Of a stretch of DNA of 64,000 nucleotides, positions 1 to 64,000 are shown in pieces (the first letter of the stretch is position 1; every line of letters begins with the position of its first letter). Both the position numbers and the translations under genes were made by a program. The stretch lies in assembly GCA_017792365.1 (NCBI GenBank), contig CP051229.1, positions 1 through 64,000 of the forward strand, read 5' to 3'. The notes under the pieces were generated by a model. It was not told the DNA's origin and did not search any database. It was given only the letters and a program-made list of their open reading frames with translations. This stretch comes from Hyphomonas sp. Its GTDB lineage: Bacteria; Pseudomonadota; Alphaproteobacteria; Caulobacterales; Hyphomonadaceae.

Positions 1-141
1 GCTGAAAGCATCTAAGCGGGAAGCCCACCTCAAAACTAGGATTCCCTTAGAGCCGTGATAGACGATCACGTCGATAGGCCGGGTGTGGAAGCGCTGCGAG
101 GCGTGTAGCTTACCGGTACTAATTGCTCGATCGGCTTGATC
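1..141 (+). rRNA. rrl: 23S ribosomal RNA, 3' end (partial)
   Basis: The window opens inside the 3'-terminal domain of 23S rRNA. The conserved stretches around AAGCATCTAAGCGGGAAGCC and the closing GTACTAATTGCTCGATCGGC are recognisable, and a 5S gene follows about 115 bases later. The 3' boundary is estimated from the last conserved bases, so it could be off by about ten bases. The rest of the gene lies to the left of the window. Confidence 0.92.
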
Positions 142-257
142 ACAAGCCAGACCCATGCGTGGCGACGAGCATGTCGCCCGAAAATATTCATTGTTCGTCC
201 GGGTTCGTCTCCGGATGGCATGATCGTTAGTCAGTTAGTTGGTTGTTCGGCTTTGTC

Positions 258-375
258 GACCTGGTGGTTATTGCGGGGGTTCCCCACCCGATACCATTCC
301 GAACTCGGTCGTTAAGTCCCCCAGCGCCGATGGTACTATGTCTTAAGGCATGGGAGAGTAGGTCGCTGCCAGGTC
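258..375 (+). rRNA. rrf: 5S ribosomal RNA
   Basis: Typical 5S sequence: the terminal helix GACCTGG/CCAGGTC closes the molecule, with the conserved CCGAACTCGG and GGGAGAGTAGG blocks inside. A perfect 11-bp outer stem, 245-255 pairing with 378-388, flanks the mature RNA and is the likely RNase processing stem. It follows 23S in the same operon and precedes an initiator tRNA. Confidence 0.95.
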
Positions 376-577
376 TGCAAAGCCGAACATCAAGGATCAA
401 CCGCGCAATCTGGCGTGGTCGATGGCCTCCTTCTCAAGTCTTGCATCCTCGATGAGGGTGCTGGCGCGGCTCGCACGGGCGGACGTCCGGATCCTTGATC
501 CTCGGCGTCAGGCGCGGTGGGCCGCGAATTTGTTTGGGCCGGAGAAATCCGTGCCCAGGCGCACAACCGGACGGTGA
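376..577 (+). other. 5S-tRNA spacer with processing-type inverted repeat
   Basis: No gene is visible in this 200-base transcribed spacer. A 10-base perfect inverted repeat (ATCAAGGATC at 389-398 against GATCCTTGAT at 490-499) would fold the middle of the spacer into a long stem-loop, plausibly separating 5S and tRNA precursors. Confidence 0.5.
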
Positions 578-654
<77 letters not shown>

Positions 655-655
655 C

Positions 656-690
656 AACAGCCCCGCACTTGTTGCGGGGCTGTTCTCGTT
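656..690 (+). terminator. Intrinsic terminator of the rRNA operon
   Basis: Perfect 12-bp stem AACAGCCCCGCA (656-667) with TGCGGGGCTGTT (673-684), a 5-base loop, then a short T-containing tail (TCTCGTTT). It lies two bases after the tRNA and is the natural end of the rRNA transcript. Confidence 0.85.
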
Positions 691-809
691 TCAGGCGACG
701 GATTTCGGCCTCAAACCCATTTAATGATGTGAAGCGCTCGTCAGCTTTGCTTTCAGCAATGTTATGTATCACGCACGGGCGCGCTATTGCGTAACCGGAT
801 GTTATCGTT

Positions 810-823
810 TATCGATATATAAT
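810..823 (+). promoter_or_regulatory. Candidate -10 region of the ABC exporter operon
   Basis: A consensus TATAAT at 818-823 lies about 60 bases before the permease start and overlaps an AT-rich stretch beginning with the 8-bp palindrome TATCGATA (810-817). No convincing -35 is seen at normal spacing, so activation or an alternative sigma factor may be needed. Confidence 0.3.
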
Positions 824-885
824 CAGTTTGTGGGACCAGTCTGCCGGATTGTGTGGGCGGCTCCTATACCGTTCGACAGGGATAC

Positions 886-2019
886 ATGAGCCTCGCTCTT
901 TCCACCTTGATCTACGAATGGCGCCGCTACATGGCCGCGGTGATTTCGATCGCGGTTGCCGGCGTGCTGATGCTGGCGCTGTCGAGCATGTTCGTCGGCC
1001 TCATCGAGTCGTTCACGCTGATGATCGACAAGTCGCGCGGGCAGATCATCGTGCTTTCAGCTGATGCCGAATCGCTGGGTGGACCCGGCGGCGGCGGAGA
1101 TGCGCTGCCGGCGCGAGTGATGCCGCTGATCTACCAGCATCCCGAGGTCACCGATGTCGCGGATCTGCCCGGCGGATTCGGTCAGTTCTTCGGACCCGGC
1201 GCGACGCAGGGCGATCCAACCAACATCATGGTCATCGACACGGTCGAAGACGCGCTGACCTTGCCGGCCGACTTCACCGAAGAGATGCGCCAGACGCTGG
1301 CGGTCCCGTACAACGTTGCGATCGACAAGTCGGCGCAGAGCGCCCTCGGCGTCCAGCTCGGCGATCTTGCGATGCTGAATGGTCGCACGGTGAGGGTGGC
1401 GCTGTTGCTGGACGGCTATGCAAATAGCCAGTTCTCCAACCTGATCATGTCGCGTCAGACCTACCGCTTGCTGGGGCAGTACAACGACGACCGGCTTGGC
1501 CTGTTGATGGCGCGCATCCAGGATCCCTCGCAGGCGGACCGGGTTCGCGACGAACTCAACGAGATGGCGGATGGTCAGTACCGTGCGTGGACGAAGCCGG
1601 AATTGCGCGAAGCGACAATGCGCGATGCGCTGTCCGAGGGGATACTCGGACTGATCCTCATGTTCCTGAGGGTGATCGGCTTCTTCATCGGCGTGGTCAT
1701 TACCTGGCAGACGCTGCGCGGCGCGATCCTCGCGAACATCAAGGAATTCGCGAGCCTGAGGGCGCTAGGCGTGTCCATGGGCAACCTGCGGACTGTGATC
1801 ATCGAACTGTCCTTCTGGGTAGGCATCGCCGGACTCATCATGGCTGGCCTCGCGATGCTTGTGCTGAACTGGCTGGGAAGCTTGTCCAACATCCCGATGG
1901 GCTATCGCGTCAGCGAAGTTGTCCAGACGGGAGGGCTCCTTCTCCTGATCGCAGTCGGATCGGGCGTGCTCACGCTCGGCGCGCTCAAGAAGGGCGAACC
2001 AGCGGATCTGCTGCGATGA
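886..2019 (+). CDS. ABC transporter permease, FtsX/DevC-like
   Basis: Inner-membrane permease of about 377 residues in the FtsX/MacB fold. It has one N-terminal helix (about residues 17-37), a large periplasmic domain of roughly 200 residues, then three C-terminal helices and the family-typical ending (KKGEPADLL). ATG at 886 is preferred over upstream GTG codons because ACAGGGA lies just before it and the protein then begins with a short basic stretch before helix 1. Its stop overlaps the ATPase start (ATGA), so the two are translationally coupled. With the HlyD-like gene downstream it forms a DevBCA-type exporter; the substrate is not evident (glycolipid, peptide or drug are family options). 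Confidence 0.9.
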   Translation: MSLALSTLIYEWRRYMAAVISIAVAGVLMLALSSMFVGLIESFTLMIDKSRGQIIVLSADAESLGGPGGGGDALPARVMPLIYQHPEVTDVADLPGGFGQFFGPGATQGDPTNIMVIDTVEDALTLPADFTEEMRQTLAVPYNVAIDKSAQSALGVQLGDLAMLNGRTVRVALLLDGYANSQFSNLIMSRQTYRLLGQYNDDRLGLLMARIQDPSQADRVRDELNEMADGQYRAWTKPELREATMRDALSEGILGLILMFLRVIGFFIGVVITWQTLRGAILANIKEFASLRALGVSMGNLRTVIIELSFWVGIAGLIMAGLAMLVLNWLGSLSNIPMGYRVSEVVQTGGLLLLIAVGSGVLTLGALKKGEPADLLR

Positions 2020-2801
2020 CGGCGCACGAACAGGTCATATCGCGTCCGGTGGCGCCGCGCGCAGAGCAGGAGAGCGCCAGACCGCGGACGGAAACCCGGG
2101 AGCTTGCGATCGACGCGCGGGGTCTGACCAAGGCGTTCGGCAAGGGGCCGGCGCGCGTCGAGATCCTCAAGGGGATCGATTTTCAGGTCGAGACCGGGGA
2201 GATCGCCCTGGTCATGGGCCCATCCGGATCGGGAAAGTCCACGCTGCTGGCTGCGGTGTCGGGACTGATGAAGCCCGACAGCGGCTCGGTGATTTCGCTG
2301 GGCACGGATCTGTGGACGATGTCGCGCGGCGAGATCGACAAGTTCAGGTTGCGCAATTGCGGCTTCGTTTTCCAGGGCTTCAATCTCTTTCCGGCGTTGA
2401 CCGCCAGCCAGCAGATCGAAGTGCTGCTGAAGTTCGCCGGCGTTAAGCGCGCGGAGCGGAGAGAGACCGCGGTCACGATTCTAAAGGCTGTGGGCCTGGG
2501 GCATCGCATCGACTACCGCCCGGAGAAACTGTCAGGCGGCGAGAAGCAGCGCGTCGCGATTGCGCGGGCGCTTGCGAAGAAACCAAGGCTGGTCTTCGCG
2601 GACGAGCCGACCTCCGCGCTCGACGGCGAGAACGGGCAGCTGGCCATGGACCTGCTGCGCAAGGCGGCCAAGGAGCAGGGCGCGACCGTGCTGTGCGTGA
2701 CGCACGATGTGCGGCTGGCCCAGTACGCCGACCGCATCATCACGATCGAGGACGGCCTGATCACTTCGACCAACGCCGATCCGAACCACTTTGCACACTG
2801 A
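2016..2801 (+). CDS. ABC transporter ATP-binding protein, DevA/MacB-like
   Basis: Cytoplasmic ATPase of 261 residues that powers the FtsX-like permease. Visible motifs are Walker A GPSGSGKST (residues 68-76), Q-loop (FVFQGFN), signature LSGGEKQR, Walker B LVFADEPTSALD and the H-loop VTHD. The core belongs to the LolD/MacB/DevA family. An N-terminal extension of about 30 residues, rich in charged residues and proline, precedes the domain and is unusual for the family. ATG at 2016 overlaps the permease stop and is therefore the likely start, although in-frame codons exist upstream inside the permease gene. Confidence 0.95.
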   Translation: MTAHEQVISRPVAPRAEQESARPRTETRELAIDARGLTKAFGKGPARVEILKGIDFQVETGEIALVMGPSGSGKSTLLAAVSGLMKPDSGSVISLGTDLWTMSRGEIDKFRLRNCGFVFQGFNLFPALTASQQIEVLLKFAGVKRAERRETAVTILKAVGLGHRIDYRPEKLSGGEKQRVAIARALAKKPRLVFADEPTSALDGENGQLAMDLLRKAAKEQGATVLCVTHDVRLAQYADRIITIEDGLITSTNADPNHFAH

Positions 2802-2819
2802 AGTATTGGAACAGAGCTC

Positions 2820-3746
2820 ATGACAGCCCCAACCGGAAAGCTAGCTTCAGCGCTCGGCGGCATTGCGATGCTGGTGCTGGCCGCTTGTGGGCAGAACGGG
2901 GCGGACGCCGGCTCGGCGGGCTCCGATGAAGCCTCTGCGACGCTGGCGGGACCGGAGTATTCCGCGATCGCATCAGGCAAGGTCGATGTTGAGGGCGGGC
3001 TGGTCGATATCGCGGCGCGCGCGCCCGGCATTGTGACCGAGGTCTATGTCCAGGAAGGCGACGAGGTCGAGAAGGACCAGGTGCTTGCCAAGCAGGACGA
3101 TGAAGATGCGCTATTGAGCCGGGACCGGACGGCCGCCCAGCTGCGTCAGGCCGAGGCGCAGGTGCCGATTCTCGAGGTTCAGCTGGATGCGGCGCGCCGG
3201 GAAGAGAATCGCCTCAAGCGGCTGATCGACAGCAGCGCCGTGTCCGAGCAGACATACGAGCAGGCCGTCGACCGGACCCGCCAACTCGAGGCGCAACTGG
3301 AAGCACAGAAAGCCTCGGTGCAACTCGCGCGCACGCAGCTGGCGCAGGCCAATTACCAGCTCGAGCTCTATATCGTTCGTGCGCCGACGGATGGAAAGAT
3401 CGTGCGGCGCTATGCAAACCCCGGCTCTGGCGCGTCTACATTGCAGGTGACGCCGATGTTTCAGCTGCAGCCGGACGCCCAGCGTATCGTCCGCGCCGAA
3501 GTGGCGGAGCAGTCGATCGGCGAGGTCCGCAAGGGGCAGAAAGTCGAGATCGTGCCTGAAGCGGACCAGAGCCAGAGCTATCCCGGCGAGGTGATGCGGA
3601 TTGCGGATGTGATGGGCGCGCGCCGCCTGCGTTCGGATGATCCGAGCCAGAGAGCGGATGAGCGGGTCGTGGAGGTTGTCGTCGATGCGACAGCGGCGCC
3701 AGTCCTCGTCGGCCAGCGTGTGTTCGTGAAGTTTCTAGAAGACTAG
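2820..3746 (+). CDS. HlyD/DevB-family periplasmic adaptor lipoprotein
   Basis: Membrane fusion protein of 308 residues. It begins with a lipoprotein signal (LAAC, lipidated Cys at residue 23), followed by the biotinyl-lipoyl half-domain, a coiled-coil hairpin rich in Glu/Gln/Ala (about residues 100-180), the second lipoyl half (IVRAPTDGKIVRR) and a beta-barrel domain. It follows the ATPase by 18 bases and completes the tripartite exporter. A TolC-like outer-membrane partner is not in the window. Its stop overlaps the stop of the convergent thioredoxin-like gene by a few bases. Confidence 0.9.
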   Translation: MTAPTGKLASALGGIAMLVLAACGQNGADAGSAGSDEASATLAGPEYSAIASGKVDVEGGLVDIAARAPGIVTEVYVQEGDEVEKDQVLAKQDDEDALLSRDRTAAQLRQAEAQVPILEVQLDAARREENRLKRLIDSSAVSEQTYEQAVDRTRQLEAQLEAQKASVQLARTQLAQANYQLELYIVRAPTDGKIVRRYANPGSGASTLQVTPMFQLQPDAQRIVRAEVAEQSIGEVRKGQKVEIVPEADQSQSYPGEVMRIADVMGARRLRSDDPSQRADERVVEVVVDATAAPVLVGQRVFVKFLED

Positions 3747-4244
3747 GAAGCGGTCGCGTTCTCGTTGGCGAGTTCGGCGATCGTGGAATCCAGTTCGGCG
3801 CGGATCTCGTCTTTCGACATCGACGAGGTGATCATCGACACCGCTTCATCGGTGCGCCGATCGACGAGCAGCATGAAGCCGGTCGCGCCTTTGTTCTGTT
3901 CGTAAGTGTCAACAATATCGAGGGCCGCAGCGCGTTGTTGTAACTCCTCCGTCGGCCCCATCGAGAAATCGAACTTCACGAACTCCACAGCTCTCCATCG
4001 AACTCGGCGGCAACGTCGCGGGCTTCGGATCGAGCAGCGCGCATGCGGAACACCATGCCGAGTAGAACATGGCGCCAACGACGTTGGGCGAGCCTTCGGT
4101 GAAGGCGGAGGGAGGATCGGCCTGGGCGCCCGGAGCCGCCCGATACTGACCACGGTGCAGGAGGCCCTGACCGAACATCGCCGCCACCACAACGATTACA
4201 ACCAGCGAAAGCACGCTCGTGGCTTTCAGGGCGGGGAACTTCAT
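3743..4244 (-). pseudogene. Thioredoxin-like protein, frameshifted
   Basis: Read from ATG at 4244 (GGAG just upstream), the product starts with a membrane anchor (LSVVIVVVAAMFGQG region) and a thioredoxin-type WCSAC motif in FYSAWCSAC. The frame then fails. A second frame reads RDVAAEFDGEL near 4010-4035, and a third carries VEFVKFDFSMGP through to the TAG at 3743. Joined, these give a coherent protein of about 165 residues with a thioredoxin-like second half (GATGFMLLVDRRT). Two small indels within about 40 bases (near 4030 and 4000) explain it. Given many similar cases here, sequencing error is as likely as true decay. Function inferred: a membrane-anchored periplasmic thiol protein. Confidence 0.6.
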
Positions 4245-4418
4245 TGGGCTACCACTCCTCCAGAATCCTAAAGTAGATACTTCGTACTGGGCCGCCATCT
4301 GGTTGCAGTCCATGACCCAGATGGGCGTGGGAATTCACTCGTTGGGGATTGAGATCGCCAGTAGGCGGCGGCGCTGTCCGTGACCTGATTGTGACCAACA
4401 GCCGCGATATGCGGGATG

Positions 4419-4447
4419 TTGCTATTGAGAACGGTTCGCAATATAGC
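4419..4447 (+). promoter_or_regulatory. feoAB promoter with overlapping Fur-like operator
   Basis: A near-perfect palindrome spans 4423-4443: arms TATTGAGAAC and GTTCGCAATA around a central G, 9 of 10 positions symmetrical. It resembles Fur boxes of the TGAGAA..TTCTCA/TTCGCA type. A sigma70-like pair fits on top of it: TTGCTA (4419-4424), 17-base spacer, TATAGC (4442-4447). Transcription would then start at about 4454, the A of the feoA start codon. Iron-bound Fur sitting here would block RNA polymerase, as expected for ferrous iron uptake genes. Confidence 0.55.
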
Positions 4448-4453
4448 GAGTAC

Positions 4454-4705
4454 ATGAAACCAGTATCCGGCATCCCCCTCCATCAGCTTGCGCGTGGCGT
4501 CGTCGCGCGGGTTAAAGGGTTCAACGACGATGCGGATACGCTGGTTGCGAAGCTTCGCGAAATCGGTTTTGCCGAGGGCGATGAAGTTGAGCTGATGGGT
4601 CGCGGCTGGCTCGGCGGGGCGCCCCTGTCGATCCGCTTGAACCGGACCCTGATTGCGCTCAGGACAAGGGAAGCGGCGCTCGTGCAGGTGGAGCCGGTTT
4701 CGTGA
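4454..4705 (+). CDS. feoA: Ferrous iron transport protein A
   Basis: Small cytoplasmic SH3-like protein of 83 residues that assists FeoB. The sequence shows the FeoA pattern: an N-terminal LHQLARGVVARVKG, then LREIGFAEGDEVELMGR and a final strand with LRTREAALVQV. ATG at 4454 is chosen because it starts the domain and lies seven bases after a -10 element. No Shine-Dalgarno is visible, so the mRNA may be leaderless. The stop overlaps the feoB start (GTGA). No feoC is present. Confidence 0.85.
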   Translation: MKPVSGIPLHQLARGVVARVKGFNDDADTLVAKLREIGFAEGDEVELMGRGWLGGAPLSIRLNRTLIALRTREAALVQVEPVS

Positions 4706-6546
4706 CGGCTTCAGTACTGCGCCTCGCGCTGGTCGGGGCTCCCAATAGCGGCAAGACAACGCTCTTCAACGGCCTCACGGGCGGTCTTGCCCGCACCGCG
4801 AACTTTTCAGGGACGACGGTCGAGACGCGCATCGGCCGATTCGAGACCGAAAGCGGAGCCCTGGTCGATGTCGTCGACCTTCCGGGCATTTATGGCCTGG
4901 AGGCGCGATCGACGGACGAACGAGTGGCGCTGGATGCGCTGCAGGGGAATCGCGAGGGCGCGCCGGCTCCGGACGCCATGCTGCTGGTGGCAGATGCGGC
5001 GAACCTGCGCACGCATCTCCATACGGTCCTGCAGCTGAAGAGTCTCGGGCATCCCGTGATCCTCGTGCTGAACATGATGGATCTTGCAGAGCGCGATGGT
5101 CTTGAGCTCGACATCGCCAAGCTGGAAGAGCGACTCGGCGTGCCGGTCGTGCCGACGCGCGCGACCCGTCGATCGGGCCGGGCGGGTCTCGTCGCCAAGA
5201 TTGATGAAATGCTGTCGGCGGGGCGACTGAAAACGCCAAAGCGGGAAACGCTCCCTCAGTCGGCTCTGGCCGACCTTCAAAAGCAGGCGCGCAACATCGC
5301 CAATGAGGTGATCGTCCACGAGCCGGCGATGAACCGCATGACGCGGCAGCTGGACAGGATCCTGTTGCATCCGCTTGCGGGGCCGGCGGTGCTGATGGCT
5401 GTACTCTTTCTGGTATTTCAGTCGGTCTATGCGTGGGCGACGCCGTTGATGGACGGCATAGAGGCGCTGTTCGCGACGGTGCAGACCACCATCGAGCCAT
5501 TCCTTGGCGAAGGCTATGTGCGCAGTTTCATCATCGACGGCGTGATCAACGGCGTCGGGTCTGTTGTCGTCTTCCTTCCGCAGATCGTGATCCTGTTCGC
5601 CTTCATCCTGTTCCTGGAGGCCTCGGGCTACATGGCGCGGGCGGCCTTTCTGATGGACGAGCTGATGCTGCGCGTGGGGCTGAACGGCCGCGCATTCATT
5701 CCACTGCTGTCGTCGTTTGCGTGCGCGATACCCGGCATCATGGCGGCGCGCACGATCGAGGAAGAACGCGACCGCATCACGACCATCATGGTCGCGCCGC
5801 TGATGACCTGCTCGGCCCGGCTTCCCGTCTACACCCTGCTGATCGGCGTGTTCATCCCAGCAACAATGGTTGGCCCCTTCAATCTGCAGGGCCTCGTGCT
5901 GTTCGCGCTCTACATGATCGGCATCGTCAGCGCGGTCCTGGTCGCCTTCGTGCTTCGCCGCACCGCGACGAAGGGACCGACGCAGGCGCTGATCATGGAA
6001 TTGCCGACCTACAAGCTGCCGGTGGCGAGGGATTTTCTGTTCGGGTTGCTTGAGAAGGCATGGGCCTTCCTGAAGCGGGCGGGCACCATCATCTTCGCAA
6101 CGACGGTCCTGCTCTGGTTCCTGGCGACGTTCCCCAACACCGGGCAGGGACTGGAGGGCAGTTTTGCCGGAATGATCGGTCGGGTACTCGAGCCGATCTT
6201 CGCGCCCGTCGGCTTCAATCTGGAGATGGTCGTCGCGCTGATCCCGGGCATGGCGGCGAGAGAAGCTGCGATATCCTCACTCGGGTTGATCTACTCGCTC
6301 GGCGGAGATGTCGACGAAACGTCACAGGCCCTGCAGGTCACGCTGGCGACTGCGTGGACCCTGCCGATGTCGCTCGCTTTCATTGCCTGGTATGTCTACG
6401 CGCCCCAATGCTTCGCAACGCTGGCCACGGTCAGGCGCGAGACGAACTCCTGGAAGTGGACCGTCTTCATGTTCACCTACCTGATCGGCCTAGCCTATGC
6501 CGCTTCCATGGCGACATACTGGATCGCAGTCTGGGCAGGGCTGTAG
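4702..6546 (+). CDS. feoB: Ferrous iron transport protein B
   Basis: Inner-membrane Fe(II) transporter of 614 residues with an N-terminal GTPase domain. G1 is GAPNSGKTT (residues 12-20), G3 lies in DLPGIYGLEA and G4 is NMMD. A helical spacer is followed by the polytopic membrane domain with two Gate-type halves (GSVVVFLPQI, ACAIPGIMAAR and GMAAREAAISSLG). It is shorter than the E. coli protein (about 770 residues) but typical of compact alphaproteobacterial forms. GTG start overlaps the feoA stop. Cotranscribed with feoA and probably repressed by Fur in iron-replete cells. Confidence 0.97.
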   Translation: MTASVLRLALVGAPNSGKTTLFNGLTGGLARTANFSGTTVETRIGRFETESGALVDVVDLPGIYGLEARSTDERVALDALQGNREGAPAPDAMLLVADAANLRTHLHTVLQLKSLGHPVILVLNMMDLAERDGLELDIAKLEERLGVPVVPTRATRRSGRAGLVAKIDEMLSAGRLKTPKRETLPQSALADLQKQARNIANEVIVHEPAMNRMTRQLDRILLHPLAGPAVLMAVLFLVFQSVYAWATPLMDGIEALFATVQTTIEPFLGEGYVRSFIIDGVINGVGSVVVFLPQIVILFAFILFLEASGYMARAAFLMDELMLRVGLNGRAFIPLLSSFACAIPGIMAARTIEEERDRITTIMVAPLMTCSARLPVYTLLIGVFIPATMVGPFNLQGLVLFALYMIGIVSAVLVAFVLRRTATKGPTQALIMELPTYKLPVARDFLFGLLEKAWAFLKRAGTIIFATTVLLWFLATFPNTGQGLEGSFAGMIGRVLEPIFAPVGFNLEMVVALIPGMAAREAAISSLGLIYSLGGDVDETSQALQVTLATAWTLPMSLAFIAWYVYAPQCFATLATVRRETNSWKWTVFMFTYLIGLAYAASMATYWIAVWAGL

Positions 6547-6549
6547 CGG

Positions 6550-8133
6550 CTATTCGGCTGCCTGGCGTGCATCGTCGTCCTGCGGCGTCCATTTCAGGCG
6601 AGGCGCGCGCGCGGCCTGGGTCTCGTCCAGCCTTTGGATCGGAGCGAGGTGCGGCGCGGTTGCTAGGCTAGCGTCGCCCGCCTTGGCGCGTCGCGCGACA
6701 GACCCGAGCGCATCCGCAAACCGGTCCAGCTCAGCCTTAGACTCCGTTTCGGTCGGCTCGATCAGCATCGCGCCATGGACGACAAGCGGGAAGTATACCG
6801 TCATCGGGTGGTAGCCCTCGTCGATCAGGCCCTTCGCGATGTCGAGCGTCCCGAGGTCCGAACCCTTCAGGAAGGCGTCCGAGAACAGCGCCTCATGCAT
6901 GCAATAGCCGTCGAACGCCGGCGACATGTCGTCCTTGAGGCGGGCGAGGAGGTAGTTGGCGTTGAGGACGGCGTCCTCGGCGACCTGCTTCAGTCCATCG
7001 GCGCCGTGGCTCATCATGTAGGAAAGCGCCCGCACGAACATACCCATCTGACCATGGAACGCGCACATGCGCCCGAGGCTCTCCGCCGCCTGACCCTCGC
7101 CTGAGTGCTCGACGAGGCGATAGCCGTCATCGCCCTTCACGATGAACGGCACCGGAGCAAACGGGGCCAGCGCTTCCGAAAGCACCGTTGGGCCTGCGCC
7201 CGGCCCGCCGCCGCCGTGCGGGGTCGAGAACGTCTTGTGCAGGTTGATGTGCATCGCATCGATGCCGAGATCGCCCGGGCGGACGCGGCCGACGATGGCG
7301 TTGAAGTTCGCGCCGTCGCAATAGAAATACCCGCCCGCCTCGTGGATCAGTTCGGCGATCTCGACGATGTCGCGTTCGAACAGGCCGCAGGTGTTGGGAT
7401 TGGTGAGCATGATGCCGGCGACATCATCGCCAGAGCCGATCTTTGTCTTGAGGTCCTCGAGGTCGACGCGCCCATCGGGGCTGGCCTTGATTTCGTGAAC
7501 GGTGAAACCGCACTGGGCCGCCGTGGCCGGGTTGGTGCCGTGGGCCGACGAGGGCACCAGAACACGCTTGCGCTTGTCTGCTTCGCCGCGCGCCTCCAGA
7601 GCCGCGCGGATCGCAAGCATGCCACAAAGCTCGCCATGGGCGCCGGCCTTCGGGCTCATTGCGACGGCGGGCATGTTGGTCAGCTTGCAAAGCCAGTCAG
7701 CCAGCTCATCAATCAGTTGAAGCGCACCCTGGATAGTGGCCTGTGGCTGCAAGGGATGGATGTTGGCAAAACCGGGCAGGCGGACAACCTTCTCGTTCAG
7801 CCGCGGATTGTGCTTCATCGTGCACGAGCCAAGCGGGAAGAGGCCAAGATCGATCGCATAATTTCTCTGCGACAGGCGGACATAGTGCCGGACTGCCTCC
7901 GGCTCAGACAGTCCGGGCAGGCCGATCCGACCCTGACGCTTCACGTCGCCAATCCGGGAGCGATTGCCGACCGGCTCGGTCAGATCCACGCCTGTCTTAT
8001 CGACCGACCCGATCTCGAAGATCAGGTCTTCACGCTGCAGCAGGCCACGAGAGCCCGACACGGTTTCGAGGCTATGCGTCGTCGCCGGGTCGTCTGTCGG
8101 GCGCGTTTGCCGGCCTTGAGAGTTCATGCTCAT
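6550..8133 (-). CDS. gcvPB: Glycine dehydrogenase (decarboxylating) subunit 2
   Basis: PLP-dependent subunit of the P-protein, which decarboxylates glycine and passes the aminomethyl group to the lipoyl arm of GcvH. About 527 residues. The PLP lysine is K300 in [16 protein letters not shown]. Other landmarks are [22 protein letters not shown] and SSAHGTNPA. The start at 8133 (MSMNSQG) overlaps the gcvPA stop (ATGA), which favours it over further upstream codons. Fourth gene of the operon, two-subunit P-protein type rather than the fused long form. Confidence 0.96.
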
Positions 8134-9479
8134 TTCAGTGCTTCCCACAAGCCGGCTGCATAGGCCTCGATGTCTGATTTCGTGACGCATTCGGTCGCGC
8201 AGGTGATGATGACGTCATCCGCATGCGACTCCTTGCGATAGAGGCGCGCGGCGCGCACGCCGCCGACCACGCCATGCTTCTCAAGCGACGCGAGGACGTC
8301 GGCCGCCGGCTTGGGCGTCCGGTAGGCGAATTCGTTGAAGTATCGCGGCGTCAGGATCTTGACGCCCTTTACCTTGCCGAGCGCATCGGCGAGATCGCAT
8401 GTCGCGTCATGGCAGAGGCGTGACAGGCGGACGAACCCTTTCTCGCCAAGCAGCGTCATGTGCGCCGTGAAGGCGAGGGCGCACAGGCCGGAATTGGTAC
8501 AGATGTTGGAGGTCGCCTTCTCGCGCCGGATGTGCTGTTCGCGGGTCGAGAGCGTAAGGACGAATCCGCGCTTGCCTTCTGCATCGACCGTCTCACCGGC
8601 GAGCCTTCCCGGCATCTGCCGGACATATTGCGACTTGCAGGCGAAGAGGCCGACATACGGGCCGCCGAAGCCCATCGGGACGCCGATGGATTGCCCTTCG
8701 CCGACGGCGATGTCGGCGCCCATCTCGCCAGGCGGCTTCACCATTCCGAGTGACACCACCTCCGTGAAAGCGCTGACCAGCAGCGCGCCCTTGGCATGCG
8801 CTTCATCGGCAATTTCGCTGAGGTCCGTCACCGTACCGAACACGTTCGGGCTCTGCGCGATGATGCAGGCGACGTCTTCGGACAGCTTGTCGAGCGTCTT
8901 TTCTTCGCCATCGACCGCCGCGGGCATCTGGATGACCTTGATGCCAGCCGCTTCGCAGACCGTTCGCGTCGTGTCGGCATAGTGCGGGTGCAGACCGCCT
9001 GACAGGATCACGGTCTTCCGTCTCGTGATGCGGCAGGCCATCAAGGCCGCCTCGCCGCAGGCCGTCGAGCCGTCGTACATGGACGCATTGGCGACATCCA
9101 TGGCGGTCAGGGCGGCGACCTGTGTCTGGAATTCGAAGAGCGTTTGCAGTGTGCCCTGCGCAATTTCGGGCTGGTAAGGCGTATAGCTCGTCAGGAATTC
9201 CGAGCGCTGGATGATGTGGTCCACTGTTGCGGGGATGTGGTGCTTGTAGGCGCCGCAGCCGACGAAGAACGGTCCCTCGCTTGCGGCGCGGTTCTTCGCG
9301 GCGAGTTTGCCGAGCTTGCGCTCGACCTGCAGCTCGCCCTGGTGCTTCGGCAAGCCTTCGATCGGCTGCTTGAGGCGCGCGGACGCAGGCACGTCTGCGT
9401 AGAAATCATCGATCGACGATGCGCCGATCGTGTTCAGCATTTCCCGACGATCTTCGGGCGTTAGCGGCAGGTATCTCAT
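8130..9479 (-). CDS. gcvPA: Glycine dehydrogenase (decarboxylating) subunit 1
   Basis: Partner subunit of the P-protein, 449 residues, usual length. It has the PLP-fold without the catalytic lysine. Recognisable family segments are [15 protein letters not shown] at the N-terminus, [27 protein letters not shown] and [11 protein letters not shown]. It lies three bases after gcvH and overlaps gcvPB by four bases, consistent with 1:1 synthesis of the two subunits. Confidence 0.96.
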
Positions 9480-9482
9480 GGT

Positions 9483-9854
9483 TCAGAGGCCTTCGCAGAA
9501 TGCGTCATAGGCGGACTTGTTCATAAGGCCCGCCAGCTGGTCCGGAGCGGAGAGCCGGATCTTGCAGAACCAGCCATCGGCTTCGGGAGATGCGTTCACC
9601 GTCTCGGGCGCTGATGTCAGGGCCGGGTTGGATTCAATCACCTCGCCGGACACGGGGGCGTAGACGTCGGAGGCCGCCTTCACGCTTTCGACCACCGCCA
9701 TCTCGCCGTTCTGATCGACGGTTCGGCCAGCCTCAGGGAGATCCACGAAGACGACGTCGCCAAGCTGTTCGGTGGCATAGGCGGTTACGCCGACGGTGCC
9801 GACATCGCCGTCGACGGAAATCCACTCGTGTTCTTTCGTGAAGTAGACGGTCAT
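9483..9854 (-). CDS. gcvH: Glycine cleavage system H protein
   Basis: Lipoyl carrier of 123 residues that shuttles the aminomethyl group between P, T and L proteins. The lipoylated lysine is K59 in [10 protein letters not shown]. The N-terminal FTKEHEW and the C-terminal GWFCKI block are family hallmarks. ATG at 9854 ([11 protein letters not shown]) matches the usual start; the longer upstream reading lacks family similarity. Ten bases downstream of gcvT. Confidence 0.97.
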
Positions 9855-9864
9855 GTTGGAGCCT

Positions 9865-11022
9865 TCAGCGTTTGTAATTGTGTGGGACGAAGGGAAGGGG
9901 CGCGACCTCGGCTTCGATCGGCTTGCCCCTGACGATGAGCTGGAGCGGTGTTCCCTTGCGGGCGTGCGCGTTGTCGACATAGCCCATCGCAACGGGTCCG
10001 TTTGCAGTCGGGCCGAAACCGCCAGAGGTGACCTCGCCGATCTTTTTACCGTTCGTGTCGTGGATTTCCGTGCCTTCGCGAGCCGGAGCGCGTCCCAGCG
10101 GACGTATCCCGACGCGTTTGCGTTTCGCGCCGCCAGACAGTTCGCTCAGTATGCGCTCTGCGCCCGGAAAATCCGCCGCCTTGCGCCTGCGTTCCGGGAT
10201 CGTCCAGGCAAGGCCAGCTTCGATGGGCGAGATGTCCGGAGAGAGGTCGTGGCCATAGAGGCAGAGGCCTGCTTCGAGGCGCAGGGAGTCGCGGGCGCCG
10301 AGGCCGATGGGGCGCACGCGCCCATCCGCGAGAAACGCTTCGACCAAGGGGATTCCAGTTGAGGCGGGGATCAGCAGTTCGAAGCCGTCTTCACCGGTGT
10401 ATCCGCAGCGCGACAGAATGATGTTCTCGTCGTCGAAGGGGATCTCGATGGACTGCATGAAGGTAAGATCGCGGGCTTCGGGGAATCGTTCCGCGACAAC
10501 CTCGATTGCTTCAGGCCCCTGCAGGGCGATCAGGATGCGGTCGTCAGCACGTTCCAGCCGGCACTCCGCCGCCAACTTGTCCTCAAAGATCGACCAGTCC
10601 TGTTCCTTCATCGCGCCGTTGACGACGATGTAGAGACGTCCGGTCTGCGCAGGATCGGCGGGGCGGGTGATGATCAGGTCGTCAAGGATCCCGCCGCGCT
10701 CGTTCAAAAGGACGGTCAGCTGCGCCTTGCCGGGAGGCAGGCCGGCGATGTCGCTGGGCACGAGGGTCTCGATGAGCGCTGCGATCTCCTCGTGCGCAGC
10801 CTCTCCTCCGCCCACGCCGCTTTTCAGCTCCAGAAAGGATGGGCCCATGTGTGAAACGTCGAACAGGCCGCAGTGCTGGCGGGTCCAGTTGTGCTCGGCC
10901 ATGACGCCTTCAAACTGGATCGGCATTTCGTAGCCGGCGAACGTGACCATCCGTGCGCCGAGCTTCTTGTGAAGCCCGGTAAGCGGGGTCGATTTTCCAG
11001 TGACTTGTTCGCTTTGCGCCAA
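9865..11022 (-). CDS. gcvT: Glycine cleavage system T protein (aminomethyltransferase)
   Basis: Tetrahydrofolate-dependent aminomethyltransferase of about 385 residues. Motifs are [39 protein letters not shown] and [14 protein letters not shown] at 11022 with TGGAGA six bases upstream is the best start; an upstream reading with ATG extends into the riboswitch leader and lacks a ribosome site. First gene of gcvT-gcvH-gcvPA-gcvPB, so the whole pathway is controlled by the glycine riboswitch in its leader. Confidence 0.95.
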
Positions 11023-11079
11023 GCCATATCTCCAACAGTTGAGCCCGGTTGCAACCTGCAACCACGCCCCCGCTGTCGG

Positions 11080-11258
11080 GATGGCCTGAGAGATTCGCGC
11101 ATCTCCACTCGGAAGCTGCGTTTACTCCTTCGGCGGCGGGAGGGATCCCGCGCTTTCCAGCGTTTACTTCACTTCTCGCGGTCCCTGGTGCCTGAGCGTT
11201 TCCGGGGCGGTTGCGCCTTCGGCGGCGGCCAGAACCTTGGACCGCACTCTCCCGCGAG
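11080..11258 (-). promoter_or_regulatory. Tandem glycine riboswitch
   Basis: On the minus strand two glycine aptamers follow each other. The first (about 11258-11180) begins CGCGGGAGAG and ends near CTCAGGCACCAGG. The second (about 11165-11080) contains GCCGCCGAAGGAGTAAACGC and ends with ATCTCTCAGGCC. Both carry the gcvT-RNA landmarks: GGGAGA-type P1/P2 start, CCGAAGG loop and CTCAGG. It sits between a good promoter and gcvT, with about 55 bases from the second aptamer to the start codon. In known members glycine binding turns expression on. Confidence 0.88.
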
Positions 11259-11265
11259 TAAGTAC

Positions 11266-11294
11266 ACTATACCTCATTGGTCTGCCGGAGCTAA
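11266..11294 (-). promoter_or_regulatory. Promoter of the gcv operon
   Basis: Minus-strand TATAGT (11271-11266) preceded by TTAGCT (11294-11289) at 17-base spacing. Transcription would begin near 11259, exactly at the first base of the riboswitch P1 stem, which supports both calls. Confidence 0.5.
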
Positions 11295-11318
11295 CGCCCC
11301 GGCGTCAATGGGCTGTCC

Positions 11319-12281
11319 TCAAATACCCTTGAGCCAATCCAGCAGCAACGCCGTTACCTCAGCCGGGCGTTCCTGCTGGGTCCAGTGACCGCAACCCTCA
11401 AGCACATGGTAGCCGCGCAAGTCCGTCACGTGCTGGCGCATGCGCGATTCGACGTCGCGCCCCATCATCTTGGTGCCCATGTCGCGGTCGCCGGTGATGA
11501 AGAGTGCGGGCTGGTCGATCGTGACGCCCTCGAACTGCTCCTGCCATTCGAAGTCGCGACGGTGATTGCGGTAGCGGTTGATCGGGCCGCGGAACCCCGA
11601 GGCCTCGAACTCTGCGACCAGATAATCGATATCTTCGCTCGTCAGCCAGGCGGGGAACGGGTCGGGGTCGGTAAGGCCCTCGAGCAACGGCGCGCCATGC
11701 TTCTTGTCGACCGGCCAGGAACCGGGCTCGGCGTCGCCAGATATCGAATAGTAGATCTTGCGCAGGGCGATGCGCATGTCGGCCTCGACCTCGGCTTCGA
11801 CGACGCCCTCGTCCTGGAAGTAAATCTGATAGAAAAACAGCCCTCTATCGGTGAACAGCTCGCGGGCGATGTCGATGAACGGTTTCCGGCCGCGACCCAT
11901 GAAGGGGATCGACAGCCCGGCGACCGCCTTGAACCGTCCGGGGTCTGAGAGGGCGGAGTTCCAGACGATTGGCGCGCCCCAGTCGTGACCGATCAGGATG
12001 GCTTCGCCGCCCCCAAGCATGTCAGCGACCGCCTGCACGTCGCCCACGATGGTTTCCATCGTGTAGGCCTCGATCTCGTGAGGCTTGGACGAGCCGCCAT
12101 ACCCGCGCACGTCGATGGCGGCGGCAGTGTACCCGGCGGCCGCGATCGGCCCCATCTGGTGACGCCACGAGTACCAGCTCTCGGGCCAGCCATGGACCAT
12201 CAGGACCAGGGGACCTTCGCCCTCAACGGCGGCCCGGATGGAACAGCCATTGGCGTCTATCATTTCAAAGCGGCGCGACAT
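11319..12281 (-). CDS. Alpha/beta hydrolase, epoxide hydrolase family
   Basis: About 320 residues with epoxide-hydrolase architecture. The oxyanion motif HGWPESW starts at H30, the nucleophile is D100 in GHDWGAPI, a cap domain with two candidate Tyr residues follows, and the C-terminal His is in [10 protein letters not shown]. It opens epoxide rings to diols; haloalkane dehalogenase is less likely because the HGxP and cap pattern favour epoxide hydrolase. ATG at 12281 (MSRRFEM) begins the domain. Divergent from panD. Confidence 0.85.
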
Positions 12282-12504
12282 GGTGGGCCTCCCGATGGTC
12301 AGGACGCGTACGCGCTTGACGTGCGCGGCGCCCAAATTCAGTGCGTACAAGCCAGCGCTTTACGCAGCTATGCCACCTCGCTATACCCCGGCGGCCTGCT
12401 TTTCGCATGTGCAATATCTTTACTGCGGGGAAACCACGCCCCACATATCAGTGGCTGGATTTTCCGGCGCGAACTTGCCGGTAACGGCGCTTTGGAGGGG
12501 ATGG

Positions 12505-12864
12505 ATGTTCCTCACCATGATGAAGGGCAAGCTCCATCGTGGAGCTGTCACACAGTGCGATCTGCACTATGAGGGCTCGGTTTCCATCGATCAGGATCTG
12601 TTGGAGGCGGCGAATATCCTGCCGCACGAGCGGGTCGATATTTGGAACATCACCAACGGTGCGCGCATCACCACCTATGCGATCGAAGCGCCCCGGGGAT
12701 CGAAAACCATTGGCGTCAACGGCGCGGCGGCCCGCCATTTCCAGTTGGGCGATCGCGTCATCATCGCTGCCTGGGCGCAGATGGATGAGCAGTCGGCCAA
12801 GCAGCACGCCCCGGACGTCGTGATGCTGAACGACCGCAATGAGCAGGTCAGCGGCGTCAACTGA
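12505..12864 (+). CDS. panD: Aspartate 1-decarboxylase precursor
   Basis: Makes beta-alanine for pantothenate and CoA. 119 residues. Self-cleavage occurs between G24 and S25 in HYEGSVSID, giving the pyruvoyl group on the alpha chain. With ATG at 12505, preceded by TTTGGAGGGG, the cleavage serine falls exactly at the canonical position 25. K9, R12 and Y22-type active-site positions (GKLHR, HYEG) and NGAAAR (autocatalysis region) are present. Stands alone; panB and panC are not in the window. Confidence 0.96.
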
Positions 12865-12885
12865 CGCCGCCCACCCAACGACCAG

Positions 12886-13635
12886 CTACTGAACCAGTTC
12901 GAACGTCACGTTGACGTCGACCGCGAGCGAGACTTCGCCGCGCGCGATCGGCATGGCGTCGTTCTGGACCGACTCCATCCGCGCCATCATCGGCATCGGG
13001 GGCGAGTAGCTGGTGTTCTCGCTGATGGTGACGATGCGCGCCACGCGATAGCCGGCGGCCTCGGCATAAAGGTCGGCCTTGCGGCGAGCATCGCTCATGG
13101 CCGAGACGCGCGCCTGATCGAGCGCATCGCTCGGATCGTCGACGCTGAACTGCACCGAATTGATCTGGTTTGAACCCGCCTTCACAATGGCGTCCAGCGC
13201 TGCGCCGAGATTGTCGAGGTCGCGCACGTTGATGGTGATCTGGTTCGACGCGTTATAGCCGCGCAGGCGGGGGCGACCGTCGTCCCGGCTGTAGTCGTAG
13301 ACCGGATTCAGCGAGAGGCTGCTCGTCTGCATGTCGCGGTCGGCAATCCCGGCGGCGCGCACGGCGGCAAACACTGCATTCATTCGTTCGGATTGCTGCT
13401 GCATCGCGTCTGCGGCGGTGTCGGCCTCGATCGTAACGCCGACGTTCACACTGGCCATGTCCGGTTCGCGATTCACCTCGCCATGGCCTGTCAGGGAAAT
13501 CGTGGTCTCGGGCTGGATGCCGTTCATGGAGTGTCCCATCGAGTTTGACTGGGCGTAGGCGGGCTGCGTCTGCGCTGTGCTGGCGCAGGCGGCGGCGAGA
13601 AGCAGGGCGCAGAGTGCGCCGGCGGTGCGAGTCAT
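12886..13635 (-). CDS. SIMPL domain (DUF541) exported protein
   Basis: Periplasmic protein of 249 residues with an N-terminal signal (LCALLLAAACAST; the Cys could also be a lipobox). The SIMPL/DUF541 domain spans roughly residues 45-245, with the typical SLTGHGEVNREPDMA opening and repeated ADLYAEAAG segment. Function of the family is uncertain (oxidative-stress and Bp26-like proteins belong here). Convergent with panD. Confidence 0.85.
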   Translation of the reverse strand: MTRTAGALCALLLAAACASTAQTQPAYAQSNSMGHSMNGIQPETTISLTGHGEVNREPDMASVNVGVTIEADTAADAMQQQSERMNAVFAAVRAAGIADRDMQTSSLSLNPVYDYSRDDGRPRLRGYNASNQITINVRDLDNLGAALDAIVKAGSNQINSVQFSVDDPSDALDQARVSAMSDARRKADLYAEAAGYRVARIVTISENTSYSPPMPMMARMESVQNDAMPIARGEVSLAVDVNVTFELVQ

Positions 13636-13796
13636 AGGATCGTCCTTTCCTGAGTCCTGCGCGCCAGATCGCGCTGTGATTGCGGCGGCGAAATGGCGCT
13701 TGCGCGAAATCTCAGTGGGGCCAACGTATTGTCTCCGCTGACGTTCCTGATGGGGGATTTCGCCCCGCCCAAATATGCGTATGGTGCGCCCGCTTC

Positions 13797-13872
13797 GGGC
13801 CAGTAGCTCAATGGTTAGAGCCGACCGCTCATAACGGTCTGGTTGGGGGTTCGAGTCCCTCCTGGCCCACCA
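13797..13872 (+). tRNA. tRNA with CAT anticodon, probably tRNA-Ile2
   Basis: Complete 76-nt cloverleaf with encoded CCA. Acceptor GGGCCAG/CTGGCCC, anticodon stem GACCG/CGGTC, anticodon CAT, T-arm GGGGG.TTCGAGT.CCCTC-like. The TAGCTCAATGGTTAGAGC D-arm resembles bacterial tRNA-Ile2, whose C34 is converted to lysidine by TilS. An elongator tRNA-Met is the alternative. Its 3' half is antisense to the tail of the hydrolase gene on the other strand. Confidence 0.9.
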
Positions 13873-15226
13873 TGTTCGCAGCGTTTAGCGCCGCCCTCAG
13901 GACATCGCCTACGCCTGCTTCCCTTGACCAGGTCGAGGTTTCTCCCAGCCGGACAACGACGACATCTGCGGATGGAATGGCGGCGACCAGTTGCCCGTCG
14001 TGTCCGGACAGGAACATGGCGTCTGCGGGGACACCGTCCATCGGCGGATCATCGCCAGCAGGGTCGCTGCGGTTCAACCAGAGCTGTGCGCCGTACTGAC
14101 CTTCCGAGCGGCCATTGTCGGTCGCCATGAAGGCGATCCAGTCGGCGGGAACGATCTGGCGCCCGTCGGGCGCCCGTCCCTGATTGTTGAGCAGCATGCC
14201 GATGCGCGCCCAGTCCTGCGCACTCAAGTAGCCGAACGAGGAGCCGACGAAGTCTCCGGCCGAATCCGCTTCCATGACAGCGGTCGAGACGCCGATTGGC
14301 GCGAACAGCTCGGATTGCATGAACTCCGCCCAGGAGCGGCCGTGCTGGTCGAGCGTATTGCGGGCGATCCGCGCCAGGATGTTTGTCGTGCCGCTGGAAT
14401 AGGACCAGTGGACTCCGGGCTCATGCGCGAGCGGGGCGTCCGCGGCCCGCGCCGCTGCGGACCGTTCAGTAAACAGCATCTGGACGACATCGCTTTGGAG
14501 ATCGCCATAGCTCTCGTCGAAGCCAAGCCCTGAGGTCATCGTCATCAGATGCCGGAGGGTGATCTGCGCGCGCGGATCGTCGGCGGATGACCATTCCTCG
14601 ACTGGCGCGGGCGCATCGAGCTCGAGCCAGCCGCGTTCGACGAGCATGCCGATCACGAGGCCCGTCAGCGTCTTGTTCATCGACCATCCCTTGAGCGCGG
14701 TCTGCTGGTCGACGCCGTCCGCATAGCGCTCCGCGATGACCTGGCCGTCGTGCACAACGACAATCGCCCGCGTCTGGGCCGGGCCGCCGTTGATCGGCCC
14801 CTCGAAGGCGGCGTTGATCGCCGCATCGAGGTCTGCGTCGGCGACGGCCGGCGCAGCTTTCGCGGGCAAAGGTTGAAAGGACTGTGCGTTACCGACGGAT
14901 GAGACCGGATCCGGTTCGCCGCCAGCGAGGAGGGTGCAGCCGGTTTCGGGGCGATAGACCGCGGTGCTGGCGCCCAGTCCGTATATGGAGGCGCGAACCG
15001 CTTTCTCGTCTTCATCTACCCGGTAGCCGACGAGCCCCATCGCTGAATCGATCGGTTCGACCTCTTCGGCAAATACGCGGTCTGCATCCATGCCGGAGAC
15101 AAACACGCCGGAGCAGACGGCTTTGGCGGAGTACGCCGATCCGACCTTGGCCAGCGGTGACAGTTGCCAGACGGCCACTATGGCCGCTGCGACCACCAGT
15201 CCAACTACCCCGATCACCCACTTCAT
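13829..15226 (-). CDS. Beta-lactamase-fold serine hydrolase, membrane-anchored
   Basis: 465 residues: N-terminal membrane anchor (residues 4-20), a linker of about 110 residues, then a class C beta-lactamase/PBP-like domain. The SxxK motif is S182-M-N-K185, the second motif is the YSS in HWSYSSGT, and a C-terminal HDGQ stands where HxG/KTG is expected. Likely an esterase or D-amino-peptidase-like enzyme, not necessarily a beta-lactamase. The last 14 residues (MVGQEGLEPPTRPL) are encoded on the reverse of the tRNA gene, so the natural end probably lay near 13872 and the stop has been lost or misread. Confidence 0.8.
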   Translation of the reverse strand: MKWVIGVVGLVVAAAIVAVWQLSPLAKVGSAYSAKAVCSGVFVSGMDADRVFAEEVEPIDSAMGLVGYRVDEDEKAVRASIYGLGASTAVYRPETGCTLLAGGEPDPVSSVGNAQSFQPLPAKAAPAVADADLDAAINAAFEGPINGGPAQTRAIVVVHDGQVIAERYADGVDQQTALKGWSMNKTLTGLVIGMLVERGWLELDAPAPVEEWSSADDPRAQITLRHLMTMTSGLGFDESYGDLQSDVVQMLFTERSAAARAADAPLAHEPGVHWSYSSGTTNILARIARNTLDQHGRSWAEFMQSELFAPIGVSTAVMEADSAGDFVGSSFGYLSAQDWARIGMLLNNQGRAPDGRQIVPADWIAFMATDNGRSEGQYGAQLWLNRSDPAGDDPPMDGVPADAMFLSGHDGQLVAAIPSADVVVVRLGETSTWSREAGVGDVLRAALNAANMVGQEGLEPPTRPL

Positions 15227-15406
15227 CGGCGCCTCCCATCCGTTGCCGCCATCCTAGAGGCCAAAGCGGGATAGACTAGTCCGATTGCGACCAATGGATG
15301 ACTTGCCGCCGGGTTAGTCGCCAGTCAGACTTTGGCGGAGTTTGGGAGTGGCGCGGCCCGGGACCTGCATCGCCGTGTCAATTGACGGAGAGTTGCGCGG
15401 GCGCGA

Positions 15407-15898
15407 ATGAGCAAGCTGCTGCAAATCATGATCCTGGCGGCGTCGCTGAGCGGCGCAGCGGCCAGTTCTGCGTCGGCGGACGCATGGGATGAGCCGAGCG
15501 ACACATGTCCGGCGGGCGCCGTCTCGGTGTATTTCGCGCCGAGCGAGATTCTGGCCTCAAATGAGACGGTCGAGCTGATTGGCCGTGTTGGCGGCCTCGC
15601 CTCGGCCTGTGAGGCGGAAGGCGTCGACGTCGTGGCGTGGGTCGACCCGGCTGAGGGTCAGTCCGGCATGTTCCTAGCGCTGGAGCGCTTGAAACTCGTG
15701 TCCCGGCAGCTCGTGGAGAGCGGCGTCAACGCAGCGCGCATGCGGGTCGCCGCGAGGGTGCAATCGGATGGCGAGATGGGCGGACCCGCCGCCCGCAACG
15801 TCCGCATCATCCTACGGGAAGGCGCAAGCGTTAAGCGCGCCGACAATCCGCCGCCTTTGGCGCCGACGCGTCCAACCCTGCCGCCGAACGCAGTCTAG
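15407..15898 (+). CDS. Exported protein with OmpA-like fold pattern
   Basis: 163 residues with a clear signal peptide (cleavage near ASA-DAW, residues 22-26). The mature part shows a beta-alpha-beta-alpha-beta rhythm (VSVYFAPSEIL, LIGRVGGLASAC, VDVVAWVD, LERLKLVSRQLVESGV) like the OmpA C-terminal domain, but the peptidoglycan-binding Asp/Arg pair is not obvious. Proline-rich tail. I do not recognise a named family. GCGCGAATG context gives a weak ribosome site. Confidence 0.65.
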   Translation: MSKLLQIMILAASLSGAAASSASADAWDEPSDTCPAGAVSVYFAPSEILASNETVELIGRVGGLASACEAEGVDVVAWVDPAEGQSGMFLALERLKLVSRQLVESGVNAARMRVAARVQSDGEMGGPAARNVRIILREGASVKRADNPPPLAPTRPTLPPNAV

Positions 15899-15903
15899 CG
15901 GAT

Positions 15904-16707
15904 CTAGTCCAGACTTGCCGGTCCGCCGCTTGGCAGGCGTGCGTAAGCCAGTCCGCCATCCACCGCGATCGTGTCGCCGACGACATAATTGCCCGCCCGC
16001 GACGCGAGGTAGATCGCGCAGCCGGCCATGTCTTCATCGACGCCAATCCGGCGCGAGGGCGTGAGGGCGGCGACGCCCTCTGCGTTGTCGCGCGCCGCGC
16101 GGTTCATCTCCGATCCGAACGGCCCCGGCGCGATGCCGGTGACGACGATGTTGTCCTGCACCAAGCGGGCGGCCATGCGGCGGGTGAGGTAAATCAGGCC
16201 CGACTTTGAGGCGTGGTAGGAATAAGTCTCGAGCGGGTTCAGCGTGATCCCGTCGATCGAGCAGATGTTGATGACTTTCGAGGGCTGGTCGGCCGACGCC
16301 GCGTTGGCGAGGGGGCCGTGCAGCGCCTGCGTCAGGAAGAAGGGGGACTTGATGTTGAGATTCATCACCTTGTCCCAGCCGTGCTCCGGAAACTCGTCGA
16401 AGTCGGCGGCCCATGCGGCCCCTGCATTGTTGACGAGGATGTCGAGCTTGCCGCCGGTTTTCTCGGCGACCTTGCCGGCGAGTTCCTGACAACCTGCGAC
16501 CGTCGAGACATCCTGCGGCAGCGGGATGCATTCGCCGTATTTCGAAAGTTCGGCGGCGGTTTCCTCGCAGGCCTCGGCCTTGCGTGAGGAGATGTAGACC
16601 TTCGCGCCAGACTCCAGAAAGCCCTGCGTGATCATCTTGCCGATGCCGCGCGAACCGCCGGTGACGAGGGCGGTGCGGCCTTTGAGGCTGAAGAGGTTCT
16701 CGATCAT
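15904..16707 (-). CDS. Short-chain dehydrogenase/reductase
   Basis: 267-residue classical SDR. Cofactor motif TGGSRGIG begins near residue 16, then NNAG, catalytic Ser in ICSIDG and YxxxK in YSYHASKSG. The end (GDTIAVDGGLAYA) is typical. Close relatives often act on 3-oxoacyl or steroid/terpenoid-like CoA intermediates, and its position next to acyl-CoA dehydrogenase genes suits a degradative role. Substrate unknown. Confidence 0.9.
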   Translation of the reverse strand: MIENLFSLKGRTALVTGGSRGIGKMITQGFLESGAKVYISSRKAEACEETAAELSKYGECIPLPQDVSTVAGCQELAGKVAEKTGGKLDILVNNAGAAWAADFDEFPEHGWDKVMNLNIKSPFFLTQALHGPLANAASADQPSKVINICSIDGITLNPLETYSYHASKSGLIYLTRRMAARLVQDNIVVTGIAPGPFGSEMNRAARDNAEGVAALTPSRRIGVDEDMAGCAIYLASRAGNYVVGDTIAVDGGLAYARLPSGGPASLD

Positions 16708-16755
16708 TGTTGCATTCTACCCAGGTTGTTCGTCTGCGCTGTGTTCTGGAGGGGA

Positions 16756-17895
16756 TCAGTACCCGTTGAGGCGCGCGTACCGGTCGCGGTGGAAACTTTC
16801 GCCGCCGTATAGCGCTTCAAGCACGGTCGAGCGCTTCATGTAGAGGCCAGAGTCGTGTTCGTCGGTCATGCCGATTCCGCCGTGCATCTGCACGCACTCG
16901 CGGCTGACGAGGTGAAGCGTTTCCCCGGCGCGCGCCTTTGCGAGCGAGGCCTTCTCGGCGGCGTCGTTGGCTTTGTCGTCGAGCGCCGACAGCGCCGCGG
17001 CGACGCACGAGCGGGTGAGCTCAAGTTCGGTGAACATGATTGCGGCGCGGTGTTGCAGGCCCTGGAAGGAGCCGATGAGCTGGCCGAACTGCTTGCGCGT
17101 CTTGAGATAGTCGTTGGTCATCTCGAACGCGGCGTCCGCGGCGCCGAGCATCTCGGCGGCAACGCCGATGCGGGCGCGGTCGAGAATGCTGTCCAGCAGT
17201 TCGAAGCCGCCATCGATGGAGCCCAGCACCGCGTCCGCGCCGACTTGGACGCCATCGAATGCGATGTTCGCGGCGGCGTGGGCATCAAGCGTGGTGAGCG
17301 CTGTGCGCTTTAGGCCCTTGGCGTCGGCCGCGACGAGAAAGAGGGTGAGACCGCCTTCATCGCCGACGCTGCCGGACGTGCGAGCGGCGACGATCAACAG
17401 ACCAGCTTCGGCGCCATCGACCACGTAGCGCTTCTCGCCGGTCAGCTTGAAGCCGTCGCCAGACTTTTCCGCCTTGAGCGAGATCAGCGCCGGGTCGTGG
17501 TGAGGCGTATCGTCGACAGCAAGAGCGGTAATGAGTTCGCCGGCGGCGATCTTTGGCAGGTATTCCGACTTCTGGGCGTCCGAGCCGGCGAGATTGAGCG
17601 CGGATGCGCCGATCATCGCGGTTGAAAGGAGCGGGGTCGCGGCCAGCGTCCGGCCCTGCGCCTCAAGAACCTGGCCGAGGCCGACATGACCGAAATCAGA
17701 ACCGCCGTGCGCCTCGCTGATCAGGACGCCGGCAAAGCCGAGTTCGGCCATTTCCTTCCAGGAAGCCTGATCGTGCCCGGTGGCGGCGCCTGCCTTGCGC
17801 AGGGCGCGGAGCTGCGTGACGGGGAGTTTTTCCGAAGCGAATGAGAACGCGCTGTCGCGCAACATCTGCTGCTCTTCGCTTAGAACAAACGCCAT
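16756..17895 (-). CDS. Acyl-CoA dehydrogenase, small-subunit (PimD-like)
   Basis: 379-residue flavoenzyme that desaturates acyl-CoA thioesters. Start ATG at 17895 (MAFVLSEEQQML) is the family start. FAD/substrate region RKQFGQLIGSFQGLQH and C-terminal CVQMHGGIGMTDEHD are visible. The second acyl-CoA dehydrogenase gene in this cluster resembles the large subunit of PimCD-type heteromeric enzymes, so the two may form one enzyme. Same strand as the SDR and the isomerase-like gene. Confidence 0.88.
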   Translation of the reverse strand: MAFVLSEEQQMLRDSAFSFASEKLPVTQLRALRKAGAATGHDQASWKEMAELGFAGVLISEAHGGSDFGHVGLGQVLEAQGRTLAATPLLSTAMIGASALNLAGSDAQKSEYLPKIAAGELITALAVDDTPHHDPALISLKAEKSGDGFKLTGEKRYVVDGAEAGLLIVAARTSGSVGDEGGLTLFLVAADAKGLKRTALTTLDAHAAANIAFDGVQVGADAVLGSIDGGFELLDSILDRARIGVAAEMLGAADAAFEMTNDYLKTRKQFGQLIGSFQGLQHRAAIMFTELELTRSCVAAALSALDDKANDAAEKASLAKARAGETLHLVSRECVQMHGGIGMTDEHDSGLYMKRSTVLEALYGGESFHRDRYARLNGY

Positions 17896-17921
17896 GGCGC
17901 GACTCCCCGTACCGGTTCTTT

Positions 17922-18539
17922 TTACTTCTGTTCCGGCGGTCTTAGCGTCCCGTTCACGGTCCAAGCAAGTGCGTCTTCAAGCCGATCGTCTCCCCAGAAC
18001 AATTCGCCGTCTGGCGCAATCAGAGATGGCGCGCCGAAAATGCCGAATTCGGCGGCTGTCTGGGTCTCTTCCCGCAACTGGGACTTGATCTCGCTCTCGT
18101 TCGCCGCGCTCAGAAAGGCGTCTGCGTCGAGACTGGCGGACATCAGGCAATCGTGCACCGTTTCCGGGTCCGAGATGTCGCGGCCGTCGACGAAGTTCGC
18201 GCGGTAGATGCACTTTGCGAAGGCGGCGCGCGAGACCTGGGGCACCGTCAGCGTTGTCCGCGCCGCGAGCACGCTGTTCTGCGGAAAGGTCGCCGGCCTG
18301 TTGAGTGGCAGGCCGTGTTTCTCGCAGACCCGGGCGAGGTCGCGCCACATGTAGGCGCCTTTCTGCGGCACGATGTTGAACGGGCTGTCGCTCATGCCCT
18401 GCTGCGACTTGAACAGTGGACCCAGCAGGAAGGGACGCCATTCGACTTCGATCCCGTACGGTCGCGCGCAGTCCTCGATCCGCATGGCGCAGGGGTAGGA
18501 ATAGGTCGAACCGTATTCGAACCAGAACTGGAGCTTCAC
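17922..18539 (-). CDS. DsbA-family / 2-hydroxychromene-2-carboxylate isomerase-like protein
   Basis: About 205 residues. The opening FWFEYGSTYSY with a Ser in the glutathione-binding position and the lack of a CxxC motif mark it as an HCCA-isomerase/kappa-GST-like thioredoxin fold. The later FGIFGAPSLIAP is the cis-proline loop. In other bacteria such proteins isomerise aromatic breakdown products with glutathione. GTG at 18539 is the most likely start; longer readings lack similarity. It is 26 bases upstream of the acyl-CoA dehydrogenase on the same strand. Confidence 0.8.
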   Translation of the reverse strand: MKLQFWFEYGSTYSYPCAMRIEDCARPYGIEVEWRPFLLGPLFKSQQGMSDSPFNIVPQKGAYMWRDLARVCEKHGLPLNRPATFPQNSVLAARTTLTVPQVSRAAFAKCIYRANFVDGRDISDPETVHDCLMSASLDADAFLSAANESEIKSQLREETQTAAEFGIFGAPSLIAPDGELFWGDDRLEDALAWTVNGTLRPPEQK

Positions 18540-18610
18540 GATGGCGGCGTCCCGACTTGCGCGTTGAATCTGAACATGCAGAGACTTGGGGCCTCTAGCA
18601 GGAGGACAAG

Positions 18611-19131
18611 ATGATGCGCCAAATGCTCTGGATGTCGACCGCTGCTGTCGCACTGGCCGGACAGGCCCTCGCCCAGACAAGTCCCGCCCCATGTCAGGAC
18701 CCTGAATACCGTCACTTCGACTTCTGGCTTGGCGAATGGGAGGTGACGCAGGTTGGCGGCGCCGCGGATGGGCAGGTCGCCGGCACGAACGCGATCAGCA
18801 GCGAGGAGGCGGGATGCCTGATCGTGGAGCGATGGACCAACGCAGGCGGCGGCACTGGGCAGAGCTACAACTTCTATGATCCCGGCACGCAAGAGTGGCG
18901 ACAGATCTGGGTCTCGCCCGGCGCGGTGATCGACTATGCCGGCGGCCTGAACGGCGAGGGGGAAATGGTGCTGGAAGGCGAGATCCGCAATCACGGCGGG
19001 CCCACCGCACCATTCCGCGGCGTGTGGACGCCGAACGCCGATGGCAGCGTGCTGCAGCACTTCGAGCAGTATGACGAGGCGACCGACGCCTGGCAGACCG
19101 GTTCACCGGTTTGTATCGCCGCAAGGACTAG
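18611..19131 (+). CDS. Exported DUF1579-like protein, frameshifted near the end
   Basis: Signal peptide (residues 1-21, AQA-like cleavage) followed by HFDFWLGEWEVTQ, the opening of a widespread family of small secreted proteins. After DAWQT (about 19098) the frame changes: the alternative frame gives FTGLYRRKD and TAG at 19131, which is how this family normally ends. One base appears missing in CAGACCGGTT. The literal reading instead runs on through the next gene, which is clearly artificial. Whole protein about 173 residues; function unknown. Confidence 0.7.
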
Positions 19132-19199
19132 CAGCCGGTGTCATCCGCCAGCCGGCTCGCTAGGGTTGGCGGTCTGTACAGACCAGGGAGAGCTGGGAA

Positions 19200-19907
19200 A
19201 TGTCATACCTCGACGGCGCGGCGCTTGTATTCTTTCTCGCCGCGTGGGGCGCGCTGAACTGGCTGGTCGACGTCTCCAAATGGCGGCTTCAAACGCTGAG
19301 TCATGCGATGAACGAACACCGCCGGCACTGGATGCAGGTGATGTCGACACGCTCCAACCGGATTGCCGATACCAACGTCATCAACGGGCTGCAGCAGTCG
19401 AATTCCTTCTTCGCATCTACCGCGCTCTTGGCGGTGGGCGCCGGCTTCGGCCTGCTGACAGCGGCAGACACGATCATCAACGCATTCGAGCAGTCGTTCG
19501 TGCACGTCGTGATCGACCGCTCGGCCTTCTATGTGAAGGTGGGGCTGCTGATGGCGCTGTACGCCTATGCCTTCTTCAAGTTCGGCTGGGCGTACCGGCT
19601 GTACAATTACTCGGGCATCATGTTGATCGCGACGCCGGATGAAGACCTTGGCAGCCGCGAACAGATCGCCGCGCGCGCCGCCGAAATGAACATCGAGGCC
19701 GCCGGGCAGTTCGCCCATGGCCTTCGCGCGTTCTTCCTTGCGATCCCCGTTCTCGCCTGGTTCGTGAGCGCCTGGACATTTGCGCTGGCGACACTGCTGG
19801 TGATCGCTGCGCTATTGAATCGCCAGTTCCGTTCACGCGCACGCAGGATGGCGCGCAGCTCCGCCCGGCTCTACGCGCAGGCGTCCGACGATCGGGCTGC
19901 CGGATAG
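19200..19907 (+). CDS. DUF599 family inner-membrane protein
   Basis: 235 residues with four predicted transmembrane segments (about residues 5-22, 70-90, 105-130, 185-215) and a cytoplasmic arginine-rich tail. The MNEHRRHWM and NGLQQSNSFFAST motifs are those of DUF599 proteins. Function of the family is unknown. ATG follows AGCTGGGAA. Confidence 0.85.
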   Translation: MSYLDGAALVFFLAAWGALNWLVDVSKWRLQTLSHAMNEHRRHWMQVMSTRSNRIADTNVINGLQQSNSFFASTALLAVGAGFGLLTAADTIINAFEQSFVHVVIDRSAFYVKVGLLMALYAYAFFKFGWAYRLYNYSGIMLIATPDEDLGSREQIAARAAEMNIEAAGQFAHGLRAFFLAIPVLAWFVSAWTFALATLLVIAALLNRQFRSRARRMARSSARLYAQASDDRAAG

Positions 19908-19929
19908 CGCCTGCCAGCGGCAATCGAAA

Positions 19930-21123
19930 CTACTGGTGGTCGCGCAGTCCGAGAACGCGCTTGGCGACGACGTTGAGATTGATCTCTGAGGTGCCGCCTT
20001 CGATCGAGTTGCCCTTGGCGCGCAGCATTGCGCGGGTCGAGGCAATCTCGCCGGGCTTGAACCCTTCGCCTTCCCAGCCAAGCGCCTGAAGGCCGAGCGC
20101 CTCGACCTGCAGCTCGGTTTTTTCCTTGTTCATCGTGGCGGCGGCGTATTTGACGATTGAGGTGGCCGGGCCGACATCGCCGCCCGCCTTGGCCTGCGCC
20201 TCGTTGCGCTGGATCGTCAGGTTGAAGGCGTCGGAATACATTTCGTTCTTTGTGATGCGCGCGCGCAGGTCGGTGTCCGCCAGCACGCCGTGCTTCACGC
20301 CGACATACTTCTTGGCGACTTCTGGCAGGGAAAGCCCGGCGCTGCGGTCGGAGCCAAAGCCGGTCTTCGAGATGTTGATGCGCTCGTACTGGAGCAGGCG
20401 CTTGGCGATCTCCCAGCCCTTGCCCGGTTCGCCCACGAGATTGCCTTTGGGGACCTTCACGTCGGTGAAGAAGGTTTCGCAGAACGGGGATGAGCCGGAG
20501 ATCAGCAGGATCGGCTTTGGCTCGACGCCCGGCGTCTGCATGTCGAACAGGATGAAGGAGATGCCTTCGTGCTTCTTCGAGGTGTCCGTGCGGACGAGGC
20601 AGAATATCCAGTCGGCCTTGTCGGCGTAGGAGGTCCAGATCTTCTGGCCGTTGATCAGCCAGTGATCGCCCTTGTCCTCGCATTTCGTCTGCAGACCGGC
20701 GAGGTCGGAACCAGCGCCGGGTTCGGAATAGCCCTGGCACCACCGGATTTCGCCGCGGCAGATCTTCGGCAGGTGCTCCTTCTTTTGCTCTTCGTTGGCG
20801 TATTCCAGCAGGACCGGGCCGAGCATCCACAGGCCGAACGAGGCGAGTGGCGGGCGCGCCTTGATGGCCTTGAGCTCCTGCTCGAGGACCATGTTCTCTT
20901 CCTTGGACAGGCCGCCGCCGCCGTATTCCTTCGGCCAAATCGGCGCGGTCCAGCCCTTCTCGGCCATCCGGTCGAGCCAGAGTTTGGACTCGGGGTTCTT
21001 GAATTTTTCGCCGCGGCCGCCCCAGACGACTTCGTCCTCGACCATCGGGGTGCGCATCGACGGCGGGCAATTGGCCTCGAGCCATGCGCGGGTTTCGGTC
21101 CGGAAGGTTTCGAGATCGGCCAT
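19930..21123 (-). CDS. Acyl-CoA dehydrogenase, large-subunit (PimC-like)
   Basis: 397 residues. Family landmarks are GWTAPIWPKEYGG, the flavin region GYSEPGAGSDLA, the IWTSYA block and C-terminal IEGGTSEINLN. Together with the smaller acyl-CoA dehydrogenase at 16756 it looks like the large partner of a two-subunit enzyme acting on dicarboxyl- or ring-derived CoA esters. ATG at 21123 starts MADLETFRTETRAWL, the usual N-terminus. Confidence 0.9.
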   Translation of the reverse strand: MADLETFRTETRAWLEANCPPSMRTPMVEDEVVWGGRGEKFKNPESKLWLDRMAEKGWTAPIWPKEYGGGGLSKEENMVLEQELKAIKARPPLASFGLWMLGPVLLEYANEEQKKEHLPKICRGEIRWCQGYSEPGAGSDLAGLQTKCEDKGDHWLINGQKIWTSYADKADWIFCLVRTDTSKKHEGISFILFDMQTPGVEPKPILLISGSSPFCETFFTDVKVPKGNLVGEPGKGWEIAKRLLQYERINISKTGFGSDRSAGLSLPEVAKKYVGVKHGVLADTDLRARITKNEMYSDAFNLTIQRNEAQAKAGGDVGPATSIVKYAAATMNKEKTELQVEALGLQALGWEGEGFKPGEIASTRAMLRAKGNSIEGGTSEINLNVVAKRVLGLRDHQ

Positions 21124-21194
21124 CGCTTCTCACCGTGTTCTGGTTGCGCTTATTCGGCTATCGGTACAGGGCAGTCCGGTCAAGAATGTCAGTC

Positions 21195-22640
21195 TCACAC
21201 AGGGCGTTGCTGTCCTACGCCATGCGGCGTCTTCGCCCAGGCGTGAGGCCTGGTCTTCATTTCAAGAAGCGCCCGATACATCGCGATCGACATCAGCGGC
21301 CAGTACACGGGCAGGGTGATGAGGCGCCAGAAATCCAGCCGCACTTCGCGCGTCGCGAGGATTGCGCCGACCACGCTGCCGTAGCCGACACCAAAGAGGG
21401 TGGCGTGCCAGCCCTCCAGGTCGATGTCTGGATGGACAAGCCCGATCGCGACGAAGGCGACCAGCGGCAGATGCGCAAGCGCCGTGACGAGCGATGCGCC
21501 AAACGTGAGCTGGAGGCCTATGAAACGGGCGAGTCCGAGCTGCCTCACTACCTCGATCGGGTCTCTCATCAATACGAGCCATGTCTGGAGGTGGCCCTTC
21601 ATCCAGCGCGTCCTTTGGGTCATCCAGTGTTCGATGCGTTGTACGCCTTCTTCCATGGTGGGCGGATAGATCATCTCCGCGCGTCCGCCATGGCGGACGA
21701 GGCGAAAACCGAGGTCGGCGTCTTCCGTGACGTTCCAGGGGTCCCAGGCGCCAACCTGCTCCAGCCAGTCGCGGCGGAAGTAGTTGCTCGTGCCGCCAAG
21801 GGGGATTGGCCACCCCATGCGCTCGATGAACGGCAGCCAGACAAGGAAGTTTGCGGCGTATTCGAGTTCGAACTGGCCGGCGACCCAGGATGCTCGCCCG
21901 TTGTAGGTAAGGAGCGGCGCCTGCACGACGGCGAGGTTTTCATCCGCCTGCGCGAAGGCCTCTGCGGCGTGCCGGATCTGGTCGGGCGCGGGGCGGTCCT
22001 CGGCGTCGAATACACAGACGATAGCGCCGCGCGCTCGCGTCAGGCCGAAGTTAAGTGCTTTGGGCTTCGTGCGCGGGAGGCAGGGCGGCAGGATCAGCAC
22101 TTCGAAATGCGGAGGCAGCGAGTGCGCGCTGACAGCAGCGACGGTCTCTGGATCGTCGGCCTCAAGCAACAGCTTCACGTCGAGCAGGTCTGCCGGATAG
22201 TTCAGCTTTGAGATGGCCTCGAGCAGGGCTGCGACAACGTTTGCTTCTCTGAACAGAGGAATGAGCACGGTCACGATGGGAAGGTCGGCTGGCGTTCTGG
22301 TCTGCCGGTCGGTCGGCTTCGGCCTCAGCAGAGCGTAGACGGCCGCCGCGATGCGCAGAAGAATGACCGTCGCAAACAGAAGCGACAGGGCGACCGCGCT
22401 CGCCGAGACGAAATCCTCCGGCGCCGCGTAGGCGAACGCCGCGAGAGCGCCAAAGAAACTCCAAAGCCCCCAGCGCTGAGACTCATAGAGCCCCCCGCGG
22501 ATCGAAGCGTGCGGCTGGGATCGCGCAAGCTCGTTGCAGGCGAAATCGAGCGCCAGCGCGGTGGCGTTGGGATCGCTTGTTTGCAGCTGCGCGCCGGCCT
22601 GCGCCCCTGTCGCAGGCGCACCCCCCTCTGGTGCGGTCAC
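21195..22640 (-). CDS. Glycosyltransferase family 2, membrane-bound (cellulose synthase-like)
   Basis: 481 residues: about 75 N-terminal residues, two helices (about 75-115), a GT-A domain and three C-terminal helices. Catalytic motifs are DAEDRP (DxD-like), TEDADL and QRTRWMKG (Q(R/Q)xRW), placing it with processive-type GT2 enzymes. Such enzymes polymerise or transfer sugars at the inner membrane. No cellulose-synthase partners and no PilZ domain are seen. A good promoter lies about 50 bases upstream. It stands apart from the exopolysaccharide locus. Confidence 0.88.
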   Translation of the reverse strand: MTAPEGGAPATGAQAGAQLQTSDPNATALALDFACNELARSQPHASIRGGLYESQRWGLWSFFGALAAFAYAAPEDFVSASAVALSLLFATVILLRIAAAVYALLRPKPTDRQTRTPADLPIVTVLIPLFREANVVAALLEAISKLNYPADLLDVKLLLEADDPETVAAVSAHSLPPHFEVLILPPCLPRTKPKALNFGLTRARGAIVCVFDAEDRPAPDQIRHAAEAFAQADENLAVVQAPLLTYNGRASWVAGQFELEYAANFLVWLPFIERMGWPIPLGGTSNYFRRDWLEQVGAWDPWNVTEDADLGFRLVRHGGRAEMIYPPTMEEGVQRIEHWMTQRTRWMKGHLQTWLVLMRDPIEVVRQLGLARFIGLQLTFGASLVTALAHLPLVAFVAIGLVHPDIDLEGWHATLFGVGYGSVVGAILATREVRLDFWRLITLPVYWPLMSIAMYRALLEMKTRPHAWAKTPHGVGQQRPV

Positions 22641-22687
22641 TTGTCCCCAACCCCTAGTAACGGCCAGTACCTTCGCCAGCCGCCAAA

Positions 22688-22716
22688 CTTATACACAGCA
22701 TCGGTACAGTATTGAA
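22688..22716 (-). promoter_or_regulatory. Sigma70-like promoter of the GT2 gene
   Basis: Minus strand TTCAAT (22716-22711), 17-base spacer, TATAAG (22693-22688). The start of transcription would fall near 22681, about 40 bases before the start codon. Confidence 0.45.
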
Positions 22717-22780
22717 GCCATCGCAACTGCATCGCTGTCCCGAGCTTGCCTGACGCGATGAATGACAGCAGACCGCTCAG

Positions 22781-23803
22781 ATGGACTTTTCATCCGATAC
22801 CTCCGCCGCAGCTCATCCAGCTGTCATAACCGCCATCGAGGCGGCCAATGAGGGGTCGGCCCCGAGCTATGGGGCCGATCACTGGTCGCGGCGCGCGAGG
22901 GAGCTGCTGGGTGAAGTGTTTGAGACCGAAGTCGCCGTGTGGCTGGTGGCGTCGGGGACGGCGGCGAACGCGCTGGGCCTTTCGCTGCTATGCCCCTCGA
23001 CCGACGCGGTGCTCTGCCATCGCGATGCGCACATCGAGAAGGACGAGCGCGGCGCTGTTCCGTTCTATTCCGGGGGCGGGCAGCTCGCGCTGGTGGATGG
23101 GGATCACGGCAGCATTTCTGCGGAAACGCTTTCGGCGCGGCTCGACCAGAACCGGAGGGAGTTTGTCCACGAAACGCCTGTGAGCGCCGTATCGATTTCC
23201 AACCTCACAGAAGCGGGCACGGCCTACACCGCCGAGCAGATCAGCGGCTTGTCTGCTATCGCGCGGTCTGCCGACGTACCTCTCCATCTTGACGGCGCCC
23301 GGTTCGCAAATGCGGTGGCGTCGACTGGAGAGACCGCCGCCGGCCTCAGCTGGCGGGCTGGCGTGGACGTGATGAGTTTTGGCGGCACGAAGAACGGCGC
23401 GGTTGGCTGCGAGGCCGTGATCCTGTTTGGCGATCTGCGCGAGCGGCAAGCGGAGCTCGAGATCCGAGCCAAGCGGGCGGGGTTGATGCCGCCCAAGATG
23501 CGGTTCATCGCTGCACAGATGTGCGCATTGCTGGAGGGCGGCCTTTGGCTAGACCTCGCGCGGCGCGCCAATGGGGCGGCGGTCAGGCTTGCCGAAATTC
23601 TGCAGGCCGGCGGCGGGGAACTCGTGCATCCTGTGGACGGTAATGAGGTCTTCGCCCGTCTACCGGAGGAACTTGTCGCGGCGCTGACGAATGCAGGCGG
23701 ACGCTTCTATCCCTGGGCCGACGGCTCCTACCGGTTTGTCTGCGCCTGGAGCACGAGGGATGAAGAGCTGGACGCTGTAGCGGCGATCGTGGGAGCAGAG
23801 TGA
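22781..23803 (+). CDS. ltaE: Low-specificity L-threonine aldolase / beta-eliminating lyase family
   Basis: 340-residue PLP enzyme that cleaves L-threonine or related beta-hydroxy amino acids to glycine and an aldehyde. The PLP lysine is K204 in SFGGTKNGAVG; the PLP-binding Asp is in LHLDGARF. N-terminal DFSSDTSAAAHP and PSYGADHWS match the family. Glycine made here could feed the gcv system, though the genes are far apart. Confidence 0.88.
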   Translation: MDFSSDTSAAAHPAVITAIEAANEGSAPSYGADHWSRRARELLGEVFETEVAVWLVASGTAANALGLSLLCPSTDAVLCHRDAHIEKDERGAVPFYSGGGQLALVDGDHGSISAETLSARLDQNRREFVHETPVSAVSISNLTEAGTAYTAEQISGLSAIARSADVPLHLDGARFANAVASTGETAAGLSWRAGVDVMSFGGTKNGAVGCEAVILFGDLRERQAELEIRAKRAGLMPPKMRFIAAQMCALLEGGLWLDLARRANGAAVRLAEILQAGGGELVHPVDGNEVFARLPEELVAALTNAGGRFYPWADGSYRFVCAWSTRDEELDAVAAIVGAE

Positions 23804-23851
23804 CACGCCGCGTCTCCAATTGCTCAACGAGCAGTTAACGCCGAGCCGTCC

Positions 23852-23868
23852 AATACCGCGCCGGTATT
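23852..23868. promoter_or_regulatory. Perfect 7-3-7 palindrome upstream of the GGDEF-EAL gene
   Basis: AATACCG-CGC-CGGTATT, with no T-run after it, so it is more likely an operator than a terminator. It lies about 100 bases before the preferred start of the cyclic-di-GMP gene and 50 bases after the aldolase stop. Confidence 0.3.
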
Positions 23869-23964
23869 AGCTCAATATCGACTGTCATGTGTCAAGTTGC
23901 TCCTGATCGAGGGCAGCTTCGGCGGTTCGTCTGCAGCGCGCTCGGGTTGGGGTGGAGCGGGGAT

Positions 23965-26283
23965 ATGCGGACCGCAAAACTGCGGGAATGGCTGCTAGGA
24001 GAGATACCGGTTCCCGCCGCGTATCTTGAAAGCATTCGACGTATGCGCCTGCGGCGCTACCAACATACCTCGTCGATCGCAGCGGTTTTCAGCCTGCTCG
24101 CGGCGATCATGCTCACCGTGACCTTCTGGAGCGATCCGGCCATGCCGGTCGTCTCGATGTGGTGCGCGGCGAACGGCATGCTCGCCGTCCTGCGCCTGCG
24201 GGACAGTGCGCGGGAGCCGCCGGAGACCCTGGAAGACCTACATCGCTACGAGTATACGGCCACAAGGCACACGGTGATCTCGGGGGCAGTCTGGGGTGTG
24301 CTTCTCGTCGCCCTGATCCTGTCGGCCAGTGTCGACCGGGACTGGTTTCTCGGCGTTCTCGCGACGAGCGTCCTGTGCATTGGCGCGCTGCTGCACGCGA
24401 GCTTTCCGCGCGCTGCGCTCGGCTATTCAGGCCTGATCACTCTCGGCGTCCTCGCGGCGCTGATCCTGTCGGGTGATCGGACCTTCCTTGGAAGTGCAAT
24501 GATCATCATCGGCAGTCTGCTGGCGGTGCAGCGCTTCTCGGCGATGAACCATGCCAACCTCGTGAAGCGCCAGATCGCCGCCAACGATCTGTCCGAGTCC
24601 AACGAGACGATTTCATTGCTGTTGAGCGACTTTGAATCCCACTCTGCGGACTGGTTGTGGCGCACGGACGAGTCCGGCTGCGTCGTTCAGCCGTCAGAAC
24701 GGTTCGCCGAAGCAGCGGAGCTTCCGTATGCGCAGCTTGAGGGCGCGCACATTGCGGCGCTGTTGACCGACGAGTCTGCCCGGGAGCTTGAAGAGGTGCT
24801 GGCGGAGCGCCGCGCCTTCACTGACCTTGTGGTGGAGCTGTACAGCGCGGACAGCCGGCGTTGGTGGTCAATGTCCGGCCAGCCGGTGGCGACAGGCGGA
24901 TATCGCGGCGTTTGCTCTGACATTACCCAGCAACGTCGCAACGAGGCGAGCATCGCGTTTTTCAAGCAGCATGATGATCTGACCGGTCTGCCCAACCGCG
25001 CGATGCTGATCGAGAAACTGGAGGCCGCCACCGCACGGTACGAGGAGTGCGGCGAGCCGTATGCGCTTTTCCATATCGATCTCGACAACTTCAAGTCCAT
25101 CAATGACACGATGGGCCATCCGTCAGGCGATGCACTGCTGCGCGCGGTTGCACAGCGCCTCCGGCGTTGCCTTGAGGACCGCATCTATATCGTACGGCCG
25201 GGCGGCGACGAGTTCGCCGTGCTCGCGCTGGACTGCCCGCGCAGTGAAGCCGAACGGCTCGGCGATGTGCTCTCGGATGCGATGCTCGCGCCGCTCACAC
25301 TGGATGGCCGCCAGATCATGATCAGCGGAAGCATTGGCGTGGCCATGGCCCCCGATGATGGCGTCGAGCCGGTCGTGCTGATGAAGAACGCAGAGCTGGC
25401 GCTCTATCAGGCGAAGGCGCATGGCAGGGGATGCGCCCGGTTCTTCGAGGCGTCGATGGACGAGGATGCACGTTCGCGCGCCGAGCTGGAAACCGGGCTG
25501 CGCAGTGCGATCGCCAACGACGACATGGACCTTTATTTCCAGCCGCTCGTCGATACGCGCACCGGCGAGGTGACCGGGTACGAGACTCTGCTGCGCTGGA
25601 ACCGTCCGGGACATGGCTTGGTCTCGCCGGCGACCTTCATCGCGTGCGCCGAGGAGACGGGGATTATCGTGCCGCTCGGGGAGTGGGTGGTCCGCAAGGC
25701 GATCGAGGAAGCGGCGGCGTGGAAGGACGAGGTGTCGGTCGCCATCAACCTGTCGCCAACACAGATGGGGAACCCGTCGCTGATTCCAACCGTGGTGAAC
25801 GCTCTTGCGAGTTCGCAACTCGATCCGTCGCGACTGGAGATCGAGATCACCGAGACGGTCCTCATGAACGAGACCGAGCAGAACCTGAAGACGCTTCACC
25901 AGCTCAAGAAGCTGGGCGTGCGCATCGCGCTCGACGATTTCGGAACCGGGTTCTCCTCGCTCAGCTACCTGCGCGCTTTCCCGTTCGACAAGCTCAAGAT
26001 CGATCAGTGCTTCGTCCGCGATATCGAGACCAGCCCGGAGAACCAGGCGATCGTGCGCTCTGTCGTGACCCTCGCTCGTGATCTCGGGATGAACATCACC
26101 GCCGAGGGCGTCGAGAACGAAGCGCAGGCGACGATCCTCGCGGGGCTCGGCTGCCGAAACGTGCAGGGCTATCTGTATTCACGGCCCATTCCGGCGAGCG
26201 AGCTGGAAAAGAAACCGTTCTGCGAACAGCCTGAACGCAAGATCCTGCAGTTCTCCGACCACAGAAGCGGATGGCGACGCTGA
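23965..26283 (+). CDS. Membrane GGDEF-EAL protein (cyclic-di-GMP turnover) with PAS domain
   Basis: About 772 residues. N-terminal block of about five to six helices (residues 30-200), a PAS-like sensor (about 210-320), GGDEF domain with intact RPGGDEF near residue 410, then an EAL domain. The EAL signature reads YETLLRW near residue 537, a common active variant, and downstream catalytic landmarks (NLSPTQ, EITET, DDFGTGFSSL, EGVEN) are all present. It may both make and degrade cyclic-di-GMP, a regulator of exopolysaccharide and attachment. ATG at 23965 is preferred; an upstream ATG at 23887 adds an unlikely 26-residue leader. Confidence 0.9.
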   Translation: MRTAKLREWLLGEIPVPAAYLESIRRMRLRRYQHTSSIAAVFSLLAAIMLTVTFWSDPAMPVVSMWCAANGMLAVLRLRDSAREPPETLEDLHRYEYTATRHTVISGAVWGVLLVALILSASVDRDWFLGVLATSVLCIGALLHASFPRAALGYSGLITLGVLAALILSGDRTFLGSAMIIIGSLLAVQRFSAMNHANLVKRQIAANDLSESNETISLLLSDFESHSADWLWRTDESGCVVQPSERFAEAAELPYAQLEGAHIAALLTDESARELEEVLAERRAFTDLVVELYSADSRRWWSMSGQPVATGGYRGVCSDITQQRRNEASIAFFKQHDDLTGLPNRAMLIEKLEAATARYEECGEPYALFHIDLDNFKSINDTMGHPSGDALLRAVAQRLRRCLEDRIYIVRPGGDEFAVLALDCPRSEAERLGDVLSDAMLAPLTLDGRQIMISGSIGVAMAPDDGVEPVVLMKNAELALYQAKAHGRGCARFFEASMDEDARSRAELETGLRSAIANDDMDLYFQPLVDTRTGEVTGYETLLRWNRPGHGLVSPATFIACAEETGIIVPLGEWVVRKAIEEAAAWKDEVSVAINLSPTQMGNPSLIPTVVNALASSQLDPSRLEIEITETVLMNETEQNLKTLHQLKKLGVRIALDDFGTGFSSLSYLRAFPFDKLKIDQCFVRDIETSPENQAIVRSVVTLARDLGMNITAEGVENEAQATILAGLGCRNVQGYLYSRPIPASELEKKPFCEQPERKILQFSDHRSGWRR

Positions 26284-26293
26284 CCGTCGGGCG

Positions 26294-27547
26294 CTAGCGG
26301 CGGCGGCGGTCTTCGATCACCTTGCCATCGACCGTGATCCGCGTGCAGGGCTCCTGCGCAACGTCGTCGACCCAGTTGCAGCGGCGCGCGGAGCCGTCGG
26401 CAAACGTTTCCATCCCGGGGCCGTTTCGCTTGCCGCGGATGTACTCGCCTTCAAACCTTGCGCCGGAAGCAGCCGTCATCACGACGCGCCCATCGAGCAA
26501 GCCGTTCTTCCACTCGCCGTCGAAGGTTGTGGTCTGCGAGGTGTCGATCGCGCGGCCATGGGGCTGCAGCTCAACGAAATCGCCGACGATCCTGCGTCCA
26601 TTGGGGAATTCGAGCGAGCCCTGTCCGATCTGCTTGCCCTGTACGTAGGCGCCCTCGAACGTCCGTCCGTCGCCGAACGTGACCGTGGCGTTGCCGTGCG
26701 GGACGTCGTTCTGGAATCCGCCCTCGTAAGTGTAATTGCCGTCGGCGTAGACGAGCTTGCCTTGACCCTCGCGCTTGTCGTCCTTCCAGTCGCCGGAATA
26801 GGTCCACTGGCGGTCGAACGGCGTGTAGACGCCGTAGCCGACGCGTTTGTCGTTGACCCACTCACCGACATACTCGGCGCCGTCGGGATACTTCAGCGTG
26901 CCTGTGCCGTTGCGTAGGCCGTCGCTGAACTCGCCGTTGTAGATGGTGCCATCGGAATAGCTCATCCGACCCTGGCCCTCGCGGACGCCATTGCGGAAGT
27001 CGCCCTCGTAGACCTGGCCGGTCGGCAGGATTTCCTTCGCCGGGCCGTGCGCCTCGCCATCCTGGAAGGAGCCTTCAAGGCGATAGCCGGTGGGGCAGGA
27101 GAAGGCGCCCTGTCCGGAGCGTTTGCCTTGTGAATAGCCGCCGACGTACTGGCAGCCGTTTGCAAGCTGCTCGCGCCCGTCGCCCTCGAGCCCGAACTCC
27201 ATCTCGACTTCGAGCAACTCGCTGACCCCGCCTTTTTCGGCGCAGGCGCAGAGGATGGTTTCGGAGACGGCCTCGCTGCCGGCGGTGATCAGGCCGAGCG
27301 AGCGCGCCGGGGTCGTGGCCTGCTCACCATTCGAGCAGCGGAACTGCAGATTGCTCAACGTGACGGTGCCGGACTGGCTGGACTGGTTCACGAATTTGAG
27401 ATCGACGTTCGAGCCGTAGCAGGCCGGTGCGGACTGGGCCCGCCACTGGACGGCGCGTCCATCGCCCCATTTGAGCGAGTCTTTCCATTCCTGCGCTGCG
27501 GCAGGCATGGCTGTGGCGGCAATAAGGGCCAGTGCGGCAAGTCGCAT
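26294..27547 (-). CDS. Exported MORN-repeat protein
   Basis: 417 residues. Signal peptide (residues 1-19, ending AAAQ), an N-terminal beta domain of about 110 residues with CACAEKGG, then eleven consecutive MORN-type repeats of about 23 residues (YxGxFxxGxxxGxGxxxxxDG pattern). MORN repeats form an elongated beta sheet that binds lipids or proteins; bacterial examples are mostly uncharacterised. A longer reading upstream of 27547 lacks a ribosome site. Convergent, ten bases from the GGDEF-EAL gene. Confidence 0.85.
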   Translation of the reverse strand: MRLAALALIAATAMPAAAQEWKDSLKWGDGRAVQWRAQSAPACYGSNVDLKFVNQSSQSGTVTLSNLQFRCSNGEQATTPARSLGLITAGSEAVSETILCACAEKGGVSELLEVEMEFGLEGDGREQLANGCQYVGGYSQGKRSGQGAFSCPTGYRLEGSFQDGEAHGPAKEILPTGQVYEGDFRNGVREGQGRMSYSDGTIYNGEFSDGLRNGTGTLKYPDGAEYVGEWVNDKRVGYGVYTPFDRQWTYSGDWKDDKREGQGKLVYADGNYTYEGGFQNDVPHGNATVTFGDGRTFEGAYVQGKQIGQGSLEFPNGRRIVGDFVELQPHGRAIDTSQTTTFDGEWKNGLLDGRVVMTAASGARFEGEYIRGKRNGPGMETFADGSARRCNWVDDVAQEPCTRITVDGKVIEDRRRR

Positions 27548-27703
27548 GACGTGTCTCCGGTCCGAATCTCGTTTTGCGCTGTGATCGGCGATATCGCCCC
27601 AGAAGCCTAGCAAAATTGTGGCGCTGCGGCGGCTGAACAGCAGCTTCCAGCACAGTTGATGCGATAAACGCACAGCCGGGTTGGCGGTTCAAGGCGGTGG
27701 GCC

Positions 27704-27736
27704 GGCCTCGTCCTTCGACAGGCTCAGGATGAGGCC
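27704..27736. repeat. REP-like palindrome
   Basis: Arms GGCCTCGTCCT and AGGATGAGGCC (10 of 11 pair, the exception G-T) around a TCGACAGGCTC loop. The sequence resembles a dispersed intergenic palindrome common in alphaproteobacterial genomes. A smaller CCCCGC/GCGGGG hairpin follows near 27812-27827. Confidence 0.6.
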
Positions 27737-27900
27737 ATCGCGAGGATGGCGCGGGGCGGGCCCGCGCGATCGTCATTCCGCCAGAAGGACGCTGGCGCGT
27801 CCTGCCCGGATCCCCGCCTGCGCGGGGAAAGCGGCGGCGAGACATGCGCCGAAAGCTCGGTCGCCCGAAGGCGCCGAGGTATCAGTTCATGCATCGGTCG

Positions 27901-28035
27901 GTTTGATCGGTCGAGGGAGTCCCGAGACCGTGAATCAAACCGCCAGACGAAAATGAAGGGCGCGGGGCGCGTCTTTCTTGTCCGTCGTGCCGGTAGTCGG
28001 CGATTTCAAGTGGACGCGAAAGTCGCGCCCCGCGC
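27901..28035. repeat. Two consecutive large hairpins of unknown function
   Basis: Hairpin 1 (27901-27940): GTTTGAT/ATCAAAC outer stem, CGGTC/GACCG and GGG/CCC inside. Hairpin 2: a 17-base arm at 27960-27976 pairs with 28019-28035 with one mismatch, enclosing 42 bases. Both are far better than chance in this base composition. No T-run follows, so they are not simple terminators. Confidence 0.5.
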
Positions 28036-28320
28036 GGCGGGATGACGTCTGGGTCCGGCGTCCTTACAGGGGCCCTTCCGCAAGCAAGGCTCACGATTAC
28101 CCAAGCCGGGGCTGCGGATTTCCACCGTATCCCGGATGCCCTTTGACACCTCCAGCGCCTCAAGCCGGTGCGGGACCGTTATTCCCGTCCATCGCTTCAG
28201 GACCGCCGCACGCCGCCCCGGATCGGTCGGTCCGGACCCGCCCTTCGTGGGGCGGCGATGAGGGGAATGTAGTGTGGCGGGCGGGGTGGGGGATAATTTC
28301 CGGGTTGTCCCGCAACATTC

Positions 28321-28431
28321 CCCGTCATTCCGGGCGGAGGCGCGAAGCGTCGCAGACCCGGAACCCAGCGCTCAGAGTTATGCCAAGGACTGGGTTCCGG
28401 CTCTGCGCTGCGCTTCGGCCGGAATGACGGG
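28321..28431. repeat. 111-base interrupted inverted repeat
   Basis: Outer arms CCCGTCATTCCGG (28321-28333) and CCGGAATGACGGG (28419-28431) are perfect over 13 bp. Inner arms CCGGAACCCAG (28358-28368) and CTGGGTTCCGG (28390-28400) are perfect over 11 bp. The ordered, nested symmetry is that of a mobile miniature repeat of the REP/BIME kind. Confidence 0.65.
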
Positions 28432-28488
28432 ATGGGATGTGCGGGACCGGCATGGGCGGGCTGCGGTCGGATCTGTCCTTGGGACTGG

Positions 28489-28508
28489 ATCCCGGCTTTC
28501 GCCGGGAT
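28489..28508. repeat. Short palindrome, REP-like
   Basis: ATCCCGGC-TTTC-GCCGGGAT, a perfect 8-bp stem with a 4-base loop, just beyond the 3' end of the methyltransferase-like gene. The same core (CCGGCTTTTGCCCGG) recurs near 34272, suggesting a dispersed family. Confidence 0.5.
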
Positions 28509-28544
28509 GAGCGGGGGCAGCAGGGGCGGAATGAGCGGGCGGCG

Positions 28545-29216
28545 TCAGGTCTTCTGGGCGAACCAGATGGTGTGGCGGGGGCCTTTTCCGTTGGCGCGGG
28601 CGCGGACGGTGACCTGTTCGACCTTGAAGCCGCTGTCGTTGAGGCGGCGGGTGAATGGCGCGCTGGGGGCGGCGGACCAGATGGCAAGGATGCCGCGCGG
28701 ACGAAGGGCTGCGCGGGCGGCGCCGAGGCCGGCGTAGGAGTAGAGGCGGTCGTTGGCCGGGCTGGTGAGGCCGTCGGGGCCATTGTCGACGTCCAGCAGG
28801 ATGGCGTCGTAGCGCACCTTGCCGGCTGCAATCTCGTCGACGACGTCGCCCGCGATCAGTTCGACGCGGGGATCATCCAGGCAGCCGGCGGTGAGATCCG
28901 CCATCGGGCCGCGCGCCCAGTCGATGATCTCGGGCACCAGTTCTGCGACAGCGATCTGTGCTTTCGGGCCAAGGCGGGCGAGGGCGGCGCGCAGGGTGAA
29001 GCCCATGCCGTATCCGCCGATTAGGAGGCGGGGCGCCGGCCCCGCCTTGAGGCGGTCGCAGGTCATTGTCGCCAGCGCTTCCTCGGAGCCGCCGAGGCGG
29101 CTGCTCATGAGTTCGTTGGCGTCGAGGGCGATGACGTAGTCGCCATCGTGGCGGATCAGACGCAGCTCCACGCCGCCGGGCGCCATGGCGGCGGCGATGA
29201 CTTCGCGAGGTTTCAT
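28545..29216 (-). CDS. Spermidine synthase-like methyltransferase-fold protein
   Basis: 223 residues with the SpeE/Rossmann methyltransferase fold: LLIGGYGMGFTLR as the cofactor loop, VAELVPEIIDWAR as the acidic second strand, and YDAILLDVDNGPDGL as the third. It belongs to the short SpeE-like branch lacking the N-terminal tetramerisation domain; true spermidine synthesis is uncertain. Confidence 0.75.
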   Translation of the reverse strand: MKPREVIAAAMAPGGVELRLIRHDGDYVIALDANELMSSRLGGSEEALATMTCDRLKAGPAPRLLIGGYGMGFTLRAALARLGPKAQIAVAELVPEIIDWARGPMADLTAGCLDDPRVELIAGDVVDEIAAGKVRYDAILLDVDNGPDGLTSPANDRLYSYAGLGAARAALRPRGILAIWSAAPSAPFTRRLNDSGFKVEQVTVRARANGKGPRHTIWFAQKT

Positions 29217-29331
29217 TTGCCGGCTCCAGATGAGCTGGGCGGCTAGCTGCGATCGGGTTGGGCGTCAATTCTGGCAGCAGTCTGTCGTAGGCGTCTAGCG
29301 AGGCCGGGCGGATGGTCCCATATTGGCTGGC

Positions 29332-31551
<2,220 letters not shown>

Positions 31552-32191
31552 GGGCAGCCGCCGTCAGCCCCACGTACATGAAGTTGAACCGGCCTCAGTG
31601 GGCGCGATGGGTGGTCTCGTAGCAACGCCGTTTCGAGCAGCACGCAATATTCGTAGCGATCTAGTAGGCCGGCGCGAGTAAGGTTCTCCTCAATCGACGC
31701 TCTTAGTGGGGTGTTTTCAATGGCCATTAGGGTGCGGTTGCTGGATTGCAGCAGCTGCGCTGGGCGACCGGTTTGATAGAGTTCTGAGTCGCGCACTGAG
31801 GGGGCGTCGTTCAGCCGTTCTCTTCCAAGGACAACGACAATAATCACGGCATCTGGCAGATATTGCTGTGCTAGTTCAGCCAAAGCACGGCCACGCTCAA
31901 GGCTCCGGATGTATCCAGCGCCTGACAGGTCGTCCGCAGAAGCTGTACCTATCGCAACGATATACTGTGGAGAATCTATGCCGGGTAGCCAGCAGCTACG
32001 GCTGGGCAGGACGAACGACCGAGTGGATCGATAGGACCAAAACACTTCGGTGCCAGCCAGATCGGCGACGCAGGTCAGTGGAAGCTCCTCGAGAACCGTC
32101 TCTGTAGCGATTACGGGCGGCTCAAAACGACGCTTCGGCGAGTCCGGAACAAATATCGTCGCGGGTACTGTGACGGGTCGCGCTGACCAAG

Positions 32192-33520
32192 CTACAAGCA
32201 TGCCGACAAATCCGGAAAATCCAAAATGCAAGCCGCCGAAACAAAGGCGAGGAGTCTATACGAGGCTGGGATTGTGGCGATGATGCTTTGGGTCGTGCGT
32301 GCTGTTCTGGAGCCGACCCGCCGCAGTTCCGAAATTAAGACCGCTTGGTCCGGCACGTCCGGTTCTCGTGTTTTGGGCGTCTCTTCATCGGATGCTGAGT
32401 CAAATAGCCGCCGAAGCATGTTTCGGAGGCTGGTGAGGGCGGAACGAGCTGGGTTTCTCTTGTGGAGCCAATACGACAGCATCATCCCCGCACCGCCCCA
32501 TGCGATGGGCGGCCAAGGTGCCGGTTTGGCTAGATCAGCCCAAAAGTGGACTGACCTTGTTACGTTGGCCCACAGATCCCCGAGAAAGCTGCAGATCCAA
32601 CCAAGCCCGGCTTGTCCAATACCTACGAGAAAATCTAGGGCGACAGATAATCCAGTGAACAGACCGATCGAAAGAAACGAGAGGAGCGCCGCTCCCAGTG
32701 CGATCAGAGCCGCGCGCTTTATTATTCGTAGCGCAAACGAGCTTAGGCTTAGTCGGATCGGGGAAGAATTGGCGACGCTTTTCGTGCCGACGATAACCAA
32801 AATGGCTGTCAAGACGATGAGGGCAAAGAATTCGGCGAGGATTATTCGCCGCCAGAGCGCCGGATCGGTGGTCGCATGATTAGCCATGGGAACCGGCTGA
32901 GCCATTCCGCTCCAGCCAGTATTTGAGAGAAAACTCCAACTAAGGAGCAGGCTTGCCACAATCAGCAAGTGCAGCGGATCGATTAGGCGGTGCCGGGTTC
33001 GACCTATATCCAGCTGTCTAACGGATATGGCGGAGTAGATGACGCCGAGCAAGGCAACCAGCGAACCAGCTGCGACGATGCACGCATACGTGGGTAGTGT
33101 TTTGTCGCTCAGCCCCTCGGGTCCTACTGCGAGTCCAAGCAGTGTTGAGTCCGCAAATCGGAACACATCGGACGTCGAGTTCGCAAATAGGGTACCGACA
33201 GACCTTTCAAGCGAGTCCGCAAAGGCCGTCAACGACAATCCAAATGCGGTGAAACTTGCTGCAGTCGCTCTATCAAGCTTCGTTTGAAGCGCGGCATCTG
33301 AAATAGCGGTCGCGATCGGTGGAAAACCAACAGCAACAACTACGAGAGCGCCCCATTGGCCATCGGAAAACTCGACTCCTAGCGTGAGCGGGGCTGCAGC
33401 TTTGAACAACTCGACGAAGATCAGTGCGCCGAGCATCGCAGCCACGATGAAAGCCGAGTTGTCGTGTAGTACCGCGCTCGAAAGACCTCGCGGCCCGTTG
33501 TTCAGTCTTCCGAACTCCAC
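32192..33520 (-). CDS. Unknown multi-helix membrane protein
   Basis: 442 residues with about eight or nine transmembrane segments: near residues 22-45, 53-72, 135-158, 170-186, 212-232, 252-300 (two), 318-335, and a last one at the C-terminus. A charged cytoplasmic loop (residues about 340-410, many Arg and Glu) precedes the final helix. No family recognised. Its last helix merges smoothly with the first helix of the overlapping downstream gene if the frame is changed, so the two could be a single protein of about 700 residues. Base composition (32 G+C of 60 at 32701-32760) is well below uvrB (40 of 60 at 30001-30060). Confidence 0.7.
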   Translation of the reverse strand: MEFGRLNNGPRGLSSAVLHDNSAFIVAAMLGALIFVELFKAAAPLTLGVEFSDGQWGALVVVAVGFPPIATAISDAALQTKLDRATAASFTAFGLSLTAFADSLERSVGTLFANSTSDVFRFADSTLLGLAVGPEGLSDKTLPTYACIVAAGSLVALLGVIYSAISVRQLDIGRTRHRLIDPLHLLIVASLLLSWSFLSNTGWSGMAQPVPMANHATTDPALWRRIILAEFFALIVLTAILVIVGTKSVANSSPIRLSLSSFALRIIKRAALIALGAALLSFLSIGLFTGLSVALDFLVGIGQAGLGWICSFLGDLWANVTRSVHFWADLAKPAPWPPIAWGGAGMMLSYWLHKRNPARSALTSLRNMLRRLFDSASDEETPKTREPDVPDQAVLISELRRVGSRTARTTQSIIATIPASYRLLAFVSAACILDFPDLSACL

Positions 33521-33585
33521 TTCGGCAGCCCCCTGCTTGCCCGTATCCCACAGAGAACTTGAGAGTCGAGGAATAAGGAAGCTGA

Positions 33586-33603
33586 GAATCTAAGTTAGGA
33601 TTC
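33586..33603. promoter_or_regulatory. Imperfect palindrome before the HEPN-like gene
   Basis: GAATCTAAGTTAGGATTC: GAATC/GATTC ends plus TAA/TTA inside. It lies between the divergent start codons, eight bases before the ribosome site AGGAG of the HEPN-like gene, a usual place for an operator. Confidence 0.3.
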
Positions 33604-33621
33604 ATCCTTCAGGAGAAAACC

Positions 33622-34131
33622 ATGGCGAAGAACATCGAAGACAGCGCCGCCGTATACTTGCAAATGTTTCTCTATTTTGCGGCATTCGAGAAGGCGCTGA
33701 AGGCTGCCCGATTCCTTGCTGATAAGAGCAAGCCTGTAGTGGATTGGGACGGTTTTTCAGGGGATGTCGGCGATGAATTCTTTAGAACCGTCAGCAGCAA
33801 GCAGCCCGTAGAATGGCTCGTAGAGTCACCGCCGAAAAAGTTCGAGGCAGTCAGGATTGGTAACGGCCAAAGGGTCTTGCGACCGAACCCGGTGGCGGAG
33901 ACGATTGAATCCACCATTACCCTCATTGAAGCGGTGCGGACGATCCGAAACAATCTTCTACACGGTGACAAATTTGCGGAGAATCCAGAGCGCGACGTCA
34001 GGCTAACCGAAGCGGCGGTATTTGTGCTCCAGGAGTTGAAGGCACACTTGAGGCAACATCCTCGGCTTTCGCACATTGCTCACGACGTCGAACAGATTGA
34101 GGTGTCGTTTCCCTTGGCGCTTGGCCCATAA
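33622..34131 (+). CDS. HEPN-like protein
   Basis: 169 residues, all alpha. The segment IEAVRTIRNNLLHGDKF carries R-x4-H (RNNLLH), the signature of HEPN nucleases, within helices typical of Apea/DUF4145-like HEPN proteins. In such proteins the Arg and His form the RNase site; some HEPN domains are inactive. GGAG-type ribosome site (AGGAGAAAACC) precedes the ATG. Base composition is near 50 percent G+C (30 of 60 at 33601-33660, 28 of 60 at 33901-33960), unlike neighbours. It is divergent from the unknown membrane genes, with about 100 bases between. Confidence 0.65.
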   Translation: MAKNIEDSAAVYLQMFLYFAAFEKALKAARFLADKSKPVVDWDGFSGDVGDEFFRTVSSKQPVEWLVESPPKKFEAVRIGNGQRVLRPNPVAETIESTITLIEAVRTIRNNLLHGDKFAENPERDVRLTEAAVFVLQELKAHLRQHPRLSHIAHDVEQIEVSFPLALGP

Positions 34132-34368
34132 GGCCAAGTGTCGCTTGAGCATAGCCCCAACTTATCCCCCGCCTCCCAACCCGCGCGACAACGTCCTCTG
34201 CTCTAGATGAGAGGAGGCGGGCGGGCGGGGTATCGGGCGGTTGGCGACCGGATGGTGCAGGCGCTGGTTCCCGGCTTTTGCCCGGATGAGCGGGCGTGGC
34301 GGGATGAGCGGGCGTGGGGATAGGGTGCGAATTATCCCCCACCTCTCGACCCGTCGTAATCTCCCGGC
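34132..34368. repeat. Repeat-rich spacer
   Basis: No gene. Two copies of TTATCCCCC(G/A)CC at 34162-34173 and 34332-34343 (a third, inverted, at 28285-28296). A 16-base direct repeat GGATGAGCGGGCGTGG occurs at 34284-34299 and 34302-34317, and a CCGGCTTTTGCCCGG hairpin near 34272 matches the 28489 element. Confidence 0.5.
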
Positions 34369-35163
34369 ATGGGACACTGGAGATCACAGAGACAATGGGC
34401 GGAGGCTCGGCGTGATGCGGAGGCTCTGATCCGTGAGGGACATTCGGTGAGCGATGTGGCGCGCACGCTGGATGTGGACCGCTCGACCATCGGGCGGTGG
34501 ATGGCGATTGGCGGCTTTCGGCTGAAGGACCTGGAGCGGGAGGAGGCGGGCGAGCCGCCTCTGGCGCGGCCCGACTGGCTGCAGCGCGAGCAGTTTCGCA
34601 AGGCGTCGAAGGGCGCGCTGCCTGCGGAATACGCCGAGCGGGTGGCGTCGGCGCAGGAGGCGCTGGCGGCGGCTGCGAAGGAGCGCGTGGCGCTGTTGCG
34701 GGAGAACGGGGGGAAGCTGGCGGTTCCGGAGGTCGACGCGGAGGCGTTCGCCAAGCGCGCCGTGGCCGAGGCGGAGCGGCTGATGGGGGAAGGGCTGTAT
34801 GACCTTGCCGAGCGCTCGATGCGGATCGCGGAGCGGCTGGCGCGGGTGAAGGGGCTGCTGGGGCCTGGCGCCGGGATAGCGGGCGGAGATGCGCGCCGGG
34901 ATGCGGAGAAGGCGGCGGAGACTGACGCGTTTGCAGCGCGTCGCCGGGCCGAGCAGGAGGCGGTGCGGAAGCGGCTTGGGAATGGGAGGCCGATGACCCC
35001 GCAGGACCTCGCGCGCTCGCTGGGCAGGACGATGGTGGCGCGGGGATGGCTGGATGAAGACCTGATCGGTCATCCCGACGGGGTGAGGCTGACGCAGGAG
35101 CGGAGGGCTGCGCGGGAGGCTGGGGCGGAGGAGGCGGGGCTGGAGCAGGCGGGGTCAGAGTAG
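34369..35163 (+). CDS. Helix-turn-helix protein of unknown function
   Basis: 264 residues. The N-terminus (residues 10-45) contains a resolvase/homeodomain-like HTH: LIREGHSVSDVARTLDVDRSTIGRWM. The rest is highly charged and helical (long Ala/Glu/Arg stretches, probable coiled coil to about residue 200), ending in an Ala/Glu-rich tail. The pattern resembles small proteins that pair HTH with a coiled coil, such as phage terminase small subunits, but no phage gene is nearby. Flanked on both sides by repeat-rich spacers. Confidence 0.6.
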   Translation: MGHWRSQRQWAEARRDAEALIREGHSVSDVARTLDVDRSTIGRWMAIGGFRLKDLEREEAGEPPLARPDWLQREQFRKASKGALPAEYAERVASAQEALAAAAKERVALLRENGGKLAVPEVDAEAFAKRAVAEAERLMGEGLYDLAERSMRIAERLARVKGLLGPGAGIAGGDARRDAEKAAETDAFAARRRAEQEAVRKRLGNGRPMTPQDLARSLGRTMVARGWLDEDLIGHPDGVRLTQERRAAREAGAEEAGLEQAGSE

Positions 35164-35657
35164 GTGGGCGGAGGACGGGCCCCCTCCGTCGCTTCGCGAC
35201 ACCTCCCCCCATGAATGGGTGGAGGACTCGGTACGTGGCGAGACCTCCTCCACCGCTTCCGCGGGGAGAAGCCTGCTACGCAGGCTGGCTGGGCCCCCGC
35301 CTACGCGGGGGACGCGGTGAATGATGGGTCACCGTCGGGTTCAGGTGATAGCGGGGCGGGAGTCGGCGGGACCAGAGTAGGTCGGGCGAGACTCAGCTTC
35401 CGAGTTCCCCGCGCAGGCGGGGATCCGGTCAGGACGCGGGAGCGTCCTTTGGGGCCGACGACGTGGGGGTGGGCGGCGATGAGAAGCCTGCTGCGCAGGC
35501 TGGCCGGGCCCCCGCCTTCGCGGGGGACGCGGTGGAAGTGTGGCGTTGTCCGGTTCAGGTGATAGCGGGGTCAGAGTGGGCGGGGGACGCGGTGGAGGGC
35601 GTTTCGCTCTGGGTTTCTGGTGATAGCTTGGCCGGCGAGGCAAGGGAGGACGAGGAC
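35164..35657. repeat. Degenerate duplicated repeat block
   Basis: No gene. A unit of about 92 bases at 35266-35357 (starting GAGAAGCCTGCT, containing the GCCTGCTACGCAGGC and CCCCCGCCTACGCGGGGG hairpins and ending GGTGATAGCGGGG) recurs at 35481-35571. A partial third copy (GGGGGACGCGGTGGA to GGTGATAGC) lies at about 35581-35633. Further CCCCGCGCAGGCGGGG palindromes sit between them. Confidence 0.6.
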
Positions 35658-36074
35658 ATGAGCGTGACGGCTGGGGCGGCGACGCCGGAGATCATTCGCA
35701 AGTGGCACCGCGTGGCGCTGGAGCGGCGGGCGGACGAGATCGGCGCGCTGCTGGCCGAGGACGTGGTGTTCGAAAGTCCGGTGGTGCACACGCCGCAGGT
35801 CGGCCGGGCGCGGGCGGAGGGGTATCTGCGCGGGGCGCTGGCCGTGCTGAACGGGCCGGACTTCGCCTATCGCGAGGAATGGTATGGGGCGAACTCGGCG
35901 GTGCTGGAGTTCGAGACGAAGATCGGGGAGATCAGGATCAACGGCGTCGATATCGTGCGGTGGAACGATGAGGGGCTGATCACCGGCTTTCGCGTGATGC
36001 TGCGGCCGCTGAAGGCGATCCAGACCGTGCACGCCGCGATGGGCGCGTGGCTGGCCGAGCATGCGCCGGGGTAG
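35658..36074 (+). CDS. SnoaL/NTF2-like fold protein
   Basis: 138 residues with the cone-shaped NTF2-like pattern: an N-terminal helix (IIRKWHRVALERRADEIGALLAEDVVFESPVV) and four long strands (GEIRINGVDIVRWNDEGLITGFRVMLRP). Such proteins act as isomerases, hydratases or binding proteins; no substrate clue. ATG at 35658 has GAGGA upstream; the longer reading runs through repeats and is not credible. Confidence 0.75.
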   Translation: MSVTAGAATPEIIRKWHRVALERRADEIGALLAEDVVFESPVVHTPQVGRARAEGYLRGALAVLNGPDFAYREEWYGANSAVLEFETKIGEIRINGVDIVRWNDEGLITGFRVMLRPLKAIQTVHAAMGAWLAEHAPG

Positions 36075-36080
36075 GGCCGG

Positions 36081-36389
36081 CTAGTTCGTGCCGAGGCGGT
36101 TGTTGAAGCGGTCGTTCGGCGTCTTGCCGAGTTCGTCGAAGAGACGCTGGGTGTCTTCGCTGGTGGCGGCTTCGTAGCGGTCCCAGGATTCCGGCGAGGC
36201 GCAGACGCTGCGCGGGATGTTGGTGCCGGTGCCGGTCTCGCGGCGGCATTCGAGGCCCATTTCGGCGATCTGGGCGGGGGTGAGCTCGGTGCGCTCGCGG
36301 GCGACGCCGCTGGTCGCGGTGCAGGCCGAAACGAGCATCAGGCTGGCGGCGGCCAGGGCTGCGGGGGCGAAGGCGGAAGGGGCGCGCAT
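36081..36389 (-). CDS. Small lipoprotein, unknown
   Basis: 102 residues with a lipoprotein signal (LMLVSAC, Cys at about residue 23). The mature part has CRRETGTGTNIPRSVC, a two-cysteine segment typical of small Caulobacterales/Hyphomonadaceae lipoproteins, and a charged tail. Start at 36389 (MRAPSAF) gives a standard signal peptide. Convergent with the NTF2-like gene. Confidence 0.7.
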   Translation of the reverse strand: MRAPSAFAPAALAAASLMLVSACTATSGVARERTELTPAQIAEMGLECRRETGTGTNIPRSVCASPESWDRYEAATSEDTQRLFDELGKTPNDRFNNRLGTN

Positions 36390-36597
36390 GGCGTGTCCTC
36401 GATGGTCAGTGCTGCTGGCAGGTAAGCATGTTTTGCCCTGTTTTTCCAGATAACATGGCCGCAAACCCGCGTGAGGTGGGCGCTCTGACGCACATGGGTC
36501 CCGGGCCGGCGCACAGTCTGGACTTGGACTGGCCCCAGTACTGGCACGAGGGATGCTGAGGGGCTAGGAGACGTGAAACGCAACGTTCCGGCAGGGG

Positions 36598-37611
36598 ATG
36601 GACCAAGACATGAGACGCGACCTTGAAGCCTGGCTGAAGGACAGCGGCGCGGGCGAGGACCTGCAGACGCTGCTGCTGGCGGCGGCGGGCGCCTGCGCGA
36701 AGATCTCGGCGCTGGTGCGCGCGGGCGAGCTGGCCGGCGTGCTCGGCTCGGCGGGCACCGGCAACGTGCAGGGCGAGGTCCAGAAGACGCTGGACGTGCT
36801 GGCCAATGACGTGATGCTGAAGATGTGCCGCGACGCCGGCGTGCTGGCGGGCGCCGCCTCCGAGGAAGAAGACGAACCGGTCTGGTTCGGGGACCGCGCG
36901 GGCGCGCCCTACCTGATGCTGTTCGATCCGCTCGACGGCTCGAGCAATATCGACGTCAACGTCTCGATCGGCACGATCATCTCGGTGCTCGAACGGCCGG
37001 ACGGCGCAGGCAGCGGCGTGGGACCGTTCCTGCAGAAGGGCCGCCAGCAGAAGGCCGCGGCCTACTCGGTTTACGGGCCGCAGACGCAGCTGATCGTGAC
37101 AGTGGGCAAGGGCGCGACCGGCTTCACGCTCGATGCCGAGAGCGGCAGATGGCTGGAGACGGCGCCGAAGATGGCGATCCCGGAGGCGACCAGGGAATTC
37201 TCGATCAACATGTCGAACATGCGTCACTGGGAAAGCCCGGTGATGCTCTACATCCGCGACTGCCTGGCCGGGAAGCAGGGCCCGCGCGGCAAGGATTTCA
37301 ACATGCGCTGGGTGGCGGCGATGGTGGCGGACGTGCACCGCATCATGTCGCGCGGCGGCGTCTTCATGTACCCGCGCGACGCCCGCGACCCGAGCAAGCC
37401 GGGAAAGCTGCGCCTGATGTACGAGGGCAACCCGATGAGCCTGCTGGTCGAACAGGCGGGCGGCGCAGCCTTCAACGGCATTGAGGATATCCTCGACGTC
37501 GAGCCGACCGAGCTTCACCAGCGCGTGGCGGTCATGATGGGCTCGAAGGAAGAAGTCGACGTGCTGCGCAAGGCGCACGCGGAGAAGGTGGACGCCGCCG
37601 TATCCGTGTGA
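36598..37611 (+). CDS. fbp: Fructose-1,6-bisphosphatase class I
   Basis: Gluconeogenic phosphatase of 337 residues. The metal-binding motif DPLDGSSN is at residues 110-117. Other family segments are GNVQGEVQKTLDVLAND, SIGTIIS, and RGGVFMYPRD. A second in-frame ATG at 36610 with GGCAGGGG further upstream could also be the start. Monocistronic; the 3' end runs close to the convergent TetR gene. Confidence 0.96.
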   Translation: MDQDMRRDLEAWLKDSGAGEDLQTLLLAAAGACAKISALVRAGELAGVLGSAGTGNVQGEVQKTLDVLANDVMLKMCRDAGVLAGAASEEEDEPVWFGDRAGAPYLMLFDPLDGSSNIDVNVSIGTIISVLERPDGAGSGVGPFLQKGRQQKAAAYSVYGPQTQLIVTVGKGATGFTLDAESGRWLETAPKMAIPEATREFSINMSNMRHWESPVMLYIRDCLAGKQGPRGKDFNMRWVAAMVADVHRIMSRGGVFMYPRDARDPSKPGKLRLMYEGNPMSLLVEQAGGAAFNGIEDILDVEPTELHQRVAVMMGSKEEVDVLRKAHAEKVDAAVSV

Positions 37612-37648
37612 CGCCGTCGGCTGCGCATGCGCATGGCGACTGGCGCAG

Positions 37649-38407
37649 TTACTGGAGCTGTTCGCTGGCGGGGCGGCGGAGGTCTTTGGGGGTCGGCAGG
37701 TTGCAGATGTGCGGGTCGATGCGGACGGATTCGCCGAGCTGGGCTGCGATCAGGTCCTCGCGCATCGTGCGCAGCGACAGGAGGACGTTCTCGACCATCT
37801 GCGGGCTGGGGTTTGTCATGCGGTCGATCGACAGCGAACGCAGCGCCATGGCGGCGGTTGACGACAGGCCCTGAACTTCCTGCGTCGGCTCCATGCCCGC
37901 CGAGCGCACGAGCTTGCCGATGAAGCGGCCATAATCATTTGCGATCGATGACAGGGCCGGCCGCACGGCGGTTGCAAGGGCCTCGTTGGAGCGCGCGGAA
38001 ATGCGGATCTCGTTGACGGCGATCCCTTCGGGCGTGCGCGCCGTCGCCCAGGCGAGGTCGATCACGGCGCGGAAACGGGGCAGGCCTGGCTCGAATGTCT
38101 CGAGTTGCGCGGCGCGCCAGTCGCACAGCCGGTTGTAGGCGAACCGCACGGTCTCGGCGAGGAGGTCGGCGCGGGTGGGAAAGTGGTGCATGACGGCGCC
38201 GGACGAGACGCCGGCGCTGGCCACGATGCGGGAGTTGGAGAGCGCGGAGAAAGCCTGCTGGTCGAGAATGTCGATCACGGCGCACATGATGCGCGCCCGG
38301 GTCGCGGCGGCGCGCTCGGCGTTGCGGCCGAGGGGCTTGTCCTCGACGTCGTTACTGTCTGCTTCAGCGACGTCTGTGCTGTCAGCGGATGTTGGCGAAG
38401 CGCTCAA
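37649..38407 (-). CDS. TetR/AcrR-family transcriptional regulator
   Basis: About 252 residues. N-terminal HTH domain: ATRARIMCAVIDILDQQAFSALSNSRIVASAGVSSGAVMHHFPTRADLL is the standard TetR three-helix pattern. The C-terminal ligand domain is not assignable. A TTG at 38407, six bases after GGGAGGAGG, is a strong start; readings further upstream give a low-complexity leader. No likely target operon is adjacent, so it may regulate itself or distant genes. Confidence 0.85.
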   Translation of the reverse strand: MSASPTSADSTDVAEADSNDVEDKPLGRNAERAAATRARIMCAVIDILDQQAFSALSNSRIVASAGVSSGAVMHHFPTRADLLAETVRFAYNRLCDWRAAQLETFEPGLPRFRAVIDLAWATARTPEGIAVNEIRISARSNEALATAVRPALSSIANDYGRFIGKLVRSAGMEPTQEVQGLSSTAAMALRSLSIDRMTNPSPQMVENVLLSLRTMREDLIAAQLGESVRIDPHICNLPTPKDLRRPASEQLQ

Positions 38408-38463
38408 CAGCCTCCTCCCTACCGGCCTCTCCACCCACGGAGCGCGAAATCCCCGGGTCTGTG

Positions 38464-38494
38464 CCTCACGTAGTTTTGATCGGCAAGCGTGAGG
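38464..38494. promoter_or_regulatory. Inverted repeat upstream of the TetR gene
   Basis: CCTCACG (38464-38470) and CGTGAGG (38488-38494), perfect 7-bp arms 17 bases apart, starting 57 bases before the TTG start. Candidate autoregulatory operator. Confidence 0.3.
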
Positions 38495-38536
38495 TGGCAA
38501 GCCATGGGTCGAAAAAAACAAACCAATCGCTCGGTA

Positions 38537-38550
38537 TTGATCCTGATCAA
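38537..38550. promoter_or_regulatory. FNR/FixK-type binding site
   Basis: TTGATCCTGATCAA is a full match to the TTGAT-N4-ATCAA consensus of FNR, FixK and related regulators. It lies 130 bases before the TetR start on one side and about 150 bases before the small-RNA-like stretch on the other. No clear -10 hexamer is seen at -41.5 spacing on either side, so its target is open. Confidence 0.45.
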
Positions 38551-38689
38551 ACTTTGTGCAGGATGCTGGCTGCGAAGTGGAGTTCATTCGCGCCTGGGGG
38601 AGAAGCTGCCCGTATGAGCAGGGCGCTTCGTCAGTATGTTTTCAGGTGTCGATGATTAGCCAGTTTGTTCGCGTTCGCCGTTTCGGCGA

Positions 38690-38779
38690 GCCTGGATGAG
38701 GCTGGCGGTTTTGCATGAGATCATGTCCTCCCCGAGAGAACATGTACGACTGAGCCCGGCGGAAACGCCGGGCTTTTTT
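38690..38779 (+). ncRNA. Putative small RNA with anti-Shine-Dalgarno loop
   Basis: An intergenic transcript-like stretch ending in a strong terminator. A hairpin CATGT-c-CTC / GAG-a-ACATG (38722-38744) exposes CCTCCCC, complementary to ribosome-binding sites, as in CCUCCUCCC-type alphaproteobacterial sRNAs. The 5' end is not defined; it could start as far upstream as 38585 if the FNR-type box drives it. No coding capacity. Confidence 0.4.
38753..38779 (+). terminator. Strong intrinsic terminator
   Basis: AGCCCGGCG-GAAA-CGCCGGGCT followed by TTTTT: a perfect 9-bp stem with a GNRA-type tetraloop. There is no annotated gene within 1 kb upstream on this strand, which suggests a non-coding transcript. 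Confidence 0.88.
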
Positions 38780-38986
38780 CCTGAGCCGCAAGATTACATT
38801 TATGCAAATGCGTTGCAGTCGCGTTTGTTATCGTCTACCCGTGTCGCGCGCATGAGAGGGCATTGTGCTCCGGGCGCTTCCTCCCTGAGCCCCTCGCCGC
38901 CATGACCTCGCGGCGAGGGGACGAGCGGCCTTTTCACCGTCCGCGAATGCGTCATGATGACCGCCGGACGTAGAGGGGAGCGGCGG

Positions 38987-39551
38987 TTGGATATGGTGTT
39001 TGTCGTACTGGCGCTCGTGCTGCTGATCCTTGTCGGCGGCGTGGCCCTCTACAACCAGCTCATCGCGCGCAAGCAGATGGTGTCCAACGGCTGGTCGGAC
39101 ATCGACGTGCAGCTCAGGCGGCGATCCGACCTTATCCCGCGCATGGTCGAGACCGTGAAGGGCTATGCCGCCCACGAGCTGAACCTGTTCACCGAGATCA
39201 CCGAGAAGCGGGCGATCGCGGCGGCGGCGGCGGCGACGCCGTTGCGCGCGGCGCGGCCGAGAGCGAGCTGTCGGCGCCGGTGGGCAGGCTGGTCGCGCTG
39301 GCGGAGGATTATCCCGACCTCAAGGCGAACGAGAACTTTCTGGAGCTGCAGCGCGAGCTGTCGGACACCGAGGACAAGATCGAGTCGGCGCGGCGCTTCT
39401 ACAATGGCGCGACGCGTGAGCTGAACACCGCGATCGAGAGCTTTCCGAGTTCCATCGTGGCGGGCGCCTTCCGGTTCGAGAAGGCCAATTATTTCGAGAT
39501 CGAGACCGCGGATCGCTGCCGGAGGTGAAGTTCACGGACGGACCGGCATGA
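38987..39551 (+). CDS. lemA: LemA family protein, frameshifted twice
   Basis: Membrane-anchored coiled-coil protein. N-terminal helix (VFVVLALVLLILVGGVALYN), then the LemA core LIARKQMVSNGWSDIDVQLRRRSDLIPRMV split by eye into typical segments. At a GCG repeat (about 39219-39236) the frame changes, then continues GDAVARGAAESELSAP, LVALAEDYPDLKANENF, LQRELSDTEDKIESARRFYN. A second change near 39512 gives SLPEVKFTDGPA and a TGA that overlaps the next ATG (ATGA). The restored overlap argues for sequencing error. TTG at 38987 follows GGGGAG at good spacing; ATG at 38993 is the alternative. Confidence 0.8.
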
Positions 39552-41269
39552 GCTTCATGTCGCGGCTTCGACTTCTCTGCATGGCGCTGCTTGTTGCGGC
39601 GATCGCGCCGTTCGCAAGCGCCGACGAGCAGATCAACCTGTTCGACGTCACGATCGATGTGCAGACCAATGGCGACGTGATCGTGACCGAGCGCATCGAG
39701 GTGACGGCAGAGGGCAGGCAGATCCGGCGCGGGATCTTCCGCGACCTGCCGGACACCTACAGCTTCGAGGATCGGGTCTTCCGGTACAGTTACGACGTCG
39801 AGAGTGTGATGCGCGACGGGCGTCCCGAGACCTATGTCGAGGAAACCGACGGCAACGCGTTTCGCATCAGGATCGGCGAGGCGGATCGGTTTCTTGAGCC
39901 GGACATCTACACCTACGAGATCCGCTATCGCGTGAAGAACCAGATCCGGTACGGCGATGCGCAGGACGAGATCTACTGGAACGCGACCGGCAATTACTGG
40001 GCGTTCCCGATCATGCGGGCGCGGGCGAGCGTGGTGCTGCCCGATGGCGCGCGCACGACGGAGTATGCGGCGTACACGGGCTATCTCGGACAGTCGGGCG
40101 ACGATTACCGGCACACGCGCAGCGGCGCGACGCATGTCTTCGAGACCACACGAGAGATGGGCGCGGGCGAGGGGCTGACGGTGGCGGTGGCGATGCAGAA
40201 GGGCGTGATCGATCCGCCCTCGCTGTCCGACCGGACGGGGATGATGTGGCAACGCTACGGCGCGATGGCCATCCTGATGCTGTCGGCGATCGGCGTCGGC
40301 GCGGTGTCGTACCGCAATTTCGACCGGGTGGGACGCGATCCGCCCAAGCCGCCGATCTATCCGATCTATGAGCCGCCCGAAGGCCTGTCGCCGGCGGCGA
40401 CGAATTACGTCTATCACCGCGGCGCCGGCACTCACCGCGCCCTGATCGCGACGCTGATGAGCCTCGCCGTGAAGGGGCGGCTGACGATCGATGCGACGGG
40501 CGACAAGACAACCGTGCTGGAGCGCACGAATGGCGGCGGAGAGGCTGAGGCTGACACAGCGATCCCGGTCGATGACGCGGCGCTGGAACGCTCGCTGTTC
40601 ATCTCGGGCGACAGGCGGGAGCTGGGCGGCAAGTACGACGCCGGGTTCACGCGCGCCTACATGAAGTTCAGGCGGGCGCACATGAGCAAGTACGGCGGCA
40701 AGTATTTCCGCTGGAACATCGGCTACATGCTGCTGACGGTGTTCCTGAGCGTGATCGGCCTGTTCCTCGCGGTCTCGCAGGCGGTGGACTGGACATGGGG
40801 ACACACCGCACTGTTGGCGGCGCTCGCCGGTGTGAACCTGCTCTTCATGTACCTGATGCCGGCGCCGACGCGCCTCGGGCAGGACGTGCGCACCAAGATC
40901 GAGGGCTTCAAGCTCTACATGGACACGGCGGAGCGGCTGCAGCTCAACGCGTCCAAGGTCGGCGACGAGCTGCCGATGATGAGCAAGGCGCGCTACGAGC
41001 GCTTCCTGCCCTATGCCGTGGCGCTTGGGGTGGAGGAGCCCTGGAGCAAGTATTTCGAGAAGATGCTGCCGCAGGAGGCGGAGAACTATCACCCGACCTG
41101 GGGGCATTACTCGAGTTATCGTTCGATCGGACAGACCACGAAGGGGATCGTCGACTCGATCTCGTCCGGCGTTTCCTCGTCATTGCCGAAGAGTTCGGGA
41201 TCATCCGGCTCGGGCGGCGGGGGATCGTCCGGCGGCGGCGGTGGCGGCGGCGGAGGCGGGGGCTGGTAG
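39548..41269 (+). CDS. DUF2207 domain membrane protein
   Basis: 573 residues: signal peptide (1-25), a periplasmic beta domain (DVTIDVQTNGDVIVTERIEV..., IRRGIFRDLP) to about residue 210, one helix (about 230-250), a cytoplasmic segment, two helices (about 395-440) and a Gly/Ser tail ending in a run of glycines and Trp. DUF2207 proteins are commonly encoded directly after lemA, as here, and are thought to act in the envelope. Function is unknown. Confidence 0.88.
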   Translation: MSFMSRLRLLCMALLVAAIAPFASADEQINLFDVTIDVQTNGDVIVTERIEVTAEGRQIRRGIFRDLPDTYSFEDRVFRYSYDVESVMRDGRPETYVEETDGNAFRIRIGEADRFLEPDIYTYEIRYRVKNQIRYGDAQDEIYWNATGNYWAFPIMRARASVVLPDGARTTEYAAYTGYLGQSGDDYRHTRSGATHVFETTREMGAGEGLTVAVAMQKGVIDPPSLSDRTGMMWQRYGAMAILMLSAIGVGAVSYRNFDRVGRDPPKPPIYPIYEPPEGLSPAATNYVYHRGAGTHRALIATLMSLAVKGRLTIDATGDKTTVLERTNGGGEAEADTAIPVDDAALERSLFISGDRRELGGKYDAGFTRAYMKFRRAHMSKYGGKYFRWNIGYMLLTVFLSVIGLFLAVSQAVDWTWGHTALLAALAGVNLLFMYLMPAPTRLGQDVRTKIEGFKLYMDTAERLQLNASKVGDELPMMSKARYERFLPYAVALGVEEPWSKYFEKMLPQEAENYHPTWGHYSSYRSIGQTTKGIVDSISSGVSSSLPKSSGSSGSGGGGSSGGGGGGGGGGGW

Positions 41270-41314
41270 GTCTGCTGGCCGGGCGGGCGGCAAGGATTTG
41301 GTTGGGAGGGTTGT

Positions 41315-42710
41315 GTGGACGGTAGGCGCGCATGGCGACGGGCGCTGGCGGCGGGCGGGCTGACGCTGGGCCTCAACGCATGCGCCGGGACGCCCGATCT
41401 GACCCCGGTGAACGGGCCGCTGGTGGCGCAGGCGCCAGCTGAGATTGCTGACGACTGGTCGCGGGGGTTCGGGGTCGAGGGCGACGTGGTGATGCTGTCG
41501 CTGTCGGGCGGCGGCGCGCGTGCGACGGCTTTCTCATTAGGCGTTCTGGAGGAGCTGCGTGACACGCCTTCGCGCGATGGCGCGCGCCTGATCGATGAGG
41601 TTGCGCTGGTCACGGCGGTGTCTGGCGGCGCGGTGACGGCGGCATGGTTCGGGTTGAACGGTCGCGAACAGCTCGATGAGCTGCGTCCCGCGATGCTGGA
41701 CAAGGACTGGAACAGTCAGCTGCGGCGCAACTTCTTGTCGCCGACCAATCTTGCGCGGTTCTGGCAGGGCGGCCTCAATGACCGGTCCGGACTCGCGGGC
41801 TGGCTGGACAGGGAGGTGTTCGCCGGCGCGACGATGGTGGCGATGGGCGGCGGCCCGCGCATCGTCATCAACGGCACGGAGATGTTCACCGGCGCGCCCT
41901 TCGCCTTCACGCAGCTGTTCTTCGACGGGCTGTGCTCTGATGTGTCCGGCGTGCTGGTCGCGGACGCGGTGGCGACATCGATGGCTGTGCCGCTCGTCTT
42001 CCGCCCGAGCGTGCTGAAGTCGTTCAACGAGCGCTGCGCGGCGCGCGAGCCGCAATGGGTCGGGCGACTGCTCGAGGACCGGCGCGGTTCGATCGGCGCG
42101 TGAGACCGCCCGGGCGGTGAGGGCGTGGCGCGATCCCGAGCGGGTTGGCTACCTGCATGTCGCGGACGGGGGCGTGATCGACAATTTCGGCGTCGCCTCG
42201 CTGATCGTGATGGACGAGGCGGCGGGCGGGGACCTCGGTCCGTTCTCGGCCGAAGACGCGGTGCGGATGTCGTCGCTGACCTTCATTGTCGTCAACGCCG
42301 AAACGCTGGACACGGCGCAATGGCCGCTGGACGCCCGGGGGCCGACGGGCCCGGAGAGCGTTGGCGCGCTGCTCGACCGCTCGATCGACGCATCCAAGCG
42401 GCTGGCGCTGGAGGCGTTCTCAGCGCGGCTGGCGGACTGGGAGAGACGGCTGATCGACTATCGCTGCAGCCTCGCGGCGGACGAGGCGGCGCGGCTCGGC
42501 GCGGACGAAACATGGGATTGCCGGGCGTTTGAGGTCATGCTGGACGTCATCTCGTTCCACGACCTTGGGGAGGTGGAGGGCGGCGAACTGGGCGGGATGG
42601 CCACGGCGGTCAGCCTGCCCGCAGACCAGATCGACGCGCTGATCGCCGGCGGGCGTCGCGCCGTCAGCTTGAATCCCGCGCTTCAGGAGCTGGCTGGACG
42701 CGTGCCATAA
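41315..42710 (+). CDS. Patatin-like phospholipase lipoprotein, frameshifted
   Basis: Begins with a lipoprotein signal (LTLGLNACAG, Cys near residue 22). The oxyanion loop is LSGGGARATAFSLG, the nucleophile Ser lies in AVSGGAVTA, and the catalytic Asp is in DGGVIDNFG. The last motif is in a different frame: the first frame stops at 42103, while the second frame, open across 42090, reads ARETARAVRAWRDPERVGYLHV. One indel near 42090-42100 joins them into about 465 residues with both catalytic residues. Likely a periplasmic or outer-membrane lipid acyl hydrolase. Confidence 0.78.
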
Positions 42711-42785
42711 GCACAGGAATAAATCGTCATTGCCCGGGAACAGCGCCCCGCGTCGCGCGTTTTGCCGAGTTAGTTTCACCTCAGG

Positions 42786-44758
42786 GTGTGGGTGCACAGG
42801 GTACGGGAATTGAGTTCACCGGGATCTGATTTCGCCGGGCGGGGCGGGGATGCGCAGCGGCGCTCCGCTGTGCAGGCGTCCCTGCTGGTCTATACGGATC
42901 GTCTGCATCGCGCACAGACCAGCGAACAGGTTCTGGATGCCTCCCTGGACGTCATTGAAGTCGCGCTCGGCTGCGAGCGCGCCTCTATCCTCCTGTTCGA
43001 CAATGAAGGCGTGATGCGGTTCGTCGCATGGCGCGGGCTGTCGGACGAGTATCGCGCGGCGGCGGAGGGACACACTCCGGGCCAAGGGCGATCAACCGGT
43101 TGAGCCGATCGCGGTATCTGATACGCGCGACGCCGAGTTCGATCCGGCTGGCTCGCGGCCTCAAGGCGGAAGGCATACGGTCGCTTGCTTTTGTACCCCT
43201 GATGTCGAGCGAGGGGGTGAGCGGCAAGTTCATGATGTACTTCAGCGACCCCCGCGAGTTTCCGCCTGAAGAGATCGAACTTGCGATAACGGTGGCGCGG
43301 CATCTTGAATTCGCGCTGCAGCGCGTGGCCGCAGAGCAGAAGCTGCGGGAAAGCGAAGCGCGCTATCGCGCCATGGCGATGGACAGCCAGCTGCTGACGG
43401 CGGTGGTGCAGTCGTCGGACGACGCCATCGTCTCCAAGAATCTCAACGGCATCATCCAGACCTGGAATGGCGGCGCCGAACGACTGTTCGGATACTCGGC
43501 CGAGGAAATGGTTGGCTCGCCCGTTACGCGGCTGATCCCGGATGACCGCATGAACGAGGAGCCTCGGATCCTCCAGCGGATCAGCAACGGCGAGCGTGTC
43601 GAGCATTTCGACACGGTGCGCAGGCGGAAGGACGGCAGTCTCGTCGATGTGTCGCTGTCGATCTCGCCGGTCCGCGACGGCTCCGGAGAGATCATCGGCG
43701 CCTCCAAGATCGCCCGCAACATTTCCGGCCGCAAACGGATGGAAGAGCGGTTGCGTCGCAGCGAGGAAGAGTTCCGCTCGATGGCGGAGAACATCTCGCA
43801 GCTGGCCTGGATGACGGATCGCGAGGGCTGGATCTACTGGTACAACAAGCGGTGGTTCGACTACACGGGCACGACGCTGGAGGAGATGCAGGGCTGGGGC
43901 TGGCAGAAAATTCACCATCCCGACCATGTCGATCGGGTGACCGACCTGTTCAAACGCCACATCGATTCCGGCGAGCCTTGGGAGGATACCTTCCCCCTGC
44001 GCGGCGCGGACGGGGAATACGGCTGGTTCCTGTCGCGCGCCCAGCCGATCCGCGATGAGGACGGCAAGATCATTCGCTGGTTCGGCACCAACACGGACAT
44101 CACCGAGCAGAAGCGCGCGGAAGAACAGCGCATCCTGCTGATCAACGAGCTGAACCACCGCGTGAAGAACACGCTGGCGACGGTGCAGTCGCTGGCGTCG
44201 CAGAGCTTTCGCAAGGCGGAAGATCCTGCGCAGGCGCGGCAGGCGTTCGAGGCGCGGCTGCACGCGCTGGCGCGGGCGCATGACATTCTGACGGCGCAGA
44301 GCTGGGAGGGGGCGACGCTGTCGAACACGGTCGAGCGGGCGATGGAGCCGTTCAGTGAACACGACCGTCTGAACTGGGAGGGGCCGCACGTGTGGCTCAG
44401 TCCCAAGCAGACCTTGGCGTTCTCGCTTGGCCTGCACGAGTTGGCGACGAATGCGAGTAAGTACGGCGCGCTGTCTGGCGAGGTGGGACACGTCAGAATC
44501 ACCTGGGCGATGCACGACGGAGCGGAAGGGCGGCGAATGGTGGAACTGATATGGGCGGAAACCGGCGGTCCCAGTGTCGAGCGGCCCGAAGAGACGGGGT
44601 TCGGCATGAGGCTGATCGAGCGCAGCCTGTCGCGTGATCTCGGCGGCGATGTCGATCTGGATTTCAACACAGAAGGGGTGCGCGCGGTGCTGCGCTCTCC
44701 GGTGGAGCCGGCGCGGTCGCGCGCCCTGATTGGTCTTGGCCGGGAGGCGCGCGCATGA
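42786..44758 (+). CDS. GAF-PAS-PAS sensor histidine kinase (HWE/HisKA_2 type), frameshifted in GAF
   Basis: Domains in order: GAF (first about 165 residues), two PAS domains (SSDDAIVSKNLNGIIQTWN; MTDREGWIYWYNKRWF), then a kinase with phospho-acceptor LNELNHRVKNTLATVQSLA-type helix (His in NHRVKN) and an ATP domain (HELATNASKYGALS, GFGMRLIERS). The GAF is broken: frame 1 ends near 43103, the middle (AKGDQPVEPIAVSDTRDAEFDPA) sits in frame 2, and the rest in frame 3 from about 43150. Two single-base indels restore it. No transmembrane segment, so a cytoplasmic sensor. Overlaps the receiver gene (ATGA). The 5' start is uncertain (GTG 42786 or TTG 42810). Confidence 0.8.
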
Positions 44759-45126
44759 GTTTGTCGGTTCTGGTGATAGAGGACGAAGCTGTCGTCGCCG
44801 TCGATCTCGAGATCGCTCTTGAGGAGATGGGACACAAGGTGGTTGGCGCAGGCACGCTGGACGAGGGCGCCAAGGCCGTCGAAGCGCACGATTTCGACCT
44901 CGCCATTCTGGATGTGAATCTCAATGGCGAGCTGTCGTATCCGCTGGCTGCCGCGCTGGAAAAAGAGGGCGTGCCGATCGTGTTCCTGACGGGCTATGGC
45001 GCTGACGGTCTTGAACCGGAATGGCGTACGCGGTCCGTGCTGCAGAAACCGATGAAGCGCGAAGCACTGGCCCGGCTGGTTCAGCAGACCAAGCCGCGCG
45101 CCCTGCGGTCTGCCGAGGCTGACTGA
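44755..45126 (+). CDS. Receiver-only response regulator
   Basis: 123 residues, only a receiver domain. Phospho-acceptor D53 in LAILDVNL, acidic pair E9-D10 (VIEDEA), Thr in VFLTGYG and K98 in LQKPM. Start overlaps the kinase stop, so it is the cognate partner. HWE-type kinases paired with single-domain receivers often feed phosphorelays or general stress signalling; no output domain is encoded here. Confidence 0.92.
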   Translation: MSLSVLVIEDEAVVAVDLEIALEEMGHKVVGAGTLDEGAKAVEAHDFDLAILDVNLNGELSYPLAAALEKEGVPIVFLTGYGADGLEPEWRTRSVLQKPMKREALARLVQQTKPRALRSAEAD

Positions 45127-45132
45127 GCGAGT

Positions 45133-45921
45133 TCAGGCGCGCGGATCGTCCCATTCGGCGGCGACGCCGTATCCGCCGCGGCGGATCAGCCAGAACATGC
45201 CCATGAGATCGAAAATGCCCGCGCCGAGGCGGGAGAGGAAGCCGTACTTCGACTGGCCGTGCCAGCGGGCGCGGTCGTTGACCAGCTCCTCGCGTATGTC
45301 CCAGCCGGCGCGCTTGATCAGCGCCGGAAGGAAGCGGTGCATCGATGCGAAGAAGGGCAGCTCGCGGAAGGCTTCGGTGCGGATCAGCTTCCACCCGCAG
45401 CCCGTATCGGTGGCGGTGTCGCGCAGGACGAAACGGCGAACGCCGTTCGCAATCCGCGATTGCAGCCACTTGAAGCCGGAATCGTTGCGGCTGTTGCGCT
45501 TGCCGGCGATGATCCCGAGCCGGCCAGTGTCCTGATCCCTGATCTGCTGGTTCCAGATTCGCACCGTGTCGGCGATGTCGTTCTGGCCGTCGCCGTCGAG
45601 CAGCTGCGTCCAGGCGCCCCGCGCGGCCTTGAGGCCAGTGAACAGTGCAGCAGACTTTCCAGCCCGCCGCACGTGGGTGAATACCTTCACGGAATCGGCC
45701 CAGCGGGTCTCCGCCTGCCGTAGCTCCACATCGGTCGCGTCGCCCGAGCAGTCGTTGACGCAGATGACCTCGAACGCCATGCCGTCCAGCGCCTGATGGA
45801 TCTCTTCCAGCAGCGGCAGGACGTTTCCTTCCTCGTTGTAGAAGGGAATCAGCACCGTGAGCTCGGGATGGATCAACGAAGTGTCCTTTTGCGCAGGCCG
45901 CATTTTCCGGTCTGGAATCAT
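45133..45921 (-). CDS. Glycosyltransferase family 2 (dolichol-phosphate-mannose synthase-like)
   Basis: 262 residues, GT-A fold: LTVLIPFYNEEGNV, ICVNDCSGDATD, QLLDGDGQND (DxD metal site), and TDTGCGWKLIR. A C-terminal amphipathic segment (FDLMGMFWLIRRGGYG) may hold it to the membrane. Likely loads a sugar on a polyprenyl phosphate for lipid A or glycan modification. No membrane transferase partner beside it. Confidence 0.87.
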   Translation of the reverse strand: MIPDRKMRPAQKDTSLIHPELTVLIPFYNEEGNVLPLLEEIHQALDGMAFEVICVNDCSGDATDVELRQAETRWADSVKVFTHVRRAGKSAALFTGLKAARGAWTQLLDGDGQNDIADTVRIWNQQIRDQDTGRLGIIAGKRNSRNDSGFKWLQSRIANGVRRFVLRDTATDTGCGWKLIRTEAFRELPFFASMHRFLPALIKRAGWDIREELVNDRARWHGQSKYGFLSRLGAGIFDLMGMFWLIRRGGYGVAAEWDDPRA

Positions 45922-46108
45922 GCATGTCTGACAGGGCTCAGGCTGGCGTCAACTGCCGACGAGGCGCATGGACGGCGCAGGTCCCGGGTGCGGACACAGT
46001 TGCGATGCAACATGGGGGGCAAGGGGGCGTTGGTTGGGTGCGTTACGCCGTGTTCACTGTGCATTCATGCGGCGTTCATCCTAATGCTCAGCAACAAAGG
46101 AGTGCCAC

Positions 46109-46519
46109 ATGAAAGCTTACATCATTTCCGGGGCGGCGATCCTGATGGCCGGCGCGTGCCAGTCGCCGACGGGCGAGCGCGCAGAGATGGCCGAAGGCGA
46201 GGTCGACGTGCGCCAGGGCGAGGAAGTCTCGCAGGTCTGCTTCAGCCGCCAGATCCGCAGCTGGAGCGAGCTTGGCCGTGACTCGGTGCTGATCGAGAAG
46301 GGCGTGAACGATCACTACAAGCTCGACCTGATCGGCACCTGCGATCCGCAGAACGCCTTCACCAGCATCGGGCTGGTCAGCCGCGGCGCAAGCTCCTGCC
46401 TGTCGCGCGGCGACCGGCTGGTGACCGACGACAGCTTTGGCGGTTCGTGTTCGATCATGCGCATCTATGAGTGGAACGAAGACGCCGGAGAGGAAGAGGC
46501 CGAGGCTGAGGCGTCCTGA
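46109..46519 (+). CDS. Small lipoprotein (DUF6491-like)
   Basis: 136 residues with a lipoprotein signal (LMAGAC) and an acidic C-terminal tail. The core has SRQIRSWSEL, a motif I associate with a small proteobacterial lipoprotein family of unknown role (Cys pair CFSR...GTCDP). Excellent ribosome site AAAGGAG eight bases upstream. A strong terminator follows, so it is monocistronic. Confidence 0.72.
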   Translation: MKAYIISGAAILMAGACQSPTGERAEMAEGEVDVRQGEEVSQVCFSRQIRSWSELGRDSVLIEKGVNDHYKLDLIGTCDPQNAFTSIGLVSRGASSCLSRGDRLVTDDSFGGSCSIMRIYEWNEDAGEEEAEAEAS

Positions 46520-46551
46520 TCCTCGACTGACAGCTTGACGAAAACTGAAGA

Positions 46552-46582
46552 CGCGAATGGCAGATCGCCATTCGCGCCTTTT
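46552..46582 (+). terminator. Intrinsic terminator of the small lipoprotein gene
   Basis: CGCGAATGGC-AGATC-GCCATTCGCG, a perfect 10-bp stem, followed by CCTTTTTC. Confidence 0.88.
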
Positions 46583-46604
46583 TCATTCCCCAGCCTTTCA
46601 GGAT

Positions 46605-46970
46605 TTACTGCCAGTAGCGGGGGGCGCCGTAATAGTCGTAGACCTGCTCGCGCAGGCCGTGGCCGTCATTCTTGGTCAGTTCGTCCATCGTATCGGCCGG
46701 CGCTTTTTCGAGCTGCTCTTTCGTCGTGTTGACGACGTAGCCGTCACGGTCTTTTTCGTAGTCCAGCATCGACCATGGCATCGGATGGTACTTCTCGTTC
46801 ATCCCGAGGAATCCGCCGAAGCCGACAATCGCGAACATGATCTCGTTCGACGTCTTGTCGAGCACCACGTCTTCGATCTTGCCGATGCTGTTTCCGTCCG
46901 GCGACTTCACTTCGGTCCCGATGACCTTCGAAGCGCGGATCGCGGTCGTGTGACCTGACATGGTAGGCAT
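46605..46970 (-). CDS. PRC-barrel domain protein
   Basis: 121 residues. ASKVIGTEVKSPDGNSIGKIEDVVLDKTSNEIMFAIVGFGGFLGM is a PRC-barrel (photosynthetic reaction centre H / RimM-like) domain; the C-terminal DGHGLREQVYDYYG is a common tail of stress-induced bacterial members. Cytoplasmic, function unknown. Convergent with the lipoprotein gene. Confidence 0.85.
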   Translation of the reverse strand: MPTMSGHTTAIRASKVIGTEVKSPDGNSIGKIEDVVLDKTSNEIMFAIVGFGGFLGMNEKYHPMPWSMLDYEKDRDGYVVNTTKEQLEKAPADTMDELTKNDGHGLREQVYDYYGAPRYWQ

Positions 46971-47111
46971 GTAATTCTCCTTGGTTAGGGGTGTGCCCGG
47001 TTAACGCGCGGGGCGGCGCGGGCGTTGCATGACGCAGCGAACAATGGCGGGGGCCGGTCGAGCGCCGTCCCTGCATCGGCGCGCGGTGTGAAGCTCCTGG
47101 AGGAGCAAGGG

Positions 47112-47861
47112 ATGGAAGAGACCCGGCAGCCCGATCCGAAACCGGATCGCAAGCAGGATGAGCCGATCGCGCGGCCATCCGGCGCGCGCACGCCAACCGC
47201 CTTAACCGAAGTTACAGAAGAGGGACGCGTCGCCGCCGGATTTGGCATGGCGAAGCGCGCTGCTGCGCTCGGCGTGTTTGTGTTTGGGCTTGCAGGCGTC
47301 GTCTATCTGACATCCGCGCACCTCAGGACCGACATGCTTGTGGGCGCATCGCGCGCGGAGGCGAGATCGCACGTCGCCGGCGAGTGGCCCGATGGAGCGA
47401 CGGGCGCCTACTTCGAAACCCTGGGCGAATGGGTCGAGCTGCTTGACCCGGAGCAGCGCGAGCTTGCGCTGCGCGCGGCGAGGCGCGCCGTGGAGGCTGA
47501 TCCGGACCGGGCCTTTGCGTGGGCGCGGATCGCGTATTTCTCCGGGTCTGAAACCGAAGCGGCGGGCGAAGAGTCCATTAATGCCCTGCGCGCCTCAATG
47601 GCGGCCTGTCCGCTTTGCGATGCCGAGCTGGTCCGTTGGCGGTTCAACCATGTTCTGGCGCACTGGGACCATATGCCCGACGACGTCCGCAGGACGGCGT
47701 TTACCCATGCCGACATGCTGCGCTGGACGGGCGGGAACGCCGAATTCCTCGCCGAGATGAGGGTTAAGGCGCACAACGCAGGCATTCCCTACGACGCCTA
47801 TCGCGCAGACGTGGATACGCCGGTCCGGTTCTGGGAGATCGAGGCGGAGGACGGTTTCTAG
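47112..47861 (+). CDS. Membrane-anchored helical protein at the head of the EPS locus
   Basis: About 249 residues. A charged cytoplasmic N-terminus of about 50 residues, one helix (AAALGVFVFGLAGVVYLTSA), then a periplasmic all-helical domain with a TPR-like pair (ELALRAARRAVEADPDRAFAWARIAYF). Cys pair CPLC near residue 165. No named family recognised. ATG at 47112 has GGAGGAGC upstream. It precedes the ExoA-like transferase by 61 bases, suggesting one operon. Confidence 0.65.
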   Translation: MEETRQPDPKPDRKQDEPIARPSGARTPTALTEVTEEGRVAAGFGMAKRAAALGVFVFGLAGVVYLTSAHLRTDMLVGASRAEARSHVAGEWPDGATGAYFETLGEWVELLDPEQRELALRAARRAVEADPDRAFAWARIAYFSGSETEAAGEESINALRASMAACPLCDAELVRWRFNHVLAHWDHMPDDVRRTAFTHADMLRWTGGNAEFLAEMRVKAHNAGIPYDAYRADVDTPVRFWEIEAEDGF

Positions 47862-47922
47862 GCGTTCGCGGCCCAAAAGGCGCGGATGTTGCGAGGGAAA
47901 GGCGCAAACGCCGGATCCCGCC

Positions 47923-49008
47923 ATGGTTGAAACCACAGACACCGTCACGCGACCCGAAATCGAACACGCCGCGCCGCTGGCCGATGCCGGCGCCGTGCGT
48001 GGCGAAGACGTTCTCGTGGCGATCCCGGTGCTGAACGAGGCGGCCCATATCGAGGATTGCCTCAAGTCCCTGTTCGCCGGCGACGGACGCATCCGCAAGG
48101 CGAAAGTCGTCGTCATCGACGGCGGCAGCAATGACGGCACCCGCGATATCGTGAAGCGTCTGTCGCGGCAGTATCGGAATCTCGAACTGGTCAACAATCC
48201 GCGGCGCGTGCAGTCGGCGGGCGTTAACCTTGCCGTGCGGGCACATGGCGAAGTGCGGTCGATCCTCGTGCGCTGCGACGCCCATGCGGTCTACCCCGAA
48301 AACTACGTGATGGATGTCGCCGACAGTCTGCGCGCCAATGGCGTCGCCTCAATCGCCACGCCGATGGACGCGCGCGGCGATACCTGTTTCCAGAAGGCCA
48401 ACGCCTACATTGTCGACACGCCGCTGGGGTCTGGCGGATCGGCGCACAGGGGCGGGCGGCAGTCCGGCTTTGTCGACCATGGCCATCATGCCGGGTTCGA
48501 TCTCGGCTGGTTCAATCGCGTCGGCGGCTACGACGCCAGCTTCACCCACAACGAGGACGCCGAATACGATCGCCGGCTGACGGACGCAGGCGGGCGCATC
48601 TATCTCGATGCAGATATTCGCATTGGCTATTACCCGCGCGCCACGGTGCGGAGCCTCGCGCGCCAGTACTACAATTACGGCAAGGGGCGTGCGCGCAACC
48701 TGAAGAAGCACGGCGGCTGGCCGCGCCTGCGCCAGTTGATCCCGCCGCTGGTGTTCCTTGCCTGCCTTATGGCGATCGCGCTGTCGCCGGTCTCGGGCTG
48801 GACCCTGCTTCTGCCGGCCGGCTACATCGCGGCGCTGGCTGCAGCGTCGCTCGCCGTGGCCTTCAGTATGGGATCAGCGTGCGGACTTCTCGCGGGCGTT
48901 GCGTCGTTCACGATGCACATGGCCTGGTCTGCGGGCTTTCTGCGCCAATTTCTCTTCGCGCCCAAAGATCGCGCAGCCATTCAGGGCATTGCACCCGAAG
49001 CAGGCTAG
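47923..49008 (+). CDS. Glycosyltransferase family 2, ExoA-like
   Basis: 361 residues with the succinoglycan ExoA pattern: VLVAIPVLNEAAHIEDCLKSL, VVVIDGGSNDGTRDI, RCDAHAVYP (metal site region), FTHNEDAEYDRRL and RQYYNYGKGRARN, followed by two or three C-terminal helices. It transfers a sugar to lipid-linked exopolysaccharide intermediates on the cytoplasmic face. The stop meets the stop of the convergent small gene. Confidence 0.9.
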   Translation: MVETTDTVTRPEIEHAAPLADAGAVRGEDVLVAIPVLNEAAHIEDCLKSLFAGDGRIRKAKVVVIDGGSNDGTRDIVKRLSRQYRNLELVNNPRRVQSAGVNLAVRAHGEVRSILVRCDAHAVYPENYVMDVADSLRANGVASIATPMDARGDTCFQKANAYIVDTPLGSGGSAHRGGRQSGFVDHGHHAGFDLGWFNRVGGYDASFTHNEDAEYDRRLTDAGGRIYLDADIRIGYYPRATVRSLARQYYNYGKGRARNLKKHGGWPRLRQLIPPLVFLACLMAIALSPVSGWTLLLPAGYIAALAAASLAVAFSMGSACGLLAGVASFTMHMAWSAGFLRQFLFAPKDRAAIQGIAPEAG

Positions 49009-49373
49009 AACAGCGAGCTCTTGCGTTCGTTGACCTTGGACGAGGCGCGGTCGAACAGCATGTCGATCAGCTGTTCTGGCGACTTGCCCGCCATGTCGAG
49101 ACGGGTCGCAAGGTTGTTGTCGCGCAGCACCTGGCGGATCTGGCCGATCTTCATCGAGGCGAACGTCGAATAGAACTGCGACTTCGATCCGTTGGCGGCG
49201 AGGATGTAGGGATTGGCGACGTCGGCGCGCGCTTCATTCTCGAAAATGACGTTGCCGCCCAGCGCCTTTACCACCCGAGAGGCGAATTTTGGATTTGCCC
49301 GTACTTCATCGCGCAGTTCATCGAAGAACCGGTCGAGGTATTCGGACGCGGTTAGTCCCGGATCTTCTGCCAT
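49005..49373 (-). CDS. Small helical protein coupled to the ParA-like ATPase
   Basis: 122 residues, mostly helical and charged, no signal or membrane segment: LDRFFDELRDEVRANPKFASRVVKALGG at the start and LATRLDMAGKSPEQLIDMLFDRASSK at the end. No family recognised. It overlaps the ParA-like gene by 22 bases, so the two are translated together. It could be the partner that stimulates or localises the ATPase. Confidence 0.7.
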   Translation of the reverse strand: MAEDPGLTASEYLDRFFDELRDEVRANPKFASRVVKALGGNVIFENEARADVANPYILAANGSKSQFYSTFASMKIGQIRQVLRDNNLATRLDMAGKSPEQLIDMLFDRASSKVNERKSSLF

Positions 49374-50272
49374 GTCGCACCTGTTCTCTGGCTCAGGAAG
49401 TCGGTGAACCTCTCAGCCAGTCGTCGAACATCCCCTCTGATGCTCCCATACTTTCCCCTAAGGGTATTGTAGCTGTCCGGCGCTGCCCGGTCCATCGCAT
49501 TCAATATCTGCACCGACTCCGGAATCGTCGGTCCGAACCAGCGATCGGACAGATAGATCTCTCTCAATTCGGACACGACCTGACGCGCATACCGCGTGTC
49601 GCGAAAGCGTGTGATCAGCACGAAGTTCCGCACCGGTAGGTCGGGCGCGATGTAGCGTCCGACCCAGTCGGAGAATTGCTTGGTTCCCCATGTCGACACG
49701 GAGTCGGCGATCGTCGGCGTGATGTAGACGTCGGCGATGGCGAGACCGGCGCGGGCCAGCGGCGACAGGTGCGGCGGGCAGTCGAGCAGGATGATGTCGT
49801 AGAGCGGAAGCAGCGGTTCGATCGCGGCCTTGAGGTAGGTCGCCAATGCTTCGGCCAGCGTCGTCGGCGTGCCGGCGCGCGAATACCACTCTTCCTCGAG
49901 GCTGAGTTCGCGCAAGCGGAGCTGGGGGTGCGAGGGCAGGATCGAGATCCAGCCGCGGCGCTCGTCCTGTTCCTCGTCGATGCGGAGCTCTTCGAGGGTG
50001 ACGGCGTTCGGGATGATGTAGGGGCCGGCCTGCGCATCGCGACCGGCGACAAATTCGGCCAGCAGGTGGTGTCCGCTCTTGCCCTGATCGGAGGCCGCCT
50101 GGACGCCGCGCTCGGTCAGGAGCATCTGGCTGGAATTGGCCTGGGGGTCGAGGTCGATGACGAGGACGTTCATCCCGTAGAAGTGGGCAAGACCGTCCGC
50201 GAGCATGACTGTCGTTGTCGACTTGCCCACGCCGCCCTTGAGGTTTGCAATCGCGGCGATGGCGCCAGTCAT
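49352..50272 (-). CDS. ParA-family ATPase within the EPS locus
   Basis: 306 residues. Deviant Walker A KGGVGKST at residues 12-19, Walker A' VIDLDPQANSS, Walker B IILLDCPPHLSP. The long form without an N-terminal HTH is close to Soj/ParA proteins of plasmids and chromosomes, yet no parB or parS is nearby. In its place is a small overlapping gene. ParA-type ATPases also place chemoreceptors, pili and polar structures, and here the neighbours make exopolysaccharide. ATG follows GGGAGTAGATC. Confidence 0.9.
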   Translation of the reverse strand: MTGAIAAIANLKGGVGKSTTTVMLADGLAHFYGMNVLVIDLDPQANSSQMLLTERGVQAASDQGKSGHHLLAEFVAGRDAQAGPYIIPNAVTLEELRIDEEQDERRGWISILPSHPQLRLRELSLEEEWYSRAGTPTTLAEALATYLKAAIEPLLPLYDIILLDCPPHLSPLARAGLAIADVYITPTIADSVSTWGTKQFSDWVGRYIAPDLPVRNFVLITRFRDTRYARQVVSELREIYLSDRWFGPTIPESVQILNAMDRAAPDSYNTLRGKYGSIRGDVRRLAERFTDFLSQRTGATWQKIRD

Positions 50273-50390
50273 GATCTACTCCCGTCTCGCAACCGCATTC
50301 CGACATGCAGCTGTCCGGCGAACCCTGCTCTTGTAGCAATCGGGAGCAGGGCGCAAGCGCGTTCCATGGTTACCTGCGCGATCGGCTCCA

Positions 50391-51731
50391 TTACGTAGCT
50401 GGAGACTGCTTTTTTCTGTGATGAACCGCCGCAACGCCGCATGCGCAGCCAAGGATGAGCGCGTACGTCCACGTCAGGGCCGGTATGGCGAGCGAGCTGT
50501 CGGCGATGCCGTGGAGGAGCAGGAAGCCGGACCCCATCAGGGCGAGGCGGGGCAGGCTGCGGGGCGCCTTCCGCTGGAGCAATACGCGGATGATCATGAT
50601 GTGCGCGAGAAGCAGGACAAAAGCGGCGAACGCGAGCCCTGCGTAGCCGGTCTCCACCAGCCAGTTCAGCGCTGCATTGCGGGCGTCGCCGGGGGCGCTG
50701 AGGGCGACATAGGAATGGAGGTTGTCGGCCCGGTCTGCGACCGTGTCGATCTCGCCGAGCCCATGCCCGAAAAGCGGCGCCTGTTGGGCGGCGGTCCAAT
50801 AGGTTTCCAGACGCTGGATGTGGGTGGTCTCGGCCGCGCCGGGAGTGTTGGGGGCGACGGACTCATCGTGAAAGAAGGCGAGGAAGAGCGCGAGGGCAAC
50901 GCCGGCGAGACTGGCCACGGGCGCCAGCCGCTCGAGCACCCTGACCCATGAGCTGCGGTGGTCGCGACGCAGGATTTCGCCGAGGTCCCACCAGGAATGA
51001 AAGACGATCGCCGATGACGCCAGAAGGACGCCGACGCGCGATCCGGTGAGCGAGAGGCAGGTGAAGGCGAAGCCGACGAGCAGGATGGCGCCGAGGCCGT
51101 CGCGCATCAGGCGGTCGATCATTTCGGCGCGCGAGAGCGCTGCGGCGTCAATTTCCTTGACGACGTGCATCACCCGGGCGGAGCCGATCAGCGCAACGAA
51201 GCCGAACAGGACGGCCGCGTCGGTCGTGGACCCGAGGCCGGCCGTGAAGGGCGGGTCGGCCGCGGCGCTCAGCGAGGTGCTGATCTGGGTGAAGAACGCC
51301 CAGACGCAGTAGAGCAGGAGCGACCAGACGAGACTGCTCCAGAGCAGGCGCTGGGTCGTGCGGGTGCGGGCGGCGAGGTATCCGATCGACCATGCGCCCA
51401 TCGCAGCGAGCAGCACGGCGACGTCCGGGCCCGCCGTCACGATCGGGCCGAACCAGCCGGCCAGCGTCCAGATCAGCAGGGCGAGGGGCGCCGCCGCCAT
51501 CGAGACCGAAAGACTGCGCGGCGGGGCGAGGCCTATGGATGCGATCGCTGCAACGATCATGCAGCCGGAGAAGAGCAGCATCGGTATGGGTTCTGCGCCG
51601 GCCATCTGCAGGTTAGCGAGCAGGATCGTCGCAATGGCGCCCAGCGGGCCGGCCAGTTCGCGCTTGTGGACGCGGTCGGACGTGGACCCGGCGGCGGGGA
51701 GGAAGCCGCTACCTGCAGCGAGGATCGTCAT
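50391..51731 (-). CDS. O-antigen ligase/polymerase-like membrane protein
   Basis: 446 residues with about ten to twelve transmembrane helices. A large loop near residues 300-345 carries GHGLGEIDTVADRADNLHSYVAL, the His-containing motif of WaaL/Wzy proteins. It probably polymerises or ligates exopolysaccharide repeats in the periplasm. The ATG at 51731 (MTILAAG) overlaps the stop of the upstream glycosyltransferase once that gene's frame is corrected. Confidence 0.82.
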   Translation of the reverse strand: MTILAAGSGFLPAAGSTSDRVHKRELAGPLGAIATILLANLQMAGAEPIPMLLFSGCMIVAAIASIGLAPPRSLSVSMAAAPLALLIWTLAGWFGPIVTAGPDVAVLLAAMGAWSIGYLAARTRTTQRLLWSSLVWSLLLYCVWAFFTQISTSLSAAADPPFTAGLGSTTDAAVLFGFVALIGSARVMHVVKEIDAAALSRAEMIDRLMRDGLGAILLVGFAFTCLSLTGSRVGVLLASSAIVFHSWWDLGEILRRDHRSSWVRVLERLAPVASLAGVALALFLAFFHDESVAPNTPGAAETTHIQRLETYWTAAQQAPLFGHGLGEIDTVADRADNLHSYVALSAPGDARNAALNWLVETGYAGLAFAAFVLLLAHIMIIRVLLQRKAPRSLPRLALMGSGFLLLHGIADSSLAIPALTWTYALILGCACGVAAVHHRKKQSPAT

Positions 51732-52878
51732 GGGGTTGGCGTCCCAACTTCGGGATTGAGGGCGTCCGCGATGATCTGCTTCAGCAGGCCGGGGGCTGCA
51801 CAAACGTCTCGTCCGGCAAGGCCAGCAGGGCGGCGCGCCTTGCGCTGATCTCGGAGCGGTCTGCCGAGAGACGCGACAGCAGGGCGGGCAGGGATTGGCC
51901 GAGGTCTTCCTCGATGATGAAACCGGCGTCGGCGTCCGCGATCCATTTGGCGGTCTGGGTCCCGGCAGGGGCGATCGCGGGAACGCCGTAATAGCCGCCC
52001 TCGTAGATCCGGTTGGGCAGCAGCCACACGGAGTTGTAGCCCTTCTCCATGAAGTCGCCGGCCCAGACGACGTCGAGCGGCGCATAGATGGCGGCGAGGT
52101 CCTCCGGGGACCTGTAGCGGCCGTGGAAGGTCAGGTTGGGGACGCCCTTCACCCGTTCGTGGAAGTCCGGAATTTCGGTCAGCGCCGGAACGCCGTGGAG
52201 GTGGATCTCGACGGCGGAGCCCGCCTCCTGTGCGAGCGCGAGGAGAAGGTCGAGGCTGCGTGCGCAGCGGAGCACGCCGATCCAGCCGAGGCGGAGCGGT
52301 TCGCCGGGGGGAGAGGCGGTGGCCGCACGCGCTGGGCGGTCGCCGTAATCGGCTCCGGCTGCCAGCCGGTTCTCGACGAGAACGGGTTGGTACTGACCGC
52401 TGTGACGGCGCGAGAAGTAGTTCTCGAGATAGCCGGGTGACGACACGACGAGACGGCGACTACGCTTGAGCAGCGCGCCTTCGAGGCGCCGGAAGATGAA
52501 GCCGATGGGATCGTTGCGCGTCAGCAGGCGGTGGACGTCGAGGCATTCGTAGATGACTGGCGTTTTCAGGCCGAGCTTGCGCTTGGCCAGGAAAGCGGCT
52601 GCCAGCATGTCGAGGTTGCGGGCGTAGATGACGTCCGCATCCGCCAGCCGGCCGGACGCGGCGGCCAGTTCGGCGCCGGAAAACACCGATCTGACGCGCT
52701 GGAGGTAGTTGCCGTCATAGGTGCGCCCGAGGTCGACATTGTCCCATCCGGCCGCCGGATCGTCGCGCCGGCGCATGGTAAAGCCTGTGACTTCAAGGCC
52801 GTCGTCGCGGAATCCCTGGACCCGCCGCCGAACGGCGGCGTCGTGCGCGTCGTGTCCGAAAAAGGCGACGTGTGTCAT
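51728..52878 (-). CDS. Glycosyltransferase family 1/4-like, frameshifted at the 3' end
   Basis: About 383 residues. GT-B pattern: THVAFFGHDAHDAAVRRR at the N-terminus, VIYECLDVHRL, LRLGWIGVLRC, and an E-rich end (NRIYEGGYYGVPAIAP) with the usual Glu. The literal frame stops after FVQPPAC (51781). One base fewer in the CCCCC run near 51797 gives QPGLLKQIIADALNPEVGTPTP with TGA at 51728, which overlaps the next ATG. That overlap strongly supports the corrected reading. ATG at 52878 is preferred to a TTG 18 bases upstream. Confidence 0.85.
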
Positions 52879-53245
52879 CGGCGTCTTTGACTGCAAGCGC
52901 CAGACCGATCCGGGCGGACGCGCGAACGCCTGTCAGGCGAAGGCAGGACAGGGCGCCCAAGTATCAGCCAGCCTCGCGGTTAACCCAGGAGGCGGGCGGC
53001 TAGGACCCTGCTGCAGAAGCATTTTCATTTTAGTTTCAAACTCGTTAGAAAGGCATTCATGCTAGTCGCAGCGGGGACCCGAAAGCTGCGAACCCGGCAT
53101 CGCAAACGGCGCTGCGATCGCTTTTGAGGGCGAAAGGGCGCACAGGTGGCGCGAAAAATGGATTGCAGTCGTGCGCTGGACGCCGGTCGGGCGCACTGGG
53201 TACGGAACGCTGGGTCCGGCTTGGCCGGGTGGATTGAGGTTTGTG
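52879..53245. other. Divergent intergenic region
   Basis: No gene supported. Holds the 5' ends of two divergent EPS operons. An ATCGCA/TGCGAT hairpin near 53100 is the only visible symmetry. Confidence 0.4.
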
Positions 53246-54157
53246 GTGGACTTTTCGCTAACGCGTCTGCGCGAAAAGACGGCGGATTTCTTCGGAGATC
53301 TGGGCGACCGCGCTGCGATGGCGTGGGGCCGGATGGCCGACAGCGCCGCCGCGCGCACGCGCCTGCGCAACGCCCCGAAACCTGTGATCGCGCGGGAGAG
53401 AACCGCTGTCGTGCCGGCTGGACGCCGCGTTTACGCTGTCGGCGATGTGCATGGCCGCGCCGACCTTCTTGAGCGCCTGCTGGATGATCTCGACAGGGAT
53501 GTCGATCGCGGCGGGTTCGAGGGCCGCCCGATCCTGGTCTTCCTTGGCGATTATGTGGATCGCGGGTTTCAGTCGAAGGGCGTGATCGACCTTCTGCTCG
53601 CGCCGCGACTGTCCCGATACGAGACATATTTCCTGAAAGGGAACCACGAAGCGGCGATGCTGCAGTTCATGGACGATGCAGGCATTGGTCCGCGCTGGGC
53701 CGAATATGGCGGCGTCGAGACGCTGGTTTCCTACAAGGTGCAGCCGCCCCGCGGGCGCACCAATATCGACGAATGGGAGCGCGCCTCAGCCGAGCTGAAC
53801 GAGGCGATGCCCGAAGCGCACAAGCATTTGCTGCGCAATCTCGACCTCAGCGTGCGGATTGGCGATTATCTGTTCGTGCATGCCGGCGTCCGCCCCGGAG
53901 TGGCGCTGGACCAGCAGACCGAGCGCGACCTCTTGTGGATCCGCGAGGAGTTCCTGCAGGACCGCAATCCTCACGAGGCAGTAATTGTGCATGGGCATAC
54001 GCCAACCACGATACCCTTCAAGGATTCCCGGCGGATCGGGATCGACACCGGCGCATATCTGAGCGGCAAACTCACAGCGGTGCGCTTGGAGGGAGATCAG
54101 GTAGAGTTTATTACGGCGGGGGCAGGGTCTGCCCAGGACGCCGTCGGACACGGATGA
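53246..54157 (+). CDS. PPP-family serine/threonine (or dual) protein phosphatase
   Basis: 303 residues. All metal-binding motifs of the PPP family are intact: GDVHG (66-70), GDYVDRG (101-107), GNHE (132-135), FVHAG and VHGHTP. GTG at 53246, with GAGG six bases upstream, is chosen. No membrane segment. It is first in the operon with the Wza-like, beta-barrel and Wzc-like genes, ten bases from the next gene, so it is a good candidate for the enzyme that dephosphorylates the tyrosine kinase, a job usually done by a Wzb-type phosphatase. Confidence 0.88.
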   Translation: MDFSLTRLREKTADFFGDLGDRAAMAWGRMADSAAARTRLRNAPKPVIARERTAVVPAGRRVYAVGDVHGRADLLERLLDDLDRDVDRGGFEGRPILVFLGDYVDRGFQSKGVIDLLLAPRLSRYETYFLKGNHEAAMLQFMDDAGIGPRWAEYGGVETLVSYKVQPPRGRTNIDEWERASAELNEAMPEAHKHLLRNLDLSVRIGDYLFVHAGVRPGVALDQQTERDLLWIREEFLQDRNPHEAVIVHGHTPTTIPFKDSRRIGIDTGAYLSGKLTAVRLEGDQVEFITAGAGSAQDAVGHG

Positions 54158-54167
54158 ACAGGAGCTG

Positions 54168-54780
54168 ATGATCATGGCGCTCAGGACCGTACTATTCGCA
54201 CTCGTCGGCATGCTCGCAGCGGCTTGCGGCACGGCGCCGATGCCGTCAGGCCCGGTGGACACGGGCCAACCGGGACAGACTGTCCAGCAGGTCCAGCAGG
54301 CGCAGCGCGCCGCGGACATCGCCTACACGCTTGATTCGGGGGACAAGGTCCGGATCAACGTCTACGGCGAACCCGATCTTTCCGGCGAATACGAGCTGGA
54401 TGGGCAGGGGATCCTTCCAGATGTCGCTGATCGGCGAGGTCAATGCCCAGAACAAGACGATCCGCGAGCTGCAGACCGAGATCGAGAACGCGCTGCGCGA
54501 AGGCCGCTTCATCCGCGAGCCGCAGGTTGCGGCCGAAGTGATCACCTACCGCCCGTTCTATATTCTGGGCGAGGTCAACAACCCTGGCGAGTATCCCTAC
54601 ACCTCGGGGCTGACCGTGATGAACGCCATCGCAAGCGCGGGCGACTTCACCTATCGCGCCGACAAGCGCCGCGTGCTGATCAAGAGCGTGGATTCGCCGT
54701 CCGAGCGAGAGGTTGACCTGACCGTTAACACGCCGGTGCGCCCGGGCGACACAATCCGGGTTCGGGAGCGGTTCTTCTAG
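54168..54780 (+). CDS. Wza-like polysaccharide export lipoprotein, frameshifted
   Basis: About 204 residues. Lipoprotein signal (LAAACGT, Cys near residue 20), then the Poly_export domain (AYTLDSGDKVRINVYGEPDLSGEY), and after a frame change near 54410 the continuation SFQMSLIGEVNAQNKTIRELQTEIENAL and an SLBB domain (FYILGEVNNPGEYPY, NAIASAGDFTYRADKR). The indel lies in GGGGATCC. Outer-membrane export channel subunit; short form without the C-terminal helix of E. coli Wza. AGGAG precedes the ATG. Confidence 0.88.
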
Positions 54781-54926
54781 AGATTTCAACGCTTCCGCAC
54801 AGACTCCCGTAACCTCCCGCGTGTATGGCGAAAGGCGCCTGCTAGAACGCGAACAGCGTTGACCCAACAGCAGCCGCGACGGAAATGGAGTGGGCTGGAG
54901 TTGGGGCCGGTCGAGGGAGATAGCCG

Positions 54927-55355
54927 GTGGTCATGCCCGGACAACGCACCCGGAACGTGGCTGTGCTTGCGTCGATCTTAACCATGGCGGGGCCGTCTGC
55001 GCATGGTCAGGCCGGCGATCGACCGGAATTTGATGCGACAGGGGTCGCAGCGGAACTGGTGAATGGACTGCCCTGCGCGGCGACGGAAACCTCCGCCGCC
55101 CTCGAGGCGAAGCTGGATGCGCGCCGGGAAAGCCTGAATGATCTGGCGGCTGCGCTGGAGGTTATCGCAGCGTCGCCGGAGCCATGCGATGACGTTAGGG
55201 CAGCTGCGACGCGGCAGCGCCAGTTCATCGCAGCAACCCTGGCTCTCGGCCCGCAAGGCGCCGAATCAGAGCCTCAGACGGCCGTTTACCAATTGTCTTT
55301 CGAGGCGGGACCGCCGCCTCTCAACATGATGCGCGGCCGCCGAGAGGGCCGTTAA
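54927..55355 (+). CDS. Exported hypothetical protein
   Basis: 142 residues with a signal peptide (VLASILTMAGPSAHGQA) and a helical mature part with a single Cys pair (GLPCAATE, PEPCDDV). No family recognised. Position between the export lipoprotein and the beta-barrel suggests a role in the same pathway. Confidence 0.55.
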   Translation: MVMPGQRTRNVAVLASILTMAGPSAHGQAGDRPEFDATGVAAELVNGLPCAATETSAALEAKLDARRESLNDLAAALEVIAASPEPCDDVRAAATRQRQFIAATLALGPQGAESEPQTAVYQLSFEAGPPPLNMMRGRREGR

Positions 55356-55533
55356 CCGCAATGATACGCCATCAATGGGACATGACTGCAGATCGGTCCC
55401 GAAACACAGTTGCCCGGCTTTCACGGAAGCGGGACGATCAGGTTCCCCGATTGGGTGATACGGCCCCAATCTTGCTCACTCGGGGCGAGTACTGCGCGCA
55501 AAGCGCCTTTCGGGGTGAATGAGGACAGACATC

Positions 55534-56847
55534 ATGAACAAAGTTGCATTGTGCACGATCGTGGCGGCCCTGACTGTGCCGCCCGCCCTAGGCCAGGAGA
55601 ACCCCTTCCTGCGTGGACGCTACACGCCGGTCCCCGAGCGTGATCAGCCGGAATTCGATCCCGTGCCGCTGCGCGCCGGATCGTTCTTTGTCGACTCCAG
55701 CCTTGGCGTCGGCGCCGAGTACAACGACAACATCTACGCGCAGGACACGCCGACCACCGAAGACACGATCCTGACGCTGAATCCGACGGCCGAACTCTAC
55801 AGCTCGTGGTCTGTGCACGCGCTGGGCGCCGGCGTGAACGTCAATCACCGCGAGTACACCGAAGAGAGCAGCGAGAGCGTCACCGACTACAGCGCCTTCG
55901 CCAATGGCCGCCTCGACATCACCCGCAACGCTTTTGCCGCCGGCCGCGTCTATGGCGGTCGCCTGTCCGAACAGCGCTATGCGCCGTCGGCCGTCAACAA
56001 CGCCGCCGAACCGGCGCGTTACGACGAGATGGGCGCCGAGGTGTCGGGAACCCTTCGTCGTGATCGCATCCAGCTGCAGGCGAGCGTCGGCACGGAGCAG
56101 GAAGACTGGGATGCGGTTCCGCTGATCCCGGATCCGCTGAACCCCGGCGGTCCGACCTCCGTCAGCAACGACTTCCGCGATGTGACCGAGAACTCGGTCT
56201 ACACGCGCGCCTCCTACGCCGTCTCGCCGGACGTCGCGATCTTCGCGCAGGCGCGCGCCACCGAGCTGGACTACGATCTCGCCACCGATCCGGCGGGCTT
56301 CAACCGTGATGCGACCCGCCTGAACGGGCAGGTCGGCGCGAGCTTCGAACTTGCGGCGCCGTTCCGCGGCGATATCGCGGTCGGCTACATCCACGAGAAC
56401 AAGTACGACTCAGCGCTTGAAAACACCGACGGTCTCAGCGTCGACGGCGAACTGCTCTGGTTCCCGACGCAGCTGACGACGGTGACCGTCGATGGCCGCC
56501 GCACGATCTATGACCCGGGCCTGACCGGTTCATCGTCGGCGATCCTGACGCAGTTCGGCGGCCGCGTGGACCACGAACTCCGCCGCAACTGGGTGGTGTT
56601 CGGCGAAGCCAGCACCAGCACGACGGACTTCAAAGGCGGCATTCCTGGCCTCGCGCCCGGATCGGTCGTCCCAATCGATCGCGAAGACCAGATCGTCTCG
56701 TTCGGCGGCGGTCTTGGCTACAAGCTGAATCGCAATGCGCGGATCAACGCCACCTACACGTTCCGGACCCAGGACTCGTCCGGCGTGAACAGCGGCCGCG
56801 AGTTCGACCAGAACATTCTGGGCGTGGAATTGCGCGTGTACCCCTGA
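55534..56847 (+). CDS. Outer-membrane beta-barrel protein of the EPS locus
   Basis: 437 residues. Signal peptide (1-20, LGQ), then alternating amphipathic strands to the end with a terminal aromatic-free ELRVYP. The SFFVDSSLGVGAEYNDNIYAQ opening is typical of outer-membrane beta-barrels (OMP_b-brl_2 / VpsM-like) found beside wza and wzc in many EPS loci. It may form or line the secretion pore. ATG at 55534 has GAGGACAG upstream. Confidence 0.82.
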   Translation: MNKVALCTIVAALTVPPALGQENPFLRGRYTPVPERDQPEFDPVPLRAGSFFVDSSLGVGAEYNDNIYAQDTPTTEDTILTLNPTAELYSSWSVHALGAGVNVNHREYTEESSESVTDYSAFANGRLDITRNAFAAGRVYGGRLSEQRYAPSAVNNAAEPARYDEMGAEVSGTLRRDRIQLQASVGTEQEDWDAVPLIPDPLNPGGPTSVSNDFRDVTENSVYTRASYAVSPDVAIFAQARATELDYDLATDPAGFNRDATRLNGQVGASFELAAPFRGDIAVGYIHENKYDSALENTDGLSVDGELLWFPTQLTTVTVDGRRTIYDPGLTGSSSAILTQFGGRVDHELRRNWVVFGEASTSTTDFKGGIPGLAPGSVVPIDREDQIVSFGGGLGYKLNRNARINATYTFRTQDSSGVNSGREFDQNILGVELRVYP

Positions 56848-56892
56848 GGCGTCTGACGGCGACCGCGGGGTAGTAGAGTTCGGAGTGAACGG

Positions 56893-59162
56893 GTGAACAG
56901 GGTTTATCCTCTTGATGTGTCTGCCAGCTATGCGGGGTCCGCCCACGCATCGGCGCAGAGCACGGGGCCGGAAGGGCTGGACGCAGGTCCATCCCTTCAG
57001 GGGATCATCCGTTCCATCCGCAGACGGCTCAGCGTCATGCTGGCCGTCCTGCTCCTGACTTTCGCTGCGGTCGCTGTCTTCACCTTCCAGCTGACGCCGG
57101 TCTATTCGGCGACAGCCAGCGTCATCGTGAACACCCGCGATGAACGCGTCATCGACATCGGCTCGGTGATCTCCGGCATGCCGGCGGACACCGCCTTTCT
57201 CGATACCGAAGTCGAAATCCTGCGCAGCCGCGCACTAGCCGAGAAGGTCGTCAACCGTCTCGACCTGATGGCCGATCCGGACTTCAACTACACGCTCGTC
57301 GAGCCGGGAGAGGAGGCCAGCCAGCCTTCGCCGATCCTGAGCTTCTTCACCGGCATGCTGTCCGGCGGGGGCGATGATGAGACCGAGACCACCGACGATC
57401 CTGATGCGATTGCGAGGATGCTGCGCGAGGATGTTGTTTCTGGCGTGCAGGGTTCGTTCGAGGTCAACCGCGTCGGCGCGACCTACCTGATCGAGATCAG
57501 CGCAAGCAGCGGAGATCCCGAGAAGGCGGCGCTGCTCGCGAACACGCTCTCGCAGGTCTATCTCGATTACCAGCGCGACACGAAATACGACGCGACACGG
57601 CGCGCCCGCGAGTGGCTCGACGAACGCGTGGTTCAGTTGCGCGAAGAGGTGCGCGACGCCGAAAGCCAGGTCGAATCCTACCGTGCGCGCAGCGGCCTGC
57701 TGTCGACCGAAGGGATGACGCTGACCGAGCAGGCGATCCGCGACACCAACGCCCAGCTGACATCGGCCCAGTCGGAACTCGCCGAAAAGCGGGCCCGGCT
57801 GCAGAACGTCAACGCTCAGATCACGTCGGGTCGCGACGCCGATACGATCGCCGAGGCGCTGAACTCGGCCGCGATCACCGATCTTCGCCGCCAGCAGACC
57901 GAGCTGATCCAGCGCAAGGCGCAGCTGCAGACCCGCTATGGCGAGGCGCACCCGCAGGTTATCCGCGTCATGAACGAGGAAGCCGACCTGCAGCGCCAGA
58001 TCAACGCCGAATTGCGCAGGATCGTGTCGTCGCTCGAACAGGACGTGATGATCGCACGTGCGCGCGTCGGCGAATTGCAGGGCGCGCTGGACCGGCACAA
58101 GTCTGAACTCACCGGCAACAACCAGGACGCCGTCGCCCTGGCCGAGCTGCAGCGTGAGGCGGAAGCGAGCCGCTCGCTCTATGAGGAATTCCTCAATCGC
58201 TTCAAGGAAACGACCCAGCTCGACGGCATCACCGAGTCTGACGCGGTGATCAATTCGGTTGCGTCGGTGCCGCGCAGCCCAGCTTCCCCAACCAGCCGCT
58301 CAACCTTGCGCTTGGCCTGATCCTCGGCCTCGCGCTCGCCGGCGCCGCGGGCCTGCTGACGGAGCTGCTGGACAATTACATCTCTTCGCCCGACGAGGCG
58401 GAACAGGCGACTGGCGTGCCATTCATGGGCCAGATCCCGCTGCTGCCCGCCGCTGCGCGCAAGCTGTCGCCGGCCGATTATCTCGTCGAGAAGCCGCATA
58501 CCGGTTTTGCCGAAGCCTTCCGGAACCTGCGTGCGTCGATCATGTTCGCCGACCTCGACAAGGCCGCAAAGACGGTCGCGATCGTTTCCTCGCTGCCCGA
58601 GGAGGGCAAGACCAGCATGACCTACTGCCTTGGTCGCATGGCTTCGATGTCTGGCACCAAGACGATTGTCATCGATGGCGACTTGCGCCGCCGGCAGCTG
58701 ACCGAAGTTGCGGGCATCGAACCGGAATCGGGCCTCCTGGAATACCTGTTCGGGGAAGCCCGCCTGTCGGACGCTGTGATGACCGACGACAAGACCGGGC
58801 TGGATATCCTGCCGCTGACGGATCGCAAGCACACCCCGCGCGACGTGTTCGGCTCACGCGCCTTCGATGCGCTGATGAACATGCTGCAGCAGACCTACGA
58901 CCTGATCATCATCGACACCGGACCGGTGCTGCTGATGGCGGAGACCCGCGTCGTGACCTCGAAGGTTGATCAGGTGGTGGTCGCCTGCCGCTGGCGCAGC
59001 ACGCCGCGCGGCACGCTGAAGGACACGCTCAAGATCCTGCACGACTTCCACGCAAACGTCGCCGGCGTCGTCCTGACCTTCGTCGACCTTCGCAAGCGGG
59101 CGCACAATTCCTACGCCGGATCGAGCTACAAGGCGTACGCGAAGTATTACAGCGCCGACTAG
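56893..59162 (+). CDS. Wzc-like polysaccharide co-polymerase and tyrosine autokinase, frameshifted
   Basis: About 755 residues when joined. N-terminal Wzz domain with helix (LAVLLLTFAAVAVFTFQ), a long periplasmic coiled coil (about residues 200-440), second helix (LALGLILGLALAGAAGLL), then a BY-kinase: Walker A SSLPEEGKTS, A' VIDGDLRRR, B LIIIDTG. The tail NSYAGSSYKAYAKYYSAD is a tyrosine cluster for autophosphorylation. The frame changes near 58275 between SVASVP and PSFPNQPLNLALG. Controls chain length and export. GTG start with GGAG upstream. Confidence 0.9.
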
Positions 59163-60340
59163 TCGCCAGCGAGTGACGCGGCGAGCGCGGCGAATCCGGT
59201 TTCGAGATCCGCGATCAGGTCTTCGGGCGCTTCCAGCCCGACGCTGAGACGGATGAGCTTGCCGCCGAAGTCCGGACTGGTGCTGGTGCGCTTCAGCTGC
59301 GGATCGCACGGGATGGCGAGGCTCTCATAGCCGCCCCACGAAAATCCGAGACCAAACAACTCCAGCGCATTGAGAAACGCGTTGACGTCTTTGGTGTCAG
59401 CCGGCGGCGCGAGGCTGAAGGCGAACAGGCCGGCGGCGCCGGAAAAGTCCCGCTTCCAGAGGTCGTGATAGGCGTCACCCGGCAGAGCAGGGTGAAGCAC
59501 GCGCGCAACCTCCGGCCGGTCAGCTAGCCAGGCGGCGACGTGGCGTCCGGACGCGTCATGGCGATCCATGCGCGTTGTCATCGTCCGCAGGCCGCGCAGC
59601 ACGAGGTAGGCGTCGTCGGGTGACACCGACAGGCCGAGATTGGTGATGACCTGCTTGATGCGCCCCGAAAGGTCTTCATCGCGCGTGACGATCGAACCGC
59701 CGAGCAGGTCCGCGGAGCCGCCCGGATACTTGCTGGTCGCCTGCACCGAAATGTCGACGCCAAGGTCGAGCGGCTTGTGGAAGTGGCCCGCGCCCCAGGT
59801 GTTGTCGAATACCGTGGCGACGCCGGCTGCGCGCGCGGCGGCGGCAATGGCCGGGGTGTCGGAGACTTCAAACGTCATCGAGCCAGGGCTCTCGAGGAAG
59901 ACGACACAGGTCTCCGGCCGGATCATGGTGGCGATGTCCGCGCCGATGTCCGGCGGGAAATATTCCGTCTCGCAGCCCCATTGCTTCATCGTCTGATCGC
60001 AGAAGCGGCGTGTCGGACCATAGACGTTGTCGCAGACGAGGATGTGCTTGCCGGGCGAGGCCAGCGCCATGATCGGGACCGTGCAGGCCAGCAGGCCGGA
60101 CGACACGAGGTGACAGTGCTCGGCCTGTTCAAGCTCGCAGAGCGCAGCCTTCAGCGCGCGGTGCGTGGCGGTGCCGTGGATGCCGTAGGTCCACACGCCC
60201 GGCCGGAACATGTCCTCGGCCTTGTCGAGCAGTACAGTCGATGCGCGCTGGACCGGCGGATTGACGCCGCCATTGTCGACCTTCGGGTCCCGTCCGGCAT
60301 GGACGATGCGGGTCTCCGTCCTGCGCGGGCCGCGTGCCAT
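59159..60340 (-). CDS. metC: Cystathionine beta-lyase
   Basis: 393-residue Cys/Met-metabolism PLP enzyme. PLP lysine K204 in QATSKYPGG. TYGIHGTATHRAL and SSGLLACTVPIMAL are typical of the MetC branch, though cystathionine gamma-lyase-type activity cannot be excluded. It follows sseA by seven bases on the same strand, forming a sulfur operon. Its stop overlaps the stop of the Wzc-like gene. Confidence 0.88.
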   Translation of the reverse strand: MARGPRRTETRIVHAGRDPKVDNGGVNPPVQRASTVLLDKAEDMFRPGVWTYGIHGTATHRALKAALCELEQAEHCHLVSSGLLACTVPIMALASPGKHILVCDNVYGPTRRFCDQTMKQWGCETEYFPPDIGADIATMIRPETCVVFLESPGSMTFEVSDTPAIAAAARAAGVATVFDNTWGAGHFHKPLDLGVDISVQATSKYPGGSADLLGGSIVTRDEDLSGRIKQVITNLGLSVSPDDAYLVLRGLRTMTTRMDRHDASGRHVAAWLADRPEVARVLHPALPGDAYHDLWKRDFSGAAGLFAFSLAPPADTKDVNAFLNALELFGLGFSWGGYESLAIPCDPQLKRTSTSPDFGGKLIRLSVGLEAPEDLIADLETGFAALAASLAGD

Positions 60341-60347
60341 GGTTCAC

Positions 60348-61211
60348 TCAGTCCTGTTCGACGGGGAGCCCTGCGTCGACCGCGCCCCATTCGGCCCACG
60401 ATCCGTCATAGACAGCTGAATCATCGTGTCCGGCGATTGCCTGCGCCAGCGAGAGCACGGCGGCGGTGACGCCGGAGCCGCAGGTGTTGACGATTGGGCG
60501 ATCCATCCTGACGCCGCGCTCGGCGAACAGCGCCTTCAGTTCCTCGGCGCTCTTCATGCGTCCGTCGGCGGCGATCAGATCGCCATACGGCACGTTGATG
60601 GAGCCCGGGATGTGCCCGCGACGCAGGTTCGGACGCGGTTCATCGACCTTGCCCGGGAAGCGCTCCGGCGAGCGGGCGTCGACGATCTGGGCGCTCTTGT
60701 CCGCTGCGAGCTCTTCCATGCGCGCCTTGTCGCGAACGAGGTCGCTGCGGAGGCGGACCGTGAAATGCCGGTCCGTGCTGGTCAGCTCCGGGAGGTCTTC
60801 GACCTCGCCGCCGATGGCTTTCCAGGCTGCAAGACCGCCGTCGAGAACCGCCACATCGTCATGGCCCATCACGCGGAACATCCACCATGCACGGGCGGAC
60901 GCGAGATAGCCGTTCTGGTCGTAGCAGATGATGCGGTGGCCATCGCCAAGACCAAGGCGCCGCGAGCGCGATGCGAACTTCTCGGCGCTTGGCAGCATGT
61001 GGGGCAGGTCGCTCGACGTGTCGGCGATGTCGTCGATATCGAAGTGCCGCGCGCCGGCGATGTGCTGGCTCTCGTAGAGTTCCTTGCCGGTCGGCGAGGC
61101 GCCCGGCATCGTCCATGTCGCGTCGAGAATCCTGACGTCGGGCGCGGAAATGTGCTGGAGCAGCCACTCCGCCGAGACGATGGGAGATTCAGGCTTGAAG
61201 CGGGCGATCAT
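60348..61211 (-). CDS. sseA: 3-mercaptopyruvate sulfurtransferase
   Basis: 287 residues, two rhodanese domains. The catalytic Cys is C244 in the loop CGSGVTA, the signature of mercaptopyruvate rather than thiosulfate sulfurtransferase. The first domain has CYDQNGYLASARAWW. ATG at 61211 (MIARFKPESP) starts the domain; the longer reading is not similar to the family. Confidence 0.93.
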   Translation of the reverse strand: MIARFKPESPIVSAEWLLQHISAPDVRILDATWTMPGASPTGKELYESQHIAGARHFDIDDIADTSSDLPHMLPSAEKFASRSRRLGLGDGHRIICYDQNGYLASARAWWMFRVMGHDDVAVLDGGLAAWKAIGGEVEDLPELTSTDRHFTVRLRSDLVRDKARMEELAADKSAQIVDARSPERFPGKVDEPRPNLRRGHIPGSINVPYGDLIAADGRMKSAEELKALFAERGVRMDRPIVNTCGSGVTAAVLSLAQAIAGHDDSAVYDGSWAEWGAVDAGLPVEQD

Positions 61212-61712
61212 GGTGCGCGGCGGTCTCCCGTGAACTGGTTCTTCTGATCGCTTAACTACCCAGCGTTGCTCGCGCAAGCCGACGTTCGCCTGTCCGTCTG
61301 GTCGCGCGACAGCATAAATCGACAGGTGAAAAGCCGCTGAGCGGCCAACTCGCTTGCTGCGGTGTGTCCGATCCCGGCACACGTCCCCGCGCGCGTAATC
61401 CTGTCAGCTAACTGTCTGAAAACTCGCCCATTATCGTGTATTTTTTCGGGCATTCACCATTTCTGCCCCACTGGGGCGAAGGTCCTTTTTTCGCGCCCCG
61501 GTAAGGTTTATCGCACTCCTTACGACTTCGTAGGATTTGTGGGGTCCCTAAAAATCGCCAGCGCACGCCCGGTTGTTAATCAGCAGGCGATGGCTGTTTG
61601 GGGGGCGAACGGACCGACGGGGATCGTGGGGAAATGACCGCGCGGTGGGGACCAGCATGGTTAGCGAAATCCGCCGCAGGTTGGTGCGAATGTTGCGTGA
61701 CGGGTGGTCTGA
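61212..61712. other. 500-base intergenic region
   Basis: Divergent region between sseA and the sugar transferase. It is more AT-rich than its surroundings, with a T-run after GTGTA (61439-61446), a GCCCC-ACT-GGGGC hairpin near 61470-61482 followed by a second T-run, and AAAAATCG near 61550. No gene is supported. It likely holds the sugar transferase promoter and a long leader; I cannot place either exactly. Confidence 0.4.
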
Positions 61713-62435
61713 ATGACCACACAGGGTGCGAAGTCGATGCGGTACGGTACAGCGGTTGAGGCTGCTCGCCTTCAGGGCGACGCGAAGCTGCAGGGTCAAG
61801 GGCCCGTCCGCGTGTCGACCGCCGCCACGAGCGTCGCAAAACGCGTGATGGACATCGTCCTCGCCCTTGCGGCGATCATCTTCGCTTTCCCGCTCCTGAT
61901 AGCTCTCGCGCTCCTCGTGAAGCTAACGGATGGCGGCCCGATCCTCTATGGACACCGGCGCGCCGGCCGCGGCGGCAAGGAATTCGTCTGCTACAAGCTG
62001 CGCACGATGCGCACCGATGCGGCGCAGCGTCTGGCTGACCTCCTCGCGCGCGATCCGGTGGCGGCCGCCGAATGGGCCCAGTATCGCAAGCTGCGTCACG
62101 ACCCGCGTGTGACGCCGATCGGCAGGCTTCTCCGCAGAAGCAGCCTCGACGAGCTCCCGCAGCTGCTCAACATTCTGGCGGGCGACATGTCGGTGATCGG
62201 CCCGCGTCCGATCACGGCCGAGGAGACCCAGTTCTACGGCGACGATTCGGTCTTCTACAGCGCCGTCCGTCCGGGCGTTCTCGGTCTGTGGCAGGTGAAT
62301 GGCCGCAACCTCTTGAGCTACGACGAACGGATCGACTTCGACGTTCAGTACGTCAGCCAGTGGTCGATGTGGCTGGACATCAAGATCCTGTTCCTCGCGG
62401 TCCCGGTCGTCCTGTTCGGCAAGGGCGCCTACTAG
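61713..62435 (+). CDS. Initiating sugar transferase (ExoY/WcaJ-like)
   Basis: 240 residues. A single N-terminal helix (VMDIVLALAAIIFAFPLLIALALL), then the polyprenol-phosphate hexose-1-phosphate transferase domain: LYGHRRAGRGGKEFVCYKLRTM, RLLRRSSLDELPQLLNILAGDMSVIGPRP and PGVLGLWQVNGRN. This is the short monotopic form that starts EPS repeat synthesis on undecaprenyl phosphate. It lies apart from the main export operon. Confidence 0.93.
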   Translation: MTTQGAKSMRYGTAVEAARLQGDAKLQGQGPVRVSTAATSVAKRVMDIVLALAAIIFAFPLLIALALLVKLTDGGPILYGHRRAGRGGKEFVCYKLRTMRTDAAQRLADLLARDPVAAAEWAQYRKLRHDPRVTPIGRLLRRSSLDELPQLLNILAGDMSVIGPRPITAEETQFYGDDSVFYSAVRPGVLGLWQVNGRNLLSYDERIDFDVQYVSQWSMWLDIKILFLAVPVVLFGKGAY

Positions 62436-62616
62436 CAAAATCCCCCGACATCACGGGTGAATCGGCGTCTGCACGGCTCTGACGAGTTGTCCAGCATTGC
62501 TCATAATTCATGAGAAATCCCCCGATTTCACCATTCACGCCACTAAATCGGCCAATCCGCGTTGACTAGCTGTTAAGCGGCTACCTGCGAGGGTGGCGCC
62601 GGAAGAGAAGGTGTGA

Positions 62617-62904
62617 ATGACCCCCAAGGAATTGACCGCATCGCGGCCGATTCGACGTGCGAGCCGAAGGCGCACCGCAGCGGCGGGCGCAATGGCTGAC
62701 GGGCGATACCGTCAAGCTACGGCGCATGTTCCCGAGGGGGCTTCCGAAGCGGACGACGAGCCGATGAACTACGAGACGCCGTTATCAGACGTCGGCATGG
62801 TCGACGAGAAATGGCCCGCCTGGAAGGTGACGGTCTTCGTGCTCGCATTCTGCGGCTCGTTCTGGACCGGCGTCGTCTATCTGCTGGCGCGTTTGCTCGC
62901 CTGA
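62617..62904 (+). CDS. Small membrane protein
   Basis: 95 residues: basic N-terminal half, one C-terminal helix (VTVFVLAFCGSFWTGVVYLLARLLA). GAGAAGG stands before the ATG. No family recognised; 180 bases after the sugar transferase on the same strand and possibly part of its operon. Confidence 0.6.
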   Translation: MTPKELTASRPIRRASRRRTAAAGAMADGRYRQATAHVPEGASEADDEPMNYETPLSDVGMVDEKWPAWKVTVFVLAFCGSFWTGVVYLLARLLA

Positions 62905-62921
62905 CATCGCGCAGGTCTGGC

Positions 62922-63884
62922 TCAGGCATACCAGTCGGGAACCGGCAGGCCTTTCTCCGCAAGAAACTCTGCATTGTAGAGCTTGGACAGGTAGCGGTTT
63001 CCATAATCGCACAGGATCGTCACGACGGTTGAGCCGGGGCCGAGCTGCTTCCCGAGCTCGATCGCGCCGGCAATGTTGATGCCCGACGAACCGCCGAGGC
63101 ACATGCCTTCTTCCAGCGTGAGATCGAAGATCAGCTTCAGCGCCTCCGCGTCGTTGATGCGCCGGGCGTCATCGACTTCGACGCCTTCAAGGTTCGCCGT
63201 GATCCGCGACTGGCCGATGCCTTCGGTGATCGAGGTGCCCTCGGACTTCAGCTCGCCGTTCTTGTAGTATTCATAGAGCGAGGCGCCGCCCGGGTCTGCG
63301 ATGCCGATCCGGACGTTCTTGTTGCGCTCCTTGAGCGCCATCGACACGCCGCCCAGCGTGCCGCCCGAGCCGACCGCGCAGATGAAACCGTCGACCTTTC
63401 CGTCGGTCTGGTCCCAGATTTCGGGGCCGGTGGTTTCGTAGTGCGCCTTGCGGTTGGCGACGTTGTCGAACTGGTTGGCCCAGATCGCCCCGTTCGGCTC
63501 CGAGGCTGCAAGCTCTTCTGCAAGCCGGGAGGAATACTTCACGTAATGGTTCGGGTTGGCGTAGGGGACGGCGTCGACCTCGACGAGCTTTGCGCCCAGG
63601 GAGCGGATCGCGTCCTTTTTTTCTTTCGACTGGGTGCGCGGCATGACGATGACGGACCGGTAGCCGAGCGCGTTGCCGACGACCGCGAGGCCGATGCCGG
63701 TATTGCCCGCGGTGCCTTCGACGATGACGCCGCCGGGCTTGAGCTCACCGGAAGCCTCTGCGTCGCGGATGATGCCGAGCGCCGCCCGGTCCTTCACGGA
63801 CTGGCCCGGATTGAGGAATTCAGCCTTGCCGTAGATGCGGCGCGCCGCAGATTGGATCGCATCGATCACGTTCCGCATCATCAT
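62922..63884 (-). CDS. cysK: Cysteine synthase A, N-terminal segment missing
   Basis: 320 residues. O-acetylserine sulfhydrylase: PLP lysine in AEFLNPGQSVKDRAAL, phosphate loop EGTAGNTGIGLA, GSGGTLGG, and a C-terminal SSGINIAGA. The usual N-terminal block with GNTPLI and about a dozen further residues is absent: VIDAI runs through QSAARR straight to IYGKAEF. Enzymes of this family rarely lack it. This could be a real deletion, damaging a conserved strand, or an assembly error. Confidence 0.88.
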   Translation of the reverse strand: MMMRNVIDAIQSAARRIYGKAEFLNPGQSVKDRAALGIIRDAEASGELKPGGVIVEGTAGNTGIGLAVVGNALGYRSVIVMPRTQSKEKKDAIRSLGAKLVEVDAVPYANPNHYVKYSSRLAEELAASEPNGAIWANQFDNVANRKAHYETTGPEIWDQTDGKVDGFICAVGSGGTLGGVSMALKERNKNVRIGIADPGGASLYEYYKNGELKSEGTSITEGIGQSRITANLEGVEVDDARRINDAEALKLIFDLTLEEGMCLGGSSGINIAGAIELGKQLGPGSTVVTILCDYGNRYLSKLYNAEFLAEKGLPVPDWYA

Positions 63885-63967
63885 TCACCTTCACCTCCGA
63901 GAGCGCCACTGATCCGCGCGCCTTTTCGACCGTAAAGGCTGGGAACAAAAGCTGTACACGAAAGCCA

Positions 63968-64000
63968 TGATCGAGAACAACCAATACGCTGCTTTTCTTG
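63968..64000 (+). CDS. Possible start of a gene cut by the window edge
   Basis: ATG at 63968 opens a frame (MIENNQYAAFL) that is still open at the edge. The ribosome site ACGAAAG is weak. Too short to identify. Confidence 0.25.

Follow-up and report, generated by a model that had tools for sequence, protein, structure and literature searches.

A predicted HEPN endoRNase of an unnamed, defence-associated family beside two orphan reading frames in a low-GC block of Hyphomonas sp.

A short block of low G+C content next to uvrB in Hyphomonas sp. encodes a 169-aa protein, here called C, which on present evidence is a predicted member of the HEPN superfamily, judging from its motif, the conservation of that motif and its place in a structural model. 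We analysed the first 64,000 nucleotides of contig CP051229.1 (assembly GCA_017792365.1), referred to below as the window, where gene C occupies positions 33622..34131 of the + strand and is preceded on the − strand by a gene for a polytopic membrane protein (B) and a further reading frame (A). On balance we consider it probable that C is an HEPN RNase of a family without a name, acting as a mobile abortive-infection effector and carried on an acquired fragment, with B and A as orphan neighbours and A probably decayed.

As set out in sections 6 and 7 of PMC3710099, the HEPN signature is R-x4-6-H with a polar residue after the arginine, accompanied in many families by an upstream Ex3[KR]; the motif sits where a core helix ends and the next loop starts, and its conservation is the ground for predicting RNase activity. 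The R-x4-H reported for C in a preliminary description of this DNA is indeed there, as R109-N110-x3-H114, so that the arginine is followed by a polar residue, and an upstream E23-x3-K27 corresponds to Ex3[KR]. When 82 sequences from several phyla (C and 81 of 96 candidate relatives) are aligned, E23, R109, N110, N111, L112, H114, G115, K117 and R124 are invariant and K27 is kept in at least 90% of the sequences. Since the pattern used to search for relatives included R-N-N..H-G, selection accounts in part for R109-N-N and H114 being invariant; E23, K27 and R124 lay outside that pattern. R109, N110, H114, K117, R124 and K27 were already invariant when 14 proteins, of which 13 came from whole-protein comparison, were first aligned, and in 118 of 119 loci encoding relatives of C the motif is preceded, by 50 residues or more, by a loosely defined E-x3-[KR]. 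Invariance of the predicted catalytic residues across the 82 sequences argues for catalysis. The AlphaFold model of C is helical and confident (pLDDT 91.4, pTM 0.87): the motif closes a helix at residues 98-113, a loop and a second helix (122-144) follow, and an ordered alpha/beta insert (32-88) is placed after the first helix and before the motif helix. The model therefore has the motif at a helix end, a helix after it and an insert before the motif helix, the arrangement looked for in HEPN domains, and the motif, its conservation and its position in the model together uphold the proposal that C is an HEPN-type protein.

We based membership on these three features because links by sequence profile were weak and no significant fold match was obtained. 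The only clear library match of C was to PHROG 19013 (residues 13-139, E 2.7e-10), a phage family without an assigned function, C being chromosomal here. Pfam, NCBIfam and PADLOC gave C no assignment above chance; specifically, no Pfam HEPN family matched it at E ≤ 10, nor at E ≤ 0.1 in a second search, and PADLOC-DB 2023 had no family for A, B or C at E ≤ 10. Among the 82 members of the family, three match the Apea-like HEPN family (HEPN_Apea, PF18739) weakly, with a best E of 3.3e-4, and one matches HEPN_Swt1. C itself does not match PF18739, and we rejected its placement in that family. Twelve of the 14 Pfam families matched by any of the 82 sequences are not HEPN families, each being matched by a single member (best E 0.0027); in PADLOC, the CARF-HEPN and Csx1 models are matched by one or two members each, with E-values like those obtained for models outside HEPN. 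Comparison of the model of C with the PDB and BFVD using Foldseek returned nothing at E ≤ 0.001, and the sequence profile of C matched CRISPR-associated chains of the PDB only at E 0.04-0.06. A second look with VIA-align produced four rows for IRE1 (rows 4, 5, 9 and 24; Z 2.1-3.1), with alignments that span residues 9-162 of C at their widest and with scores below or tied with those of unrelated folds (up to Z 5.0). The KEN domain of IRE1 is listed as an HEPN member in PMC3710099, and the helix order of C may be construed as in KEN, with the helix that bears the acidic residue placed first and helix-1 last; on such a reading the two may share a topology, the match itself being within noise.

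Compared with the HEPN endoRNases as they are described in PMC3710099, C is alike in its Rx4H with a polar residue, its Ex3K, the position of the motif at a helix end, its helical model and its defence company, but it differs in having no Pfam HEPN match and one ordered alpha/beta insert before the motif helix, and it is a predicted RNase. No name for the family of C appeared in the portions of the open-licence PMC literature that were covered, which included PMC3710099, PMC9122126, PMC10952713 and PMC12839542.

In the genome samples C is sparse. In the host's family, C is present in three of 105 genomes including its own, that is, in two of the 104 others, and in the phylum in four of 398 genomes including its own (E ≤ 1e-5). 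Across the GTDB-set genomes relatives are encoded at 224 places, 80 of which were fetched, and further ones occur in 21 plasmid records, four E. coli phage records and 29 IMG/VR contigs; 12 of the 25 plasmid and phage records were inspected. In an E. coli phage record an annotated baseplate protein is encoded two genes downstream of the relative, and this record and the IMG/VR contigs point to a possible role of the family outside host defence.

The genes next to these relatives bear on what C may do. From 121 loci (L007-L127), two were dropped for want of a clear HEPN frame. With genes delimited by a simple frame caller and near-identical loci counted separately, the upstream neighbour is on the same strand in 99 of the remaining 119, divergent in 18 and absent from the stretch in two, and a same-strand frame lies at most 150 bases upstream in 83. 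When only distinct HEPN proteins are counted, the upstream neighbour is same-strand in 89 and divergent in 18 of 109. One of the three upstream genes matches a PADLOC model in 15 of 20 hand-picked loci (best scores 68.7-1158 bits), the 20 tested genes being large ones, one to three genes upstream, chosen by size, annotation and family tallies and not at random. The matches are to HerA (L022, L058), a type III methyltransferase (L051), HmaC (L068), IetS (L055, L076), GajA of Gabija (L017, L062 and L065, the last two with identical layout and from one genus), a IIG enzyme (L057), the candidate PDC-S71 (L018), a DISARM-type or type II methyltransferase (L073), pAgo (L048), a CBASS or SAVED nuclease (L025) and AbiJ (L009); the genes tested at L026, L033, L077, L093 and L095 have no PADLOC match at E ≤ 1e-8. 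At L007, a GajB match directly precedes the HEPN gene and is itself preceded by an AAA-family ATPase. As a control, ten proteins of the host genome were compared with PADLOC, two of the ten randomly drawn frames having been swapped for uvrB and fbp as they looked spurious. Three match, at 33 bits (uvrB), 42 bits (a second protein) and 387 bits (a UvrD-type helicase), with only the last above 60 bits, a line set after the results were seen. The gene of this helicase has a G+C content of 67% and is flanked by two low-GC stretches.

Annotated neighbours in 11 inspected plasmid loci include two pairs of an AAA ATPase and a helicase as well as abortive-infection proteins, and several plasmid loci have no clear defence gene. 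The family of C is accompanied by defence genes, and not by the membrane genes A and B, and its association with defence is suggestive; the link to phage defence that the preliminary description had drawn for the HEPN gene finds support in the 15 of 20 selected loci. This kind of association is already known, since stand-alone small HEPN proteins encoded beside DNA-targeting genes in BREX and BREX-related loci have been proposed, in the sections of PMC12839542 consulted, as backup suicide effectors. C can be likened to these by description, although here it stands without such defence neighbours. PMC3710099 also lists a family, Bxe_C0808, as 'in operon with AbiU2'.

In the mechanism that we envisage, C would fold into a helical HEPN domain and would probably form a dimer. 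Dimerisation is a feature of other HEPN RNases. Once an infection is sensed, C would cut RNA in a metal-independent manner through the conserved arginine, asparagine and histidine together with the upstream glutamate, whereupon translation would stop and the infection would be aborted. The sensor in many relatives would probably be the defence operon that lies upstream of the gene (Gabija, HerA, R-M, Hma, pAgo or CBASS). Gene C in the window is without the upstream operon seen in many relatives, and because of this C may here act alone or under an unrecognised regulator.

The block that carries gene C extends over ~2.5 kb (31600..34131, no strand assigned), between the uvrB stop (31551) and a high-GC gene at 34369, with a spacer beginning after 34131, and it contains the three reading frames A, B and C. 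Its G+C content over 31601-34100 is 55.5%. A sample of the same 3.4-Mb genome (20 samples of 20 kb) averages 63.7% (sd 2.0), and only two of 720 overlapping 2.5-kb windows of that sample are equally low. By gene, the values are 65.3% for uvrB, 57.8% for A, 55.9% for B and 53.3% for C, and G+C at third codon positions is 0.56-0.62 in A, B and C and 0.90 and 0.91 in uvrB and fbp, respectively. The low-GC island after uvrB that had been noticed earlier is therefore real and the contrast runs in the direction given, but the 50-53% then quoted for the island from sampled lines is slightly lower than these measurements.

A search with uvrB returned 40 relatives, and the same site was compared in seven of these: none of the seven encodes A, B or C in the 6.6-7.7 kb that follow uvrB (E ≤ 1e-8), none of the rows listed for uvrB relatives and for family genomes with C being labelled as the same genus. 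After uvrB, the gene at 34369 finds a weak match in one of the seven, and two genes located close to position 1 of the window do so in another. The contrast in overall and third-position G+C, together with the absence of A, B and C after uvrB in these relatives, makes the case for a foreign-looking island a sound one; with the sparse occurrence of C added, the block looks horizontally acquired, as had been suggested. An integrative element was considered as the vehicle and set aside: there is no tRNA in or near the block, none of the frames listed for 28-38 kb was recognised as encoding an integrase, and there is no long flanking direct repeat, the longest direct pair between left and right being 15 nt at 87%.

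Gene B (32192..33520, − strand, GTG start) encodes 442 aa with eight hydrophobic segments by one hydropathy scan and seven by another, which agrees with the earlier view of B as a membrane protein (of eight or nine helices). Its length is beyond chance, since a stop-free run of 440 codons is reached in none of 300 random sequences with matched dinucleotide composition. No family was found for B in Pfam, PADLOC or NCBIfam, and in PHROGs only at E 0.62; a structure predicted from the single sequence, without an alignment, was uninformative (pLDDT 45). At E ≤ 0.001, B has no relatives among the 104 further genomes of the host's family or among 385 class genomes (its own included), nor in a close-relative scan of 84,980 species genomes, in plasmids, in phages or in IMG/VR. 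In the phylum, weak matches occur in 24 of 398 genomes at E ≤ 0.1, own included, and at E ≤ 0.001 one genome besides its own remains (G648, E 6.7e-4), with a match over 80 residues (268-347) to a gene that is also matched in G545 (E 0.0096). This match falls in an intact membrane-protein frame of 160-170 aa, presumably DoxX-like, and with 398 genomes searched we take it as a chance likeness of hydrophobic segments, leaving room for a remote relation of the segment to B.

Frame A (31404..32231, − strand), with possible starts at TTG 32231 or ATG 32201 and a short hydrophobic N-terminus, overlaps the end of B at its start, lacks a stop codon of its own and runs 148 bases antisense into uvrB to a stop at 31404. 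Its coding status is insecure, because runs of at least 210 codons, about the length of A outside uvrB, occur in 20 of 300 random sequences. Nothing in Pfam matched A at E ≤ 10 and no family was found in PADLOC, NCBIfam or PHROGs. The preliminary description took A for an exported protein with an OmpA-like stretch. Against a small profile of five OmpA domains of the same genome, A obtained an hhalign probability of 0.14 on a scale of 0-100 and a best-domain score of −3.6, lower than any of the ten highest scores from 100 shuffled versions (−2.4 to −0.1); the likeness to OmpA (PF00691) is not above chance, the frame runs into uvrB, and we abandoned this identification. No relatives of A were found at E ≤ 0.001 in the other 104 family genomes, in IMG/VR, or in plasmids, the latter searched as DNA only. 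Weak matches of A occur in 41 of 398 phylum genomes at E ≤ 0.1, own included, and besides its own only two reach E ≤ 0.001: that in G714 (2.1e-5) has six stops in frame, and that in G715 (3.2e-4, residues 6-94) spans the first part of a 285-aa frame that is intact. Of the 18 weak-match places of A and B inspected (L194-L211), several more have in-frame stops or frames that look non-coding, and we take the phylum matches of A as chance. When the end of B is joined to frame A, one stronger hydrophobic segment results (1.99, versus 1.66 and 1.26 apart), so that the frame may represent a remnant, or else the end of B in displaced form. Truncation or decay of a gene, or displacement of the end of B, probably accounts for A.

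The preliminary description had proposed that the three genes form a small acquired defence or envelope-stress system, and had named a lack of co-conservation elsewhere as one result that would refute this. Neither A nor B has a match beside relatives of C in any of 126 fetched loci (E ≤ 0.1), these being part of the relatives found (80 of the 224 GTDB-set places), and neither has convincing relatives elsewhere. A conserved three-gene A-B-C system is therefore not supported and was rejected; what stands of the proposal is the acquisition and an HEPN gene of a family found beside defence genes. Of the analyses by which it was to be checked, structure prediction places the motif of C as in HEPN domains, the profile searches gave no family for A or B and weak HEPN links for a few relatives of C, and the structure searches gave no significant fold match for C. 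A Zorya-like pair was also considered. Zorya comprises a transmembrane protein and an OmpA partner; we discarded this reading because A fails the OmpA test, made with the five-domain profile, and PADLOC has no model that either A or B matches.

Could B, alone or with A as a split or two-part protein, nevertheless form a rare defence module with C, in which it senses a signal of the envelope or of infection, or restrains C, and releases the divergent HEPN RNase, along the lines proposed for membrane-coupled HEPN proteins? B and C diverge from a region of 101 bases by sequence (33521..33621, no strand assigned), in which a consensus scan found no sigma-70-type site, they share a foreign composition, the reading frame of B is intact and long, and membrane-linked HEPN domains are described in section 15 of PMC3710099. 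Yet A and B have no match at E ≤ 0.1 in the 126 loci just mentioned, a divergent upstream neighbour with more than one hydrophobic segment occurs in none of the 18 loci with divergent neighbours, an adjacent gene with at least four hydrophobic segments is found in only four of 119, and frame A lacks an end of its own; such a module seems to us unlikely. A bolder version, which we hold to be decidedly unlikely, is a two-part immune module where B, with A as its frameshifted outer end or as a coupled partner, would sense phage at the envelope and gate an RNase with a possibly KEN-like permuted HEPN domain, the family at large serving as a plug-in effector of Gabija, HerA, Hma, Iet, pAgo, CBASS and R-M systems.

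That C is instead a self-sufficient HEPN gene of the abortive-infection or toxin kind, and that B and A are unrelated cargo that arrived at the same place behind uvrB, we regard as unlikely: the divergent upstream neighbours in 18 of 119 loci, the relatives on small plasmids and phages and the lack of all three genes after uvrB in the seven relatives are in keeping with it, but the close same-strand frame in 83 of 119 loci suggests that many relatives use partners. A helical RNA- or DNA-binding protein that is not an active HEPN RNase, in an island without present function, would accord with the absence of a significant fold match and of a curated model for C, but the predicted catalytic residues are invariant in 82 sequences from several phyla, and conservation of the motif is what underlies the RNase prediction in section 6 of PMC3710099; we find this highly improbable. 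Our preferred reading remains that of a mobile HEPN effector of the abortive-infection type beside two orphans.

The window would accordingly hold an ordinary small acquired gene of the defence type with orphan neighbours. The wider interest lies in the HEPN family of C, which is not modelled in the copies of Pfam, NCBIfam and PADLOC that we searched and recurs near many unrelated defence operons. If its members are indeed backup RNase effectors, they would represent a common last line of defence that annotation with Pfam, NCBIfam and PADLOC misses, and a profile for the family would be a direct gain for annotation.

Downstream of the low-GC island, the gene that follows gene C, the predicted HEPN endoRNase, lies at 34369-35163 with 71.7% G+C, and at its N-terminus the product has a helix-turn-helix that weakly resembles terminase small subunits and transposases. 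A region of strong G over C skew, spanning 34001-36500, has this gene at its start. The spacer after gene C holds two short imperfect repeats, one with both copies there (34162-34183 and 34332-34353) and one shared between this spacer (34264-34294) and the region before uvrB (28485-28515). Elsewhere in the same genome, a 20-kb sample (1750001-1770000) showed two further low-GC stretches, at about 11000-14000 and 17000-20000 of the sample and down to 52% G+C per kb; the frame that both flank (13999-16764) has 67% G+C, and its strong matches were to the GajB (Gabija) and DRT-associated helicase models.

Relatives of gene C occur in several settings. In an E. coli phage record (L013), the relative (3917-4429) comes two genes before a frame annotated as a baseplate assembly protein, an odd position for a toxin-type RNase, and five IMG/VR loci (L106, L111-L114) have a frame-length pattern much like it. 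Rhizobium and Paraburkholderia plasmids encode an AAA ATPase, an ATP-dependent helicase and, third, the relative (L007:2-4423 and L017:106-4459); matches in PADLOC, a library of phage-defence gene models, were to GajB in the former and GajA in the latter.

Two Roseovarius genomes carry a frame of 525 aa that precedes the relative and overlaps it by one base (L048:4412-6450 and L085:4391-6429). In L048, the locus compared with PADLOC, this frame matches a prokaryotic Argonaute model, and the two genes are a possible Argonaute and HEPN pair. Finally, IetS-type (Iet) genes precede the relatives by two or three genes in L055, L076, L079 and L080, with IetS matches tested in the first two and gene lengths in the other two equal to those of L076. 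The layout combining Iet-type genes with a HEPN gene is repeated across these four loci.
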